Below, in pieces: positions 1 through 56,551 of a stretch of DNA of 56,551 bases. This DNA comes from an uncultured Verrucomicrobiota bacterium (GTDB lineage: Bacteria > Verrucomicrobiota > Verrucomicrobiia > Opitutales > Opitutaceae): NCBI GenBank assembly GCA_913058185.1, contig CAJXQX010000018.1, positions 1 through 56,551 of the forward strand. The letters run 5' to 3'. The notes beneath the pieces were generated by a model, which was not told the origin of the DNA, did not search any database, and saw nothing but the letters and a program-made list of their open reading frames with translations. Within the stretch, counting starts at the first letter, position 1; each line of letters starts with the position of its first letter. Both the position numbers and the translations under genes were made by a program.

Positions 1-723
1 TTGGGATGTGCGCAACAGGCGCTCGATCCCGATATAAATGACGCTACCATTGAGGTGCTCAATCGTAACGGAATCGAAGTAATAATTCCTGAAACCCAAG
101 GGTGTTGCGGTGCGCTGAGCTGGCATGTCGGCGAATTAAAAGAGGCCCAAAAATTTGCGATCAATAATTTGGGCGCATTTCCAGCTGACGTGGATGCGGT
201 GATCACCAATGCCGCTGGATGCGGTTCCGGAATTCACGAATACCCGTTGATCCTAAAAGGCACATCGGCGGAAGCCGCCGCGCAAGCGATGGCCGAGCGC
301 ACCTGCGATATCTCGGTCTATCTGAGTCGATTGGACGAACTCGCTCCGATTCCCGCCCCCAAAGCATCCTTACGAATTGCGTATCACGATGCCTGTCACC
401 TCGCCAACGCCCAGGGCGTGCGAATCGAACCGCGCGACCTACTCAAACTGATTCCAAAGGTGGAGGTCGTTGAAATTCCCGACGGTGGCACCTGCTGCGG
501 ATCGGCGGGGACCTACAATATCGATCAACCGGTGATCGCTGCTTCTCTCGGACAAAAGAAGGCTGACCACGTCCGCTCCCTCGAACCTGATTTAGTGGCT
601 TCGGGTAACATTGGTTGCCTGACCCAGATGAAGACTCACCTCGCGTCACCGACGCAGTCTGCTATTCCAGTCCGGCACACTATCCAGGTTCTGCGAGACG
701 CCTATGCGGGGAAACTTGGCTGA
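1..723 (+). CDS. glcF: Glycolate oxidase iron-sulfur subunit, C-terminal part (cut by window start)
   Basis: The reading frame is open at base 1, so the true start lies outside the window; 240 residues remain of a protein usually about 400-450 long. Both halves of a CCG-type cysteine-rich region are visible: GCAQQ...GCCGALSWH near residues 2-42 and DACH...GTCCGSAGTYN near residues 130-173. These are the heterodisulfide-reductase-like cysteine motifs of GlcF, which passes electrons from glycolate oxidation by GlcD/GlcE to the respiratory chain. The N-terminal 4Fe-4S ferredoxin domain would lie upstream. The spacing and the NINDAT-like stretch fit GlcF better than LutA/LldE. Family assignment is firm; the exact substrate is inferred. 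Confidence 0.85.
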   Translation: MGCAQQALDPDINDATIEVLNRNGIEVIIPETQGCCGALSWHVGELKEAQKFAINNLGAFPADVDAVITNAAGCGSGIHEYPLILKGTSAEAAAQAMAERTCDISVYLSRLDELAPIPAPKASLRIAYHDACHLANAQGVRIEPRDLLKLIPKVEVVEIPDGGTCCGSAGTYNIDQPVIAASLGQKKADHVRSLEPDLVASGNIGCLTQMKTHLASPTQSAIPVRHTIQVLRDAYAGKLG

Positions 724-776
724 AGAGCGCACTCTAGGTCTCGCCAAGCGGATTCAGATCCTACTAGAGCTTGATC

Positions 777-1286
777 ATGTCAGATTCACCCGAACCGGTT
801 TCACCTCAAGCTAGCGACCCCTGCCCCTGCGGCAGCGGCAATCCCTTTGGGGAATGTTGCTCGCCAATCATCAGTGGCGAATCTCCCGCGCCGAACGCTG
901 AACGCCTCATGCGTTCTCGTTACACGGCTCACGCGACTCACGATTTCCCTTATCTCCACCGCACCTATGCGGAAACCAAGGACACTCCTTATGAAGTGGA
1001 GGAATACGGCAACGACATCGCCTGGACGAAACTGACGATCAACGCCCACGAGGCCGACATTCGACCTGGCATCTCCCACGTCGATTTCTCCGCCCACTTC
1101 ACCGAAGACGGCCGCTCGGGAGTCATGCACGAAAAGTCCGAATTCGAACTGATCGACGGCAATTGGATTTTTTCCAAGACCCTGCGCGAAGGTCCGGCTC
1201 CAGCGAAAGCCGCCCCCAAGATCGGTCGAAACGATCCTTGTCCATGCGGTTCAGGCAAAAAATATAAAAAATGCTGCGGCCGGTAA
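777..1286 (+). CDS. YchJ-like SEC-C zinc motif protein
   Basis: About 169 residues with a SEC-C zinc-binding motif at each end: [15 protein letters not shown] near the N terminus and [16 protein letters not shown] at the C terminus. The middle (roughly residues 35-135) has the [17 protein letters not shown] pattern of the YchJ middle domain, an NTF2-like fold. The architecture SEC-C / NTF2-like / SEC-C is that of the YchJ (UPF0225) family, whose function is unknown. A TTG six bases upstream would add two residues, but the ATG at 777 is the simpler start. The gene stands alone between glcF and a convergent oxidoreductase gene. Confidence 0.88.
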
Positions 1287-1292
1287 TTCCGA

Positions 1293-2402
1293 TCAGGCAC
1301 CGGTAACGTCAACCGTTTCACCTGTGTTCATCGCTCGGTAGATGGACTCGATGATAACCATATCCCGGCGACCCATCGCGCCGCCGACAGCTGATTCGCG
1401 ATCCTCGAGGATGCACCGCGCAAAGGCATCCATCTGTCGGGCCTGCTGAGTGACGGGGGCAAATTGCAATGGGCCTCCATGGGTTGCACCCGCTAAATCA
1501 CTGGAAGTGAACGCCGGCTCGAGTTCGAACCACCGCTTACCACCTTCGGCCCGAAATCGATTCGCCGACTCGTTGTAGCTTGTGCGCCCTACGCATCGCT
1601 CGCCACCCGGAAAGTCCATCGTCCACTCAAGAGTCTCTTCGACATCAACGAAGCGGTCTGGCCGTAGTTTCGGCAATTGACGGGCAGAGACCGAAGTCGG
1701 GGCCAGCCCTCCAGCCGCCATGCAAGCGCCCTGAATCACATAAATTCCAAGATCCATCAAAGGACCGCCACCCGCCAGAACTTTGGTCGCACGCCAGGCA
1801 TTGCCCCGTAGTTCAAAACTCAGAGATCCACGGATGTGATCGAAGGGGGCCTCCTTCTCCCGCGCCAAGTCCCTCAATACCTCATGATACGGATCAAAAT
1901 GGAGCCTATAACCCAGAGAGAGTTTCACCTCCGCGGTTCGACAAGCCCCGATCACCGCATCGGCTTCAGCAACTGAGACAGTGAAAGGCTTCTCGCAGAT
2001 GACATGTTTACCCGCGCGGGCCGCTTTAATGCAGTGCTCCGCGTGAAGTGCATTCGGGGTAACGACATACACGATATCGATGTTAGGATCGTCCGCGAGG
2101 CGATCCATCTCCTCGTAGTGGTAAACCGAGTCACCCGAGAAATCGTAATGATGCGCCCATGCCGCTCCCTTCTGAGCTGAACCAGTGACTACTCCCGCAA
2201 GCCGGCAAAACTCTGTTTCACGAAGCGCGGGACGGAGTTTGGAATTAGCATAGCTCCCTAGGCCAACGAGTGCGACGCCCAGTTGACGGCGAGGACGCGT
2301 TGCCGATCGAACAACAGCAGCGGGAAGGAGCACCGAACTCGCGGCCACACCAGCGGCCTTGAGCCAGGTGCGTCGACGGATGGTTCGATTCAGTCGTTCC
2401 AT
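1293..2402 (-). CDS. Tat-exported Gfo/Idh/MocA family oxidoreductase
   Basis: 369 residues. The N terminus has a twin-arginine signal (RRRTWLKAAG followed by a hydrophobic stretch ending near SAT), so a periplasmic enzyme is expected, as for glucose-fructose oxidoreductase, whose cofactor is bound before export. A Rossmann motif VALVGLGSYANS follows at about residue 43, then the family's EKP motif (CEKPFTVS) near residue 137 and a C-terminal substrate domain with GGGPLMDLGIYVIQ. Members oxidise or reduce sugars, cyclitols or glycosides with NAD(P). The substrate cannot be read from sequence. It ends convergent with the YchJ-like gene, with a gap of only six bases. Confidence 0.85.
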   Translation of the reverse strand: MERLNRTIRRRTWLKAAGVAASSVLLPAAVVRSATRPRRQLGVALVGLGSYANSKLRPALRETEFCRLAGVVTGSAQKGAAWAHHYDFSGDSVYHYEEMDRLADDPNIDIVYVVTPNALHAEHCIKAARAGKHVICEKPFTVSVAEADAVIGACRTAEVKLSLGYRLHFDPYHEVLRDLAREKEAPFDHIRGSLSFELRGNAWRATKVLAGGGPLMDLGIYVIQGACMAAGGLAPTSVSARQLPKLRPDRFVDVEETLEWTMDFPGGERCVGRTSYNESANRFRAEGGKRWFELEPAFTSSDLAGATHGGPLQFAPVTQQARQMDAFARCILEDRESAVGGAMGRRDMVIIESIYRAMNTGETVDVTGA

Positions 2403-2459
2403 CTGCCTAAATTAATCCCACGTGATTTAAGTTACCACGGTTTTCGCGGGCCCCGGAAT

Positions 2460-3029
2460 TTACGGACGCTTCAGTCCCAGCTTATCCAGTTTCTTGTAAG
2501 CAATATTCCGCACGTAAGAATTACGCGGATTGAGCCGAACATAATCCTGATGATAATCCTCGGCGGGGTAAAACTTCTTGAGCTTAACGATTTCGGTGAT
2601 CACCGGCCTTTCGTGGTTCTCGCGGGCGACACCTCTACTAGCGTGTGCCTCTTCGAGTTGCTCATCGTTGTGCACCAAAATGATACTGCGATAATGAGGA
2701 CCAAAGTCCGGCCAAACCCCTCGTGGATCCGTGACATCATGGGTTTTCCAGAAATAGTCGATCAAGTCGCGGTAGGATGTCTTTTCGGGATCGAATGTGA
2801 TTTGAACCACTTCGGCATGCCCCGTGCGACCGGCGCTGACCTGCTCGTAAGTAGGGTTTTTCTCGGGACCACCAGCATAACCCGATACCACGTCCAAGAC
2901 GCCCGGCAACTGTTCGTAAACCGCCTCAACACACCAGAAACAACCGGCCCCAACCGTTGCTTTCTCGGTCGCCGCAAAACCGGCCGTGCTCAATATGAGA
3001 GTTAAAAGAATCTGAGGAATGCGCTTCAT
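2460..3029 (-). CDS. msrA: Peptide methionine sulfoxide reductase MsrA, exported
   Basis: 189 residues from the ATG at 3029. A signal peptide covers about residues 1-20 (MKRIPQILLTLILSTAGFA), so the enzyme should act in the periplasm. The active-site motif GAGCFWC is at residues 28-33 with the catalytic first Cys; downstream GYAGG, TGHAEVV and YFWKTHD are all family signatures. MsrA reduces methionine-S-sulfoxide in oxidised proteins. A longer start at 3080 would bury the signal peptide and is rejected. No MsrB is nearby. The divergent membrane protein gene begins 122 bp away. Confidence 0.93.
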   Translation of the reverse strand: MKRIPQILLTLILSTAGFAATEKATVGAGCFWCVEAVYEQLPGVLDVVSGYAGGPEKNPTYEQVSAGRTGHAEVVQITFDPEKTSYRDLIDYFWKTHDVTDPRGVWPDFGPHYRSIILVHNDEQLEEAHASRGVARENHERPVITEIVKLKKFYPAEDYHQDYVRLNPRNSYVRNIAYKKLDKLGLKRP

Positions 3030-3151
3030 AAGGAGTAGGACAGAAATTGCCGGACAATTATTCCCCGCGAGGAATTTCAATTAGTGGAACGGAGGAGAAA
3101 ATACTTTGCGCGTATTCCAAGATTTTTCCAGCGTGCGCTGCAGTAAATCTC

Positions 3152-5617
3152 ATGGAAAAGGACCATTCGAAATCACCGACCAACCGCAAACTTGGATGGT
3201 GGTGGGGATTTGTCGCTCTGCTAACTGCCTCACTACCTTGGTGGCGAAACCACGGATTTATTCGCGATTTCATGGACTATGGCTTGGTCATGGCCGGCGC
3301 TGGGCGTATCGGCGACGGCGAAGCTCCTTACGTAGATTTTGTAACTCCAATCCAAGCTGGATTCCTCTATTTAAATCGTTGGATGGAAGTTCTGGGAGGC
3401 GGCACATTCATCGGGATGACCTATGGGGGACTCCTGTTGATCGTCGGCGGCTGGTTTGGGCTGCAGCACTTGCTGAAGCCACGCGTGGGCACTTTGGGAG
3501 CAGGAGCGATCGCGTGGGTGATCATCGTTTGCTCCGCTAGCCAGCACACGATCATCTGGCACAATACCTTGGGGGTTTTTTGCATCGCACTGGTGACTTG
3601 GTCAGCAGCGATGGCCCCGGGGCTCTCCAAGCGGAGCTGGATATTGCATTTAGTGATGGTCGGGGGACTTTGGCTGGGAGGGATGAACAAGGTCAGTTTC
3701 CATCTGATCGCAATTTGCGGGGCATTAGGATTCGTTGTTCGCGCCGCTCTACTCCAGCACATCGACCGCCGTTCTCTGGCTCAGAGTATCACGTTGATCA
3801 TTCTCACCGGGGTGATGCTGCCGATCGGCACGGAACTCTTCATCACCGGGGCAAGTTTCCAGCAGTGGTCATACAACGTGCTGCAACTGGCGGGAGGTAG
3901 CAGAGCAGAATATGTAACTGAGTTACTCACCTGGGATTTTTACCTGCGTCCGCTACACGACTACTATGGTCCGTTGGTAATTCCTCAATTTGGACTGATT
4001 ACGCTTATTCTATTTGGCGGAATCGGATGTCTGGGGTGGAAGAATAGAACGTCGCTCGATCGCGCCATGATTTTAGTCGCCGCAACCGGATGCGCCCTGT
4101 GCGTATTGCTGTTGCTGGCCACTAATCAAGAGATCGCCTACATCTCCGCATCAGCTGCGGTGTGTCTCGGCACGGCTCTTTTCCTTGGTTTTGGACTACA
4201 ACTTCCCCCTCGAGGCAACACCGTCACGCTAGTTCTAATAACCATTATATTTGCCCTGCCGGCTTGGCGATCGGCGTGGCTGGGTGAACGGGTTCTTTTT
4301 GGACACTCAGCTTCAGCGCGGAGTGAATATCGGATATTGTCAGAGGAGGGTTCTGCATTCAGCTACCTTGCAGGCGTGCGCATACCTTCCGAGTCGGTGG
4401 ATTCATATTCCGTTTTAGTCGATTTGATCAGTCCGCCAAACGCACAGGGTCAGCATCGCGTGTTCTATGGGACAGGCGTCGAATGGCTTGAACGCGTGTG
4501 GCCGACAGAAAAACACCCGGGGCTCCCACTTTGGATGCATGATGGGACTTCATATGGTCCCTCCGAATCACAACTGCTGCAACGGTTGGTCAATCTACCA
4601 TCAAGATTCAATCAACTCGTTTCATCGGTTCCATGGGATCACTGGCCCGGTCAGGCACACGTGCCGATCGACGAGTTCGCGATTTCCCGGTTTTGCGGCT
4701 CCGTGCTAAAACTCTACGAGATTCCTCAAATCATGGCGGAGGACCGTCTTCAGTTAAAACTGATCAACACATTCAAAACCAACTTCGAACCGCGATTGTT
4801 AGAATTCGATGAGTATACCTTGCTGTATACAGATGAAACAGGTCGGCCTTTGTTCGGGACCACCAGCGAACCCATAAGTATCAAACTCAACTGGAAAGGG
4901 AGCCGGGCCCGAGCCGAACCAATCCTAATGCGAGGCTCGGCCTCGCCCAACGCCAAGGTTCGAGCCAAATTCACTATCGAATATGAGGTCGACGGCACCT
5001 GGCATCATATTTGGTCCGAAAACCTCGAACTACTCCCTGGAGAGGAAACAATAACACGGCAGACCGTCTTCGATTGTCGCCAACGCGAGCTTCGATTCCG
5101 GGTGGAACTTGATGCTTCCGACTACGGCAAAGGGCTCGCTGGCTGGTTTCCGCCAACCCTGCTCGATTCGCAAGCTTCCCCTCACCTTCCGCCACCGCTG
5201 ACACACAACGCTTCCGCCGTTAACCCGGAGACCGATGGCATAGAAACCGCTCTCCTAGCTACCGACTGGTCCCCAGACCAAATCTACCTTAGAGGAGGAA
5301 AGGCGAGTGCAGACGGACTCGTTTTGTCCCCCGGAGATCAGATTTGGTTAAGAGCAGATCAGCCGCTGAGCGCGCTGGATGGAGAATTACGGGTCGACGG
5401 CAATACTACGGAAAAAATGCCTTTGGTGAGAATCCTTTGGTATAAAGCCGGTAGAGTTCAAATGGCCTGGCAGGGGACCTTGGACGAAAACCAACCCATT
5501 CGGCCTTTCCACGCTTGGTCGGTCGGCCCAGAGGGATGGTTCGGCATTATCGTGGACCATCAGCTCAATACCGCTCCGGTATCGGTAAAGATAACCCGAA
5601 TCGAACAACAAAACTAA
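3152..5617 (+). CDS. Large polytopic membrane protein with C-terminal soluble domain (putative GT-C-like)
   Basis: 821 residues from the ATG at 3152, chosen because the upstream extension is polar and unconserved in character. About ten hydrophobic segments occupy the first ~400 residues; the rest is soluble and rich in beta-type sequence. The acidic loop after the first membrane segment (DFMDYGLVMAGAG...GEAPYVDF) recalls the first extracytoplasmic loop of GT-C glycosyltransferases, where acidic residues are catalytic, but I do not recognise a named family. The C-terminal ~200 residues may be carbohydrate-binding; this is a guess from context. It is transcribed divergently from msrA. Confidence 0.6.
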   Translation: MEKDHSKSPTNRKLGWWWGFVALLTASLPWWRNHGFIRDFMDYGLVMAGAGRIGDGEAPYVDFVTPIQAGFLYLNRWMEVLGGGTFIGMTYGGLLLIVGGWFGLQHLLKPRVGTLGAGAIAWVIIVCSASQHTIIWHNTLGVFCIALVTWSAAMAPGLSKRSWILHLVMVGGLWLGGMNKVSFHLIAICGALGFVVRAALLQHIDRRSLAQSITLIILTGVMLPIGTELFITGASFQQWSYNVLQLAGGSRAEYVTELLTWDFYLRPLHDYYGPLVIPQFGLITLILFGGIGCLGWKNRTSLDRAMILVAATGCALCVLLLLATNQEIAYISASAAVCLGTALFLGFGLQLPPRGNTVTLVLITIIFALPAWRSAWLGERVLFGHSASARSEYRILSEEGSAFSYLAGVRIPSESVDSYSVLVDLISPPNAQGQHRVFYGTGVEWLERVWPTEKHPGLPLWMHDGTSYGPSESQLLQRLVNLPSRFNQLVSSVPWDHWPGQAHVPIDEFAISRFCGSVLKLYEIPQIMAEDRLQLKLINTFKTNFEPRLLEFDEYTLLYTDETGRPLFGTTSEPISIKLNWKGSRARAEPILMRGSASPNAKVRAKFTIEYEVDGTWHHIWSENLELLPGEETITRQTVFDCRQRELRFRVELDASDYGKGLAGWFPPTLLDSQASPHLPPPLTHNASAVNPETDGIETALLATDWSPDQIYLRGGKASADGLVLSPGDQIWLRADQPLSALDGELRVDGNTTEKMPLVRILWYKAGRVQMAWQGTLDENQPIRPFHAWSVGPEGWFGIIVDHQLNTAPVSVKITRIEQQN

Positions 5618-5710
5618 CTTAGCTGATTCCATTTATTCGTCGGTGAATTCAATGAAGCGACGAGATCCGGAGCGGAAATGGCTGCAACGGGGAACGAATT
5701 GTTATCAAAC

Positions 5711-5761
5711 GACCGAACACGGTTGAAAATCCCCATTGACAGATGGTGACCGAACACGGTT
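5711..5761 (+). repeat. 14-bp direct repeat in the rpsR leader
   Basis: The 14-mer GACCGAACACGGTT occurs at 5711-5724 and again, identical, at 5748-5761, a period of 37 bp, just before the rpsR start at 5783. A perfect -35 hexamer TTGACA sits between the copies at 5736-5741, but the bases 17 nt further on are a poor -10. The copies could be binding sites for a regulator or part of the mRNA leader. Confidence 0.6.
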
Positions 5762-5782
5762 CCATCTCCGTCTTTTTCCGAT

Positions 5783-5980
5783 ATGAGCACTACTGAAGAA
5801 ACCGAACAACGCAGCATTTCTCCCGCCGAGATCCCATTCTCGACGCCGGACGCGTTGAAGCCATATATCACCGACACTGGGAAGATTCTTCCTCGTAAAT
5901 ACACGCATTTGTCGGCCAAGGAGCAGCGACGCATTACCAAAACGGTTAAGCGCGCGCGAAACCTGCTTTTTGCACAGTAA
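5783..5980 (+). CDS. rpsR: 30S ribosomal protein bS18
   Basis: 65 residues. After an acidic N-terminal tail the S18 core is clear: YITDTGKILPRKYTHLSAKE followed by QRRITKTVKRARNLL, matching the 'GKI.PRR.T....K.QR....IKRAR' pattern of the family. The protein binds the central domain of 16S rRNA next to bS6. Antisense frames on the other strand are longer but have no family signature. Unlike many bacteria, no rpsF, ssb or rplI is beside it; it looks monocistronic, with its own terminator at 6006-6036. Confidence 0.92.
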   Translation: MSTTEETEQRSISPAEIPFSTPDALKPYITDTGKILPRKYTHLSAKEQRRITKTVKRARNLLFAQ

Positions 5981-6005
5981 GCGAAACGAAGTTTTCCTAC
6001 ATTCG

Positions 6006-6036
6006 AGCCGGTGCGTGAAATATGCCCCGGCTTTTT
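6006..6036 (+). terminator. Rho-independent terminator after rpsR
   Basis: AGCCGG (6006-6011) can pair with CCGGCT (6027-6032) around a 15-nt loop, followed by a short T run (6032-6036). It lies 25 bp after the rpsR stop. The hairpin contains the ATG at 6022, which argues against that codon as the start of the next gene. Confidence 0.6.
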
Positions 6037-6051
6037 CATGCACAGGAACTA

Positions 6052-7032
6052 ATGAAAACGCGGATCTATCGCCCCACTCCAGTCAATTTGAAAAGATTGG
6101 CTGCCGTCCTAAAGCGGGGAGACTTAGTCGCTGTGCCTACGGAAACAGTATATGGGCTTGCTGCTGATGCGACCAACCAAAGTGCCTGCAAAAAGATTTT
6201 TACGGCCAAGAACCGCCCCAGCGAAGATCCCCTTATCGTGCATGTTCATAGCCTGGAACAGGCCCACGGACTTGCCCAATGGAATGAAACAGCCCACCAG
6301 CTGGCCGATCGGTTTTGGCCCGGCCCACTGACACTGGTACTGCCTAAAAAAGCTTCGGTATCAGACGTCATCACGGCAGGGCTTGATTCCGTCGCGATTC
6401 GGATGCCCAGTCATCCCGTGTTTCGCAGTCTGCTGCAAACGGTGAAGGTCCCTCTGGCTGCACCCAGTGCCAACCCATTCGGATACATGAGCCCGACTTC
6501 AAGCGCTCACGTAAAAAGCGGTCTGGATGGGAAAATTCCTGCAATCCTTGAAGGCGGCCAGTCCGCAATTGGCGTCGAGTCAACTATCCTGGACATTAGG
6601 AACGGAGAATCGCCTGTTTTGTTGCGACCGGGTGGCGTGACGAGCACGGAGCTCAGAAAGATACTTGGAGACAGTTTGAGACTGACTAAATCAGTGATAC
6701 CTGAAGGCGAGGCGGCCATTGCCCCGGGAATGTTAAAACGACATTATAGTCCAAAAACGTCCGTGACTCTATATCGAAGCTTTCCGGCCGAGTTGAGCGA
6801 ACAAGAGGCCTGGATCCATTTCCACCTCAGGGATTCGTTACAAGCGTTGCCGACAAATCAATGTGTCTTGGCACCAGATAACCAGGGCCGAACAGCAGCA
6901 AACCGGCTATTCTCCATCCTACGTGCGGTTGACTCCGGGGGATACCCGAGAATCAACATTCAGTTGGTTCCGGAAACCGATGCTTGGGCAGATACCATAA
7001 ATGACCGGCTGCAAAGAGCAGCCGCTCGCTGA
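6052..7032 (+). CDS. tsaC: L-threonylcarbamoyladenylate synthase (Sua5/YwlC type)
   Basis: About 326 residues. The YrdC domain fills the first ~205 residues, with VAVPTETVYGLAADA, KNRPSEDPLIVH, FWPGPLTLVL, VAIRMPSHP and PSANPFGYMSPT; these bind threonine, bicarbonate and ATP. APGMLKRHYSPKT begins the extra C-terminal Sua5 domain, so this is the long Sua5/YwlC form rather than short TsaC. The enzyme makes threonylcarbamoyl-AMP for t6A37 in ANN-decoding tRNAs. The ATG at 6052 is preferred over 6022 because the latter is inside the rpsR terminator, and an AGGA lies just upstream of 6052. Confidence 0.92.
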   Translation: MKTRIYRPTPVNLKRLAAVLKRGDLVAVPTETVYGLAADATNQSACKKIFTAKNRPSEDPLIVHVHSLEQAHGLAQWNETAHQLADRFWPGPLTLVLPKKASVSDVITAGLDSVAIRMPSHPVFRSLLQTVKVPLAAPSANPFGYMSPTSSAHVKSGLDGKIPAILEGGQSAIGVESTILDIRNGESPVLLRPGGVTSTELRKILGDSLRLTKSVIPEGEAAIAPGMLKRHYSPKTSVTLYRSFPAELSEQEAWIHFHLRDSLQALPTNQCVLAPDNQGRTAANRLFSILRAVDSGGYPRINIQLVPETDAWADTINDRLQRAAAR

Positions 7033-7053
7033 ATCAAATAACTCCGAGGCTAA

Positions 7054-7885
7054 CTAGCGTTCGGGGGTATCGTCGTTCTTCGACATCACAACGTAGTAAT
7101 CCTTATAAGATTTGTCGTAGTATTGAGCGTAGTAGTAACCGGAAACCGCCAAGTTGAGACCATTCAAAACTGCTCCGAATACCGGCACACCGCTCTCTGA
7201 TAACTTTTTCGCAGCAAATTGCGCTGCCTTACGACGAACCTTATTGAAAAATATCGAGAAAAGAGCACCATCCATCAACCGAAGGATCACCATCGCATCG
7301 CTAACCGCTGGCTAGTGGCGGCGTATCAAAGAACACCCGATCATAACGTCCCCTGAGGTCTGTAACCATTTGCTCGAAGCTCTTACTATTTAGGATGTGA
7401 GTAGGATTCTTAGCCCGTCCACCGGTTGGAATGACATCCAGATTAGGGGCTACATTTTTAAGGATTACTTCGTCCAACGTTCCGGAACCTCCTACGATAT
7501 CAATAACGCCTTTGATGTTCTCTAGTTGTACAGTCTTGTGAATGTTCGGCTTCCTTAAGTCACAATCAACAATCACTACTTTCTCCCCATGGGCCGCGTA
7601 GGTCATCGCGACATTCGTTGTCACAAATGACTTACCCTCACCAGGAATCGTGCTGGTTGTCAGAATGCATTTCGCATCCTTCGCCTCAGGCTTGAGTCGC
7701 ATTGCCGAATGAAGAGTCAAAAAGGCCTCCGAAACCTGTCGATCAGCATTGGTTAAAACAACTTTAGCCTTTTCAACCGCGTCCAACTTCTTGATTTGCG
7801 GAATAATGCCAATCAAAGGAACCCCGATTACCGATTCGATATCGAAAGAGCTTTTAACCCGATCGTCCACGACCCCGAGTATTTC
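7054..7885 (-). pseudogene. Wzc-type bacterial tyrosine kinase, truncated and frameshifted remnant
   Basis: The cytoplasmic kinase domain of a Wzc/CpsD-like BY-kinase is legible: VVDDRVKSSFD, Walker A in TIPGEGKSF, Walker A' in VVIVDCDLRKPN, Walker B in FFDTPPLA, and a Tyr-rich tail (YYYAQYYDKSYKDYYVV) of the kind that is autophosphorylated. Two lesions are visible. One extra base near 7306-7312 shifts the frame after DTPPLA: frame one runs into a stop, while the next frame resumes with SDAMVILRLMDGALF. The Wzz domain and membrane segments are absent; recognisable homology stops near 7880, where the divergent TPR gene begins. It is probably a dead piece of an exopolysaccharide locus. Confidence 0.82.
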
Positions 7886-7931
7886 CCACGTGCCCCGCCC
7901 TCTCGAAAACCGGATCCCCGATTCCACCGCG

Positions 7932-9527
7932 ATGAAAGTTCTCGTGAGTTGGAAACGTTGGCTACCCATTTACGTTTACCGGGCGAGGTCCGGCTGGAAG
8001 ATGCAGGCATTTCCTCTCCAAATGACGATTTGGACACTATTGTTGCTGGTCTCCGCCTATCTCGGAGCCGGGACAGCCCTATTTCTGAACGACACGCACC
8101 GGCACAACCTCGCCGGTATATCTTGGTTTGATCGGATATACCCCCCGAACTGGGATGAATACCGGGAAGCCAGAGGGGATTCCTACATAACACAGGCCCA
8201 AGATTCGATCGAGTCGGGCGATTTCTCGAAATCGTTCCACCAGGTGCGAGCGGGACTAGCGAGATCTCCTCACCATTTAGATGGGAGATTACTACTGGCA
8301 GATCTGTATCAGGCCATGGGACTAGGTGACCTAGCCCTAAATACTCTGGTTGAATGCACAAAATATCATTTCAACGAAACCCCCTATCTGAGCCGTGCTA
8401 TTCAGGTTTTGTTCTCCCAGCAGAGAGACTCGGAGATCGTGAAGCTTTGCGATTCTCTATTATCCAATGGGGAACTTAGTTCTAAATCCGAACAACTCCT
8501 TCGAATAGCGAAAGCAAATGCGCTCTTTTTCCGCGGCAACTTTGACCAGACCGAGGACACTCTGAGCGACGAGCACATCAGTAAGTTGCCCGAAAGCCGT
8601 CTACTACAGGCTAAAATCGAGTGGGATCGCGGTTTTCCGGAACTCGCGCTCGCGCTTATTAAGTAACTGAATATCGAATTCCCCAAAAACCTAGAGATCT
8701 ATAGACACCAGATCCAATGGCTCATAGCCGACGGACAGGTCGAATCCGCAAGACAAACGAGCTTCCTTCGGCGGATCAAATATCCAGACCAGGCTCAACC
8801 CCGCATCGACATGCTCTACGCATTCGACAAGGCAGGCGAGGAGATCGCCGTCGAGAATGATGCTCAATCACTACTACGAGAATTCCACGGAAACTACTCG
8901 GTGTTGCTGCAGCTAGGTGATTTTGCGGCCAACACCGCCCGGGTGGATGTCGCCCAACACGTTGTGACCCAAGCCACCCAGCAGAGTATGGCGCTCGAAG
9001 GCCCCGCGCTGATGGTCGTTGAAGCGATTATTACCGCCGGCGACTACCGTAGCGCCCTCGATCAAACCCAGCAGACACTTGCCGATAATCCCGAGTGGGA
9101 GGATAAACTCGCTCCCGTATTCAACGGTTTGCAAGCAATCTGCTACCACGCTTTGGGGGAACGAGAAGAAGCTAACTTATTTTTAGGAAACTACTTAAAC
9201 CTGGACGCACTCCGAGCAGAAAACCTCGTCGCGGTCTCCAAGCGCTTGGAGGATGTCGGAGCAAGTCGTGAAGCCCGAATGGTCCTCAATCATGCAGTCC
9301 AACGGGATTCATTAAATCAAGCAGCCCTGACTCGACTGATAGAATTCGACTTAAAATCCGCAAACGCACCAGAACTCCCCTCGAATCTGCGGCAAATTAT
9401 GGATATGAGGCGCCCTCCGACGACCCTACTCCGACAAGCCTACGACAGAATCGGGCAAGATCGATTTATGTTCGTCGAAGATCGGAATCAATTGATGCAA
9501 CAATTATTGGCCAAATTAACCGGCTGA
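7932..9527 (+). pseudogene. TPR-repeat protein interrupted by one in-frame TAA
   Basis: The frame starting at the ATG 7932 encodes a basic N terminus, one membrane segment (MTIWTLLLLVSAYLGAGTAL) and helical-repeat sequence with TPR character. It stops at TAA 8664-8666, yet the same frame continues open to 9527 with the same repeat style (e.g. AALTRLIEFDLKSANAPELP). Without the stop the product would be about 531 residues. A restart at ATG 8811 could give a 238-residue C-terminal fragment. Its position next to the wzc remnant suggests a former role in polysaccharide export or envelope assembly, which is inference. A single base change such as CAA or GAA to TAA explains the break. Confidence 0.72.
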
Positions 9528-9555
9528 CCGACTCGCCCGAAGTGCCCCCTCCGGC

Positions 9556-10653
9556 TCACATCGCCCCCCTAAACTCAGCAAGCGCTGATAATAAACGCTC
9601 GTTCTGGGCGGCACTTCCCACCGTGATCCGCACCCACTCCGGCAGTCCGTAAACCCCAACCGGACGCACGATCACCCCAACTCGTTGAAGTGCAGAGAAT
9701 AACACTTTTCCGTCTCCTACTTTAACCAGCACGAAATTCCCCACGCTAGGGACAAAAGGTAATCCCAAGTCCGCCAAACCAAGCTCCAGTTGCTCCAGTC
9801 CTTCCCGATTGGTTTGCCGGCAACGCTGGATCCAATCGTGGTCATCCAAGGCCGCCAACGCCCCCGCCTGGGCCACGGCGTTCACATTGAAGGGCTGCCT
9901 CGAGCGTTGCAACAATCCCGCCAGCTCAGAATTCATCCGCCCATATCCCACCCGCAGGGCGGCTAAACCGAAAATCTTGGAGAAGGTCCGCAGAATCACC
10001 AGAGGACGACCTGCGGCAAGCAAGTCACTCCAATCAGGCTCTTTATCCAAATATTCAGCGTAGGCTTCATCGATAATGACTACAATATTCTCCGGAAGTG
10101 ATCTCACCCAATTGATCATCTCCGAAGCCTCATTGGTTGTCCCTGTCGGATTATTGGGGCTTGGCAGAAAAATCATCTTCGTTCGATCCGTAACTGCTGC
10201 GGCCATTGCCGAAAGATCGTGCACATGATCGCACAGCGGAACTTCCACCGGCGTCGCACCAAAGAGTAAGGTGACCAGCTTATAGACGATAAATGCCGGC
10301 GTCCCCATGAGCACCTCATCTCCTGGCCGCAAAAATACATGCCCGAGCAACTCCAACAGCTCATTGGAGCCATTCCCCACCACGATTTGATCACTCGCCA
10401 AATCATGCCGCGTCGCCAGTCGTGCCCTCAATTGGATGCATCCGCCATCCGGGTATAGTGCTGCGCCTTCCAACGCCTGCCGCATCGCATTCAATGCCAA
10501 CGGCGATGTCCCCAGCGAATTCTCATTCGAAGCCAATTTGATGATGGTGCCCGGATTCAAACCCAGCTCGCGAGCCACGTCCTCAATCGGTCTCCCTGGC
10601 TCGTAAACCGGCTGACTCAATATATGGGGATTTACGAGGTCGGTCAGATTCAT
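9556..10653 (-). CDS. hisC: Histidinol-phosphate aminotransferase
   Basis: 365 residues from MNLTDLVNPHI at 10653; a 44-residue upstream extension is basic and not family-like. Class I/II aminotransferase features: KLASNENSLGTSP near the N terminus, GNGSNELLELL (PLP phosphate), SPNNPTGT, IIDEAYAEYL (Asp/Tyr around PLP) and RTFSKIFGLAALRVGYG with the Schiff-base Lys. It interconverts imidazole acetol phosphate and histidinol phosphate in histidine synthesis; some members also act on aromatic amino acids. No other his genes are adjacent. It is divergent from an exported hydrolase gene, whose start is 56 bp away. Confidence 0.9.
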   Translation of the reverse strand: MNLTDLVNPHILSQPVYEPGRPIEDVARELGLNPGTIIKLASNENSLGTSPLALNAMRQALEGAALYPDGGCIQLRARLATRHDLASDQIVVGNGSNELLELLGHVFLRPGDEVLMGTPAFIVYKLVTLLFGATPVEVPLCDHVHDLSAMAAAVTDRTKMIFLPSPNNPTGTTNEASEMINWVRSLPENIVVIIDEAYAEYLDKEPDWSDLLAAGRPLVILRTFSKIFGLAALRVGYGRMNSELAGLLQRSRQPFNVNAVAQAGALAALDDHDWIQRCRQTNREGLEQLELGLADLGLPFVPSVGNFVLVKVGDGKVLFSALQRVGVIVRPVGVYGLPEWVRITVGSAAQNERLLSALAEFRGAM

Positions 10654-10708
10654 GAGGTCTACCCAACACGATTCGACAACCACGCCAAAACCAATTTTCA
10701 TTTTCCCC

Positions 10709-11818
10709 ATGTTATCGCTTCGCCTCAGCCTCCGGTTCGCATTGCTCGGGGCTATTGCATTTCTGCCAATCCACATCTTCGCCACCGTCGAATTAACCCG
10801 CGGAACGATCGACGGTGCTCACTACACGATAGCCCGTGATTCGGATCGAGAATGGAACCACTCTCTGTTACTGATTGCTCACGGTTTCCGCTCTGATGCC
10901 GCCCCGCTTGTCGCCGACCTGTTCCCCGACCAAGCAGCTTACGCATCCCTGATCGACGAAGGCTGGATCATTGCAAAAACGAGCTACCGTCGCAACGGCA
11001 TGATCATCGCCGACGCCATCACTGACCTCGATAATCTACACGCGTTCGTATCCGACGAATTTGGGCGCCCCCAACGCAGTATCATCGAAGGCGATTCCAT
11101 GGGAGGCACGATTGCCACCCACTTAATGGAGCGGGAAGATTCTCGCTACCACGGCGCTGTCGCCATCGGCGCCGCTCTGGAACTTCGTGAAAACGATGCA
11201 GCACCCGGGGTGAAACGCACTCCACTTAGACCGCTGCTATTCATGGCAAACCGTTCGGAGATACTTGGGCCCAAAGCCTATATCTCCAACGCGCCCCTCT
11301 CTCCCGACACCCCGCAGATGCGCCCCGCCCTCTTCCGTATCGATCGAGATGGGCACATAAATGTAAATCAGGCCGAACGCCTTATCGCGCTTCGGGCCTT
11401 AAATCGTTGGCTCGATCGGGGCCGCCAAGCCCTCCCGCGCGAACAACCATTCGATGCTACCCAACCGGCTCAACTCCAGCCCAGCCGGGTCGTATTCGAT
11501 CATGATAATCGTGGTCTGGTCACTAAGGTGAGTCACGTTTCCGCAATCTACGGCAATGTTTGGTTGGACATCCAACTCGCCGACCTCGAGCGCATCGGGC
11601 TCGATCCTGGGCTCTGGGCTGAAATTCGCATCGACGGAAAGTCTTACCGCTTCCGCTATGGCCAAGACTTCTCTAGCGTAAAGCGAGGCGAATGGGTCAT
11701 TTTTCCCAACGCTGATGGATTCTTTTGGCTATCACGAAACTGGGGCAATGCGGCCGAGACCGCAGATCTCGCAATGGGTGACGAAGTCCACCTTCGCCGT
11801 CTGGACTCTTCAAACTAG
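10709..11818 (+). CDS. Exported alpha/beta-hydrolase, nucleophile elbow GDSMGG
   Basis: 369 residues from ATG 10709, beginning with a signal peptide (MLSLRLSLRFALLGAIAF... cut after HIFA). Features of a serine hydrolase: LLIAHGF near residue 54 as an oxyanion-type HG motif, and a G-D-S-M-G-G elbow with the nucleophile at Ser130. A late DRDGHIN could supply the His. The C-terminal ~110 residues are outside the hydrolase fold and beta-rich. The substrate is unknown; an esterase acting on polymers or envelope components is possible. It is monocistronic and convergent with the HAD gene. Confidence 0.7.
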   Translation: MLSLRLSLRFALLGAIAFLPIHIFATVELTRGTIDGAHYTIARDSDREWNHSLLLIAHGFRSDAAPLVADLFPDQAAYASLIDEGWIIAKTSYRRNGMIIADAITDLDNLHAFVSDEFGRPQRSIIEGDSMGGTIATHLMEREDSRYHGAVAIGAALELRENDAAPGVKRTPLRPLLFMANRSEILGPKAYISNAPLSPDTPQMRPALFRIDRDGHINVNQAERLIALRALNRWLDRGRQALPREQPFDATQPAQLQPSRVVFDHDNRGLVTKVSHVSAIYGNVWLDIQLADLERIGLDPGLWAEIRIDGKSYRFRYGQDFSSVKRGEWVIFPNADGFFWLSRNWGNAAETADLAMGDEVHLRRLDSSN

Positions 11819-11827
11819 TCCCCGGAA

Positions 11828-12427
11828 TCAGAACGAGCGACTCGGCACTTTCACCAAAGCCATGCCCGCTGCGATCGCGGCTTCAAACCCAGGAACTGCG
11901 TCTTCGAAAACGACACACTCATGGGGCGGCACATTGATATGCTTGGCCGCTTCGAGAAACATGTCCGGCGCTGGCTTCCCTCTGCCCTCACCGACATCGG
12001 CCGGCGTCACCACGATGGAAAATACCTCTCGGAGGCCAACCGCTTCCAGCGCAGGAAGCGCCACCTCAGCAGCACCACCGGTCGCAATCGCGACCGGTTT
12101 CGATTTCGCAATCTCTCGTGCAAATTCAACCACCGGGGTGATCAATTCGACCGAATTTATTAGATCCAAATACAACTCCTCCTTGTAGTGCGAAACTTCC
12201 TCGCCATCCACGGTGATGCCATAGTGCTCACCGAGCTTTAATGCGACTAATGGAGTCGGCACCCCACCCAGCGAATAAAACAGATCCTCGTCCAAGGATT
12301 GTCCGATCCCCGCTCGCTGCATTGCAGCGTCCCAGGCCCGATAGTGCACCGGCATGGAATGAATGAGCGTGCCATCCAGATCAAAGATATAACCGCCGTA
12401 TTCGCGGTCTGGGAGTTCTAATTGCAT
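11828..12427 (-). CDS. HAD-superfamily phosphatase, beta-phosphoglucomutase-like
   Basis: 199 residues from MQLELPDREYGG at 12427. HAD motif I is FDLDGTLIHSMPVHYRAW, with the nucleophile Asp and the helical cap of subclass IA; motif II is IATGG, and motifs III/IV are GKPAPDMFLEAAKHI plus VFEDAVPGFEAAIAAGM. The DLDGTL...HYRAWD pattern is close to beta-phosphoglucomutases and sugar-phosphate phosphatases such as YqaB. The substrate cannot be read. It lies between a convergent hydrolase gene and the helicase gene on the same strand. Confidence 0.8.
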   Translation of the reverse strand: MQLELPDREYGGYIFDLDGTLIHSMPVHYRAWDAAMQRAGIGQSLDEDLFYSLGGVPTPLVALKLGEHYGITVDGEEVSHYKEELYLDLINSVELITPVVEFAREIAKSKPVAIATGGAAEVALPALEAVGLREVFSIVVTPADVGEGRGKPAPDMFLEAAKHINVPPHECVVFEDAVPGFEAAIAAGMALVKVPSRSF

Positions 12428-12511
12428 AGTCGTTCTTAGGCCAGCGGGTTGAGCTTCAAGTGACAACCTGCAAACCTAAGAATCCAGAAGTCGCAACGCG
12501 TCCTCTGGGAA

Positions 12512-14173
12512 TCAGCGACGCATTCCGCGCATCAACCGCGATTTCGGCTTAACTGGAGCGGCCTCCGCCAATACCTTGGCGTCAAACAGCGCCGAATAGA
12601 TGTAATCAAAATCGTCGATTTGAGTGCGTTCAATGTCGGACTCGATGAACCGCTCGATCGAACGGGCATTTCGCACGTCCTCTTCGGTCACCAAAGTGAA
12701 AGCATCACCGGTCGATTGCGCCCGGCCAGTCCGACCGATCCTATGCACATAATCTTCCGCATTCTCGGGCACATCGTAGTTAATGACGTGAGAAACACCC
12801 GCGATATCGAGACCGCGAGCGGCGATATCGGTGGCCACGAGGACTTCGAATTTACCGGACTTGAAGCCTTGCAGGGCTTCGACGCGTTCGCGCTGGCTGC
12901 GATCAGAATGCATCACCGCCACGGTGTGATTGTCGGCTTGCAAACGGCGGGCGATTTTATCCGCGCCCATCCGGGTCCGGGTAAACACGAGCACACTTTT
13001 AAAATCAGTCCGACGCATTAACTCCTGCATGAGGTTAAACTTCTGCGAAGCCACCACCGGATAGAATGCATGGGAGATGGTTTCCGCCACCCTCCGCTGC
13101 ATGCCAATTTTGACCTGCTCAGGATTATTCAGCGCCCAGTCCGCCAATGAGGCAATTTCAGGGGGGATAGTCGCAGTGAAAAAGAGGGTCTGACGGTTCT
13201 GCTTACACCTTTGCACGATCCGACGGACATCCGGCAAGAAACCCATGTCGAGCATGCGATCAACCTCATCCAACACCAATATCTCAATATCATCGAGGTT
13301 GGTGGTGCCGTCTTCCATCAAATCGAGCAATCGGCCAGGAGTGGCAGCACAGATATCAACTCCGCGACGCAAATCTTCACGTTGTTTACCATAGCCTACC
13401 CCGCCATAAATGATCGTGGTCGTTAGGTCAGTAAACTTGGAATACTCTTGGAACGCTTCTTCAACCTGCAAAGCGAGTTCGCGGGTGGGTTCGAGCACGA
13501 GACACCGCATCTTGCCGTGCGAGTTCAGTTTCTGCAAAATCGGCAGCGCGAATGCTGCCGTCTTACCGGTGCCGGTCTGAGCCGAACCGATCACATCACG
13601 TCCCGCGAGAATCAAGGGAATCGATTGAGCCTGGATCGGAGTCGGGGATTCATAACCCTTTTCCGCGACTGAAAACGCTAACGCGTCATTCAACCCTAAT
13701 TTGGAGAACTCAGTATCCTGAGGAGGGATGTCGATCGGCGTCTTCGGTTTGAAAGATTCAGTCTGCGGGTGCTCGAAATCATCACGTGGCGGAGGTCCGC
13801 GACGTTCGCTGCGGTCATTCCGACCGCCACGTCCTGCTGGGGCGCCATCTCTGCGTCCACCTCTTCTTTCGCCTCCACGTCTTTCGCCGCCGCGACCACC
13901 AGAACGTTCTCCGCCGCGTCCACTAGAACGTTCGCCCCGGGTGTTTTCACCGGTTTTTTCAGGACGGTCAGGACGATCCGGACGGTCAGAGCGCTTGCGG
14001 CGGCTACGATTACCGCCCCCTCCTGCGTCCGGATTACGTGACCTTCCGCCACTTTTCGGAGCTTGGGACTTCGGGGAGGAACTTGATTTTGGGGTCGAGT
14101 CTTTGGACTGACTCGAGGCGTCGCTGGACGACGCAGAGGAGCGTCGGAACGCTGAAATTATCTTCTTAAACAT
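12512..14173 (-). CDS. DEAD-box RNA helicase, RhlE-like, with long basic N-terminal tail
   Basis: 553 residues. The first ~150 are low-complexity, Ser/Lys then Arg/Gly/Asp-rich with RGG-like repeats, likely an RNA-binding tail. The core follows: Q motif (PTPIQAQSIPL), motif I AQTGTGKT, Ia PTRELALQ, motif II DEVD in VLDEVDRMLDMGF, motif III TAT, motif V ATDIAARGLDI and motif VI HRIGRTGRA. Motifs II and III differ from the usual DEAD and SAT. Such helicases remodel rRNA or mRNA structure, often in the cold. An AAGGA is well placed 8 nt before the ATG, and the 5' leader may be long because the upstream gap is 335 bp. Confidence 0.9.
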   Translation of the reverse strand: MFKKIISAFRRSSASSSDASSQSKDSTPKSSSSPKSQAPKSGGRSRNPDAGGGGNRSRRKRSDRPDRPDRPEKTGENTRGERSSGRGGERSGGRGGERRGGERRGGRRDGAPAGRGGRNDRSERRGPPPRDDFEHPQTESFKPKTPIDIPPQDTEFSKLGLNDALAFSVAEKGYESPTPIQAQSIPLILAGRDVIGSAQTGTGKTAAFALPILQKLNSHGKMRCLVLEPTRELALQVEEAFQEYSKFTDLTTTIIYGGVGYGKQREDLRRGVDICAATPGRLLDLMEDGTTNLDDIEILVLDEVDRMLDMGFLPDVRRIVQRCKQNRQTLFFTATIPPEIASLADWALNNPEQVKIGMQRRVAETISHAFYPVVASQKFNLMQELMRRTDFKSVLVFTRTRMGADKIARRLQADNHTVAVMHSDRSQRERVEALQGFKSGKFEVLVATDIAARGLDIAGVSHVINYDVPENAEDYVHRIGRTGRAQSTGDAFTLVTEEDVRNARSIERFIESDIERTQIDDFDYIYSALFDAKVLAEAAPVKPKSRLMRGMRR

Positions 14174-14508
14174 ATCTATAATCCTTCAGAAGTGTCGAGG
14201 ATTGGGCTGATAAGCAACTACGGAGATTTCCGCCTCCTCAAAGCACGCTACATCCAACCAAGCACACCTTAGATTCCGTGCCTCCAGCCCCTCATCTTGA
14301 TTGTTTTCGTCTTGTTTCCGACAATCGCACCCTATTTCAGGGCGCTGATTAGCCCTTCCTCCAAATCGGCAAACAGATCAAAACGAGTGATCTTGGCCGA
14401 CTAGGACTGCGTTTGGTCTGAGTCTAACAGTCCACGTTAAGCTTCACCGTTCGACCCTGAGGCCGTCACGCGATTGACGCCTATTGGCTGAGTTTGCTAT
14501 CGAGCCCC
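14174..14508. other. Gene-free divergent intergenic region (335 bp)
   Basis: It separates the helicase gene and the TIM-barrel gene, both transcribed outward. I find no reading frame with coding character. AGGGC/GCCCT at about 14338-14355 and CGGA/TCCG near 14220-14235 can form small hairpins, but neither has a T tract. The helicase side could be a structured leader, as many bacterial DEAD-box mRNAs have; nothing in the sequence proves it. Confidence 0.4.
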
Positions 14509-15246
14509 ATGCCCTCACCTCGTGTTTCGCTGCAACTCTGGTCACTCCAGGATCAAACCGCCGAAGATTTCGATGCTACGGTCAAAGAAGTTGCTAAGAT
14601 GGGTTACACCGGCGTGGAGACCGCAGGTTACGGGAATCTCGAGGCCGCCGCCGCCGCCGAGTCTATGAAGAAGGCCGGACTCATTGTCTCCGGCATGCAC
14701 ATCGGCATTGATCGCCTCAGGGGAGAATTTAATGCGGTTATCGATGAGGCCCTCCTCTGCGATACGCGCGATATCATTTGCCCGTTCTGGCCAGTCGACC
14801 ACTTCCGTTCCGCCGAAGTTTGTAGCACCATCGGAGCCGAACTCGACGATATCGGTGCCCGACTCCGCGGCATGGGGTTTCGGTTCCACTACCACAATCA
14901 CGACCACGAAATCGCGTTACAAGACGGCCGTCCCGGCATCGACTGGCTGCTCGATCACACCGCCCCGGCCAACGTCAGCTTCGAGGCCGATGTGTATTGG
15001 GTTCAACACGGGGGACAAGATCCTGCCCAAATTATCCGCGAATACGGACGTCGCATTCAACTTCTACACATAAAAGACGAAGCCGAGATCGGCTCAGGGC
15101 CGGTCAATTTCGCCCCTATTTTCACCGCCGCCGAAAGCATCGGCGCGGTTGAATGGTATGTGATCGAAGTCGAAAAATATAATCACGACCCCATCGAATC
15201 TGTCCGCCTCTCGCTCGAACAAATGCGGAACTGGGGCAAAGCCTGA
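14509..15246 (+). CDS. Sugar phosphate isomerase/epimerase-type TIM-barrel protein
   Basis: 245 residues from ATG 14509 (a TTG at 14494 is possible but unneeded). It belongs to the xylose-isomerase-like TIM-barrel superfamily: QLWSLQD at the first strand, GVETAGYG, a metal-site cluster HYHNHDHE near residue 128, FEADVYWVQHGGQDP, HIKDE and a final VIEVEKY. The conserved Glu, Asp and His residues are the expected divalent-metal ligands. The gene is followed 47 bp later by a Gfo/Idh/MocA oxidoreductase, a pairing seen in pathways handling keto-sugars or inositols. The substrate is not assignable. Confidence 0.82.
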   Translation: MPSPRVSLQLWSLQDQTAEDFDATVKEVAKMGYTGVETAGYGNLEAAAAAESMKKAGLIVSGMHIGIDRLRGEFNAVIDEALLCDTRDIICPFWPVDHFRSAEVCSTIGAELDDIGARLRGMGFRFHYHNHDHEIALQDGRPGIDWLLDHTAPANVSFEADVYWVQHGGQDPAQIIREYGRRIQLLHIKDEAEIGSGPVNFAPIFTAAESIGAVEWYVIEVEKYNHDPIESVRLSLEQMRNWGKA

Positions 15247-15293
15247 TCCACTAAACGCCCCCAGATCTAAGTCCTCCACCTTCCCATCCCCCC

Positions 15294-16355
15294 ATGGCCA
15301 AATCCAAAAAAAACTTCAATATCGCAGTCATTGGTGCCGGTGCTATCGGCATCGACCACATCCGTAGCTTCCAACAACACCCTGCAGCCAACGTAGTCGC
15401 CCTAGCGGAGGTTTCGGCCCAACGCGGCCAGGAGGCTGCCGACACGTTCGGAATCCCCGATTTGGTCACCGACTATCAGGACCTGCTCAAACGTTCGGAT
15501 ATCGACGTGATCTCAATCGCATTGCCCAACTTCCTCCACGCCTCGGTCGGAATCGAAGCCTTACGGGCGGGAAAACACGTCATGGTGGATAAGCCGATGG
15601 CCACCAACGCCAAAGACGCGGCAAAACTGATCGCCGCATCCAAGAAGCACCGTCGCCGGCTTATGGTCGGCCAAAACATGCGCTTCTCTCCCGAAGTCCA
15701 AACCGCTCGACATCTCATCAACCAAGGTAAGCTCGGCGACGTCTACCATGCCAAGACCTCCTGGTCGCGTCGCAGTGGGATCCCGCGAATCGGATCGTGG
15801 TTCACCCAAAAGCAATTCGCCGGCGGCGGTTGCACCTACGATATTGGGGTCCATGCCCTCGACCGCGCGTTGTTTCTGATGGGGGAATTCGAAGCTGCTG
15901 CCGTGAGCGGTCAAACCTACTCTCAACTCGGCCCCCTTGGTCGAGGCAATGGGGACTGGGGCAAAGGCGAGGTCGATAAAAAGGCAAAATTCGACGTCGA
16001 TGATCTGGCCGTTGCACTCATCAAACTCAAGAGTGGGCGCACCGTTTTACTCGAAGCCTCATGGGCCGCCCACCTCCCTGAAAACGACTTCTTCACTTCC
16101 CAAGTTTTCGGCACCGATGCGGGCATCATGCTCAACCCCTTACGCCTCATTCGTCCGAGCCGCATTGGCTATGTGACCGAAGAAGTAACACCCTCCACCC
16201 CACTGGTGAATGAGAACCGCATGGTGCATTTCATCGACGTATTACTCGGCAAGGTGGAACCCTACGTAAAACCCGCTGAATCTTTGGCCGTGCAAAAGAT
16301 CCTCGATGCGATCTACGCTTCGTCAGCATCGGGCCGCGAAGTGCGGATCAAATAA
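15294..16355 (+). CDS. Cytoplasmic Gfo/Idh/MocA family oxidoreductase
   Basis: 353 residues, no signal peptide. Rossmann motif IAVIGAGAIGIDHIRSF near residue 10, then LPNFLHASVGIEALRAGKHV and DKPMAT where most of the family has EKP. A Tyr/Asp/His site is visible in GGGCTYDIGVHALDRALF near residue 179. The enzyme would oxidise or reduce a sugar or cyclitol with NAD(P). It probably forms an operon with the preceding TIM-barrel gene. The downstream GNAT gene, on the same strand after 24 bp, is broken. Confidence 0.85.
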   Translation: MAKSKKNFNIAVIGAGAIGIDHIRSFQQHPAANVVALAEVSAQRGQEAADTFGIPDLVTDYQDLLKRSDIDVISIALPNFLHASVGIEALRAGKHVMVDKPMATNAKDAAKLIAASKKHRRRLMVGQNMRFSPEVQTARHLINQGKLGDVYHAKTSWSRRSGIPRIGSWFTQKQFAGGGCTYDIGVHALDRALFLMGEFEAAAVSGQTYSQLGPLGRGNGDWGKGEVDKKAKFDVDDLAVALIKLKSGRTVLLEASWAAHLPENDFFTSQVFGTDAGIMLNPLRLIRPSRIGYVTEEVTPSTPLVNENRMVHFIDVLLGKVEPYVKPAESLAVQKILDAIYASSASGREVRIK

Positions 16356-16379
16356 TCACCGGCCGCACCTTCCCTTTCT

Positions 16380-16865
16380 ATGACGACTCTCCGCGACGCC
16401 ACTTCCGCCGATACCTCGCTGGTGCTCGAGTTCATCACCGAGCTGGCGGTCTACGAAAAGATGGTCGACGATGTGGTCGCTAGGGTCGAGATCCTCTAAG
16501 CCCAACTTTTCCCGGTGGAGGGAGCGGCCTCCGCGCATTGTGTGTTGGCCTTTGATGGCGAAACCCCGGTTGGTTTCGCACTGTATTTCTACAACTTCTC
16601 CACGTTCCTCGCGCGACGCGGTCTCTACCTTGAAAACCTATTCGTTCGGCCCGATCATCGCAGCGGCGGTCATGGAAAGGCGTTGCTGCTCCATCTGGCC
16701 AAGACAGCGCATGCCAAAGTTTGCGGTCGCATGGAATGGTGCGTGCTGGACTGGAACCAACCCGCGATTGATTTCTATCAAAGCCTAGGGGCGGAGATGA
16801 TGAGCGAATGGACCACGTGCCGGCTCAACCAAACAGCGCTTGCTCGTATTGCAGAGTCCGCCTGA
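16380..16865 (+). pseudogene. GNAT-family N-acetyltransferase with in-frame TAA at codon 40
   Basis: The frame from ATG 16380 begins MTTLRDATSADTSLVLEF, a typical GNAT start, and stops at TAA 16497-16499. The same frame continues without interruption to 16865 and carries the acetyl-CoA site: LENLFVRPDHRSGGHGKALL (the R/Q-x-x-G-x-G/A region) and WNQPAIDFYQSLGA. Length without the stop is 161 residues, normal for the spermidine/thialysine acetyltransferase-like group. Because both sides of the stop are well conserved, the lesion is recent or an assembly error. A restart at 16515 would lack the first two helices. Confidence 0.82.
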
Positions 16866-16883
16866 TCGACCGTTAATCGCGGC

Positions 16884-17681
16884 ATGGGCACTATTCCGTT
16901 CTACTGGGTCGACGCATTTACCGATAAACCATTCGGAGGGAATCCCGCCGCAATCTGTCCTTTGGAATCGTGGCTCCCCGACGAGCTGCTACAACGCATG
17001 GCTTGGCAACACGGATTGTCCGAAACGGCCTTCTACGTTTCTGAATCCTAGGGTAGCTATCACCTCCGCTGGTTCACGCCTGCGCGGGAAGTTGACCTAT
17101 GCGGTCATGCCACGCTCGCCGCAGCTGCCGTGATTTTTGATCGAGAGTCCAGTCTCGTTGAAATCGTATTCAATTCCCAAAGTGGTCGATTGCGCGTGCA
17201 ACGTGATAGTCACGGCCGCTACGAACTGAATTCCCCTAGCCGACCACCGATTAAATCGGAATTCGAGGAATCCTCCGGCGAACTACTGGGCGCGCTTGGT
17301 GTGGAATGCGCTGAGTGGGTGGGAAAATCTCGCGATCACTTTGTCGTGATAGCCAACCAAACTGCCGTCGCGGCGCTGAAGCCTGATTTCGAGCGAATGG
17401 TGAAGTTCGACACCTCGTCAGTCATCGTCACGGCACCGGGAGATGATCTGGATTTTGTATCACGCAATTTCGCTCCGGGTTACGGCATCGACGAAGACCC
17501 CGTCACCGGTTCGGCCCATTGCACTTTGACGCCATTTTGGGCGCAACGTCTCGGAAAAGATCAACTGCACGCCAAGCAGATTTCGGCACGAGGCGGCGAG
17601 CTTTGGTGTGGACTTCGAGGCGATCGTGTAGCAATCGCGGGAAATGCGGTCACTTACCTCAAAGGGCAAATCAGCATTTAG
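16884..17681 (+). pseudogene. PhzF-family isomerase/epimerase with in-frame TAG at codon 56
   Basis: The frame from ATG 16884 starts with FYWVDAFTDKPFGGNPAAIC and the catalytic-Glu motif GLSETAFYV, both PhzF signatures. It then meets TAG at 17049-17051. The same frame continues as RWFTPAREVDLCGHATLAAA and later DEDPVTGSAHCTL...GGELWC, the remaining family motifs. Without the stop the protein would be 265 residues, the usual family length. PhzF enzymes isomerise small metabolites by a Glu acid/base. The gene follows the equally broken GNAT gene by 18 bp. Confidence 0.83.
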
Positions 17682-17692
17682 GAAACGCGGGC

Positions 17693-18359
17693 TTAGCCCA
17701 ATCCGTTTTGCATCACCCAGCGCACGAGACTGGCGACTTCGCGAACACCCAACTTTTCCATAATGTTAGCGCGGTGCTTTTCGACCGTTCGGGTGCTCAG
17801 ATCGAGATCTGAAGCCACCTCCTTGGAGGATCTTCCGGCGGCGACCAATCGGGCTACTTCCAATTCGCGCGCAGACAGCTCCGACGGAAGCACATCACTC
17901 GCTGAAGGCAGACTGCCGCCCACTGAACTGCTTTCCGCTTGCACGTGACTGGCAAAAAACATTCCACCCGCCATGACCGTGTCGATGGCTTGAATGACAT
18001 AAGCGAGCGGTTCGGTCTTATCGACAAATCCTGCTACTCCGAGCCGCATCAATTTCCCCGGCAATGAGGGATCCGCGTGACCGGTTAGGACCAGAACTTT
18101 CACGTCTTTGTGCACCTGCAACAGCTCTCTTACGATATCCAAGCCGTGTTTACCGGGAAGCTGTAGATCCACCAAGAGTAACTCTGGAGGATTTTGGAGA
18201 CACGCCTCCAGACCGACAGCACCATCGGCGTAGTCTTCCACCATCTTCCCCCTTGCGCTTTTCCAATGAGCGTTTCACCAAATGCCGAAATACTGTTTCA
18301 TCCTCGATGAGGATCACGCGGGGAGGCTTTTTACTGCCAGCTGAGTCGAGAGGTAACAT
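17693..18359 (-). pseudogene. NarL-type response regulator with +1 frameshift in a G5 run
   Basis: The N terminus (from 18359) gives RVILIEDETVFRHLVKRSLEK, the acidic pocket of a receiver domain. At a run of five C (18248-18252; G on the coding strand) the frame is lost; with four G it would read straight into MVEDYADGAVGLEACLQ and continue. The rest is intact: phospho-acceptor Asp in LLLVDLQLPG, the Lys in GFVDKTE, and a LuxR-type HTH (LSARELEVARLVAAGRSSKEVA...STRTVEKHRANIMEKLGV). Total length would be about 221 residues. No partner kinase is next to it. It could be a pseudogene, slip-strand phase variation or an assembly error. Confidence 0.8.
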
Positions 18360-18474
18360 GAAAAGTGACGCAAATCTATAGGGGCACGGCCCCAGTCAAC
18401 CCCAGTCTTACGTAATTATACCCATTCTTTTCCTTAAACGCTAAAAATCGTATTCCCGGTATATTTTAGTCATA

Positions 18475-19788
18475 TTAACTAGAGTCTGCCTTAAATGAGC
18501 GCATTTTAACCCGACCATCCGAAAATTCTGCCTCATAAGGTCGATCACCAGAAACTGCTGATTTCCTTAAAACAGGCTTTCCCGCTTCATCCCGGATTAC
18601 CACAAAACCACGGCGCAGAGTCGCTTGAGGGCTCACTGATTGCAGTCGTTTCCACAAACTGAGCAATCGATGTGATTCAAATTCGATGCGTCGCTCCGGA
18701 GTCTGCGCCACAAACGCGGAATGCATCTTAGACAAGCGGTGGCGGCTTCCCTCCAGACAAGCCGCGAGTCCCGATCGGAGACGATTAGCCATATCGTCAC
18801 GTCGCAACCAGCCTTGCTCGATCTGTCCATGCGGGGTCAGCAAACGTAACCGATCACTCAAACCACGATAGGCAACTCGTGCATCTTGCCACGAATTTTG
18901 AATCGCTTCATGTAAACCAACGCGAGCCACCGCCAGACGGTCGTTCATTTCAGCATACGCACTCGAAATGAGCTCGGCCGCGGCACTCGGCGTTTCCGCC
19001 CGCACATCTGCCGTGAAGTCACTCAGGGTAAAGTCAATCTCATGACCAACCGCCGATACGACGGGGATCGGAGAAGCGGCAATCGCCCGCACGACGGTTT
19101 CTTCATTAAACGCCCACAAATCTTCCAGGCTACCGCCACCCCGCCCAATCACGAGCACATCGAAATCCCCCCGATCAACGGCCCACGCGATCATCGCCGC
19201 GATCTCCGCCGCCGCGCCAACTCCTTGAACTTTGGCAGGTAGAACGGTCAATCGCCCCTGCCAACCACGCCGAATCATGATGCGGACAAAATCCTGCACC
19301 GCCGCGCCGGTTGGAGAGGTCACGAAGCCAACCTTTAGCGCGAGTGCTGGCAGTGACTTCTTCTGATCACGCTCAAACAGTCCCTCGTCCGCTAGGCGTT
19401 TCTTGAGCGCCTCAAATTCCCTTTGCAGGCGGCCTACTCCATCCTCCTTGATCGTGCGCACGATGAGCTGATATTGCCCCCGGGCTTCGTAAACACTCAC
19501 CCGGCCAGCCAACAGGACTTGTTGCCCGTCACGCAGTTCAACCGTCTGCCGCGCTCCATCCCCGCGGAACATGACACACGACAATTGAGCGCCTGCATCC
19601 TTAAGCACAAAGTAGGTGTGGCCACTGGATTGCCGACGCAGATTCGACACTTCGCCCTGAATCCAACCGGGAATCGCATCGGATTCAAGGAGCACCTTAA
19701 TCCGACGAGTAAACTTGGAAACACTCTCCACGCCCTCGTCCCGCGCGATGCCACCAGTGGGTTCCATATCATCGAGCCAGCCAGCCAT
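18475..19788 (-). CDS. xseA: Exodeoxyribonuclease VII large subunit
   Basis: 437 residues, normal length. An OB-fold at the N terminus (GWIQGEVSNLRRQSSGHTYFVLKD) is followed by the nuclease domain with FVTSPTGAAVQDF, VLVIGRGGGSLEDLWAFNEE and SAVGHEIDFTLSDFTADVRAETPSAAAEL, all diagnostic. With XseB it degrades single-stranded DNA from either end. xseB is not in the window. The start lies 3 bp after the stop of the TVP38 gene, so the two are co-transcribed. Confidence 0.95.
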   Translation of the reverse strand: MAGWLDDMEPTGGIARDEGVESVSKFTRRIKVLLESDAIPGWIQGEVSNLRRQSSGHTYFVLKDAGAQLSCVMFRGDGARQTVELRDGQQVLLAGRVSVYEARGQYQLIVRTIKEDGVGRLQREFEALKKRLADEGLFERDQKKSLPALALKVGFVTSPTGAAVQDFVRIMIRRGWQGRLTVLPAKVQGVGAAAEIAAMIAWAVDRGDFDVLVIGRGGGSLEDLWAFNEETVVRAIAASPIPVVSAVGHEIDFTLSDFTADVRAETPSAAAELISSAYAEMNDRLAVARVGLHEAIQNSWQDARVAYRGLSDRLRLLTPHGQIEQGWLRRDDMANRLRSGLAACLEGSRHRLSKMHSAFVAQTPERRIEFESHRLLSLWKRLQSVSPQATLRRGFVVIRDEAGKPVLRKSAVSGDRPYEAEFSDGRVKMRSFKADSS

Positions 19789-19791
19789 AAC

Positions 19792-20490
19792 TCAGTCCGT
19801 GGAGGGCTCGGACGCCTTTTTCTTACGCGCCAAATGTTGCCGTAATAAATACGCGCCCAAGGCCAATGCGGCCATCGCACCCACCCCGAAGACGATCATC
19901 TTACCTTTACCCGAGAGTAAGGCATCGCCGAATACCACAAAGACTGTGGCGTAAGCTCCTCCTACGATGAGCGAACCGATGAAATAAATGCGAAAGGGCA
20001 CTTGGGCCAATCCCAACATCACTCCCTGCAATACAAATGGCGGGCCCGGTGTCACCCGCGCCAACAGGGTGATATCCCAATAATTGTCTGCCCGCACTTC
20101 CGGCCATTTATAGCCCAAACGCACCGTGAGTTTTTCCAAACCGGGTCGGGCAATCCACCGAGCGAGGACGTAGGTGATCGTGAGATTGACGGCCAGGGCC
20201 AACCACGTCGCCAGAATCACTACCGGCCATCCCAGCTCCGGCGCAAACACCGAGCCCGCCGTCAAAGTGAATGGAGACAACGGAAACCCCACCGCGGGTA
20301 CTACCGCCATCGTGCTAAAAAATGTCACCGGGCCCGCATCACGCACTAACTCCAGCCCCGAATCAATCAGCCCGCGAATATCCAGTCCACGCAGAACCAA
20401 GATGCCACCAATCACCGCGACCCCGATGAGGATCGCTAGTCTGATGATCAATCCCTTACGGGACGATGGGCCTTTGGGCGGTTCAGCCAT
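19792..20490 (-). CDS. TVP38/TMEM64 (SNARE-associated/DedA-like) membrane protein
   Basis: 232 residues from MAEPPKGPSSRKG at 20490. About six hydrophobic segments are present. The central PAVGFPLSPFTLTAGSVFAP and RVTPGPPFVLQGVMLGLAQV are the re-entrant-loop motifs of the DedA/VTT superfamily, whose members scramble or transport lipids such as undecaprenyl phosphate. A function in lipid-carrier recycling is plausible but not demonstrated. It is the upstream gene of an operon with xseA and is divergent from the GT2 gene. Confidence 0.85.
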   Translation of the reverse strand: MAEPPKGPSSRKGLIIRLAILIGVAVIGGILVLRGLDIRGLIDSGLELVRDAGPVTFFSTMAVVPAVGFPLSPFTLTAGSVFAPELGWPVVILATWLALAVNLTITYVLARWIARPGLEKLTVRLGYKWPEVRADNYWDITLLARVTPGPPFVLQGVMLGLAQVPFRIYFIGSLIVGGAYATVFVVFGDALLSGKGKMIVFGVGAMAALALGAYLLRQHLARKKKASEPSTD

Positions 20491-20622
20491 GAATCGACCA
20501 TGCGAGGCCATCCGTCTTCGCGTCAAGCAACTCGCCGCTAATCCGTCAGCTTGGGCTCGCCCCCGGCGTTTTCATCTTCATAACCGTGCTGCGAGCCTTC
20601 AACTTGCCCACTATTCAACGCC

Positions 20623-21570
20623 ATGGAAGCCCCTCCCCTCTCGATCGCCATCGTGATGCCCGTCTTCAACGAAGAGGCCGTCTTACCCAAGACGTTCCGC
20701 CGACTCGTTGGCTTGTTTGATCAAAATCCTGCCTATCAATGGCGCGCCATTTTGGTGGATGACGGCAGCAAGGATACGAGTAGCTCACTCCTCGAAGACC
20801 AACAGATCAACGATCCGCGATTCGAAATCATCACTTTAACGCGCAATTTCGGATTCCAATCTGCTTTGGCTGCCGGCATCGATGCCGCTGCCGATGCCGA
20901 CGCCGTCATCACGATGGATGCCGACTTACAGGACCCGCCCGAACTGGTCCCCGAGTTGATCGAAGCTTGGCGAGCCGGAGCTGAGGTGGTGCTCGCCGTG
21001 CGGCGCACGCGTCAAGAGACCGGCCTAAGGCGCCTCGGCATGGATACGTTTCACGGGATTTTCGGACGCCTGACCGATCAACAGCTGACCCATAACAACG
21101 CCGGGACCTTCGGCCTGATGGGGCGCGAGGCTGCCGCAGCTTTTCGTGGTTTACCGGAGCGAAACCGATTCTTCCCGGGGCTTCGCGCTTGGGTGGGATA
21201 TCAAGTAGCCGAAGTCAGTTACGACCGCGATAGTCGCGCCGCCGGCCAACCGAAACAGTCGATGCGGCGACTGGTGAGCTACGCTCTCGATGGCGTATTC
21301 AGTTTCTCACGACTTCCACTCCGCGCCGTTTCCTATGTTGGGTTATTCGTCGCATTAATCGGATTTAGTTTAGGCACTTTTTTCACCGTTCGCCGATTGG
21401 TCGGCATCGAAGTTGCGCAAACGGGTTTCACCACTTTGGTCACCCTTGTTCTGTTTTTGGGTGGCATCCAACTGATTGGCATCGGCGTTTTGGGCGAATA
21501 CCTCGGCCGCATCTACGATGAGGTCAAACAACGTCCGCTCTACGTCGTCAAACGGCGCAACCAAGAGTAA
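20623..21570 (+). CDS. GT2 polyprenyl-phosphate glycosyltransferase (GtrB/DPM1-like)
   Basis: 315 residues. GT-A domain at the N terminus: IVMPVFNEEAVLPKTF, ILVDDGSKDTS, TLTRNFGFQSALAAGIDAA and MDADLQDPPE (the DxD region). Two membrane helices follow at about 235-260 and 270-295, ending EYLGRIYDEVKQRPLYVV, the typical tail of undecaprenyl-phosphate glucosyl/mannosyl transferases. The enzyme would load a sugar from a nucleotide donor onto undecaprenyl phosphate at the inner membrane, supplying GT-C enzymes such as those encoded at 23.4-29.1 kb. Confidence 0.9.
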   Translation: MEAPPLSIAIVMPVFNEEAVLPKTFRRLVGLFDQNPAYQWRAILVDDGSKDTSSSLLEDQQINDPRFEIITLTRNFGFQSALAAGIDAAADADAVITMDADLQDPPELVPELIEAWRAGAEVVLAVRRTRQETGLRRLGMDTFHGIFGRLTDQQLTHNNAGTFGLMGREAAAAFRGLPERNRFFPGLRAWVGYQVAEVSYDRDSRAAGQPKQSMRRLVSYALDGVFSFSRLPLRAVSYVGLFVALIGFSLGTFFTVRRLVGIEVAQTGFTTLVTLVLFLGGIQLIGIGVLGEYLGRIYDEVKQRPLYVVKRRNQE

Positions 21571-21588
21571 TTCGCCCGTCACGGCACG

Positions 21589-21630
21589 CTCTACGATCAG
21601 GTATTATTCTAATACGGTCCGCTCTACTAG
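21589..21630 (+). repeat. Degenerate copy of the end of the GT2 gene
   Basis: The stretch around 21585-21627 resembles the gene's own tail at 21507-21545: GGCxCGC..TCTACGATxAGGT, a short variable spacer, then GTCCGCTCTAC in both. It reads like a decayed tandem duplication of the 3' end, with stops in frame. The match was aligned by eye and is imperfect. Confidence 0.4.
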
Positions 21631-21750
21631 TTAGTTGCCGGGCGGTGTGGCCCACTGGATCGGATTCAAATAGACGTATGAACCGAGTCGCGTGATCACC
21701 GACCTCGTGAGGTTCGGGATCGAACTACCTTCAACCACTGGTCCAGCCAA

Positions 21751-22476
21751 CTATTTCCTTCGCACGACGAGCAGGAGCCCCACGCCAAACGGCGCAGGCC
21801 ACCATCGCGTAACGGCCGACTTCACAAACACCCAGCGCAGGCACGCGTTGATCCACCCCGGAGGAATATACTCTTCGCTGCGCGCCGAATCGGTTGGGCG
21901 CCGCGAACGACGAGCCCACCACACCAAGGGGAATACGGCCGTATTCACATATTTGATATGCTCAATCTGCCAATCTGCGGACGAGAACATCCCCCGCAAG
22001 GGCTCCCGATGATAGCGGCGAAAATGATGCAGAACCTCATCCCAACTGCTCCAGAGTTGCATCATCGCAGGCACCGTGAGCACGAGAATACCGCCTGGTT
22101 TCAAAACCCGATGAATCTCAGCAACCGCACTGGTATCGTCCTCCACATGCTCCAAGACATCGAGCAAAGTCACGATATCCGCTGTATTATCGGGCAAGGG
22201 CATGGCTGAAGCGGAGCCTTCAATGACTTGATCCGGGGTAAATTTTTGCCGGAGTAATTCCAGCGACTCCGCGTGGTCGTCCATCACCGATACGTGGTGG
22301 GTGGAAACCATTTCCGCGGCGAATGCCCCCGTTCCGGCTCCACAATCAAACAAAGTCGGACGATCCGCCTTGGATCCAAACGTATCGATGGCCCAACGGG
22401 CGATAGTCCGCTTACCGGTGTAAAACCAGTGATGTCGCTCCACGCGCACAAGATTATCGTATTCGTCTGAATTCAT
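21751..22476 (-). CDS. Class I SAM-dependent methyltransferase
   Basis: 241 residues from MNSDEYDNLVRVERHHWFY at 22476. Motif I LFDCGAGTGAFAAEM near residue 45 binds SAM; VTLLDVLEHVEDD is motif IV and EIHRVLKPGGILVLTVPA motif V/VI. A hydrophobic C-terminal segment (NTAVFPLVWWARR...) suggests membrane association. The N-terminal ERHHWFYTGKR stretch is common in methyltransferases beside lipid-linked sugar transferases. The role is probably in cell-surface glycan or lipid modification, inferred from the neighbours. Confidence 0.82.
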   Translation of the reverse strand: MNSDEYDNLVRVERHHWFYTGKRTIARWAIDTFGSKADRPTLFDCGAGTGAFAAEMVSTHHVSVMDDHAESLELLRQKFTPDQVIEGSASAMPLPDNTADIVTLLDVLEHVEDDTSAVAEIHRVLKPGGILVLTVPAMMQLWSSWDEVLHHFRRYHREPLRGMFSSADWQIEHIKYVNTAVFPLVWWARRSRRPTDSARSEEYIPPGWINACLRWVFVKSAVTRWWPAPFGVGLLLVVRRK

Positions 22477-22571
22477 TCTTCGCTGATAAGTCAGGAGCGA
22501 ATCACGCTCAGGCCCTAAGGAAAGCGTAAATCGGCATTTACCTCCGAAGTTCACGCTTCAATCTCCCCATC

Positions 22572-23378
22572 GTGTCACGCCCTCTCAACTCAACTCCTCC
22601 TCCCGGTGATCGCACCCCACCGCCGATTTTAGACGTTGAGCAGCACAACCAAGAAATTCACGAGAACCAACGTCACTGGGACAGGAAACCCGAGCTCCGC
22701 GCCATATACGCCGAGTTCTATCAACAAATCGCCCAGTATCTCCCTCCTGCTTCAGCCGGAACGGTGCTCGAGTGCGGGTCGGGGATCGGCAACCTGAAAT
22801 CGGCCCTCCCCCACGCCGTCACCAGCGACCTCTTCCCCAACCCCTGGCTCGATCGTCAGGAAAATATATATACCCTTTCGGATGGTAACGACTCGCTGGC
22901 GGGAGTCGTTCTATTCGATGTCTTTCACCACCTGCGTTATCCGGGCCTCGGTTTGACTGAACTGCACCGGGTGCTTCAGCCTGGGGGCTGTGCCGTTATC
23001 ATGGAACCCGCGGCTGGATTACTCGGCCGCATTTTCCTGGGTTTGTTTCACCATGAGCCGCTCGCGCTAGGCGCGCCCATCGCGTGGCAACCCTCCACCG
23101 ATTTCGACCCGACCAACGTCGACTACTACGCCGCCCAGGGCAACGCCTGGCGCATTTTCCACCCCCGTAATCCAGAACGCCCGAAACTGAACGGTTGGTC
23201 TGCGCCCAAAGTGCACTACCTGCCGGCCGTTCCCTGGATCATGACTGGCGGCTTTCGCGGTCCAACTCTGAATCGAGGTCCTTTGAGATACCTTTGGCGC
23301 GCCATCGACTCCATCCTCAGCTTGGCACCAAGACTTTTCGCGTCTCGCATGATCGTGGTTTTGGAAAAATCGTCTTAA
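22572..23378 (+). CDS. Class I SAM-dependent methyltransferase, GT-C-associated
   Basis: 268 residues from a GTG at 22572. Motif I is VLECGSGIGNLKSALP; FDVFHHLRYPGLGLTELHRVLQPGG covers motifs IV-VI. The HWDRKPELRAIY N terminus and the long C-terminal extension are outside the core fold. The stop is followed after one base by the ATG of the GT-C gene, so they are co-translated and probably act in the same surface-glycan pathway. The methyl acceptor is unknown. Confidence 0.82.
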   Translation: MSRPLNSTPPPGDRTPPPILDVEQHNQEIHENQRHWDRKPELRAIYAEFYQQIAQYLPPASAGTVLECGSGIGNLKSALPHAVTSDLFPNPWLDRQENIYTLSDGNDSLAGVVLFDVFHHLRYPGLGLTELHRVLQPGGCAVIMEPAAGLLGRIFLGLFHHEPLALGAPIAWQPSTDFDPTNVDYYAAQGNAWRIFHPRNPERPKLNGWSAPKVHYLPAVPWIMTGGFRGPTLNRGPLRYLWRAIDSILSLAPRLFASRMIVVLEKSS

Positions 23379-23379
23379 G

Positions 23380-25434
23380 ATGTTCGTATCCCGTGAACGA
23401 AACCGCTGGCTGACCAATCAGCGCGCGACCGGATTGGCCCTTATCCTATGTATCGGGCACGTCTTCTCGGCTGCATCGGTCAGTAAGAATTTCAGCACGA
23501 CCTATGACGAGATAGCTCACATTACCGCAGGATTCGTTTACTGGACAGCCCACGATATGCGGTTCCAGCCGGAAAACGGAAACTTCCCTCAACGGTGGTG
23601 TGCGCTCCCGCTGCTGTGGATGGATACCCAAGAGATATCTCCTGACTATTTTGCTTGGCCCGAGGGTGATGTATGGGCGATGGGCGAAGCATTCTTCTAC
23701 ATGCAGGGCAACGTCCCGGCTGAGCTGCTCGCTGCCGCACGAGGAATGATCGCATTGCTCTCCGGTTTACTTTGCTGGATCATTTTCCAGTGGAGCCGAA
23801 GTCTATTCGGTCGCGGCGGTGCATTGATCTCACTCGGCCTCGTTACGTTCAGTCCGTCCATTCTGGCCCACGGCGGGCTCGCCACCTCCGACACTGCCGC
23901 AACCCTCGCATTTTGTCTTACCCTCCTGACTTGGTGGAGACTCTATCATCGCATCTCGTGGGATCGGTTACTGCTCGCCGGATTGGCCGCGGGTCTGCTC
24001 GCCGTGGCAAAGTATTCCGCCCTCCTGTTCGCTCCGATCGCCCTGCTATTGGGCATACTCCGTTTGGCTCAAGCCACCCCTTTAATCGGAGCTTGGCGGG
24101 ACCAAAGGTGGCGGTGGTCTGGAGGTAGGAAATTCGCAGCTATCGGGGTCGCCAGTCTCTTTTCCGGTTTGGTTGCATGGACCACAATTTGGGGGGGGTA
24201 CGAATTTCGATTTACCCCCGCGCCTGACCCCACTCAACGGGAATTCCTGATCGGCTGGGATAAGTTATTTCTGGAATCAACGGAGCCCGAACGGCGACTG
24301 GCCGACGGCCAGCCCGCCCAGCAGGATCCCGTCAATTTCCAACCCGGCATAATCCAATCATTCGGCCGCGTTGCCTTGGAGTGGAAAATACTACCGGAGG
24401 CCTACATTCACGGACTCTTGATCGTCGATCGTTACTCCCGGTCGCGTCTGGCTTTTTTTGCCGGCGAATATCGTAACACGGGTTGGTGGACATTCTTTCC
24501 CACGGCATTTCTGACCAAAACCACGTTGGTGACCCTCGGGTTCTTCAGCGCCGGAATCATTGCCTTGTTCCGCCATCGCCGCGCCCGTCGAATCGCATAC
24601 CGGTTAGCACCTCTCTTGATTTTAGCGGTGATTTACGGAACGACGATTTTAACCTCAAATCTGAGTATCGGCCACCGACACACCCTACCGCTTTATCCGT
24701 TGGTCTTTATCGTCGCTGGAGCAATCGGGCCTCTGATCAATCGACCCTGGCAGTGGAGAATCGCGGTCGTGGGAGTCCTGCTCCAAGTAATGGTTTCTTG
24801 GACGATTCGCCCTTATTACCTCGCTTACTTCAACGAGCTGATCGGAGGACCACGTAACGCTCACCGACTGTTCGTGGATAGCTCCTTGGATTGGGGACAG
24901 GACCTGCCCGGGCTCGCCTCATGGCTAACCGAACATCCTGACGAACAACCCTTCTATTTGAGCTACTTTGGCTACGGGGACCCACGCCATCATGGTGTGG
25001 ATGCCATCCGGATGGGAGACTCCTACTATGATCGCCACGCGCGGATCGTTCCGGCCGTAATCACGGGAGGCACCTTCGGTATCAGTGCCACTATGCTGCG
25101 ACGGGTTTACTCGCCGGTTCGGGGCCCCTGGAGTCCCAGCTATGAAGCAACCTACGCTCGCCTACTCGCCTGGACTCAAACCTTCGCAACGGCCCCGGCA
25201 GGCTCATCTATTCTCGATTTTGATGGGAGTGTGATGTCGGAAGCTGCCGTCACCGAACGTTTGTGGACTTATGAGGCGCTGCAATTTGGCCGTTTATGCC
25301 TGCTATTGGAGAACATCGAACCGGAAGAGAATATCGGCTACTCGATTCTCATCTATCGTCTGACCGACGAAGAAGTGAACACCGCCCTCTACGGCGACCT
25401 TCACGCGGTCTATGACCTAATCGAAAAACACTAG
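23380..25434 (+). CDS. GT-C family membrane glycosyltransferase (GT39/PMT-like)
   Basis: 684 residues with about ten to twelve membrane segments. The first periplasmic loop carries STTYDEIAHITAGFVYW, an Asp-Glu catalytic motif like those of PMT and ArnT-type enzymes, followed by GNFPQRW. A second acidic region is WGQDLPGLASWL near residue 505. Such enzymes use polyprenyl-phosphate sugars to glycosylate proteins, lipids or glycans outside the cytoplasmic membrane. The upstream methyltransferase is tightly coupled. Its stop TAG shares the palindrome CTAG (25431-25434) with the stop of the convergent gene. Confidence 0.8.
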   Translation: MFVSRERNRWLTNQRATGLALILCIGHVFSAASVSKNFSTTYDEIAHITAGFVYWTAHDMRFQPENGNFPQRWCALPLLWMDTQEISPDYFAWPEGDVWAMGEAFFYMQGNVPAELLAAARGMIALLSGLLCWIIFQWSRSLFGRGGALISLGLVTFSPSILAHGGLATSDTAATLAFCLTLLTWWRLYHRISWDRLLLAGLAAGLLAVAKYSALLFAPIALLLGILRLAQATPLIGAWRDQRWRWSGGRKFAAIGVASLFSGLVAWTTIWGGYEFRFTPAPDPTQREFLIGWDKLFLESTEPERRLADGQPAQQDPVNFQPGIIQSFGRVALEWKILPEAYIHGLLIVDRYSRSRLAFFAGEYRNTGWWTFFPTAFLTKTTLVTLGFFSAGIIALFRHRRARRIAYRLAPLLILAVIYGTTILTSNLSIGHRHTLPLYPLVFIVAGAIGPLINRPWQWRIAVVGVLLQVMVSWTIRPYYLAYFNELIGGPRNAHRLFVDSSLDWGQDLPGLASWLTEHPDEQPFYLSYFGYGDPRHHGVDAIRMGDSYYDRHARIVPAVITGGTFGISATMLRRVYSPVRGPWSPSYEATYARLLAWTQTFATAPAGSSILDFDGSVMSEAAVTERLWTYEALQFGRLCLLLENIEPEENIGYSILIYRLTDEEVNTALYGDLHAVYDLIEKH

Positions 25435-27257
25435 ATCGCCGAGTCGGGCAACAAAGCAGGTTCTTCTACCGAGACGGATTCTTCTTCCGTCTCATCCGGT
25501 CGGGGAAGAATTTCAACCACCCGACTGATTCGCACCAAACGGCCTCCGATCATCCGTTCCACCACGGGTTCGAGGACGAAGCGCGCGGGAATCACATCGC
25601 GAGGATCGACCTCAAAAACACGACCCTCGGCATTCACCGGCCGATAACGCTGGGTAACGAGCACCTCTTTGAATGTGCCATGATCCAAATGAAACTGGAT
25701 AGCCTCTGCGCGAAAACCCGCATCGTTTAGGCCGAGCGAGGGCTGCCCTTTCATCAACCAACCCAACGTCGTTTTGTCCGTTAGGATCAATCGCGACACG
25801 GGATCCATTAGGGCCACTTGCTGCTGTTCCCACGCTAGCTCGATCGCCTGCTGGTTGATCTCACGGTTATGGGCGACAGCGGGGAGCCCCCAGCCCAAGT
25901 AGGCCACCAGAGCACCCATCGCCACCCAGTTTTTGATACCCGCGTTTACCTGATCGAGAGAGCGCAAAACCAATACGACGCCAAAAGCCAATAACACGGT
26001 AAATGGCATGATCAACCGCGATACAATCGGGTCATCCAACTGGCCCCAAAAATAGGACAAAAGCAGGATAAGATTCGCTCCAATCGCCAAGCCAAAGAAC
26101 CCCACGGCTACAATGGTCGGATCCAATTGCCGCCAGACCGGCCGGCGACGCCAGATGGAGAAAACGATCCACCCCAAGGAAGCAAATCCACAAACTGACA
26201 ACCACCACGCACTCAGAATCGTGCGCCCAAAATAGAAGAAATAATTAACGGCATGCCCCAAGTTCGGCCACAGATGCTCGACCGCGAACCGTGAATCCAT
26301 GTTCTCCTTCAACTCCCACAATTCCGGGGTCCCGGATAAATACGAATTATGCAGCCCACTCGGAACCAACAGTAATGGGGCAAAAATTGCCGCGACGGGC
26401 AGGATTATCCGTCCGGCGCGTCTCCAGCCTTCGAGCACCACGAGCCCCGTGGTGAGAACAAACAGCAGAGACTCATAGCGGGTTTGCGCCAGTAACACAC
26501 AGGCCAAAAACAGCACCGACAAACGACGTTCATCCGGTCGAGCTAGGAACCGAGCGGCCAACAACATGGTCAGGACAACCATGGCCAAATTGAGCAAATC
26601 CATGCCCGCCCCATTCGCGTTCTGAGCCAACAGCGGTGAAGCCCCGAAACAGGCCAAGCCGGTCCAGGCAATCCGCCCCGATACGACGCGACGCACCAGG
26701 AAGTAAAACAAACCAAGCACTACGGGATAAAGCACGGCGTTGAACAGAAATGCGTTATTCTCCCGAAAACCAGTGAAGTCGTGTATGATCGAGACCAACA
26801 GCGCGAAGAAATAGGGTCGCTTGTCCAGATAGACAAACAGGGGTAAAAATACGCCTTCCACCTCGTAGCCCCGCACCATAGTACCGACCTCACGCAACCG
26901 GTGAAGATTCCAAGATGTGGCCTGCAGCACCAGCTCGTCGAACAGCACCTTGTAGCTGAACGGGAAAACACACCACGCCACGATACTCAATCCGCCGACC
27001 AATAATAGCAGCCGCCTCAACTCATCCCGCGGCATATCGCGCCACGCTCGTTTAATGTCCGGCCATTCCCGAACCAATAGAAGCACGAACCAAAGCAACG
27101 TGGCCGCGATGGCATAATACCCGTATTGCCTGACCAACTCTCCTGCCTGTTCCGAAGAAAAGTAGATGAATCCAAAAACGATTGCCGCGATCGCGCTGAC
27201 CACAAATGCCACCGCCCGCCAGACCAATACATCGACGGCGGCTAATCTCTGAAGCAT
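25431..27257 (-). CDS. GT-C-like membrane protein, second of a tandem paralogous pair
   Basis: 608 residues from MLQRLAAVDVLVWR at 27257, with about twelve hydrophobic segments. The first loop reads KVLFDELVLQATSWNLHRLREVG and later LDKRPYFFALLVSIIHDFTG, closely parallel to the next gene upstream (DEVLLLGTSMGMHLE..., LDKRPLLFPFLVTTVHDLTG). The acidic DE in the first loop fits a GT-C active site. The C terminus is a ~130-residue soluble tail rich in Glu. The pair arose by duplication. An alternative start at 27293 would overlap the upstream gene. Confidence 0.72.
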   Translation of the reverse strand: MLQRLAAVDVLVWRAVAFVVSAIAAIVFGFIYFSSEQAGELVRQYGYYAIAATLLWFVLLLVREWPDIKRAWRDMPRDELRRLLLLVGGLSIVAWCVFPFSYKVLFDELVLQATSWNLHRLREVGTMVRGYEVEGVFLPLFVYLDKRPYFFALLVSIIHDFTGFRENNAFLFNAVLYPVVLGLFYFLVRRVVSGRIAWTGLACFGASPLLAQNANGAGMDLLNLAMVVLTMLLAARFLARPDERRLSVLFLACVLLAQTRYESLLFVLTTGLVVLEGWRRAGRIILPVAAIFAPLLLVPSGLHNSYLSGTPELWELKENMDSRFAVEHLWPNLGHAVNYFFYFGRTILSAWWLSVCGFASLGWIVFSIWRRRPVWRQLDPTIVAVGFFGLAIGANLILLLSYFWGQLDDPIVSRLIMPFTVLLAFGVVLVLRSLDQVNAGIKNWVAMGALVAYLGWGLPAVAHNREINQQAIELAWEQQQVALMDPVSRLILTDKTTLGWLMKGQPSLGLNDAGFRAEAIQFHLDHGTFKEVLVTQRYRPVNAEGRVFEVDPRDVIPARFVLEPVVERMIGGRLVRISRVVEILPRPDETEEESVSVEEPALLPDSAI

Positions 27258-27271
27258 GGAATTTCCGCCAC

Positions 27272-29140
27272 TCACGGCAACTGCTTGATCCAATTTTCAA
27301 GGTAGAGGACACGCGCTTTATCGACCTCTTCGACATCGGAAAAGTGCCCCGTCGTTTCGGCCACCCGATCAATCGCCGGAATGACTTCATCGTCATGAGT
27401 AATCGCCACCACCCGGCTAATCCGCGCGAACAAGAGTGTCTCCACTTTCTTTTCCCAAACGGTTTTCAGCTCGAAGCCCTCTCCTAAATCATCGTCGGGA
27501 TCGATCGTGCGTTCGCCGGTCTGATCATCCACCAACACACTTTGGAAAACGAACATGTTAGTGAAACTGTGGTTCCGTAGATGATAACCGAGCGCTTCAT
27601 GATTTTTTCGACTCTTCTCCACACTGGAAGCGGGAATCCAATGCGTGATCCAGAAGACGGCATCGTTGTCTAAAAAGAGAAAATCTCGTTCCGGTTGGGC
27701 GGCCAAGAAATCGCGACGCATCTCCATCTCTACTCCCGGTGAGTAATCAATTTCGTAGGCTTGCTTGGCCATGACCGGCAGACCCTGGCCCAGAAATGAA
27801 ACGGCCGCTATTCCGCATAAAATCTGCCATCCTCGCGTTGACTTCAATAAAGTCCGGGCAACCACCACGACGGCCAGTAACAGCAACAAATGCACCGGAA
27901 GACTGAGCCGACTGATAATCCGATCATCAAATTGCCCCCAGAAATACAACATGAGAATCGCCCAGTTCACCGACAATCCTGCGCCCAGTAAAATCCACGC
28001 CCAATCGTCCGCTTTGGTCTGCGAGTGCTCCCGCAGGCATCGCACGGCCCACAGTCCAAAGAGTGGCAGGGCCAACAATCCGAGCACCGCGAACGTAGCC
28101 GAACTCGGCTGATAGCCATTGAAGTCAAAAAAGAATGCCAATGCGTGCACCAAGTTTGGCGAAAGGTAATCAAGACTGAAGGGTGCGGTGATGCCTTCTT
28201 TGCTGGCCATTTGCCAAGCGGTGGAATCACCCGAAAAAATACGGTTTTGGGTCAGCCACACACTTAAGAACAGGGGGGAAATAATCACCGGCCCAGAGAT
28301 CTCAATCCGCTGACTGCGCCACCATCCCAACAAGGCCGTCAATGCCATGGGAATGAGAAATATAACTGACTCGTAACGGCAAGCGGTCAGGGCCAGCCCG
28401 GTGTAGACCAAGACCTCCAACCGGGCGACATCGGGTGACCGTAAATAGGCAACCATCGCCAACCCCAAGCCGACCACTGCGGTCAAGTTGAGCAACTCGA
28501 AGCCACTACCCGCCGACTGCTGCGCAGCCAACGGCAAGCCTGCAAATAGCAATACTCCGAAAACCCCGGCCCACCGGTTGCCCCCGGCCTGCCACCCCAA
28601 CAGGTAAACCAATAATAAAAAGAGTATGCCCAGTCCCCGGTTGAAATAGAACGCGTTCTCTGGCCGATACCCCGTGAGATCGTGCACCGTCGTAACTAAG
28701 AATGGAAATAGCAGCGGGCGCTTATCCAGCACTCTATCCAAAATCTGCATCGGCCCCTGCACGGTAGACGCACGTAAGGGATACGTCGACGAGCGCTCCA
28801 AGTGCATCCCCATTGAGGTGCCTAGCAACAATACTTCATCGGCGAGGATTTTAAATCCCGGCTTCTCATGGGCCCACCAGGCACTGGTGCAAGCCATCAC
28901 GAGGATTAAAACATAAACATCAAATCGCGAAACGTGCTCGCGCACCCATTGCAATCCGCCAGCTCGAACGATCGATCGACCCAACAGAATCACCAACGCC
29001 AACATCAGCCAGTATCCCCCGGCAGCTACGAAGCTGAACGATTGATTCGGAGTCAGAACCAATCTGGTTACTAATCCAACGAGCGCACCGATCAGCACCA
29101 GCAGCCAAACGGTTCGATTCTTAAATAGTGAAGTAAGCAT
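27272..29140 (-). CDS. GT-C-like membrane protein, first of a tandem paralogous pair, downstream of pilin
   Basis: 622 residues from MLTSLFKNRTVWLL at 29140. Around twelve membrane helices; first loop ILADEVLLLGTSMGMHLERS with an acidic pair, then LDKRPLLFPFLV and RPENAFYFNRGLG. The ATG sits immediately after the T tract of the pilin terminator, so there is no room for a separate promoter except inside the pilin gene or by read-through. The arrangement pilin > GT-C recalls pilin glycosyltransferase genes such as tfpO/tfpW in Pseudomonas, so pilin glycosylation is a reasonable but unproven role. Confidence 0.72.
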   Translation of the reverse strand: MLTSLFKNRTVWLLVLIGALVGLVTRLVLTPNQSFSFVAAGGYWLMLALVILLGRSIVRAGGLQWVREHVSRFDVYVLILVMACTSAWWAHEKPGFKILADEVLLLGTSMGMHLERSSTYPLRASTVQGPMQILDRVLDKRPLLFPFLVTTVHDLTGYRPENAFYFNRGLGILFLLLVYLLGWQAGGNRWAGVFGVLLFAGLPLAAQQSAGSGFELLNLTAVVGLGLAMVAYLRSPDVARLEVLVYTGLALTACRYESVIFLIPMALTALLGWWRSQRIEISGPVIISPLFLSVWLTQNRIFSGDSTAWQMASKEGITAPFSLDYLSPNLVHALAFFFDFNGYQPSSATFAVLGLLALPLFGLWAVRCLREHSQTKADDWAWILLGAGLSVNWAILMLYFWGQFDDRIISRLSLPVHLLLLLAVVVVARTLLKSTRGWQILCGIAAVSFLGQGLPVMAKQAYEIDYSPGVEMEMRRDFLAAQPERDFLFLDNDAVFWITHWIPASSVEKSRKNHEALGYHLRNHSFTNMFVFQSVLVDDQTGERTIDPDDDLGEGFELKTVWEKKVETLLFARISRVVAITHDDEVIPAIDRVAETTGHFSDVEEVDKARVLYLENWIKQLP

Positions 29141-29169
29141 AAAAAAGCCGCCCAATAAATTGGGCGGCT
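29141..29169 (-). terminator. Strong intrinsic terminator of the pilin gene
   Basis: On the minus strand GCCGCCCAA pairs with TTGGGCGGC (29147-29155 and 29160-29168) around a 4-nt loop, followed by six T. It lies 26 bp after the pilin stop and directly abuts the start codon of the next gene on that strand. Confidence 0.9.
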
Positions 29170-29194
29170 CGAAAGATCAGCAAGATCGAAACAA

Positions 29195-29554
29195 TCAGTT
29201 ATTGTAAGTGATCGTGCGAGTACCATTGACCGAGAACGCGGTAACCGCGGCACCTTGATCGAGAGTCACAACGTAAGTCTCAGTAGCAACCGTTTGGATC
29301 GCCTTGACGTAGTTGGAGCTGTTAGTTCCCACCAAGGAGGCGGAAGCAACGCGGCTCACACCGTTCTCGAGGAAGTATTGGTCAGCAGCTGAACCAAGTT
29401 GGCGGAGGTTGTTGAGCACCGCTTTGTCTTGGGAGCTAGCACGAACCTTCTGGAAGGCTGGGATAGCCATAGCAGCGAGAAGACCAATGATGACCACAAC
29501 GATCATGATTTCGACGAGGGTGAAGCCCTTGCGGGAGTTATTAATACCGTTCAT
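29195..29554 (-). CDS. Type IV pilin-like / type II secretion pseudopilin
   Basis: 119 residues. A short basic leader MNGINNSRKG is followed by FTLVEIMIVVVIIGLLAAMA: the prepilin peptidase site after Gly10, the N-methylated Phe and the conserved Glu5 of the mature protein, then the hydrophobic spine. The mature part has IPAFQKVRASSQDKAVLNNL, DQYFLENG and a small beta domain ending in YNN. The size fits major pilins or GspG-like pseudopilins, but there is no neighbouring assembly machinery, so it may be an orphan pilin. A strong terminator follows. Confidence 0.9.
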   Translation of the reverse strand: MNGINNSRKGFTLVEIMIVVVIIGLLAAMAIPAFQKVRASSQDKAVLNNLRQLGSAADQYFLENGVSRVASASLVGTNSSNYVKAIQTVATETYVVTLDQGAAVTAFSVNGTRTITYNN

Positions 29555-29644
29555 ATGATTTATTTTTTAATTATTATAATATTCGCCGCCAAAAGGGGTG
29601 AAGCTGAGAAAACCACTTCACTCATTAAATTCAAGTTCAATTGG

Positions 29645-29673
29645 GTGCGTAGATATCGGTATCAAAGTGCGTA
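29645..29673. promoter_or_regulatory. Direct repeat GTGCGTA, 22-bp period, between pilin and DUF481 genes
   Basis: GTGCGTA occurs at 29645-29651 and 29667-29673, two helical turns apart, with a GATA/TATC inverted repeat (29652-29663) between them. This lies about 90 bp upstream of the pilin start in the 262-bp divergent region and could be an activator site. No regulator is assigned. A TATAAT-like hexamer on the minus strand at 29573-29578 is too near the pilin start to be convincing. Confidence 0.35.
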
Positions 29674-29816
29674 TATTCCCGGGAGATCCGGTTGTCTGAT
29701 TTTTATTACTTCTTTTTTACACCCTGAATTGCTCCAATATGCCGGGTGTTAGGTGGAAAATTGAACTACTGACGGGTGCCCCTTGATTCCGCGTCTCAAT
29801 TCATTCTAATTTAGCG

Positions 29817-30917
29817 ATGATAATCATAATTCGACTTCAGATCCGTAATCTCCTAACCCTAGTATGTCTGCTTTGCTGCGGAGGCATGACTTCGAGCGCA
29901 GAACCGTCCTCCCCTCCGGAAGACGAACTCCGATTTTCCAACGGCGACCGACTGACGGGGACTCTGCTGCAGGAAACGGATACTCATTTCGTCTTTCTCA
30001 ACGCTACTCTCGGTGAAATCACCGTGGCCAAAACTACCGCAAAAGTCGTTAGTCCACCACTGCATATTGCCCCTCCCGTTGAAACCTTGGTCGGCATTGC
30101 GCCCATCAACGAAGACTCGCCCCCTCCCAATAAAACCAATTCGAGTCCAAAGCAGGTCAAGAAACCCGATCCCTCAGCGGTCGAAAAAATCGCCAACTCC
30201 GTTGATGCTAAGACTAAAGAGTCGTGGAGCGGAAAAGTGGAATTCGGATTACGCCAGCAACGAGGCCGTCGCGATCTATTCACGTTCGACTTACGCGGCT
30301 CAGCCGAGCGAAACATCGGAGATAATGAGATACTTACCAAAGGGCGTCTTCTCTACGGTGAGCAAGACGGCCGGATCAACAATGACCGCTATGATGGCAG
30401 CCTGCAATGGCGTCGTGAACTCGGTAAACGCACGTTCGCCCAGTCCGTGACCTCTTACTTTCAAGACGATCTCAAAGATATTCGACGCAACTGGGAGCAA
30501 AATTTTGGCGCGGGATATCGTCTATTCGAAAAAGAAGGCCATGTGGTGAATCTCGGCGCGGGGCTAACGGGGCAATATCGTGAAGCCACCAGGGCCGAAT
30601 CGGGATTTTACGCCCTCGGCGAGGTCTTCCAGGACTACACCTATCGCATCAACAAGCGTCTAACCGTTCGCCAAAATACCCAGTTCCAATACTCGCCCGA
30701 CGGCGGCACTCGATTCCTCACGATCAAAGACCAACCGGCTGCTACTTTAAAAGATGCGACCAACTACAAAGTGCGCTTTAATAGCGTGTTACAGGGCAAA
30801 CTCACTCAAAAGGTATCGCTGAACCTTCGTTTCGAATTCGAATACGACAATGCCGTGAGCGCTAAGTCGGCTCGAACCGATCAACGGGTCACCAGCTCAC
30901 TCGGTTACGCATTCTAG
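29817..30917 (+). CDS. DUF481 outer-membrane beta-barrel protein (YdiY-like)
   Basis: 366 residues. A signal sequence (residues ~1-27) is followed by a small N-terminal domain with RFSNGDRLTGTLLQETDTHFVF, typical of Verrucomicrobia/Planctomycetes proteins of this type, then a Pro/Lys linker. From about residue 140 the alternating beta pattern of DUF481 appears (WSGKVEFGLRQQRG, FDLRGSAERN, GKRTFAQSVTSYFQDDLKD), ending in Tyr-Ala-Phe, a C-terminal aromatic as expected for outer-membrane barrels. Its function is unknown; relatives are called salt-induced outer membrane proteins. Confidence 0.82.
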   Translation: MIIIIRLQIRNLLTLVCLLCCGGMTSSAEPSSPPEDELRFSNGDRLTGTLLQETDTHFVFLNATLGEITVAKTTAKVVSPPLHIAPPVETLVGIAPINEDSPPPNKTNSSPKQVKKPDPSAVEKIANSVDAKTKESWSGKVEFGLRQQRGRRDLFTFDLRGSAERNIGDNEILTKGRLLYGEQDGRINNDRYDGSLQWRRELGKRTFAQSVTSYFQDDLKDIRRNWEQNFGAGYRLFEKEGHVVNLGAGLTGQYREATRAESGFYALGEVFQDYTYRINKRLTVRQNTQFQYSPDGGTRFLTIKDQPAATLKDATNYKVRFNSVLQGKLTQKVSLNLRFEFEYDNAVSAKSARTDQRVTSSLGYAF

Positions 30918-30936
30918 CCCGCCAACTCCGGCAATA

Positions 30937-31371
30937 TTACTGATTGATCGGTGCTCCCAAGTTCTCCCGCTTCACGATCATCTTGGACACGTCGAGTTCC
31001 ACGGCATCGCCCCACAGTTTCTCCAATTGGTAGATACCGCGTTGCTCCGGCAGGAACATATGGATCATCACCTGATAGGCATCGAAAACGATCCAGCCGC
31101 TATCTTCGCCAAAATCGACGCCGGCAATCGGAGCATTATGGGCATCGAGAATCTTCTCCAATGTGACCCGTAAGGCACGCAAGTGAGGCCCGGCCAATCC
31201 AGTGCCCAAAATCATGAAATCGGTAATCGAGGACTGTTCGCCCATCGCCAAGACTCGAATGTCCTCCGTTTTTCTGTCATCCAGTCCCTGGACGAGCGCA
31301 GCAATCAATGGCGGAAAATTAGCCGGGGCGGTGCTGATTTCAGGAACAGGATTATCGGAAGAGTCGGTCAT
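30937..31371 (-). CDS. rsfS: Ribosomal silencing factor RsfS
   Basis: 144 residues. DUF143/RsfS signatures: DDRKTEDIRVLAMGEQSSITDFMILGTG, HLRALRVTLEKIL, DSGWIVFDAYQVMIHMFLPEQRGIYQLEKLWGDA (split in the protein by family-typical spacing). RsfS binds uL14 on the 50S subunit and blocks subunit joining during starvation. It follows nadD by 15 bp on the same strand, the usual bacterial pairing, and is convergent with the DUF481 gene. Confidence 0.94.
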   Translation of the reverse strand: MTDSSDNPVPEISTAPANFPPLIAALVQGLDDRKTEDIRVLAMGEQSSITDFMILGTGLAGPHLRALRVTLEKILDAHNAPIAGVDFGEDSGWIVFDAYQVMIHMFLPEQRGIYQLEKLWGDAVELDVSKMIVKRENLGAPINQ

Positions 31372-31386
31372 ATCGAATAGAAGGGA

Positions 31387-31965
31387 TCAGGAATACAGGT
31401 GGTGTTCCCGCAGATATACAATGGCCTTGTGCGGAATAAAGTAATCCAGCGACAAACCCTGCCGAATCCGCTCCCGCAATTCGGTCGAACTGATCTCGAT
31501 CAAATGGCCGTCGCAACGATGCAGCCCTAGGCCAGGAATCTCTGGGTGATCCTTGGCCGGATGCCCAGGACGTTCTAAGTAGATGAATTGAATCAACTTA
31601 GATAACTCTTCGATTCGATGCCAGCGACCTAATTTGGGCAGCTGATCACCTCCGATTATCCAAAACAACTCGTCGTCGGGAAATTTCCCCCGAAAGTGCC
31701 GCACCGTGTCCACCGTGTAGCTGGTGCCGCCTTGAGTCACCTCATAATCCGAGACTTCCAAGCGCTCATCCCAATCTGACGCCTCCCGCAACATCGCCGC
31801 CCGATCCTCCCCCGATGCACTCACCTTATAGTCTTTCAACGGGGCCTGTGCAGCCGGAATCAAGATCAACCGGTCGAGACCGTGTTGTTCCAAAGCATCT
31901 TGGGCCGCGACCAAGTGACCGAAGTGCACGGGATCGAAGCTACCACCCATAAGGCCGATTTTCAC
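31387..31965 (-). CDS. nadD: Nicotinate-nucleotide adenylyltransferase
   Basis: 192 residues from a GTG at 31965, giving [18 protein letters not shown] at once; a longer ATG start at 32001 would add 12 unconserved residues. [10 protein letters not shown] is the nucleotidyltransferase HxGH site, and [15 protein letters not shown] holds the ISxTxxR motif. The enzyme makes deamido-NAD from nicotinate mononucleotide and ATP. It is the first gene of a nadD-rsfS operon. Confidence 0.94.
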
Positions 31966-32068
31966 GCAGCAGTTCCTGCGGACGAGTTCACTCACCTGCA
32001 AGGCCGGTTTTCAATTACACCGAATCATTGACGACTGCGCTCGGCTTCGAGAGCGTCGCTGCCAGATT

Positions 32069-32154
32069 GCCCTGGTGGTGGAATGGTAGACACCGGAGAC
32101 TTAAAATCTCCTGCTCGAAAGAGCGTGCCGGTTCGAGTCCGGCCCAGGGCACCA
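32069..32154 (+). tRNA. tRNA-Leu (anticodon UAA)
   Basis: A class II tRNA of 86 nt including an encoded CCA. The acceptor stem GCCCTGG pairs with CCAGGGC; the anticodon stem GGAGA/TCTCC encloses CTTAAAA, with the anticodon TAA at 32102-32104; a long variable arm (TGCTCGAAAGAGCG) and the T-loop GGTTCGAGTCC follow. Discriminator A, as expected for leucine. Confidence 0.97.
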
Positions 32155-32201
32155 CCATTTGATGAAAAGCCCTCTCATTTTTGGTTCAGAGACGTAGAGC
32201 C

Positions 32202-33707
32202 ATGCACACTCCCCTTTCTACCCCTGCCACTTCCACTTTCACGGGCCGACAACGCATCGGGGTGATTCTGGGGCCCGCCTTTGCCTTGATCCCGTGGGTA
32301 TTCGCCGCGCCAGTCGGATTAACTCCCGAGGCCTGGGCCGTAGCGGGAATCGCGCTCATGATGGCGACATGGTGGGTCACCGAACCGGTGCCAATCCCCG
32401 TCACCGCCATGCTACCCATGGTGCTGTTCCCCCTCGGCGGAGTCGCATCCATCGGTGAAGCTACCGCCTCCTACGCCCATCCCATCGTCTTCCTCTTTCT
32501 GGGTGGGTTCATTTTGGCCTTGGGCATGGAACGGACCGGCCTGCACCGACGACTCGCTTTTGCGATGATCGGAGCCCTGGGATTCTCGCCTTCCCGTTTG
32601 ATCGCCGCCTTCCTGATCGCCACCGCCAGCTTGAGCATGTGGGTCAGTAATACCGCCACCGCCTTAATGGTGCTACCGATTGCGGTCTCAATCGTCGCAC
32701 TCATCCCGGACGACCAAAAGGAACGTCCTGCCATGCGAGCGTTTGCCACCGCGCTGCTTTTGGCGGTCGCTTACGGTGCTACCACCGGCGGCATGGGCAC
32801 CCTGATCGGCACCCCGCCCAATGCGTTTCTCGCCGCGTTCGTGGAGCAAAGCTACGGCATAACGATCGGTTTCGGCCAGTGGATGCTCATCGGCGTCCCG
32901 ATTGTCGTTCTGGCGCTCCCCTTGGTCTACTTCGTCCTCACTCGGGGAGCATTTCGAGTTGATAGCACGGCCCTCGAAGGGGTGGCGGGCATGATCGAAT
33001 CGGAAAAATCTGCCCTTGGCCGTCTCAGTCGCGGCGAACTCACGGTAGCCCTAGTCTTTGGGGTTACCGCACTCGCTTGGATCACCCGCCCCTGGTTGAC
33101 TGGATTCATTCCGGGTTTGTCGGATACCGGTATCGCGATTGTGGGTGCAAGTCTCCTGTTTCTGCTCCCGGCCGGTAACGGCACAGCGGACCGCGTTATG
33201 GACTGGCCCACCTGCTCTAAAATTCCCTGGGGAGTATTATTACTATTCGGTGGAGGACTCAGCCTCGCCGCTCGCATTCAAAGCACCGGCCTCTCGGCTT
33301 GGTTGGGTAATCAAGCCGAGGCCCTGGGATCGCTACCTCTCTTTTTGCTAATCGCATCGTTAGCCTTAGGTATCCTGCTACTCACCGAACTGACCAGTAA
33401 TACTGCAACCGCTGCGACATTCTTGCCCGTGGTCGCCGCCATCGCAATCAAGCTCGGACTCAATCCCCTCCTCCTTCTCGTGCCCACGGCGCTTGCGGCC
33501 AACAGCTCCTACATGATGCCAGTCGGCACCCCACCCAACGCCATTGTCTATGGGAGCGGCCGCATCGAATTGAACGACATGGTGAAAACCGGTCTGTGGC
33601 TGAACCTGATTCTCGTGCCCTTGATCACCCTGATTGTGCTGCTGCTAGGCCCCATGGTCCTCGACATCGAATTCGACGTATTGCCCGACTGGGCGCAGCA
33701 GCCTTAA
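32202..33707 (+). CDS. SLC13/DASS-family sodium:anion (dicarboxylate/sulfate) symporter
   Basis: 501 residues from ATG 32202, with about eleven to twelve membrane spans. Family signatures are present twice: SNTATALMVLPIA near residue 145 and SNTATAATFLPVVAAIA near residue 400, the two sodium-binding SNT motifs, plus GTLIGTPPNAFLAAF and PVGTPPNAIVYGSGRI. It imports C4-dicarboxylates, tricarboxylates or sulfate with sodium. The exact anion is not readable. It follows the tRNA gene by about 48 bp. Confidence 0.9.
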   Translation: MHTPLSTPATSTFTGRQRIGVILGPAFALIPWVFAAPVGLTPEAWAVAGIALMMATWWVTEPVPIPVTAMLPMVLFPLGGVASIGEATASYAHPIVFLFLGGFILALGMERTGLHRRLAFAMIGALGFSPSRLIAAFLIATASLSMWVSNTATALMVLPIAVSIVALIPDDQKERPAMRAFATALLLAVAYGATTGGMGTLIGTPPNAFLAAFVEQSYGITIGFGQWMLIGVPIVVLALPLVYFVLTRGAFRVDSTALEGVAGMIESEKSALGRLSRGELTVALVFGVTALAWITRPWLTGFIPGLSDTGIAIVGASLLFLLPAGNGTADRVMDWPTCSKIPWGVLLLFGGGLSLAARIQSTGLSAWLGNQAEALGSLPLFLLIASLALGILLLTELTSNTATAATFLPVVAAIAIKLGLNPLLLLVPTALAANSSYMMPVGTPPNAIVYGSGRIELNDMVKTGLWLNLILVPLITLIVLLLGPMVLDIEFDVLPDWAQQP

Positions 33708-33835
33708 CGCGACCCGGGGCTATGGAGTTGAACGGATCGACAACAGGCACTCTTGCGTCGCTCTGCAGAATTCTTCCCATTGAGCAGAGCTAACGAATAC
33801 ATCGAAATTCGCGCGCTCCCTGCTTCCTCAACGTA

Positions 33836-35314
33836 ATGTCACTGTCCCTCCTCGATTGGATCATCATCATCGCCTATCTGGTCGGCTGTCTCGCCGCCGG
33901 TCTGTCCATGCGAAGATACGTCCGAGGTGTGGAGGATTTCGCCGTCGCGGGCCGGGAAATGAATGTGAATCTCGGCATCGCTTCCCTTGCCGCGACCGAG
34001 ATGGGATTGGTCACCATCATGTATACCGCCCAACTCGGATTCGAGAAGGGGTTGGCCGGCGCGATGATCGGAGTGCTCATGGCGCTCGCGTTCTGGATCA
34101 TCGGCAAAACGGGATTCATCATCGGTCCGCTCCGTGAAGCCGGCGTGATCACGATTCCGGAACTTTTTGAAAAACGTTTCCATCGTCGAGTGCGTTGGCT
34201 AGCCGGACTTTTTGTGGTGTTGGGCGGGCTGCTTAATATGGGGATTTTCCTCCGCCTCGGTGGTGAGTTCTTGGTGTGGGCGACGGGAATGCCACCATCG
34301 TGGCTCGAGTGGGTCATGACGGGCCTGCTCGGCGTCGTGCTCATCTACACCACGTTGGGTGGTATGTTATCGGTGCTGGTCACCGACTACCTGCAATTTC
34401 TGGTCATGGGTGTCGGGTTGGTCGTCACGTCGGTGATCGTGATTTTCAACGTCGGCGGTCTCGACCTCATCAGCGGCCTGCAACTTGCCTGGGAAGGTAA
34501 AAGCAACCTTCCGCTGGAGTCCCACCCTTTCAATCCCTTCCACGAATCCAGTCTCGGTTGGGGCTACATTCTCTGGATGATGATTTTTCAAATCGCCGCC
34601 GCCACCACGTGGCAAACCGTGATCAGTCGGGTGCTTTCCGCGAAGGACTCCGCCACGGCCAAAAAGATGTATCGGCGCACCGCTTTCTATTTCGTCGGGC
34701 GGTTCCTTTTACCCGGTCTTTGGGGGGCCGCAGCTTTTGTATACTTCTCGCGTCTCGGTGGGCTCCCCGAAGGAGTCACCTCTCTCACGGCCATGCCCAA
34801 CTACCTCGGTATTGTGCTACCGGTGGGTTTGATTGGTTTGGTGATCGCTGCCATGCTCGCTGCCGAAATGTCGACCGACAGTGGATATCTCCTCACGTGG
34901 GCTACGGTCATCTACAATGATCTGATTTCGCCGTGCCTCCGCAAACCACTCGCGCCCAAGAGCCGCCTGCTTCTCACGCGCTGCCTTGTGCTGGGCATCG
35001 GAGTTTTTCTCCTATTCTACGGACTCTGGTATGAACTTCCGGGTAACGCGTGGGACTACCTCGCGGTGACCGGCAATATCTACCTCGCGAGTGTGTTTAC
35101 CCTGTTGGTTGCTGGGCTTTATTGGCCTCGGGCCAATTCCCGCGGAGCTTACGCGGCTTTGATACTGGGAGCCATCGGCCCGATCATGTTTCTGCTTCTC
35201 GGCAGCAAATACTCGATCGCTCCCGAAGTCGCCGGTGCTGCCGCATTTGGACTGGCCGCCGCTGGCATGATCGTGGGTTCCCTCTCCGTGCCCAAACCCT
35301 CCGCGCAAACCTAG
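33836..35314 (+). CDS. Sodium:solute symporter (SSS family)
   Basis: 492 residues with about 13 membrane helices. N terminus LDWIIIIAYLVGCLAAGLSMRR...FAVAGREMN, IASLAATEMG near helix 2, and TLGGMLSVLVTDYLQFLVM, the SSS core signature; AAMLAAEMSTDSGYLL supplies the second sodium-site helix (S/T residues). The family imports sugars, amino acids or carboxylates. It starts an operon with a 47-aa membrane peptide and a sugar-kinase-like protein, which points to a sugar or amino sugar as substrate. Confidence 0.88.
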   Translation: MSLSLLDWIIIIAYLVGCLAAGLSMRRYVRGVEDFAVAGREMNVNLGIASLAATEMGLVTIMYTAQLGFEKGLAGAMIGVLMALAFWIIGKTGFIIGPLREAGVITIPELFEKRFHRRVRWLAGLFVVLGGLLNMGIFLRLGGEFLVWATGMPPSWLEWVMTGLLGVVLIYTTLGGMLSVLVTDYLQFLVMGVGLVVTSVIVIFNVGGLDLISGLQLAWEGKSNLPLESHPFNPFHESSLGWGYILWMMIFQIAAATTWQTVISRVLSAKDSATAKKMYRRTAFYFVGRFLLPGLWGAAAFVYFSRLGGLPEGVTSLTAMPNYLGIVLPVGLIGLVIAAMLAAEMSTDSGYLLTWATVIYNDLISPCLRKPLAPKSRLLLTRCLVLGIGVFLLFYGLWYELPGNAWDYLAVTGNIYLASVFTLLVAGLYWPRANSRGAYAALILGAIGPIMFLLLGSKYSIAPEVAGAAAFGLAAAGMIVGSLSVPKPSAQT

Positions 35315-35318
35315 TGCC

Positions 35319-35462
35319 ATGGATACCGTTTTTATAATCTTCTGGGCAGTTCTGATACTAGGTTCAATCGCATGGTATGGCGGGCTGGTATTTTACGTCG
35401 GCATCAAAGCCGGCCGCGACATTCGCGAAATGCTCAAATCTCTGAGTAAAGATGACCGCTAA
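35319..35462 (+). CDS. 47-residue single-pass membrane peptide between symporter and kinase
   Basis: ATG at 35319, stop at 35460-35462. The sequence starts MDTVFIIFWAVLILGSIAWY, continues with a hydrophobic run to YVGIKAGRD and ends in a charged tail EMLKSLSKDDR: one helix, N-out/C-in by the charge rule. It begins 4 bp after the symporter stop and overlaps the kinase start by 11 bp, an arrangement typical of coupled genes. It may be an accessory subunit of the symporter, like the small partners known for some SSS transporters; this is inference. Confidence 0.7.
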   Translation: MDTVFIIFWAVLILGSIAWYGGLVFYVGIKAGRDIREMLKSLSKDDR

Positions 35463-36528
35463 ACTCCAACCCAACTGGCCCCCCCTGGTCACCGCCTTCA
35501 ATCTGACGGGAGAATTCGTTTCCGCCGCGCCATACGGGAGCGGTCACATCAACGACACCTTCGCCCTGACGATGGCCGTGGATGGCGAATCCGTGCGCTA
35601 CATCTATCAGCGTATCAACGAACACGTCTTCAAGGACATCCCAGCGTTGATGGACAACATCGCTCGGGTGACTGCTCACATTCCCGGTGGGCTTACCCTC
35701 ATCCCTTGCGTCGATGGGTTACCCTTCGCTCGCGATGCTGATAATGCCTACTGGCGCTGTTACGTTTTTATCGAAAAAGCGTCCACCCACGACATCGTCG
35801 AACACGCAGGTCAGGCCCGTGCCGCCGCGTTCAGTTTTGGCGAATTCCAAGAGAGACTCGTCGACCTTCCCGGTCCGCGACTGAATGAAACAATTCTCAA
35901 TTTCCATCACACCCGCAGCCGCTTCAACACCCTGCAGGATGCCATCGCGGCCGACACGCATCAACGGGTATCCGAGATCGGTGATGACGTCGAATTCGCA
36001 CTCAGTCGCGAAGCCATGGTTGACCGCCTGATCGATCGCACCGCCCGCGGCGAAATCCCCGAGCGCATCACGCACAATGACACCAAAATCAACAACGTCA
36101 TGATCAACGATGCTACCGGAGAAGGCGAAGCGGTCATCGATCTAGACACCGTGATGCCTGGCCTCGTGCTTTACGATTTTGGTGACATGGTTCGCACCGC
36201 AACAAACGCGGCGGCTGAAGATGAAACCGATCTCAGCAAAGTGGAGGCTCGCATGGAAATATTCGATGCCCTCGCCGAAGGTTATCTCGCTGCCGCCAGA
36301 AAATTCCTCGACCCCGCTGAGATCGAGGAATTGGAATTTTCTGGCCGCCTCATTACCTTTGAAATCGGTCTGCGTTTCCTCACCGATCATTTGCAAGGTG
36401 ACGTATATTTCAAAACGCACCGGTCCAACCACAACCTCGAGCGCGCTCGTTGCCAGTTCGCCCTGGTGCGCAATCTCGAGGCGAACTCCGAGACCATGCG
36501 CGGTATTATCACCGACCGGTTGAAGTGA
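35452..36528 (+). CDS. Aminoglycoside-phosphotransferase-fold sugar kinase, NahK-like
   Basis: 358 residues. Kinase fold: YGSGHINDTFAL as nucleotide loop, catalytic RITHNDTKINNVMI (HxD with Asn) near residue 205 and the metal-binding AVIDLDTVMPGLVLYDFGD near 226. The HNDTK.NNVM and IDLDT.MPG...D.GD combination is that of N-acetylhexosamine 1-kinase NahK and relatives, which phosphorylate GlcNAc/GalNAc at C1. Coupled translation with the small membrane peptide and the symporter suggests uptake and anomeric phosphorylation of one sugar. Substrate identity is inferred from motifs. Confidence 0.75.
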   Translation: MTAKLQPNWPPLVTAFNLTGEFVSAAPYGSGHINDTFALTMAVDGESVRYIYQRINEHVFKDIPALMDNIARVTAHIPGGLTLIPCVDGLPFARDADNAYWRCYVFIEKASTHDIVEHAGQARAAAFSFGEFQERLVDLPGPRLNETILNFHHTRSRFNTLQDAIAADTHQRVSEIGDDVEFALSREAMVDRLIDRTARGEIPERITHNDTKINNVMINDATGEGEAVIDLDTVMPGLVLYDFGDMVRTATNAAAEDETDLSKVEARMEIFDALAEGYLAAARKFLDPAEIEELEFSGRLITFEIGLRFLTDHLQGDVYFKTHRSNHNLERARCQFALVRNLEANSETMRGIITDRLK

Positions 36529-36540
36529 TTCCCTAACGAC

Positions 36541-38631
36541 TCAGTGCGCCACGGCGCCACGCGTCTTCAGCACATTGTTTCCGCCCGAATCGGTAATCGA
36601 AAACCCGATCCCATCGAGGACTTTGCCACTCTCTCGGTGATAGACGCGGACTGGCTGCCAGCCAGCGGCCAACCGAACCGAATCCGATGTCGAACCCGTT
36701 TCGCCGATCACTCGGCTGTCGTGGACAAATACCATACTATTTCCGGCACCGTCCTCTAACTCGAAGGTGTAGTCGCCATCGGTTGGGATATTCACAAAAC
36801 CCTCAAATGTGACGCCGTAGGAACCGAGTCGATCGCTCGAGGGTAATTTCACTTCGCTCACCAAATCAATGGCACCGGCAGCCATCGATTGAAATTGAGG
36901 CAACCATGGCCAGGACCCCGGATAGATAGAGCGTTTCCAACCGGAGTTTTCTGGCATCACGCCCGCCGCGGCCGGCACGTAAGCTTCATCGTAGGGACGC
37001 GGCGCTGATTCGTTGGGGCGGCGAATCTGCAACACCCGAGCCTTCATCCGTTCCTGCAGATCCGCGAACTCCGGACGCTTGGCCAGATCGTTCGATTCCT
37101 GCGGATCGTTGTTGAGATTGAAGATTTCGAAATCGTCGTCGGCCGACTCCACATTGTAACGCAGTCCTTTGTAACCGTCCAAATGGACCGCCTGCATCTG
37201 TCCGCGTTTGCGGCCACGATGAGAAGGCAAAAACGCGTCATACCCGGGGGACTTGCTGCCGTTCCAATACTCCGTGTAAATCGTGCTCGCCGGACGAGCC
37301 GCCGCTCCACTCATCGAACCGATCAGGGAAACTCCGTCCGACGCCGCAGGAATAGCCACACCGGCTAAGTCGGCAAACGTCGCCATCCAATCCCAGTGTC
37401 CGGATGGAGTAGCATCGATTCGTCCTGCCGGGATGTGCTTGGGCCAACGTGCGAGGGTCGGCTCCCGCACTCCTCCCTCCAAAGTGTCACGCTTGATGCC
37501 GTCAAAGGGTCCGAATCCGTGAAAGAAATCGGGGTCATAATTCTCTTCTATATACGACTCCTTGGAAGGACCGTTGTCGGAGGTGAAGATCACCAGAGTG
37601 TTGTCCGCGATGCCGAGGTCTTCAAGCGTCTGCAGTAGATCGCCTACCGTGTCATCAATTCGACGCACCAGGTTGGCGTAGCGTTTCTGCACATCGGGCC
37701 AAGGCTGTTCCACCGTCGTGGGGTCGCTGTCATGGTCCCAAGTGCGATGTTTAAATTCCGGATGCATCCAACCGTCGTAAGTGCCTTCCGCCGTATTGAT
37801 CATGCGACCGGGTTTGCCCAACCACTGGAGACCGCCATTCAATCCACCACCGTCCGGAAAGGCCGTGGACGGATTATGCAAAACCGCGTGTGGGGTGTCG
37901 TGCGCGAGGTAGGCCATGAACGGCTGATCGGGATTCGATTGCTGGTGCTCGATAATCCACTGCTTAGCCCGCGCGGCGAAGAGATCGGTGGTATAAGCCA
38001 TGTCGAGACCGGCCGAGACTTCTTCATCGTTTTCCCAAATTTCCCGGCCGTCTTCTTTCGGGTAATGAAAATGGCCGTCCCGATGGCGGGCGTAGCCATA
38101 AAAATAATCAAAGCCGCGATTGGTAGGAAATCCATCCCAAGTCTGTTGTTCGGCGATTCGGTCCGCCATGGGGCGATCACGAGCTGGGTTCTTATCGCCG
38201 GTGCCGCCCTGCAGTCCCCACTTGCCGAACGCAGCGGTTTTGTATCCTGCCGCCTGCAATACCGAACCCAGCGTGTGCGTGTCGATGAGTGCCTTATCAA
38301 ATTGGTTATCCCGCACATCGGCATGCCCCTGGGTAACTCCTGTAAGCAACGAAGCCCGCGAAGGTGCGCAAACCGGCGCGGCGCAATAATGCTGGGTGAG
38401 CATCACCCCATCGCGCGCCATCGTATCAATCGACGGTGTGCCAAAGTGGGGAATCGATCGATCACCCATCGCCGCCCGTTCGTTTTGATAGAACACGCCG
38501 ATATCACCGTAACCCAGATCATCGGTAAAAATGAAAAGGATATTGGGTCGAGGTGCCTCGGTATCGACTAAGGCAAACGTTGGCACGATCAGCGTACACA
38601 ATAAGGATAGGAGGACGGGGTAACGTTTCAT
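36541..38631 (-). CDS. Exported S1-family sulfatase with C-terminal PA14-like domain
   Basis: 696 residues. Signal peptide at 1-20; alkaline-phosphatase-fold start PNILFIFTDDLGYGDIG with metal Asp pair; formylglycine motif C88-A-P-S-R in VCAPSRASLLTG; GKWGLQGG and IFTSDNGP hold further metal ligands. After the sulfatase core, residues about 585-690 (YGVTFEGFVNIPTDGDYTF...) look like a PA14-type sugar-binding domain. It should remove sulfate from a glycan or aryl ester in the periplasm or outside. It is convergent with the kinase operon and separate from the other three sulfatases. Confidence 0.9.
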   Translation of the reverse strand: MKRYPVLLSLLCTLIVPTFALVDTEAPRPNILFIFTDDLGYGDIGVFYQNERAAMGDRSIPHFGTPSIDTMARDGVMLTQHYCAAPVCAPSRASLLTGVTQGHADVRDNQFDKALIDTHTLGSVLQAAGYKTAAFGKWGLQGGTGDKNPARDRPMADRIAEQQTWDGFPTNRGFDYFYGYARHRDGHFHYPKEDGREIWENDEEVSAGLDMAYTTDLFAARAKQWIIEHQQSNPDQPFMAYLAHDTPHAVLHNPSTAFPDGGGLNGGLQWLGKPGRMINTAEGTYDGWMHPEFKHRTWDHDSDPTTVEQPWPDVQKRYANLVRRIDDTVGDLLQTLEDLGIADNTLVIFTSDNGPSKESYIEENYDPDFFHGFGPFDGIKRDTLEGGVREPTLARWPKHIPAGRIDATPSGHWDWMATFADLAGVAIPAASDGVSLIGSMSGAAARPASTIYTEYWNGSKSPGYDAFLPSHRGRKRGQMQAVHLDGYKGLRYNVESADDDFEIFNLNNDPQESNDLAKRPEFADLQERMKARVLQIRRPNESAPRPYDEAYVPAAAGVMPENSGWKRSIYPGSWPWLPQFQSMAAGAIDLVSEVKLPSSDRLGSYGVTFEGFVNIPTDGDYTFELEDGAGNSMVFVHDSRVIGETGSTSDSVRLAAGWQPVRVYHRESGKVLDGIGFSITDSGGNNVLKTRGAVAH

Positions 38632-38800
38632 GGGTTAGGGAAAAGGAATAAGCCTCAACCATCCTAATGATCGGCGGGCCCAGCCATCGCACCGTCAACC
38701 CGTGCAGTGGTCAACCCCGCCTGCCTCCCGACTACTCTAATACGTTCACGAAGCCGTCTTGGTCGCAAATCCAGATCCAGGGACCAGTGGGTTCATTCGA

Positions 38801-39796
38801 CTAACCAAACGCTTTTCGTCGCAGCCCCCGCAGCGTCGAAAGATCCCCCCAATCGGTGACTTGCGGAACGGGACGCGGCGCGGTTCGGCTCCGCTTTCCC
38901 GTCAATTTCTGATAAGTGCCCAAGTGCTCTTGGACAAACGCGTGTCCTCCCAACACGGCACCATCACTGAAATACCGCACGCGGCAACGCAGCACCTGGT
39001 GAAGAGGTAAACGGCCTTTCGCCTTAATCACCTTCTGCATAGCAGCATCATCGATCTTCGCGCCGCGCTCTTTTGGGGTCGATCCCTTGCCAAAAAGCGT
39101 TTTTCGGTAGGCCTCTTGAGTCCAATTCCACCCCTGTTTCCGGCCACCCTCGATCAATCGAACAATCCCCTGCTGCGCAGGCTTGTGACCCGCCACAGCT
39201 TCGGCATAACCGCAAAATCGATAGTCTTTAGGATCATTGACCAAACCAGCCCGAACCGGGTTCAGGTCGATGTATGCGGCCATGGTGCGCATGACGCCGG
39301 ACGTGGCTTCCACCAACACACTTTTAAAGCGCTCCGACCAGAGCGTGCCGTAACGCTGGTGGCTGCGGTTATACCAGACGGAGAACCGTTGTTTCACGAG
39401 CTTCATGAATGGCGAGAGATCACCCATCATCGCGAGCTGCTGATTGCGCCATTCCTTCGCGGCCTCACCGTTGGATTTGAGCTGAGATTGAATGACCTCG
39501 AAACGAGCGGTTTGGTATTTGGTGGGTTTGGGATAAAGAACCCGGTAGCGCCGCACTAATTCAGTATCGGTGATCGCTGGTTTCTGAGGGACACGCACCA
39601 GCACATGGAAGTGATTGGACATGACCGCGTAGGTGATGATTTCCAAGCCACAGTAGTCGGCGATCTGCCACAATTGCTTACGAAGAACCTCCTTGGCCAC
39701 ATCATCCAGTAACCGCTCGCCATTAACCGTGCGAGACATGCAGTGGTAAACCGCCTCTCCCTTCCCTGCATCTACCTTAATCCGTGCCTGCCTCAT
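38801..39796 (-). mobile_element. REP-associated tyrosine transposase-like (RAYT, Y1 HUH family) gene
   Basis: 331 residues. The N-terminal Y1 transposase domain is intact: YHCMSRTVNGERLL, the HUH pair in MSNHFHVLVRVP, and YNRSHQRYGTLWSERFKSVLVE with AYIDLNPVRAGLV near residue 175. The C-terminal ~110 residues are basic. RAYTs are single-copy domesticated relatives of IS200/IS605 transposases that act on REP hairpins. I see no clear REP palindrome or GTAG-type tetranucleotide in the flanks (38632-38800, 39797-39975), so mobility is doubtful. Confidence 0.85.
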
Positions 39797-39866
39797 TTTC
39801 CCACTACCACATCAATCCCTTCATCTCATTTATTTTAACCTGTCCCTTTTTTTTTCTTAATCCAAT

Positions 39867-39881
39867 CGTGAACTGTTTAAG
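39867..39881 (+). promoter_or_regulatory. Candidate operator, site 1 (upstream of uxaE-like gene)
   Basis: CGTGAACTGTTTAAG, an imperfect palindrome centred on T39874, ending 94 bp before the ATG at 39976. It shares nnTnAACTGnTTAAn with sites at 42823-42837 and 48352-48366. A second right half-site GTTTAAG is at 39913-39919. The two regulators encoded at 44.9-47.1 kb are candidate binders. Confidence 0.5.
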
Positions 39882-39975
39882 CAATCTTGCGTGAAATGTC
39901 AGTGGGTATACGGTTTAAGTGCTGAGGAGTATTCGGTAGGACTGTTAGGATCGGGATCAGATTCCCCCTCATACC

Positions 39976-41832
39976 ATGCCTTCTCCCATCAATACGTTCT
40001 TACTCGAAAACAATCTGCGCATCGTAATCAATCCCTGCGTATCGCCTGACTTCTGTCTCGATTGGGAGGACCTAAGCTCGAAGCTTTCGGCCGGAACCAC
40101 ATTGCATGATTGGAGCGCCAGTGCATTCCGCACCAAGCACGGAGAATGGACGCTGCAGGAGAATCTCGAGACCGGCGATTGCGCTTGGATGTTACACGCG
40201 GCGCCGAATGCCGACAACACCGCTGACTGTTTGGCGGAAGGCGTAACGTTGGGCGACGGATCAGTTGCATTTCCCGCTTCTTGGAAGAACCTGCTCACTC
40301 TGAAAAACCTCATCCTCGAGGCCGATGCCGGAGCCACCGTCTTCCCCACAGCTGGGGCAAACCTCGGGCGTAGCACGCTGGGTATCGGGGCTCGTTTCAC
40401 GACTTTACATTGGCCCGCGGTTGATTGGGCCATGGCGCAACTCGGCGTTGGATTGACCGCCAATCAAAATAGCATCCCGCGCGAACTCGTCTATGACGTC
40501 GACGAGATGCTCGCTGATCGTCTCGACACCGTGCCCTTCCCCTTCATCGGCACGTCCGTCCCAGAAGGGCATCAAGGCCAATCCGTCGAGGGCATGAGCC
40601 ACGGTTCAGTGCTCGCGAAGCTGAAGCACGGCTTCCACCAACGGCGCATCGCCTGGAGTTTTAACGCCGACCACCAACCCATCGGCGGCAAGTTCGATAT
40701 CCGTGAGACCGCCCTCGTCACCGGTTCCCTCTTGGCCAGCTACATCACATTCGATCTGTCGCCCGAACTCGCGAAGAACGAGCCAGCCAATATCGCCGAA
40801 ATCGATCCTGCGTTGCAGACAAAAATTCAAGAACGCATGGCCGCAGTGGGCATGTCGGTCTCCGCCGCTGACTTCGAAACGCTTCTCACGACGGTGTGGC
40901 CGGCGATGTTGAAGATGAAGCGTCGCGATGATCTCTACGCCCAGGCTCGGGCCGATGCTTTCACGACGACCGCAGGACGCACCTACCTGCGCGAACTATC
41001 AATCGACGAGCTCCCCGGACTCACCACTCCCGAAACCACTGCGGTGATGCTCGCGCTTTGTGAAGCGATGGACATGCCAGTCAACTTCATCGCTCCAGCG
41101 TTTGGGTTTCAAAAGAACATCCCGTATCCCGATGAGGTCCGTTTGCGCGAACTGATCGCAGCCCAATGGGAAGTTTGTGAAAAATTTGAGGTAAGCATCG
41201 GTTTCCATTCCGGGTCGGGAAAATCCGCGAGCAACTACCGCATCATGGGCGAGATGACAGGCAGCCGCCTCGAAATCAAAACCAGTGGCCGCTACACCTA
41301 TGAAATGGGCCACGCGTTGTATGCGTCTACGGACGAAGCCGACCAAAGACTCTGGCGGGACTGGTATGCCTTCACGGTCGATCTCGCGGTCGCCGGTGCA
41401 TTCAGTGCGGACGAAACCGAAAAGGCCGCGGCCCGTGAATTTATCTCCGCGAGCTTCCAGATCGCGCCCGCGGTCGAAGCCCTCTTCGCTTCCTCTGAGG
41501 CCTGCCACACGGCGCTCGCCACGCTCAATCCGCATCCAGATCACGTGCTGTTCTTCGAATACAACTTCCTCTACGTGCTCGCCGCTGAAGGCCGCGCGGA
41601 GAAGGTGGCACTCGGCGACCATTCACCCGCCGGTTACCGCCAACGCGCTCGGTTCTACAGCATCAGCGCCGACGCTCGACTCGCCTACTCTAAGCGCGTG
41701 GCAGCCTACATCATCTTCCTCGCCGAGACTACTGGAGTCGCCACTGCGGCAGCATGCTCCCGCAGTTCCGAACAGTTAGACGCCACCGCCAGCTACGCCA
41801 AATTCCTCGCCGCCATCGCACCGCAGGCGTGA
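39976..41832 (+). CDS. Tagaturonate epimerase-like protein (UxaE family), long form
   Basis: 618 residues, no signal peptide. The C-terminal two thirds resembles UxaE, the epimerase that converts D-tagaturonate to D-fructuronate: a strand with IGFHSGSGKSASNYRIMGEM followed by LEIKTSGRYTYEMGHAL, the HSGS...K and KT.G motifs of the family. An N-terminal region of over 100 residues is extra compared with the ~480-residue enzymes I recall. Assignment rests on remembered motifs and on context: LgoD, three genes downstream, would make its substrate. A different sugar-acid epimerase is the main alternative. Confidence 0.65.
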   Translation: MPSPINTFLLENNLRIVINPCVSPDFCLDWEDLSSKLSAGTTLHDWSASAFRTKHGEWTLQENLETGDCAWMLHAAPNADNTADCLAEGVTLGDGSVAFPASWKNLLTLKNLILEADAGATVFPTAGANLGRSTLGIGARFTTLHWPAVDWAMAQLGVGLTANQNSIPRELVYDVDEMLADRLDTVPFPFIGTSVPEGHQGQSVEGMSHGSVLAKLKHGFHQRRIAWSFNADHQPIGGKFDIRETALVTGSLLASYITFDLSPELAKNEPANIAEIDPALQTKIQERMAAVGMSVSAADFETLLTTVWPAMLKMKRRDDLYAQARADAFTTTAGRTYLRELSIDELPGLTTPETTAVMLALCEAMDMPVNFIAPAFGFQKNIPYPDEVRLRELIAAQWEVCEKFEVSIGFHSGSGKSASNYRIMGEMTGSRLEIKTSGRYTYEMGHALYASTDEADQRLWRDWYAFTVDLAVAGAFSADETEKAAAREFISASFQIAPAVEALFASSEACHTALATLNPHPDHVLFFEYNFLYVLAAEGRAEKVALGDHSPAGYRQRARFYSISADARLAYSKRVAAYIIFLAETTGVATAAACSRSSEQLDATASYAKFLAAIAPQA

Positions 41833-41867
41833 TCCGGTCGCGGACGCGGGTCGTCCAATAATTGAGT

Positions 41868-41907
41868 AAACGAAGCGTTTGGCATTCAGCGGTAATCTGC
41901 TACCGCT
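41868..41907. promoter_or_regulatory. Two adjacent inverted repeats before the SDR gene
   Basis: AAACG-AAG-CGTTT at 41868-41880 is a perfect palindrome with a 3-nt centre, like many LacI-family operators. AGCGGTA-ATCTGC-TACCGCT at 41888-41907 is a 7-bp inverted repeat with a 6-nt loop and no T tract. Both lie in the 157-bp gap between the epimerase-like gene and the SDR gene and could be operators or an attenuating hairpin. Confidence 0.45.
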
Positions 41908-41989
41908 AGGATTCCTCACGTTTCCCCCATGGATCTTCAGCTCAAGAATAATGCTATCATCTTAAATCGCTGTTTCGTGCCCCCCTCCC

Positions 41990-42754
41990 ATGACTGACAT
42001 GTTTCGTCTCGATCAAAAAACTGCCGTCATCACTGGAGCCGGATCCGGCATCGGTAAAGCCATCGCCAAAGCGTTCACTCAACAGGGTGCCACGGTCCAT
42101 GTGCTCGATCTCAATGAGCCCGCCGGACAATCGACCGTCGCAGATATCGTCGCAAACGGCGGAGAAGCCACCTTTGCGCCACTCGATGTGAGCGACCCAT
42201 CTGCGGTCACGGCCTTTGCGGCATCGATCGAGTCGCCCGACATCCTCGTCAACAATGCCGGCATCGGCCACGTCGGGAACATCCTCACCTCGACCGCCGA
42301 CGACCTAGATCGACTCCACGCCGTAAATGTGCGCGGTCCTTTCAATCTGTGTCACGCGTTCGTGCCCGACATGCTCGAACGCGGCTCGGGTAGCGTGATC
42401 AATATCGCCTCCGTCGGCGGCATTGTCGCGGTGCGTGATCGCCTCGCCTATACGGCGACCAAATTCGCCGTCGTCGGCCTGACCAAAGCCCTCGCACTCG
42501 ATCACTCCCACCAAGGGGTCCGCTTTAACGCCATCTGCCCCGGCCGGGTCGAAACCGAGTTCGTGCAAAACCTCATCGCGAAATATCCCGATCCTCAAAA
42601 GGCCTACCAGGAAATGGCCTCGACCCAACTTAACGCTCGTCTCGCTCAGCCGGCTGAAATCGCCGCCGCCGCCGTGTATCTGGCCAGCGACGCAGCCGCG
42701 ATGGTGACTGGCTCGACCATGATGATCGATGGCGGTTGGACCGCGGGGAAATAG
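41990..42754 (+). CDS. SDR-family dehydrogenase/reductase, candidate fructuronate reductase
   Basis: 254 residues. Classical SDR: TGAGSGIGKAIAKAF cofactor loop, NNAGIGHVG, catalytic Ser in NIASVGG, YTATK as the YxxxK pair, and CPGRVETEFV. LDLNE after strand 2 has an Asp, favouring NAD(H) over NADP(H). By context it could reduce D-fructuronate to D-mannonate, a step some Gram-positive bacteria do with an SDR (UxuB/YjmF type). A 2-keto-3-deoxy-L-fuconate dehydrogenase is an alternative if the locus handles L-fucose. Family certain, substrate inferred. Confidence 0.85.
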   Translation: MTDMFRLDQKTAVITGAGSGIGKAIAKAFTQQGATVHVLDLNEPAGQSTVADIVANGGEATFAPLDVSDPSAVTAFAASIESPDILVNNAGIGHVGNILTSTADDLDRLHAVNVRGPFNLCHAFVPDMLERGSGSVINIASVGGIVAVRDRLAYTATKFAVVGLTKALALDHSHQGVRFNAICPGRVETEFVQNLIAKYPDPQKAYQEMASTQLNARLAQPAEIAAAAVYLASDAAAMVTGSTMMIDGGWTAGK

Positions 42755-42822
42755 GCCCGGGCGGGCGAGCCTTTTCACTCGTCCTTGAACCGGTTGAGGG
42801 CTGCGTTCTTAGCCCGAATTCC

Positions 42823-42837
42823 ACTTAACTGATTAAC
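42823..42837 (+). promoter_or_regulatory. Candidate operator, site 2 (upstream of L-galactose dehydrogenase-like gene)
   Basis: ACTTAACTGATTAAC, centred on T42830, ends 70 bp before the ATG at 42907 in a 152-bp gap. It shares ten of fifteen positions with the sites before the epimerase-like and sulfatase genes. Confidence 0.45.
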
Positions 42838-42906
42838 TGCTCACTCCTTTGCCGATACCGGGGTAGTTTTGGATTTCTTGATCCTCCGAAATCTCATTTT
42901 GTTATC

Positions 42907-43869
42907 ATGAAATACCGCCGCCTCGGCCAAACCGACCTCGAAGTTTCCGTCCTCAGTTACGGCGCCTCACCCTTGGGAGGCGTGTTCGGAGATGAAGTCG
43001 ATGTAACTGCCGGTATCCGCACGGTGCATACGGCAGTCGATCACGGTATCAACTTCATCGACGTCTCGCCTTACTACGGCGACACCAAGGCAGAAACAGT
43101 TTTGGGCAAAGCATTGGCCGGCATCACGCGAGATCGCTACTACCTCGCCACCAAGTGTGGCCAATATGGGCAGGAGGAGTTCGATTTTTCGGCGGAGCGC
43201 GTGACCCGCAGTCTCGACGAAAGCTGTGCTCGTCTCGGGGTCGACTACATCGACGTGCTGCAGTGCCACGATATCGAGTTCGCGGAGGCTGATCAGATTG
43301 TGAATGAAACCCTGCCTGCGCTGGTTAAGCTACGTGAGGCCGGTCGCATCGGCTACATCGGTATCACTGGGCTGCCCCTCAAAGTGTTCAGCAACATCCT
43401 CGATCGGGTGGATCCGGGTGTCGTCGACACCGTGCTTTCCTTCTGTCGCTACGAGCTCAATGACTCCGCCTTGGCGGATAAGATTCCCTACCTACAATCG
43501 AAGAACGTGGGCATCATCAACGCCTCTCCGACCGGCATGGGGCTACTCACTCCCCGCGGCGTTCCTGATTGGCATTTGGCGACGCCCCTGATGGGTGAGG
43601 TCGCCAAGAAGGTGGTGGATTTCTGCACGGCGGAAGGTGTCGATGTGGTTAAGTTAGCGGTGCAATATTGCGTGCAACATCCGGATATCGCGACAACACT
43701 AGTCGGCACATCCAAACCGGTAAACATCATGGCCGACATTCGCTACGCCGAAGAGCCCATCGATCAGGAAATGCTCACCAAGGTTCTCGAAATTCTAGCG
43801 CCAATTCATAACCATAATTTCACCCGTGGCTTGCCTGCTAATCTCGACGAACTCATTCCATCTTCATGA
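42907..43869 (+). CDS. Aldo-keto reductase resembling plant L-galactose dehydrogenase
   Basis: 320 residues. AKR fold with catalytic Asp/Tyr in FIDVSPYYGDT, Lys in YLATKCGQY and His in LQCHDIEF. Blocks remembered from plant L-galactose dehydrogenase are almost unchanged: GASPLGGVFG, FDFSAERVTRSLDES, DQIVNETLPAL, GYIGITGLPLKVF, and ASPTGMGLLT. The reaction would be L-galactose + NAD > L-galactono-1,4-lactone. Bacterial relatives can also act on L-fucose, which has the same ring configuration. The stop overlaps the start of the next gene by 4 bp (ATGA). Confidence 0.85.
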   Translation: MKYRRLGQTDLEVSVLSYGASPLGGVFGDEVDVTAGIRTVHTAVDHGINFIDVSPYYGDTKAETVLGKALAGITRDRYYLATKCGQYGQEEFDFSAERVTRSLDESCARLGVDYIDVLQCHDIEFAEADQIVNETLPALVKLREAGRIGYIGITGLPLKVFSNILDRVDPGVVDTVLSFCRYELNDSALADKIPYLQSKNVGIINASPTGMGLLTPRGVPDWHLATPLMGEVAKKVVDFCTAEGVDVVKLAVQYCVQHPDIATTLVGTSKPVNIMADIRYAEEPIDQEMLTKVLEILAPIHNHNFTRGLPANLDELIPSS

Positions 43870-44879
43870 ATCAAGTCACTCTCGATGAACCCGGCCAATT
43901 CAGTTTCAGCGCCACCGCAGAAGCCCCAACGCTTGCGCCCGGTGAAGCCTTGGTGAAGGTGCATCGGATTGGCGTGTGTGGCACCGACCTGCACGCTCAT
44001 GCCGGCAAACAACCCTTTTTCGAATACCCGCGGGTGCTTGGTCATGAGCTCGGAGTTGAAGTCATCGATCCGGGCAGCGATCCGCTGGGCCTCAGCGTCG
44101 GCGACAAGTGCTCGGTAGAGCCTTACCTGAACTGCGGCAAGTGCATCGCCTGCCGCCGAGGAAAACCCAACTGCTGCACCAGCTTAAAGGTGCTTGGGGT
44201 GCACACCGACGGCGGCATGGGCGATCTGCTCGCCGTGCCCGCCCATAAACTTCATCGATCAGACACCCTCGGCTACGATCAACTCGCGTTGGTCGAGACG
44301 CTCGGCATCGGAGCCCACGCGGTTGAGCGTGCCGAACCCACCGCTGATGATTTCATTCTGGTAATCGGCGCGGGTCCCATCGGGCTGAGCGTAATTCAGT
44401 TCGCTCAGATCAGTGGAGCGACCGTCGCCGTGATGGACATCAGCGAATCGCGCTTGGCCTTCTGTCGCGAGCACATGGGAGTGACTCACACCTTGGTAGC
44501 AGGTCCCGATACCGCCGACAAGCTGACCGAAATCGGAGAAGGTGACCTCCCCACCATTGTAATCGACGCGACCGGCAACCCACGCTCAATGGCGGGCGCG
44601 TTCGATCTGCCGGCCAACGGAGGCCGCATTGTTTTTGTCGGTCTGTTTCAGGGTGAATTGGCATTCAACGATCCCAACTTCCATCGTCGCGAACTCACCG
44701 TTTGCGCGAGCCGCAACGCTTTGCCCGGCACCTTTACTTCGATCATCAATTTAATGGAAATGGGAACGATTGATACGACGCCCTGGATCACGCATCGCGT
44801 GGCTCTGGCAAATCTTCCAGCCGAGTTCGACGGAATCGCCAAAGACGCGACCTTGCTCAAGTGCATGATCGAATTCTGA
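43866..44879 (+). CDS. Zinc-dependent L-galactonate 5-dehydrogenase-like (LgoD/YjjN type)
   Basis: 337 residues. MDR fold with catalytic zinc ligands in GVCGTDLH and GHE, structural zinc cysteines in CGKCIACRRGKPNCC, and Rossmann motif VIGAGPIGLS. Segments match what I recall of E. coli LgoD closely: QPFFEYPRVLGHE, LGVHTDGGM, IDATGN and IVFVGLFQGELAF plus SRNA. LgoD oxidises L-galactonate to D-tagaturonate. ATGA coupling to the L-galactose dehydrogenase-like gene supports a shared pathway. Convergent with araC-type gene, 10 bp away. Confidence 0.8.
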   Translation: MNQVTLDEPGQFSFSATAEAPTLAPGEALVKVHRIGVCGTDLHAHAGKQPFFEYPRVLGHELGVEVIDPGSDPLGLSVGDKCSVEPYLNCGKCIACRRGKPNCCTSLKVLGVHTDGGMGDLLAVPAHKLHRSDTLGYDQLALVETLGIGAHAVERAEPTADDFILVIGAGPIGLSVIQFAQISGATVAVMDISESRLAFCREHMGVTHTLVAGPDTADKLTEIGEGDLPTIVIDATGNPRSMAGAFDLPANGGRIVFVGLFQGELAFNDPNFHRRELTVCASRNALPGTFTSIINLMEMGTIDTTPWITHRVALANLPAEFDGIAKDATLLKCMIEF

Positions 44880-44889
44880 CCGCGGAAGA

Positions 44890-45780
44890 TCAGCTGCCGC
44901 GGATCTTGATAAAGGCGGCCGGTGAGACGCCGTGGACACGTTTGAACGAGCGCGAGAATTGGAACGGATCGATCCCAAGTTCATCGGCGACTTCGCGCAC
45001 CAATACTTCGCCGGCGTGAAGTCGATTAGCGGCCCACTTCATTTTGATCTGCATCAAATACTGGTAGGGGCTCACTCCCGAAAACTTTCGGTAGAGCCGG
45101 CACAGATAGGAGAGATTGATATGACAGGCTTCCGCGAAATCCTCGACCGTCGAGTATTCCAGAAAGTGATCCTCCATGTGGCGTCGGCAGCGCTCAAACG
45201 TGGAAGATGCCCGATTTGGCCCGGCGGTGGTTTCGCTGCCTCCGTAGCGGGTAGCGAGAAGTAGGAGCTCGAGCTGCAAGGCACAAGAGCGAGTCGCGTA
45301 GACACCGACGTGGCCCGCCAACCGGATCAGTTGCTCAAAGGCATCCTTGAGTTCCAATCGACGCTGAAATTGGTGTATTCGTCCCGGCGCCAAATCCAGT
45401 TTCTCCATCAGGTTGAGCGCCTCGGAACCGACGAAATCGACAAAATACTTATCCAAAACCTCCGTCGGATCAGTCCGCATCCGATGCTTAACTCCAGGAC
45501 CATAGGAGAAAAGACTGCCCGCCTTCAGTTCGTGCTTCGTCCCATTCAACGCAAGTTGCCCTTTACCTCCTGCGACGAACTCAAGAGATAAAAACGGAAA
45601 CGTCTCACGATGAATAAGGTAATCTCGCGCGCACTTTTCCCATCCTACACAGACCACCGACAATGGAGCTTGGTCCCGCACGCCTGCTTCCAAGTAGAAG
45701 CGCCGGGCCTGCAACACTTGCCTGGACATGAATTCGGGCAACGTCCCACCCGAAACCTGAGGAGCGATATTTTCGGACAT
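44890..45780 (-). CDS. AraC-family transcriptional regulator
   Basis: 296 residues. The N-terminal ~150 residues form a cupin-like effector domain (FPFLSLEFVAGGKGQLALNG, FSYGPGVKHRM). The C terminus has two HTH motifs: TVEDFAEACHINLSYLCRLYRKFSGVSP and VREVADELGIDPFQFSRSFKRVHGVSP. AraC proteins of this kind activate sugar operons on binding a sugar. It is divergent from the lacI-type gene across 293 bp and likely controls part of the island. Confidence 0.92.
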   Translation of the reverse strand: MSENIAPQVSGGTLPEFMSRQVLQARRFYLEAGVRDQAPLSVVCVGWEKCARDYLIHRETFPFLSLEFVAGGKGQLALNGTKHELKAGSLFSYGPGVKHRMRTDPTEVLDKYFVDFVGSEALNLMEKLDLAPGRIHQFQRRLELKDAFEQLIRLAGHVGVYATRSCALQLELLLLATRYGGSETTAGPNRASSTFERCRRHMEDHFLEYSTVEDFAEACHINLSYLCRLYRKFSGVSPYQYLMQIKMKWAANRLHAGEVLVREVADELGIDPFQFSRSFKRVHGVSPAAFIKIRGS

Positions 45781-45965
45781 ATAAAGTCAATTCCTGTCAT
45801 GCCTAGATGAGGCAAGTTTATAGTTTCCCTGTTATTTTTGCCTTTATTTGACGTAAAATATAACAATTACGACAAATAGAAATTTTAATGAATCTAGTAG
45901 AATAATCATTTAAGATAATAATCGTCATGTGAGTGCCACATACCGTCATTCAAGATCCGAGGAAT

Positions 45966-45985
45966 AAGTGCTAAATTAGGCACTT
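45966..45985. promoter_or_regulatory. Inverted repeat in the araC-lacI divergent region
   Basis: AAGTGC (45966-45971) and GCACTT (45980-45985) flank TAAATTAG, itself nearly symmetric. No T tract follows, so an operator is more likely than a terminator. The remaining 293-bp gap is AT-rich (45840-45930) and contains no gene; I could not fix a convincing -35/-10 pair. Confidence 0.45.
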
Positions 45986-46073
45986 CCCTTCCACCAACCG
46001 GTTGAGTCTCACGACTCGGCCAACATGACATCTCTACTCCTCGCACTCAGTCCACCCCATCCCGGGATACCCC

Positions 46074-47138
46074 ATGATACTCGAATACCCCAAAAGAATC
46101 ACTCTTAAGGACATCGCTCGTTCCGCCAAACTCAGTGTGGCGGCTGTTTCGATGGCCCTGCGAAATCATGACTCTCTCCCTGCCGCCACGATCAACCGGG
46201 TAAAGAAGATCGCCGATGAGTTGGGCTATCGGCCAGATCCTGCCCTTTGCGCTCTGGCCGCTCACCGCTGCAGGTTACAACCCAATCGTAATGTTTCGGT
46301 CATCGCCCTGATCAGCAATTGGTCGACATCGGACGGCTGGCTAAAATCCTCTGGAGCGAAGGCGCTCTTCGAAAATGCCTCCGCGCGGGCATCGAACCTC
46401 GGTTTCGATCTGCAACATTTCTGGGCCCGCGAACATGGTGGGTTTTCTTCGCGCCTCGCCGATGTGCTGAATGCTCGAGGCATTCGAAGCGTGATCCTAG
46501 CCCCTGCTGAGTTCACGGCTGAGCCGAGTAAGATCTCCTGGGATCGCTTCACCGTAGTTTCACTCGAGCCTCCTCCTCTTGACGTCGTGATGCCCCACGT
46601 CGGCATCAACCACTTCGCCAATGTCACCCGCTGTTGGCACGAACTGTCGGATCGTGGATTTTTCCGGGTAGGAATGATCACCCGGGAAGGCCAATACAGC
46701 GCCGCCGAGGGCCAGAGCATCGCCGCTCACGCTTTCAGCCAATCTCAGTCCTCTCACCCTTTTGATCGGGTTCCAAATCTGACGCTCGGCCGCGGCAATG
46801 AAGCCGCCCAAATCAGTGCCTGGATCGAACAACATCGGCCGGAAGCGGTGATCGGCTGCGCGCCGGTGCACCATTTACTCGTCGATGAAGCCGAACTGAA
46901 CGTGCCCCACGAATTGAGCTACCTAAGTCTGGACACCGCTGCTGAAAAACACGCCGAGGTGAGCGGCATCGATTCCAACATTGGCATGGTCGGAGAAACC
47001 GTGGTCGATACGTTGAACCACTTGCTGCAACGCGGCATCACCGGAGTCGGGAAAAGCCCCGTTGGCACCCACATCGCTGGCACCTGGCAAGAGGGTAATA
47101 CGTTCGAGAGCAGTCAACTCCTCGTGACCAGCGGATAA
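46074..47138 (+). CDS. LacI-family transcriptional regulator
   Basis: 354 residues. N-terminal HTH: RITLKDIARSAKLSVAAVSMALRNHDSLPAATINRV (split by family spacing), the hinge YRPDPALCALAAHR and a periplasmic-binding-protein-like effector domain (VSVIALISNW, GIRSVILAPAE, VGMITREGQ, AVIGCAP). The HTH style is typical of Verrucomicrobia. It would repress a sugar or sugar-acid operon, with the effector unknown. The half-palindromic sites at 39867, 42823 and 48352 have the odd-centred shape LacI proteins bind. Confidence 0.92.
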   Translation: MILEYPKRITLKDIARSAKLSVAAVSMALRNHDSLPAATINRVKKIADELGYRPDPALCALAAHRCRLQPNRNVSVIALISNWSTSDGWLKSSGAKALFENASARASNLGFDLQHFWAREHGGFSSRLADVLNARGIRSVILAPAEFTAEPSKISWDRFTVVSLEPPPLDVVMPHVGINHFANVTRCWHELSDRGFFRVGMITREGQYSAAEGQSIAAHAFSQSQSSHPFDRVPNLTLGRGNEAAQISAWIEQHRPEAVIGCAPVHHLLVDEAELNVPHELSYLSLDTAAEKHAEVSGIDSNIGMVGETVVDTLNHLLQRGITGVGKSPVGTHIAGTWQEGNTFESSQLLVTSG

Positions 47139-47176
47139 CATCCGCTCCTCATTCCAGAGTATAAATAAAACCGATA

Positions 47177-48265
47177 TCAGGAACCGTGAGCGCCCTGCGT
47201 TTTCGTCGACACGGAATACATCGACGTTGTCGCCGTCATGAACAGACGGCTGCGATCGGAGCCACCAAAACAGACGTTGGCACACGTTTCTGGCAGTAGA
47301 ATCACACCGAGTAGATCACCTTCCGGCGAGAACACATGCACCCCGTTGATTCCTTCCACACTGTGGCCCGAACTGGACCAAATGTTTCCGTGGGCATCCA
47401 CCTGTTGTCCGTCCGGACCTGCGATGAGCCCGTTGTATTTGATCGCCGCGAAATGACGTCCATTCCGTAATTCTCCATCGGCGGAGACATCAAATACATG
47501 CAGCGCTTTGTCCTCTTGTTTCGCCGGGCCGGTATCTGCGACGTAGAGCTTTTTAAAGTCAGGTGAAAAACAGAGGCCGTTGGGCTTCACCAACGAGTCA
47601 TCGACCCGCTTGATTGCGCCCGTCTGACCATCAATACGATAAATCGCTTCCTTTTGCGGCAATGGCTTGGGCACTCCGTAGCCCGGATCCGTGAACCAGA
47701 TACTGCCATCCGGATGCACCACCACGTCGTTGGGCGAGTTGAGCGAAACACCATCGACCTGATCTACCAACATCGTAATCGATCCATCACCTTCGTGCCG
47801 CACAACCCGATGTCCGACCTGTTCACAGGAAATCATTCGCCCCTGGTGATCGAAGGTGGACCCATTCGTGCTGCCAGTGGGGTGTCGGAACTCACTCACG
47901 TGACCATCCTCCTCGAGCCAACGCCATTGCCGGCTGTTCGGCACATCGCTCCAAACCATATATCGGCCCGCCGCATTCCACGCCGGGCCTTCCGACCATT
48001 TCGAACCCGTTTGGTGACGCGTAATCGTCTCCCCGGCATCAATGAGCTGCTTGAACCGAGGATCCACGGCAATGATCCGTCCACCCGAGTCGCTCAATGC
48101 ACCCAGCGACAGTTCACCCGCTTCAGCACTCGCCGCTCGCCCTACGCTCGCCCAGAGCGGGGCCGCCACCATCGCCGATTGTAAGAAACGTCGACGAGAC
48201 AGGTCCCCTAAAGCTGAAGAGTCGGACGGAGTTACGGAGGAGAATCGCTCGGGTGGGGTCTTCAT
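47177..48265 (-). CDS. Tat-exported SMP-30/gluconolactonase-family lactonase
   Basis: 362 residues from MKTPPERFSS at 48265. A twin-arginine signal LSRRRFLQSAMVAAPLWASV precedes the beta-propeller. Metal ligands can be seen: Glu in WSEGPAWN, Asn in SLNSPNDVVVHPDG, Asn in KPNGLCFSPD and Asp in IAGPDGQQVDAHGN. The family hydrolyses sugar lactones. By context it would open L-galactono-1,4-lactone (or L-fuconolactone). Its export is at odds with the cytoplasmic dehydrogenase, so the lactone may leave or the enzyme may serve another route. Confidence 0.85.
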   Translation of the reverse strand: MKTPPERFSSVTPSDSSALGDLSRRRFLQSAMVAAPLWASVGRAASAEAGELSLGALSDSGGRIIAVDPRFKQLIDAGETITRHQTGSKWSEGPAWNAAGRYMVWSDVPNSRQWRWLEEDGHVSEFRHPTGSTNGSTFDHQGRMISCEQVGHRVVRHEGDGSITMLVDQVDGVSLNSPNDVVVHPDGSIWFTDPGYGVPKPLPQKEAIYRIDGQTGAIKRVDDSLVKPNGLCFSPDFKKLYVADTGPAKQEDKALHVFDVSADGELRNGRHFAAIKYNGLIAGPDGQQVDAHGNIWSSSGHSVEGINGVHVFSPEGDLLGVILLPETCANVCFGGSDRSRLFMTATTSMYSVSTKTQGAHGS

Positions 48266-48351
48266 GACGGCCATCTCAACAGTAGCCCATCGAAGTGCTC
48301 AAGCCTTTGCAGGCTTCAACAATTAACCCTGTGACTCTACCCAATTTTTGC

Positions 48352-48366
48352 CTTTAACTGTTTAAG
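48352..48366 (+). promoter_or_regulatory. Candidate operator, site 3 (between SMP-30 and sulfatase genes)
   Basis: CTTTAACTGTTTAAG is a 15-bp palindrome with one mismatch, centred on T48359. It lies in the divergent gap, 87 bp from the lactonase start at 48265 and 112 bp from the sulfatase start at 48478, and could control both. Confidence 0.5.
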
Positions 48367-48477
48367 CTGCGACTCCGGTTGTCTGCCCCCGTCTCAAGAT
48401 CTAGTTTTACCCCTCCAATAACCCTCTAACTCGTGCTTCGGATTCATAGCCCTACCCGCTTCCCCAACTTCATCGTG

Positions 48478-50031
48478 TCCCAACCAAACTACATTCGCTC
48501 TTTTCTCTGCCTTTTGCTCGTCGCTTTGATTGGCGCGCTCTCCGCGTCCGCCAAGTCCTCGCAGCCCAACATTCTGTGGATCATGTCCGACGACCACGCG
48601 GCCACGGCCATTGGAGCCTACGGCAGCCACCTCGCACCACTGAATCCCACGCCGACCTTGGATCGTCTCGCTGCCGACGGCATGATGTTCACCAACGCGG
48701 TCTGCACCAACTCCATCTGCACGCCCAGCCGCGCCACGCTGATGACCGGCCAGTATTCGCACACCAACGGGGTCAAAACTCTCAGCGATGATCTTCCCAT
48801 CGCCGACCACGCCTTACCGCGCCTCATGAAACAGGCCGGCTACCAAACGGCCATGATCGGCAAGTGGCATCTTAAAAACGAACCTGCCGAATTCGATTAC
48901 TACTGCGTCTTGCCCGGCCAAGGCAGCTACCACCGTCCGACTTTTCGCGACATGAATTCCCCCGGTGAGTGGCCCAATAATCTCCTACACCCCAAAGCGA
49001 CGTATGACACCGAACACTCTTCCGACGTCATCACCAACCTCTCACTCGATTGGTTGAAGAACCGCAATACCGATGAGCCGTTCTTCCTCATGCACCATTT
49101 CAAAGCTCCGCATGACAATTTCGAAAACGCCGAACGCTACGACTTTCTCTACGACGACGTCACCATCCCGGAACCCCCGTCACTCCGCGATTCCCCTAAC
49201 CACGGTTCCATCGCCACCGACGGCACCGGCACCTCCATCGGAAAACGCAACACCCGCCGCAACATGGGTGACCACATGTTCGTCGACAAATCCCTATCCG
49301 ACGACGACTACCTGACCGTTGCCTACCAACGTTACCTCAAGAAATACCTCCGCACGGTTCGGGGCGTGGACGACAACATCGCCCGCCTCATCGCGGCCCT
49401 GCGTAAATCTGGCGACCTCGATAATACTATCATCCTCTACACCTCCGACCAGGGGTTCATGCTCGGTGAACACGACTACATCGACAAACGCTGGATGTAT
49501 GAGCCTTCGCTCCAAGTCCCTTTCATCGTAAAATATCCCGGTAAAACAAAAGCCGGCTCCACCAGCAGCGCTCTCGTCAACAACACCGATTTCGCTCCCA
49601 CCCTGCTCGACCTCGCCGGCATTAAAGTTCCGGCCTCCATGCAGGGTCGCAGCGTCTCTTCAATTCTCGAATCCGGACAAACCCCCGAAGACTGGCGCCA
49701 AGCCAGTTACTACCGCTACTGGATGCATCTGGCCCACCATGACAACCCGGCCCACTACGGTATCCGCACTGAGAACTTTAAACTCATCTTTTACTACGGC
49801 CTCGGGCTCGACGCCAAAGGTGCCAAACAGGATGTCACCACTCCAGGTTGGGAACTCTACGACTTGCGCAGCGACATCGCCGAACAACACAACGTCTACG
49901 ACGATCCCGCCTTCCACGGCGTGCGCGAACGGCTCAAAATCCAGTTACTCAGCTTGAAAAAAGAAGTCGGCGACACCGATGAACAATATCCTGAGCTGAT
50001 GCGCGTCCGGGAAATCGCCTGGAAAAACTGA
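48478..50031 (+). CDS. Exported S1-family sulfatase
   Basis: 517 residues from a GTG at 48478 that gives a clean signal peptide (MSQPNYIRSFLCLLLVAL...SASA); a GTG at 48433 would add 15 residues. PNILWIMSDDHAATA starts the core; the formylglycine site is C82-T-P-S-R in ICTPSRATLMTG; GKWHLKNEP and LYTSDQGFMLGEHDYIDKR carry substrate and metal ligands. The last pattern is common in iduronate-sulfatase/choline-sulfatase-like S1 members. Divergent from the lactonase gene and possibly under the same operator. Confidence 0.9.
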   Translation, partial: SQPNYIRSFLCLLLVALIGALSASAKSSQPNILWIMSDDHAATAIGAYGSHLAPLNPTPTLDRLAADGMMFTNAVCTNSICTPSRATLMTGQYSHTNGVKTLSDDLPIADHALPRLMKQAGYQTAMIGKWHLKNEPAEFDYYCVLPGQGSYHRPTFRDMNSPGEWPNNLLHPKATYDTEHSSDVITNLSLDWLKNRNTDEPFFLMHHFKAPHDNFENAERYDFLYDDVTIPEPPSLRDSPNHGSIATDGTGTSIGKRNTRRNMGDHMFVDKSLSDDDYLTVAYQRYLKKYLRTVRGVDDNIARLIAALRKSGDLDNTIILYTSDQGFMLGEHDYIDKRWMYEPSLQVPFIVKYPGKTKAGSTSSALVNNTDFAPTLLDLAGIKVPASMQGRSVSSILESGQTPEDWRQASYYRYWMHLAHHDNPAHYGIRTENFKLIFYYGLGLDAKGAKQDVTTPGWELYDLRSDIAEQHNVYDDPAFHGVRERLKIQLLSLKKEVGDTDEQYPELMRVREIAWKN

Positions 50032-50058
50032 TTCTGCCGATCAGACCCTGCCTCACAG

Positions 50059-50079
50059 TTTCGTGTTTTTCGTGGTTAA
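50059..50079 (+). repeat. TTTCGTG-type dispersed repeat, copy 1
   Basis: TTTCGTGTTTTTCGTGG followed by TTAA, in the gap before the glycosidase gene. Near-identical copies occur at 52574-52594 (reverse), 52729-52745 and, more diverged, 54554-54580 and 56281-56311. Confidence 0.7.
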
Positions 50080-50121
50080 AAAATAACCTTCCGCCTCTCA
50101 GCCCCCACCTCCTCTCCATCC

Positions 50122-51723
50122 GTGGTCAATCAACACTCCCTCACTCGTCTCCTCCTCATATTCGTGGTCGCCCTAGCCGCCGCGAATTCCACTGCCGCTG
50201 CCACCACTGCGCGATGGGCACCTATCGACCTCGAGTTCAGCGCCACGGTTAAGTCCGGCACCGAGTTCGATCTCGATTTCTCCGCGACCTTCACCGGGCC
50301 CGACAACCAGAAGCTCACCGTCCCGGGCTTCTTCGATGGTGATGATCGTTTCGTCGTCCGCTTCGCCCCTCCAACCGAGGGAAATTGGAGCTACATCACG
50401 TCCTCGGCCGAGCGTTCCCTCGCCGGCATCACCGGTGACCTCAGCGCGACGACCCCCTTGCCCGGCAAACACGGCCCCGTCGAAATCAGTAAGTCCGATC
50501 CTCGCAAATTCGCCTACGCTGACGGTAGCCAATACTTTCCTCTCGCCTTCGAATTGGACTGGCTGTTCGCCCTCGATGCCGAGAACGGCAAAGACATCCC
50601 TAAAACGCGCAGTGTCATCCGCCACGTGCGCGAAAACGGTTTCAATCAGGTCGTGATGAACGTTTTCGCCTACGACGTAAACTGGCCGCGCGACCCGGAG
50701 CTTCCGGCCAAATACGACTACGGTAAACCCCGCGTTTTTCCTTACGGAGGCGACAATACCAAACCCGACTTCAGCACGCTCCATTTGGAGTTTTTCCAAC
50801 GCTTCGACCGGGTCGTCGAGCATCTCGATGAGCAGGGCATCATCGCCCACATCATGATCTACGTTTGGAACAAGCAGGTTTCCTGGCCGGATGCTGAATC
50901 GGCGGCCGACAACCGCTACTTCGACTACGTCGTAAAACGCTACCAAGCCTATCCGAATCTCATCTGGGACATTTCCAAAGAAGCCACCGGTTACGGCCAC
51001 AACGACAAGACCTACATCGTTGATCGTATCACTCGCCTCCGCGCCCTCGATGGACATGATCGCCTCGTGACGGTGCACGACTACGGTTTCTGTAACCAAT
51101 ACCCCGAAACCGTTGATTTCATCTCAATTCAATCTTGGAAATCGGAGATCTGGAACACCATGCGCGAGGTGGTTGAATCCCATCCGAAGAAGCCGGTATT
51201 CAATATTGAACACGGCGGCTACGAGAAAGGTCCCTATCACGTCTTCACGGGTTCGTATCTCACGCCTCTCTCCAACCTCGAACGGGCCTACAAAATCATC
51301 TTCGCCGGCGCCTCCATTGCGCACTACTGGCAGGACGCGGCCTGGAATGTGATCATCCACGATATCGAGAATCTACCGCAGGCCGATCAACCCAAACTTC
51401 ACTACTATCGGCACATGGCCGATTTCCTCGAACGGCAGCAAGTAAACGACCTCGAGCCGACCACCAGCGCAGCCAGCGCGGGATTCTGCCTCTCCAACAA
51501 CGACGACGTTTACCTCCATTTCCTCCCCGGCGATCATGATGCTATCGTCGTCCGTCAACGCCCGGGATACGAAGACGGCACCGTCCAGTTCACTTGGTTC
51601 GATCCCCTGACCGGCGAATACACCGACGGCGGCACGCGCCCCGTCGAAAAATGGGTCCGCATCCACACCCCGCAACCCTACCAAATGCGAGTCCTCCTCG
51701 TCCGCTTCGAAACCAAAAAATAG
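50122..51723 (+). CDS. Exported DUF5060/DUF4038 glycoside hydrolase-like protein
   Basis: 533 residues from a GTG, with a signal peptide (LLLIFVVALAAANSTAAA). Residues 30-115 form a beta domain (DLEFSATVKSGTEFDLDFSATF) of the DUF5060 type. The TIM barrel of DUF4038, related to GH140 apiosidases, follows: FPLAFELDWLFALD, NGFNQVVMNVFAYD, NLIWDISKEATGYG (probable catalytic Glu) and PVFNIEHGGYE (second Glu). A C-terminal beta domain ends the protein. It likely cleaves a side-chain or end sugar of a polysaccharide. Neighbours are sulfatases, so a sulfated glycan is expected. Confidence 0.8.
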   Translation: MVNQHSLTRLLLIFVVALAAANSTAAATTARWAPIDLEFSATVKSGTEFDLDFSATFTGPDNQKLTVPGFFDGDDRFVVRFAPPTEGNWSYITSSAERSLAGITGDLSATTPLPGKHGPVEISKSDPRKFAYADGSQYFPLAFELDWLFALDAENGKDIPKTRSVIRHVRENGFNQVVMNVFAYDVNWPRDPELPAKYDYGKPRVFPYGGDNTKPDFSTLHLEFFQRFDRVVEHLDEQGIIAHIMIYVWNKQVSWPDAESAADNRYFDYVVKRYQAYPNLIWDISKEATGYGHNDKTYIVDRITRLRALDGHDRLVTVHDYGFCNQYPETVDFISIQSWKSEIWNTMREVVESHPKKPVFNIEHGGYEKGPYHVFTGSYLTPLSNLERAYKIIFAGASIAHYWQDAAWNVIIHDIENLPQADQPKLHYYRHMADFLERQQVNDLEPTTSAASAGFCLSNNDDVYLHFLPGDHDAIVVRQRPGYEDGTVQFTWFDPLTGEYTDGGTRPVEKWVRIHTPQPYQMRVLLVRFETKK

Positions 51724-51743
51724 CCCGCGGCCGAACCCGAATC

Positions 51744-51773
51744 ATTCTCGTAATCTTTCTCGTTCTCGTTCTC
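51744..51773 (+). repeat. TCTCGTT-type dispersed repeat, copy 1
   Basis: ATTCTCGTAATCTTTCTCG followed by TTCTCGTTCTC. A shorter copy, ATTCTCGTTATCGTTCTCG, is at 54525-54543. Both sit in gaps of the sulfatase island. Confidence 0.6.
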
Positions 51774-51814
51774 TCCCCAAGCCGCGCTGCTTCGCCCCCC
51801 CTTGTCTCGCCAGT

Positions 51815-51831
51815 GTCCCGCCCGGCGGGAC
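51815..51831. repeat. GC-rich hairpin GTCCCGCC/GGCGGGAC
   Basis: Perfect 8-bp inverted repeat around one base, 51815-51831, in the 241-bp gap after the glycosidase gene. With no T tract it is not a standard intrinsic terminator, though it could limit 3' degradation. Confidence 0.5.
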
Positions 51832-51879
51832 GACGGCGGATGCTCCACTCCATCAGCTCATGGCTTCAGTGCGTTAGCC

Positions 51880-51906
51880 CTTGGCGCCTTTGCGGCTTTG
51901 CGTGAG
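51880..51906 (+). repeat. CTTTGCGGCTTTGCG-type dispersed repeat
   Basis: CTTGGCGCCTTTGCGG then CTTTGCGTGAG. Patterned short repeats of this kind recur between genes in many environmental bacteria. One copy was seen in this window. Confidence 0.5.
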
Positions 51907-51964
51907 GCTAAAGCCTCCAGCTAAGTTCATACCCTGTCTTTATTTCGCCCCCCACGAACTAAAT

Positions 51965-52552
51965 ATGAAACTCATCGGTCTTCTCCTCGCCTCGCTTCTG
52001 TTCGTCTCCATCTGTTCAGCGAAAGTGGGGAAATTACAACGAGCCAACGGCCTCTCCAAAGACGACTTCTCTACCGTCCTCGAACACTGTGAAGCCAATC
52101 TCCCGAAAGTCTGGGACACCCTCACTTCGATTCGCGAAAATGGCGTCAATGTGCGACTCACCCCCGAGCGAAAGATGGGACCCGGCAAAGCTTCAGGCAC
52201 CGACCAAATCGTCATCAGCACCTTCTTCCTCACCAAAGATCTGCCTAAATTCCCTGAAGACCGTCTGGTGATTGTCCTGCTCCACGAGTTCGGCCACATC
52301 CTCTTCAATCGTGAAACGGACCGTAGCCAAAGAAATCCGGTTAAACACGAATTCTTCGCCTTCGCGTATTCGATCAAAGCGGCAATCAAGCTCGCCGAAA
52401 ATAGCGACTCAGGGCCTCTCCAAGAAGTGGTCAAAAACGTCAAAATTCGGAACGAAACCGGTAAACCCAAAGACCCTCACACCATCGCGATAAAAGAGCT
52501 CATCAAAACCCCGCTCTGGACCACCGCCACCGAGATGTTGGAAGGCAACTAA
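51965..52552 (+). CDS. Small exported HExxH protein, putative metalloprotease
   Basis: 195 residues from ATG 51965, starting with a signal peptide (MKLIGLLLASLLFVSICSA). A zinc-protease-like motif HEFGHILFNRETD is at about residue 107 (H-E-F-G-H, with a possible third ligand downstream in KHEFFAFAYSI, where the Glu would be a gluzincin-type ligand). I do not recognise a named family; this could be a very small gluzincin. The role is unknown. It is between the glycosidase and a convergent sulfatase and is flanked by repeats. Confidence 0.6.
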   Translation: MKLIGLLLASLLFVSICSAKVGKLQRANGLSKDDFSTVLEHCEANLPKVWDTLTSIRENGVNVRLTPERKMGPGKASGTDQIVISTFFLTKDLPKFPEDRLVIVLLHEFGHILFNRETDRSQRNPVKHEFFAFAYSIKAAIKLAENSDSGPLQEVVKNVKIRNETGKPKDPHTIAIKELIKTPLWTTATEMLEGN

Positions 52553-52573
52553 CAGCCACTCCGACGTTTTGAG

Positions 52574-52594
52574 TTAACCACGAAAAACACGAAA
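52574..52594 (-). repeat. TTTCGTG-type dispersed repeat, copy 2 (reverse)
   Basis: Reads CCACGAAAAACACGAAA after TTAA on the plus strand, the exact reverse complement of copy 1 at 50059-50079. Confidence 0.7.
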
Positions 52595-52728
52595 TGAGGA
52601 GGCAATATCGGTCTGCCCAGCGGCTTGCCCGCCTCTCGCGGGGGGAGGACTGCCCCCACCTTTTCCAAATCTTAATTCTCCTAATGCGGACCAGCGAATT
52701 ACCTAGGAATCCTAGCTCAATTTCAGAA

Positions 52729-52793
52729 TTTCGTGTTTTTCGTGGTCCAGAAATCCCTGCCCCACGGTTCGGTGTATTCCGTGTGTTCCGTGG
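52729..52793 (+). repeat. TTTCGTG-type dispersed repeat, copy 3, with a variant
   Basis: TTTCGTGTTTTTCGTGG at 52729-52745 is identical to the core of copy 1. A related variant built of TTCGGTGTATTCCGTG and TGTTCCGTGGG follows at 52768-52793. Both lie in the convergent gap 52553-52805, which holds no gene. Confidence 0.65.
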
Positions 52794-52805
52794 GCAACTA
52801 ACACC

Positions 52806-54341
52806 TTACTTCTGGTCCTTGCCGCGAATACGATCTGACATCTCGACGCGCCATACGTTGTAGCGCGCTTCCATCATCGCGACCCGCTCCGGATAGCGTC
52901 CGGCCATGTCCATCGTCTCGCCCGGATCTTCCCCGACGTTGTAGAGCTGCAACCCACTCGGAATCGGCACTTCGCGAAGCTCATCCTTCACCAATCCGTC
53001 TTCGCCCAGTTCGTAGGCTTGGTAGGTCTTGGACTCAGCCCGAAAGACCAACTTCCAATCCCCTTCCCGAGCGACCCAGTTTTGTTCGCGTCCAGAGTCC
53101 CAAAACATGGTTTCCGTCTGGTGCAATTGATCGGCTGACCCATTCAAAAGCGGACCGAGGGTTTGGCCGTCCAAAGGTTTCTTGGGCGCAATGCCCGTAA
53201 CCTCGGAAAGACTCGCATACAAATCGCGGTGCGTGACGAGCTCGTCGACTCGAATCCCCGCTTGGATTTTCTCTGGCCAAGAAACCACAAACGGCACCTT
53301 GATGCCGCCATCCATCAAACAGTATTTGAACGCATTGATGTTCCGGTTGTTCGCATACGATTGATCCGAGCCGCCGTTGTCCGAAGTGAAAACGATGATG
53401 GTATTCTCCGCGACTCCCTTGGCCTTCACCGCAGCCATGATCTCGCCGATCATCTCGTCCATCAACTCGAGGTGAGCGAGGTAGATCTTCCGCCCATAAG
53501 GATCAGTCACCGCGAGGTGACACGTATCGTCATACCACTGATTGTAATCGGGTTGAGCAATCGGATCCCACAGCGGATATTCCCAGACCTCCGCGTCACG
53601 ATCAAAGGGTCGTTCCGGCACGCCATGCTTTTTCGCAAGGTGCTTGGGCAAACGATAAAGCGGCGTGTGCACCGCGTTAAACTCCAGTTGCAGGTAAAAT
53701 GGTTTCTCACTTTCGGTCGCGATGAAGTTCACTGACTCCCTCCCAAAAACTTCCGTCGTGGTCGTATTCTCGAATGATTCCTTTTCGCCGTGATTTCGCG
53801 TGAGCGGACCCATCCCGATCATCCGCGCCTTCGCCACACTTCCCGTCTGCTTGCGTTCATACGCATCGATGTCCTTTTGGCTGATTAGCTGGAAGTCCCA
53901 CGAGTGATGAGTGAAGCCGAGATACTGATCGAAGCCATGCTTCATCGGATCCTCCTTGGGTCCGCCATTCAGATGGGTCTTGCCCACCTTCATCGTGCGG
54001 TAACCCGCCTCCTTCATCATCTCCGCGATGGTGTGTTCGTCCGACGGCAGTCCACCGTCGCCATAATAGTAGGCGCCCCAGCGCTGGGCATAACGACCGG
54101 TAACGAGCGACAGGCGCGAGTTACTGCAAATGGGTGAAGCCGCGTAGGCCTCCTCAAAAACCGCGCCACTTTGCGCGAGCCGGTCAAGATTTGGCGTCAC
54201 CACCCCATCGGCCACAACATCATGGAATCCCACATCTCCGTAACCGATATCATCGGCCACGATGACAATCACATTAGGTTTCTCAGCATGCGCGACCGCG
54301 AGCATGGCGGCCATGGATAGTATCAGGGAAAAGGCTTTCAT
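52806..54341 (-). CDS. Exported S1-family sulfatase with unusual CSNSR site
   Basis: 511 residues from MKAFSLILSMAAM at 54341; signal peptide to about residue 19. Core start PNVIVIVADDIGYGDVG; the formylglycine position is C72 in ICSNSRLSLVTG, where Asn replaces the usual Pro of CxPxR; VGKTHLNGG and IVFTSDNGGSD hold the remaining ligands. Fold and length are normal. Whether C72 is converted to formylglycine is open. It is divergent from the last sulfatase gene across 291 bp containing repeats. Confidence 0.87.
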   Translation of the reverse strand: MKAFSLILSMAAMLAVAHAEKPNVIVIVADDIGYGDVGFHDVVADGVVTPNLDRLAQSGAVFEEAYAASPICSNSRLSLVTGRYAQRWGAYYYGDGGLPSDEHTIAEMMKEAGYRTMKVGKTHLNGGPKEDPMKHGFDQYLGFTHHSWDFQLISQKDIDAYERKQTGSVAKARMIGMGPLTRNHGEKESFENTTTTEVFGRESVNFIATESEKPFYLQLEFNAVHTPLYRLPKHLAKKHGVPERPFDRDAEVWEYPLWDPIAQPDYNQWYDDTCHLAVTDPYGRKIYLAHLELMDEMIGEIMAAVKAKGVAENTIIVFTSDNGGSDQSYANNRNINAFKYCLMDGGIKVPFVVSWPEKIQAGIRVDELVTHRDLYASLSEVTGIAPKKPLDGQTLGPLLNGSADQLHQTETMFWDSGREQNWVAREGDWKLVFRAESKTYQAYELGEDGLVKDELREVPIPSGLQLYNVGEDPGETMDMAGRYPERVAMMEARYNVWRVEMSDRIRGKDQK

Positions 54342-54524
54342 AAAACTACGGGTATACTGGTGTGTCATGTAACCATTGCGACCTTCGAGTTCAAAGCCTC
54401 CACCTCCACCGACAATCAGTCCCTCTCCTCAGTTATTATCAAACCACAGGTTTCTCAGATAATCACAGAGCCATCGAGTAGCTAATCCTGCCTCACCGCC
54501 TATCGCGGAAGTGACAAATTCCTC

Positions 54525-54580
54525 ATTCTCGTTATCGTTCTCGCCCCCCTGAATTTTCGTGATTCTTCGTGTAATTTCGG
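54525..54580 (+). repeat. TCTCGTT-type repeat copy 2 and diverged TTTCGTG-type repeat
   Basis: ATTCTCGTTATCGTTCTCG at 54525-54543 matches the repeat at 51744. TTTTCGTGATTCTTCGTG at 54554-54571 with TAATTTCGG after it is a diverged TTTCGTG element. The two families sit side by side in the 291-bp gap between divergent sulfatase genes. Confidence 0.55.
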
Positions 54581-54632
54581 GGGCTCTCAAAAAACCCGTG
54601 CCTCTCTACCTCATTTAATCCAACTTCCCCCA

Positions 54633-56099
54633 ATGCCCCTATCTCTGTTTCGTTATACCCTTCTCGTTTGTTCTGCGGCCGTCCTATCCGCGCGTCCCAA
54701 CATCGTGTGGATCATCCCGGACGACATGTCGGCGCACTTCGGCACCTACGGCGAGACGGCCATCGAGACACCCCACCTCGATGCCATGGCCGAACGCGGC
54801 GTTAAATTCACCCGCGCCTTCGTCACGGCCCCCGTTTGTTCGACCAATCGCTCTGCTTTCATCACCGGCATGTATCAAACCAGTATCGGCGCCCACCACC
54901 ACCGCAGCGGAAGAGGTGAAATAAAAACCCATCTACCTGCTGACGTAAAAATGGTGCCGCAACTATTTCGAGATGCCGGCTACTACACCACCATTGCAGG
55001 TTGGCCTATAAACCCCAAAAACCTCGGCAAGACGGACTACAATTTCGAATGGGACCGATCCATCTATGACGGCAGCGATTGGTCTGGTCGCGCCGAAGGC
55101 CAACCTTTCTTCGCTCAAATCCAAACCCAAGGCGGCAAAATCCGGGGGTCGGATCTAGAAAAATACCGCAAGACCGCGCAGCGCGCCGACGAAGAGCTCG
55201 GCAGCCACACGTCCGTCGATGACGTCACCCTGCCACCCTACTACCCCAACGACAACGCCGTGCTCCGCCAAGACTGGGCGGCCTACCTCGACTCGGTGCG
55301 CCTGACCGACCACATGATCGGTGAAGTCCTCGCCCGTCTTGAGGACGAGGGCGAATTGGACAACACGATCGTGATCTTCATGACCGATCACGGCATCAGC
55401 CATGCCCGCGGCAAACAGTTCCTCTACGAAGAAGGCATCCACGTCCCACTCGTGATTCAGGGTCCCGGCATTCACGCTGGCACCATCCGCGAAGATCTCG
55501 TTGAGCATATCGATATTGCAGCGCTCTCCCTTGCCGCCGCCGACATCGCCATCCCTGCCAACATGCAGGCACGAGACATTCTCGCCGTAGATTACGCTCA
55601 ACGTGATGCCGCCTATTCGGCCCGCGATCGATGTGATGAAACGGTCGACTACCTCCGCTCGGTGCGCACGGAACGGTTCAAATACATCCGCAACTACTTG
55701 CACGAGCGGCCGCACATGATGCCCAACCGTTACAAGGACCACAAAGCCATTATCGTCGCCCTCCGCGAAGCCCACGCCGCCGGCACGCTCACGCCCGCAC
55801 AGGAGCTTTTATTCGCTCCCACCCGCGCGCCCGAAGAACTCTACGACCTCGTGAAAGACCCCCACGAACTCCACAACCTCGCCGGGGATCCCAAGTCTGC
55901 CTCTCTGCTTAAAGTCATGCGCTGGAAACTCACCGAATGGGAAGTCGCCACCGGTGATCATGGCCTCGAATCCGAAGCGAGGTATGACAGCGATATGCTT
56001 GCCTATAGGAAATCGGTTAAATCCAAAGCTCCCGAGCAATTAGAGGGATTCGAACGCAACGTCGCCCAGATGAAAGCCTGGACCGCCGAAGGGAAATAA
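54633..56099 (+). CDS. Exported S1-family sulfatase with unusual CSTNR site
   Basis: 488 residues. A short signal peptide (MPLSLFRYTLLVCSAAVLSA) leads directly to RPNIVWIIPDDMSAHFG. The formylglycine position is C69 in VCSTNRSAFITG, with Thr instead of Pro and Asn before Arg; the following MYQTSIGAHHHRSGRG is shared by a recognisable S1 subgroup related to N-sulfatases. IFMTDHGISHARGKQFLYEEG and LYDLVKDPHELHNLA complete the core. It likely acts on a glycan sulfate, with maturation uncertain. Confidence 0.87.
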   Translation: MPLSLFRYTLLVCSAAVLSARPNIVWIIPDDMSAHFGTYGETAIETPHLDAMAERGVKFTRAFVTAPVCSTNRSAFITGMYQTSIGAHHHRSGRGEIKTHLPADVKMVPQLFRDAGYYTTIAGWPINPKNLGKTDYNFEWDRSIYDGSDWSGRAEGQPFFAQIQTQGGKIRGSDLEKYRKTAQRADEELGSHTSVDDVTLPPYYPNDNAVLRQDWAAYLDSVRLTDHMIGEVLARLEDEGELDNTIVIFMTDHGISHARGKQFLYEEGIHVPLVIQGPGIHAGTIREDLVEHIDIAALSLAAADIAIPANMQARDILAVDYAQRDAAYSARDRCDETVDYLRSVRTERFKYIRNYLHERPHMMPNRYKDHKAIIVALREAHAAGTLTPAQELLFAPTRAPEELYDLVKDPHELHNLAGDPKSASLLKVMRWKLTEWEVATGDHGLESEARYDSDMLAYRKSVKSKAPEQLEGFERNVAQMKAWTAEGK

Positions 56100-56504
56100 G
56101 CTGCTCCGCAGAAGTTCCAAGTATCAGGTAACAAGTAACAAGAAACTGACCAACGGGGTTGATGTCGTAGACGCATTGCGAAGCAATTTAGTCACGACTC
56201 GACCCCTTCCCCTAAACCTCACCGGCTGACCAAAACTTAATCCTCAACAAGAACACCTCGTTCTGTTCCTGCCCCCACGTTTTCGTGTCTTTAGTGTGTT
56301 TCGTGGTTAAACACAATCCTGGCTCTCAGCTCCGAAATCTCCGTATTAATCTGTGTCCATTTGTTCTTCAATTACCCATTTTGGGCACCCACCTCAGCAC
56401 CCCTTCGGGGCACACCTATTCAGGCGCACCATCTGCGCGCTTTCGCGCTCCGAGTGGTTAAAAAACTGCAGGCTGACGGCAACCGCGCTTTAGCCTGTTA
56501 ATCT
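56100..56504. other. Gene-free terminal region with several short repeats
   Basis: No coding frame is visible. It holds GTTCCAAGTATCAGG then TAACAAGTAACAAG (56114-56142), a REP-like imperfect hairpin GTCGT...ATTGC-GAA-GCAAT...ACGAC (about 56164-56198), a diverged TTTCGTG element (56281-56311, below), AATCTCCGTATTAATCTGTG with TCCATTTG (56336-56363) and a small CCCC-TTC-GGGG hairpin (about 56399-56409). Confidence 0.55.
56281..56311 (+). repeat. TTTCGTG-type dispersed repeat, extended variant
   Basis: TTTCGTGTCTTTAGTG followed by TGTTTCGTGGTTAAA: the TTTCGTGT...TTTCGTGGTTAA frame of copy 1 with an extra unit inserted. Confidence 0.6.
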
Positions 56505-56551
56505 CTGTCTCTTATACACATCTGACGCTGCCGACGACTCCTTACGTGTAG
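56505..56551. other. Nextera transposase adapter and i5 index (not genomic)
   Basis: 56505-56523 is the Tn5 mosaic end CTGTCTCTTATACACATCT, 56524-56537 is GACGCTGCCGACGA of the Nextera adapter, 56538-56545 (CTCCTTAC) is the reverse complement of the GTAAGGAG i5 index, and GTGTAG begins the P5 sequence. This is untrimmed library adapter at a contig end. Confidence 0.98.

Follow-up and report, generated by a model that had tools for sequence, protein, structure and literature searches.

The window analysed here is the whole of contig 18 (56,551 bases) of a 4,094,351-base, 159-contig assembly of an uncultured Opitutaceae bacterium (G000), which is rated 99.18% complete with 2.06% contamination, and it was compared with seven genomes of the same genus (G001–G007), of which G005 is the nearest and is taken as the sister. 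Five genes between 7 and 18.4 kb are interrupted. In detail, these are a wzc-type BY-kinase pseudogene (7054–7870, minus strand) with a frame change at 7306–7308, a TPR-protein pseudogene (7932–9527, plus strand) with an in-frame TAA at 8664, a GNAT acetyltransferase pseudogene (16380–16865, plus strand) with an in-frame TAA at 16497, a PhzF-family pseudogene (16884–17681, plus strand) with an in-frame TAG at 17049, and a NarL/FixJ-type response regulator pseudogene (17693–18359, minus strand) with a frame change at 18248. Tblastn alignments of the relatives' proteins passed straight through the three stop codons and switched frame at 7306–7308 and at 18248, and the Pfam PF02567 match of the PhzF gene fell into two parts (profile positions 1–44 and 52–281). 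An earlier reading from the sequence only had placed the five lesions at these positions and proposed a comparison with close relatives, and the comparison bore it out: two relatives were aligned for TPR and GNAT and three for wzc, PhzF and NarL, and all of them have sense codons and open frames at these sites. All five genes thus show one mark of a bacterial pseudogene, a frame interrupted where the orthologues of close relatives are open. The top match of the NarL search, from which records of G000 itself were possibly excluded, was JABIRI010000121.1 from an Opitutaceae bacterium MAG (isolate SI072_bin161). Since the protein identities of wzc, GNAT, PhzF and NarL to G005 (72–92%) lie in the range of eleven unbroken genes (62–94%), the broken genes are not unusually diverged.

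The wzc and TPR pseudogenes are one locus, not two independent cases. The two genes are divergent in G002 and G007 and flank an exporter and an outer-membrane protein, while in the window about 3.5 kb, by G002 and G007 coordinates, are absent at a junction at 7871–7889; the absent stretch comprises the front half of wzc, a Wza/EpsE-type exporter and an EpsL-like outer-membrane protein. Consequently, only the C-terminal kinase part of wzc is left: its similarity to the relatives starts at about residue 467 (window 7870 down to 7057), about 466 front residues are absent, and the remnant scores slightly below the cut-off of NCBIfam TIGR01007. The original 5′ end of the TPR gene is changed at the junction as well. 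The intact G002 and G007 genes resemble an XrtA/XrtB-type EPS export locus (EpsE/Wza, EpsF-EpsG/Wzc, EpsL and a PrsT-like TPR protein) in matching the NCBIfam models, nearly all below the curated cut-offs; the exporter and the outer-membrane protein match the EpsE and EpsL models below cut-off, and the G007 relative of the TPR gene is weakly PrsT/LapB-like. The window differs from such a locus in retaining the kinase end and the TPR gene only, both interrupted.

The lost parts were then sought in the rest of G000. A search of G000 at the nucleotide level for the lost 3.5 kb was negative, although it had no control, and a protein search with the congeners as control gave no match to the Wzc front half in G000. 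The same front half was nearly whole in G001, G002, G003, G006 and G007 (69–100% identity), partial in G005 at a contig end, and only distantly matched in G004, and the N-terminal chain-length part of the BY-kinase gave two to four matches in each of the seven congeners, distant paralogues counted. An exporter orthologue was found in G001, G002, G003, G006 and G007 (62–74% identity, plus the G007 query itself), and none was found in G000, G005 or G004.

Between the two broken loci (7.05–9.5 kb and 16.4–18.4 kb) lie six unbroken genes (9556–16355), which we read from their sequences, without a family search, as HisC, a hydrolase, a HAD protein, a DEAD helicase, a sugar epimerase and a Gfo/Idh protein. 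The remainder of the window had been described as free of such lesions, and this held: 42 window genes have a same-genus reference at ≥45% identity, five of them are the broken ones, and all of the other 37 are clean, with two of these matches (5417–5614 and 5773–6036) antisense and of little weight. The script used for this check flagged four of the five broken genes, as the short first piece of NarL fell below its cut-offs. It also flagged 31390–32055, near 32011, where the stop lies upstream of the gene start and is not a lesion. About six further frames (e.g., 22572–29155 and 38801–39796) are long and open, and small truncations in them could be missed because they were compared with no close reference. 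In G005, the counterpart (L044 1701–4266) of the window gene at 3152–5617 carries a stop and a frame change, and the window copy is unbroken.

Broken genes also occur outside the window. Twenty other stretches of G000 (344,485 bases), picked without knowledge of lesions except for contig 46, contain, as a lower bound, five firmly and four probably broken genes. Among the firm cases, both profile halves were found for a PALP-family enzyme and a GGDEF protein, while a contig-12 sugar transferase and a MacB-like gene are broken by comparison with relatives, each with three lesions beside unbroken neighbours; the MacB-like gene lies in three frames with one stop against an 819-residue gene of G005. 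The probable cases, in which the profile was found in one piece only, are a P450, a solute-binding protein, a VTT protein and a 3-keto-disaccharide hydrolase. The family matches are PALP, p450 and FtsX, and calling the genes cysteine synthase, P450 and MacB is in part our own interpretation. Among the G000 matches listed for large families, stops were found in 0 of 15 ABC ATPases (44 matches in total) and in 2 of 72 sulfatases (at least 138 in total). Sulfatase family PF00884 has at least 138 matches in G000 and at least 139 in G005, vs. 42 in the congener G007. On contig 32 (L071 18241–19299), the frame of a repetitive surface-type protein seems to change several times in about 1 kb, judged on its own sequence.

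A coding-potential scan for lesions was used to compare the frequencies. The scan is noisy: its filtered form picked up three of the five window genes, taking wzc for an overlap and passing over GNAT, and made one false call at 13784, where the helicase is rich in Arg and Gly. In the 344,485 bases outside the window it made 36 calls, 24 stop-or-shift and 12 'possible overlap'; translations were read for 28 of them, the other eight all being 'possible overlap', and the other calls are partly natural overlaps. The relatives gave 15 stop-or-shift calls in 245,833 bases without G006, and six in 20,000 bases of G006. Calculated by hand, the raw stop-or-shift rates per 100 kb were 7.0 for the other G000 contigs, 7.1 for the window and 6.1 for the relatives without G006. 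Because these raw rates are similar, the stretch from 7 to 18.4 kb is not clearly exceptional, and neither is an excess of broken genes in the window significant by the same scan (8 genes in 344 kb vs. 3 in 56.5 kb, P ~0.14). The unpruned reference check flagged 7 of 52 G000 genes (one falsely and with NarL missed), in stretches chosen for their lesions, vs. 15 of 185 in six relatives. The flags per relative were 2/51 in G005, 5/46 in G002, 4/35 in G007, 2/30 in G001, 2/19 in G003, 0/4 in G004 and 6/7 in G006; these are unpruned too, and several of them seem to reflect antisense matches, fusions or extended starts. The G006 stretch concerned (L049, G006:C3:574001-594000), with stops or split frames in six of seven referenced genes, looks like what is expected of an assembly with many indel errors.

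The other Wza-type and sugar transferase genes of G000 were inspected as well. The Poly_export/Wza family PF02563 has one match in G000, a distant copy (32% identity) on contig 46, which was recovered by family and protein searches, not by the coding-potential scan. Its open frame ends at a TAA after 126 residues, while similar genes in G005, G002, G007 and G003 have 203–207 residues, and parts of the profile match before and after the TAA, with SLBB matches beyond it. The best-scoring EPS-type sugar transferase, that on contig 12, has three in-frame stops against its G005 (456 residues, 81% identity) and G002 counterparts; its first 24 residues are unaligned, and its neighbours, at 81–97% identity, have no stops. 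Two further Bac_transf matches were found, one on contig 86 covering profile positions 70–178 only and one on contig 78 without a stop, so some sugar transferase remains in G000 despite the likely loss of export. Neither a whole outer-membrane exporter (PF02563) nor a BY-kinase with an N-terminal chain-length domain, as an intact Wza/Wzc-type EPS locus has, was found in G000. Since the sole other Wza-type gene is broken too, as is the sugar transferase with the best EPS-type score, G000 probably no longer exports polysaccharide via the Wza/Wzc route.

Taken together, these results make it likely that the five genes are genuine, ordinary pseudogenes accompanied by a deletion, and that Wza/Wzc polysaccharide export has probably been lost. 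At 7.05–9.5 kb, about 3.5 kb would have been deleted, and with it the Wza-type exporter, the outer-membrane protein and the first half of Wzc; the leftover kinase end and TPR gene would additionally have come to bear the frame change and the stop. The GNAT, PhzF and NarL genes, if dead, would have died recently, as each has one lesion and no other sign of decay. Of the two explanations offered by the sequence-only reading, relaxed selection is in keeping with the EPS locus, but its 'local' part does not agree with the broken genes on other contigs; a low-quality consensus is opposed by the mildness of the replacements and is kept in play by their number and by leftover adapters, as described below.

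Consensus errors, that is, false stops and indels in a stretch of thin coverage or poor cleaning, are a rather unlikely explanation, and would concern chiefly GNAT, PhzF and NarL, which among the five have one lesion each and no further decay. Amino acid replacements at sites conserved in outgroups were scored as window-specific or sister (G005)-specific, and as radical at BLOSUM62 ≤ −1. Random substitutions in these genes are expected to give 19.8 missense per nonsense changes, with 52% of the missense radical. Inside the region, 79 window-specific vs. 49 sister-specific replacements were counted, 20% radical in both, while outside it there were 35 window-specific (20% radical) vs. 40 sister-specific ones (48% radical). 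The count therefore favours error, the window-specific excess inside vs. outside the region having a Fisher P of 0.04, while the kind of replacement speaks against it, 20% radical being found, as in the sister, where 52% were expected. In a gene-by-gene comparison, which leaves out TPR because most of it is absent from G005, wzc had 12 window-specific vs. 2 sister-specific replacements, and GNAT, PhzF and NarL together had 15 vs. 14, which fits recent death and error equally well. Also on the side of error, untrimmed adapter, which we take to be Illumina Nextera, was present at 6 of the 21 G000 contig ends examined, i.e., the window end (56505–56551, the final 47 bases), contigs 65, 75 (both ends), 95 and 110 (L074 1–47, both ends of L075, L077 14406–14454 and L078 1–44). 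None of this adapter sequence lies near the lesions. Near the same contig end, 56090–56500 is an interspersed intergenic repeat, with 75–90% identical pieces in own stretches L064 and L070 and many short matches in G005. Errors poorly account for the gap of 3.5 kb, for a single gene with three stops whose neighbours are clean, or for damage to EPS-type genes on three contigs. The lesions are also bunched, 11 falling in 7 genes vs. 9.9 expected at random (P = 0.012, optimistic because the genes were partly chosen for being broken).

A misassembly, in which two pieces were joined at 7871–7889 while the living cell has an intact EPS locus, appears improbable. The sister assembly is broken at the same place: as G005 and G004 have no exporter orthologue and the G005 contigs end at the wzc/TPR junction place, this place may be hard to assemble, and for the same reason G005 cannot decide on the deletion. 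Both junction flanks are, however, the neighbours expected from G002 and G007, searches for the lost parts in the rest of the assembly, whose completeness is rated at 99%, were negative, and wzc has a frame change besides. The junction has no adapter motif, and an adapter chimera at 7871–7889 was thus rejected.

Beyond ordinary pseudogenes, early genome decay after a change of life style (e.g., to host or particle association), with the loss of export by several independent lesions favoured and not merely tolerated, is a speculative extension with little probability. The raw lesion-scan rates gave no sign of genome-wide decay in G000 above that in its relatives, and the coding fraction is 0.79–0.94 in 21 own stretches and 0.87–0.94 in eight stretches of relatives. 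The genome, at 4.09 Mb, is within the 3.6–6.1 Mb of its congeners, and the low coding density and marked size reduction of symbiont-type decay were not found in it. Within the same family, the symbiont 'Candidatus Didemnitutus mandela' is described as having truncated genes in many places, LPS-biosynthesis pseudogenes included, in a 2.17 Mb assembly with 64.3% coding density in single-copy contigs (PMC5698493), vs. the 4.09 Mb and much denser stretches of G000. For another Opitutaceae member, 'Candidatus Synoicihabitans palmerolidicus', a high pseudogene content is suspected by its authors, and its truncated CDSs include MacB copies, comparable to the broken MacB-like gene of G000, while eight sulfatase copies are reported vs. 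at least 138 family matches in G000 (PMC8636102).

Relaxation of selection limited to the 11 kb is very improbable. For it speak the 37 lesion-free referenced genes in the rest of the window and the clustering, since five sites placed uniformly over 56 kb would all lie inside 11 kb with P ~0.006, or ~0.025 with wzc and TPR as one locus, both values being post hoc for a window picked for its lesions. Against it, other contigs hold broken genes, the six unbroken genes separate the two broken loci, and beyond wzc/TPR no common pathway seems evident. Programmed recoding or read-through, suggested by the otherwise well-kept GNAT, PhzF and NarL frames, can practically be dismissed, as the lesions comprise two kinds of stop codon and two frame changes that differ in type, none is conserved in the aligned relatives with their sense codons and open frames, and wzc lacks its front half.

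The region thus offers a worked case of telling true pseudogenes from consensus error in a draft environmental genome by the consensus alone, and the library adapters kept at contig ends of the G000 assembly call for caution in its use. If the reading as pseudogenes with a deletion is true, G000 would be a member of the genus in which polysaccharide export of the Wza/Wzc type has been lost.
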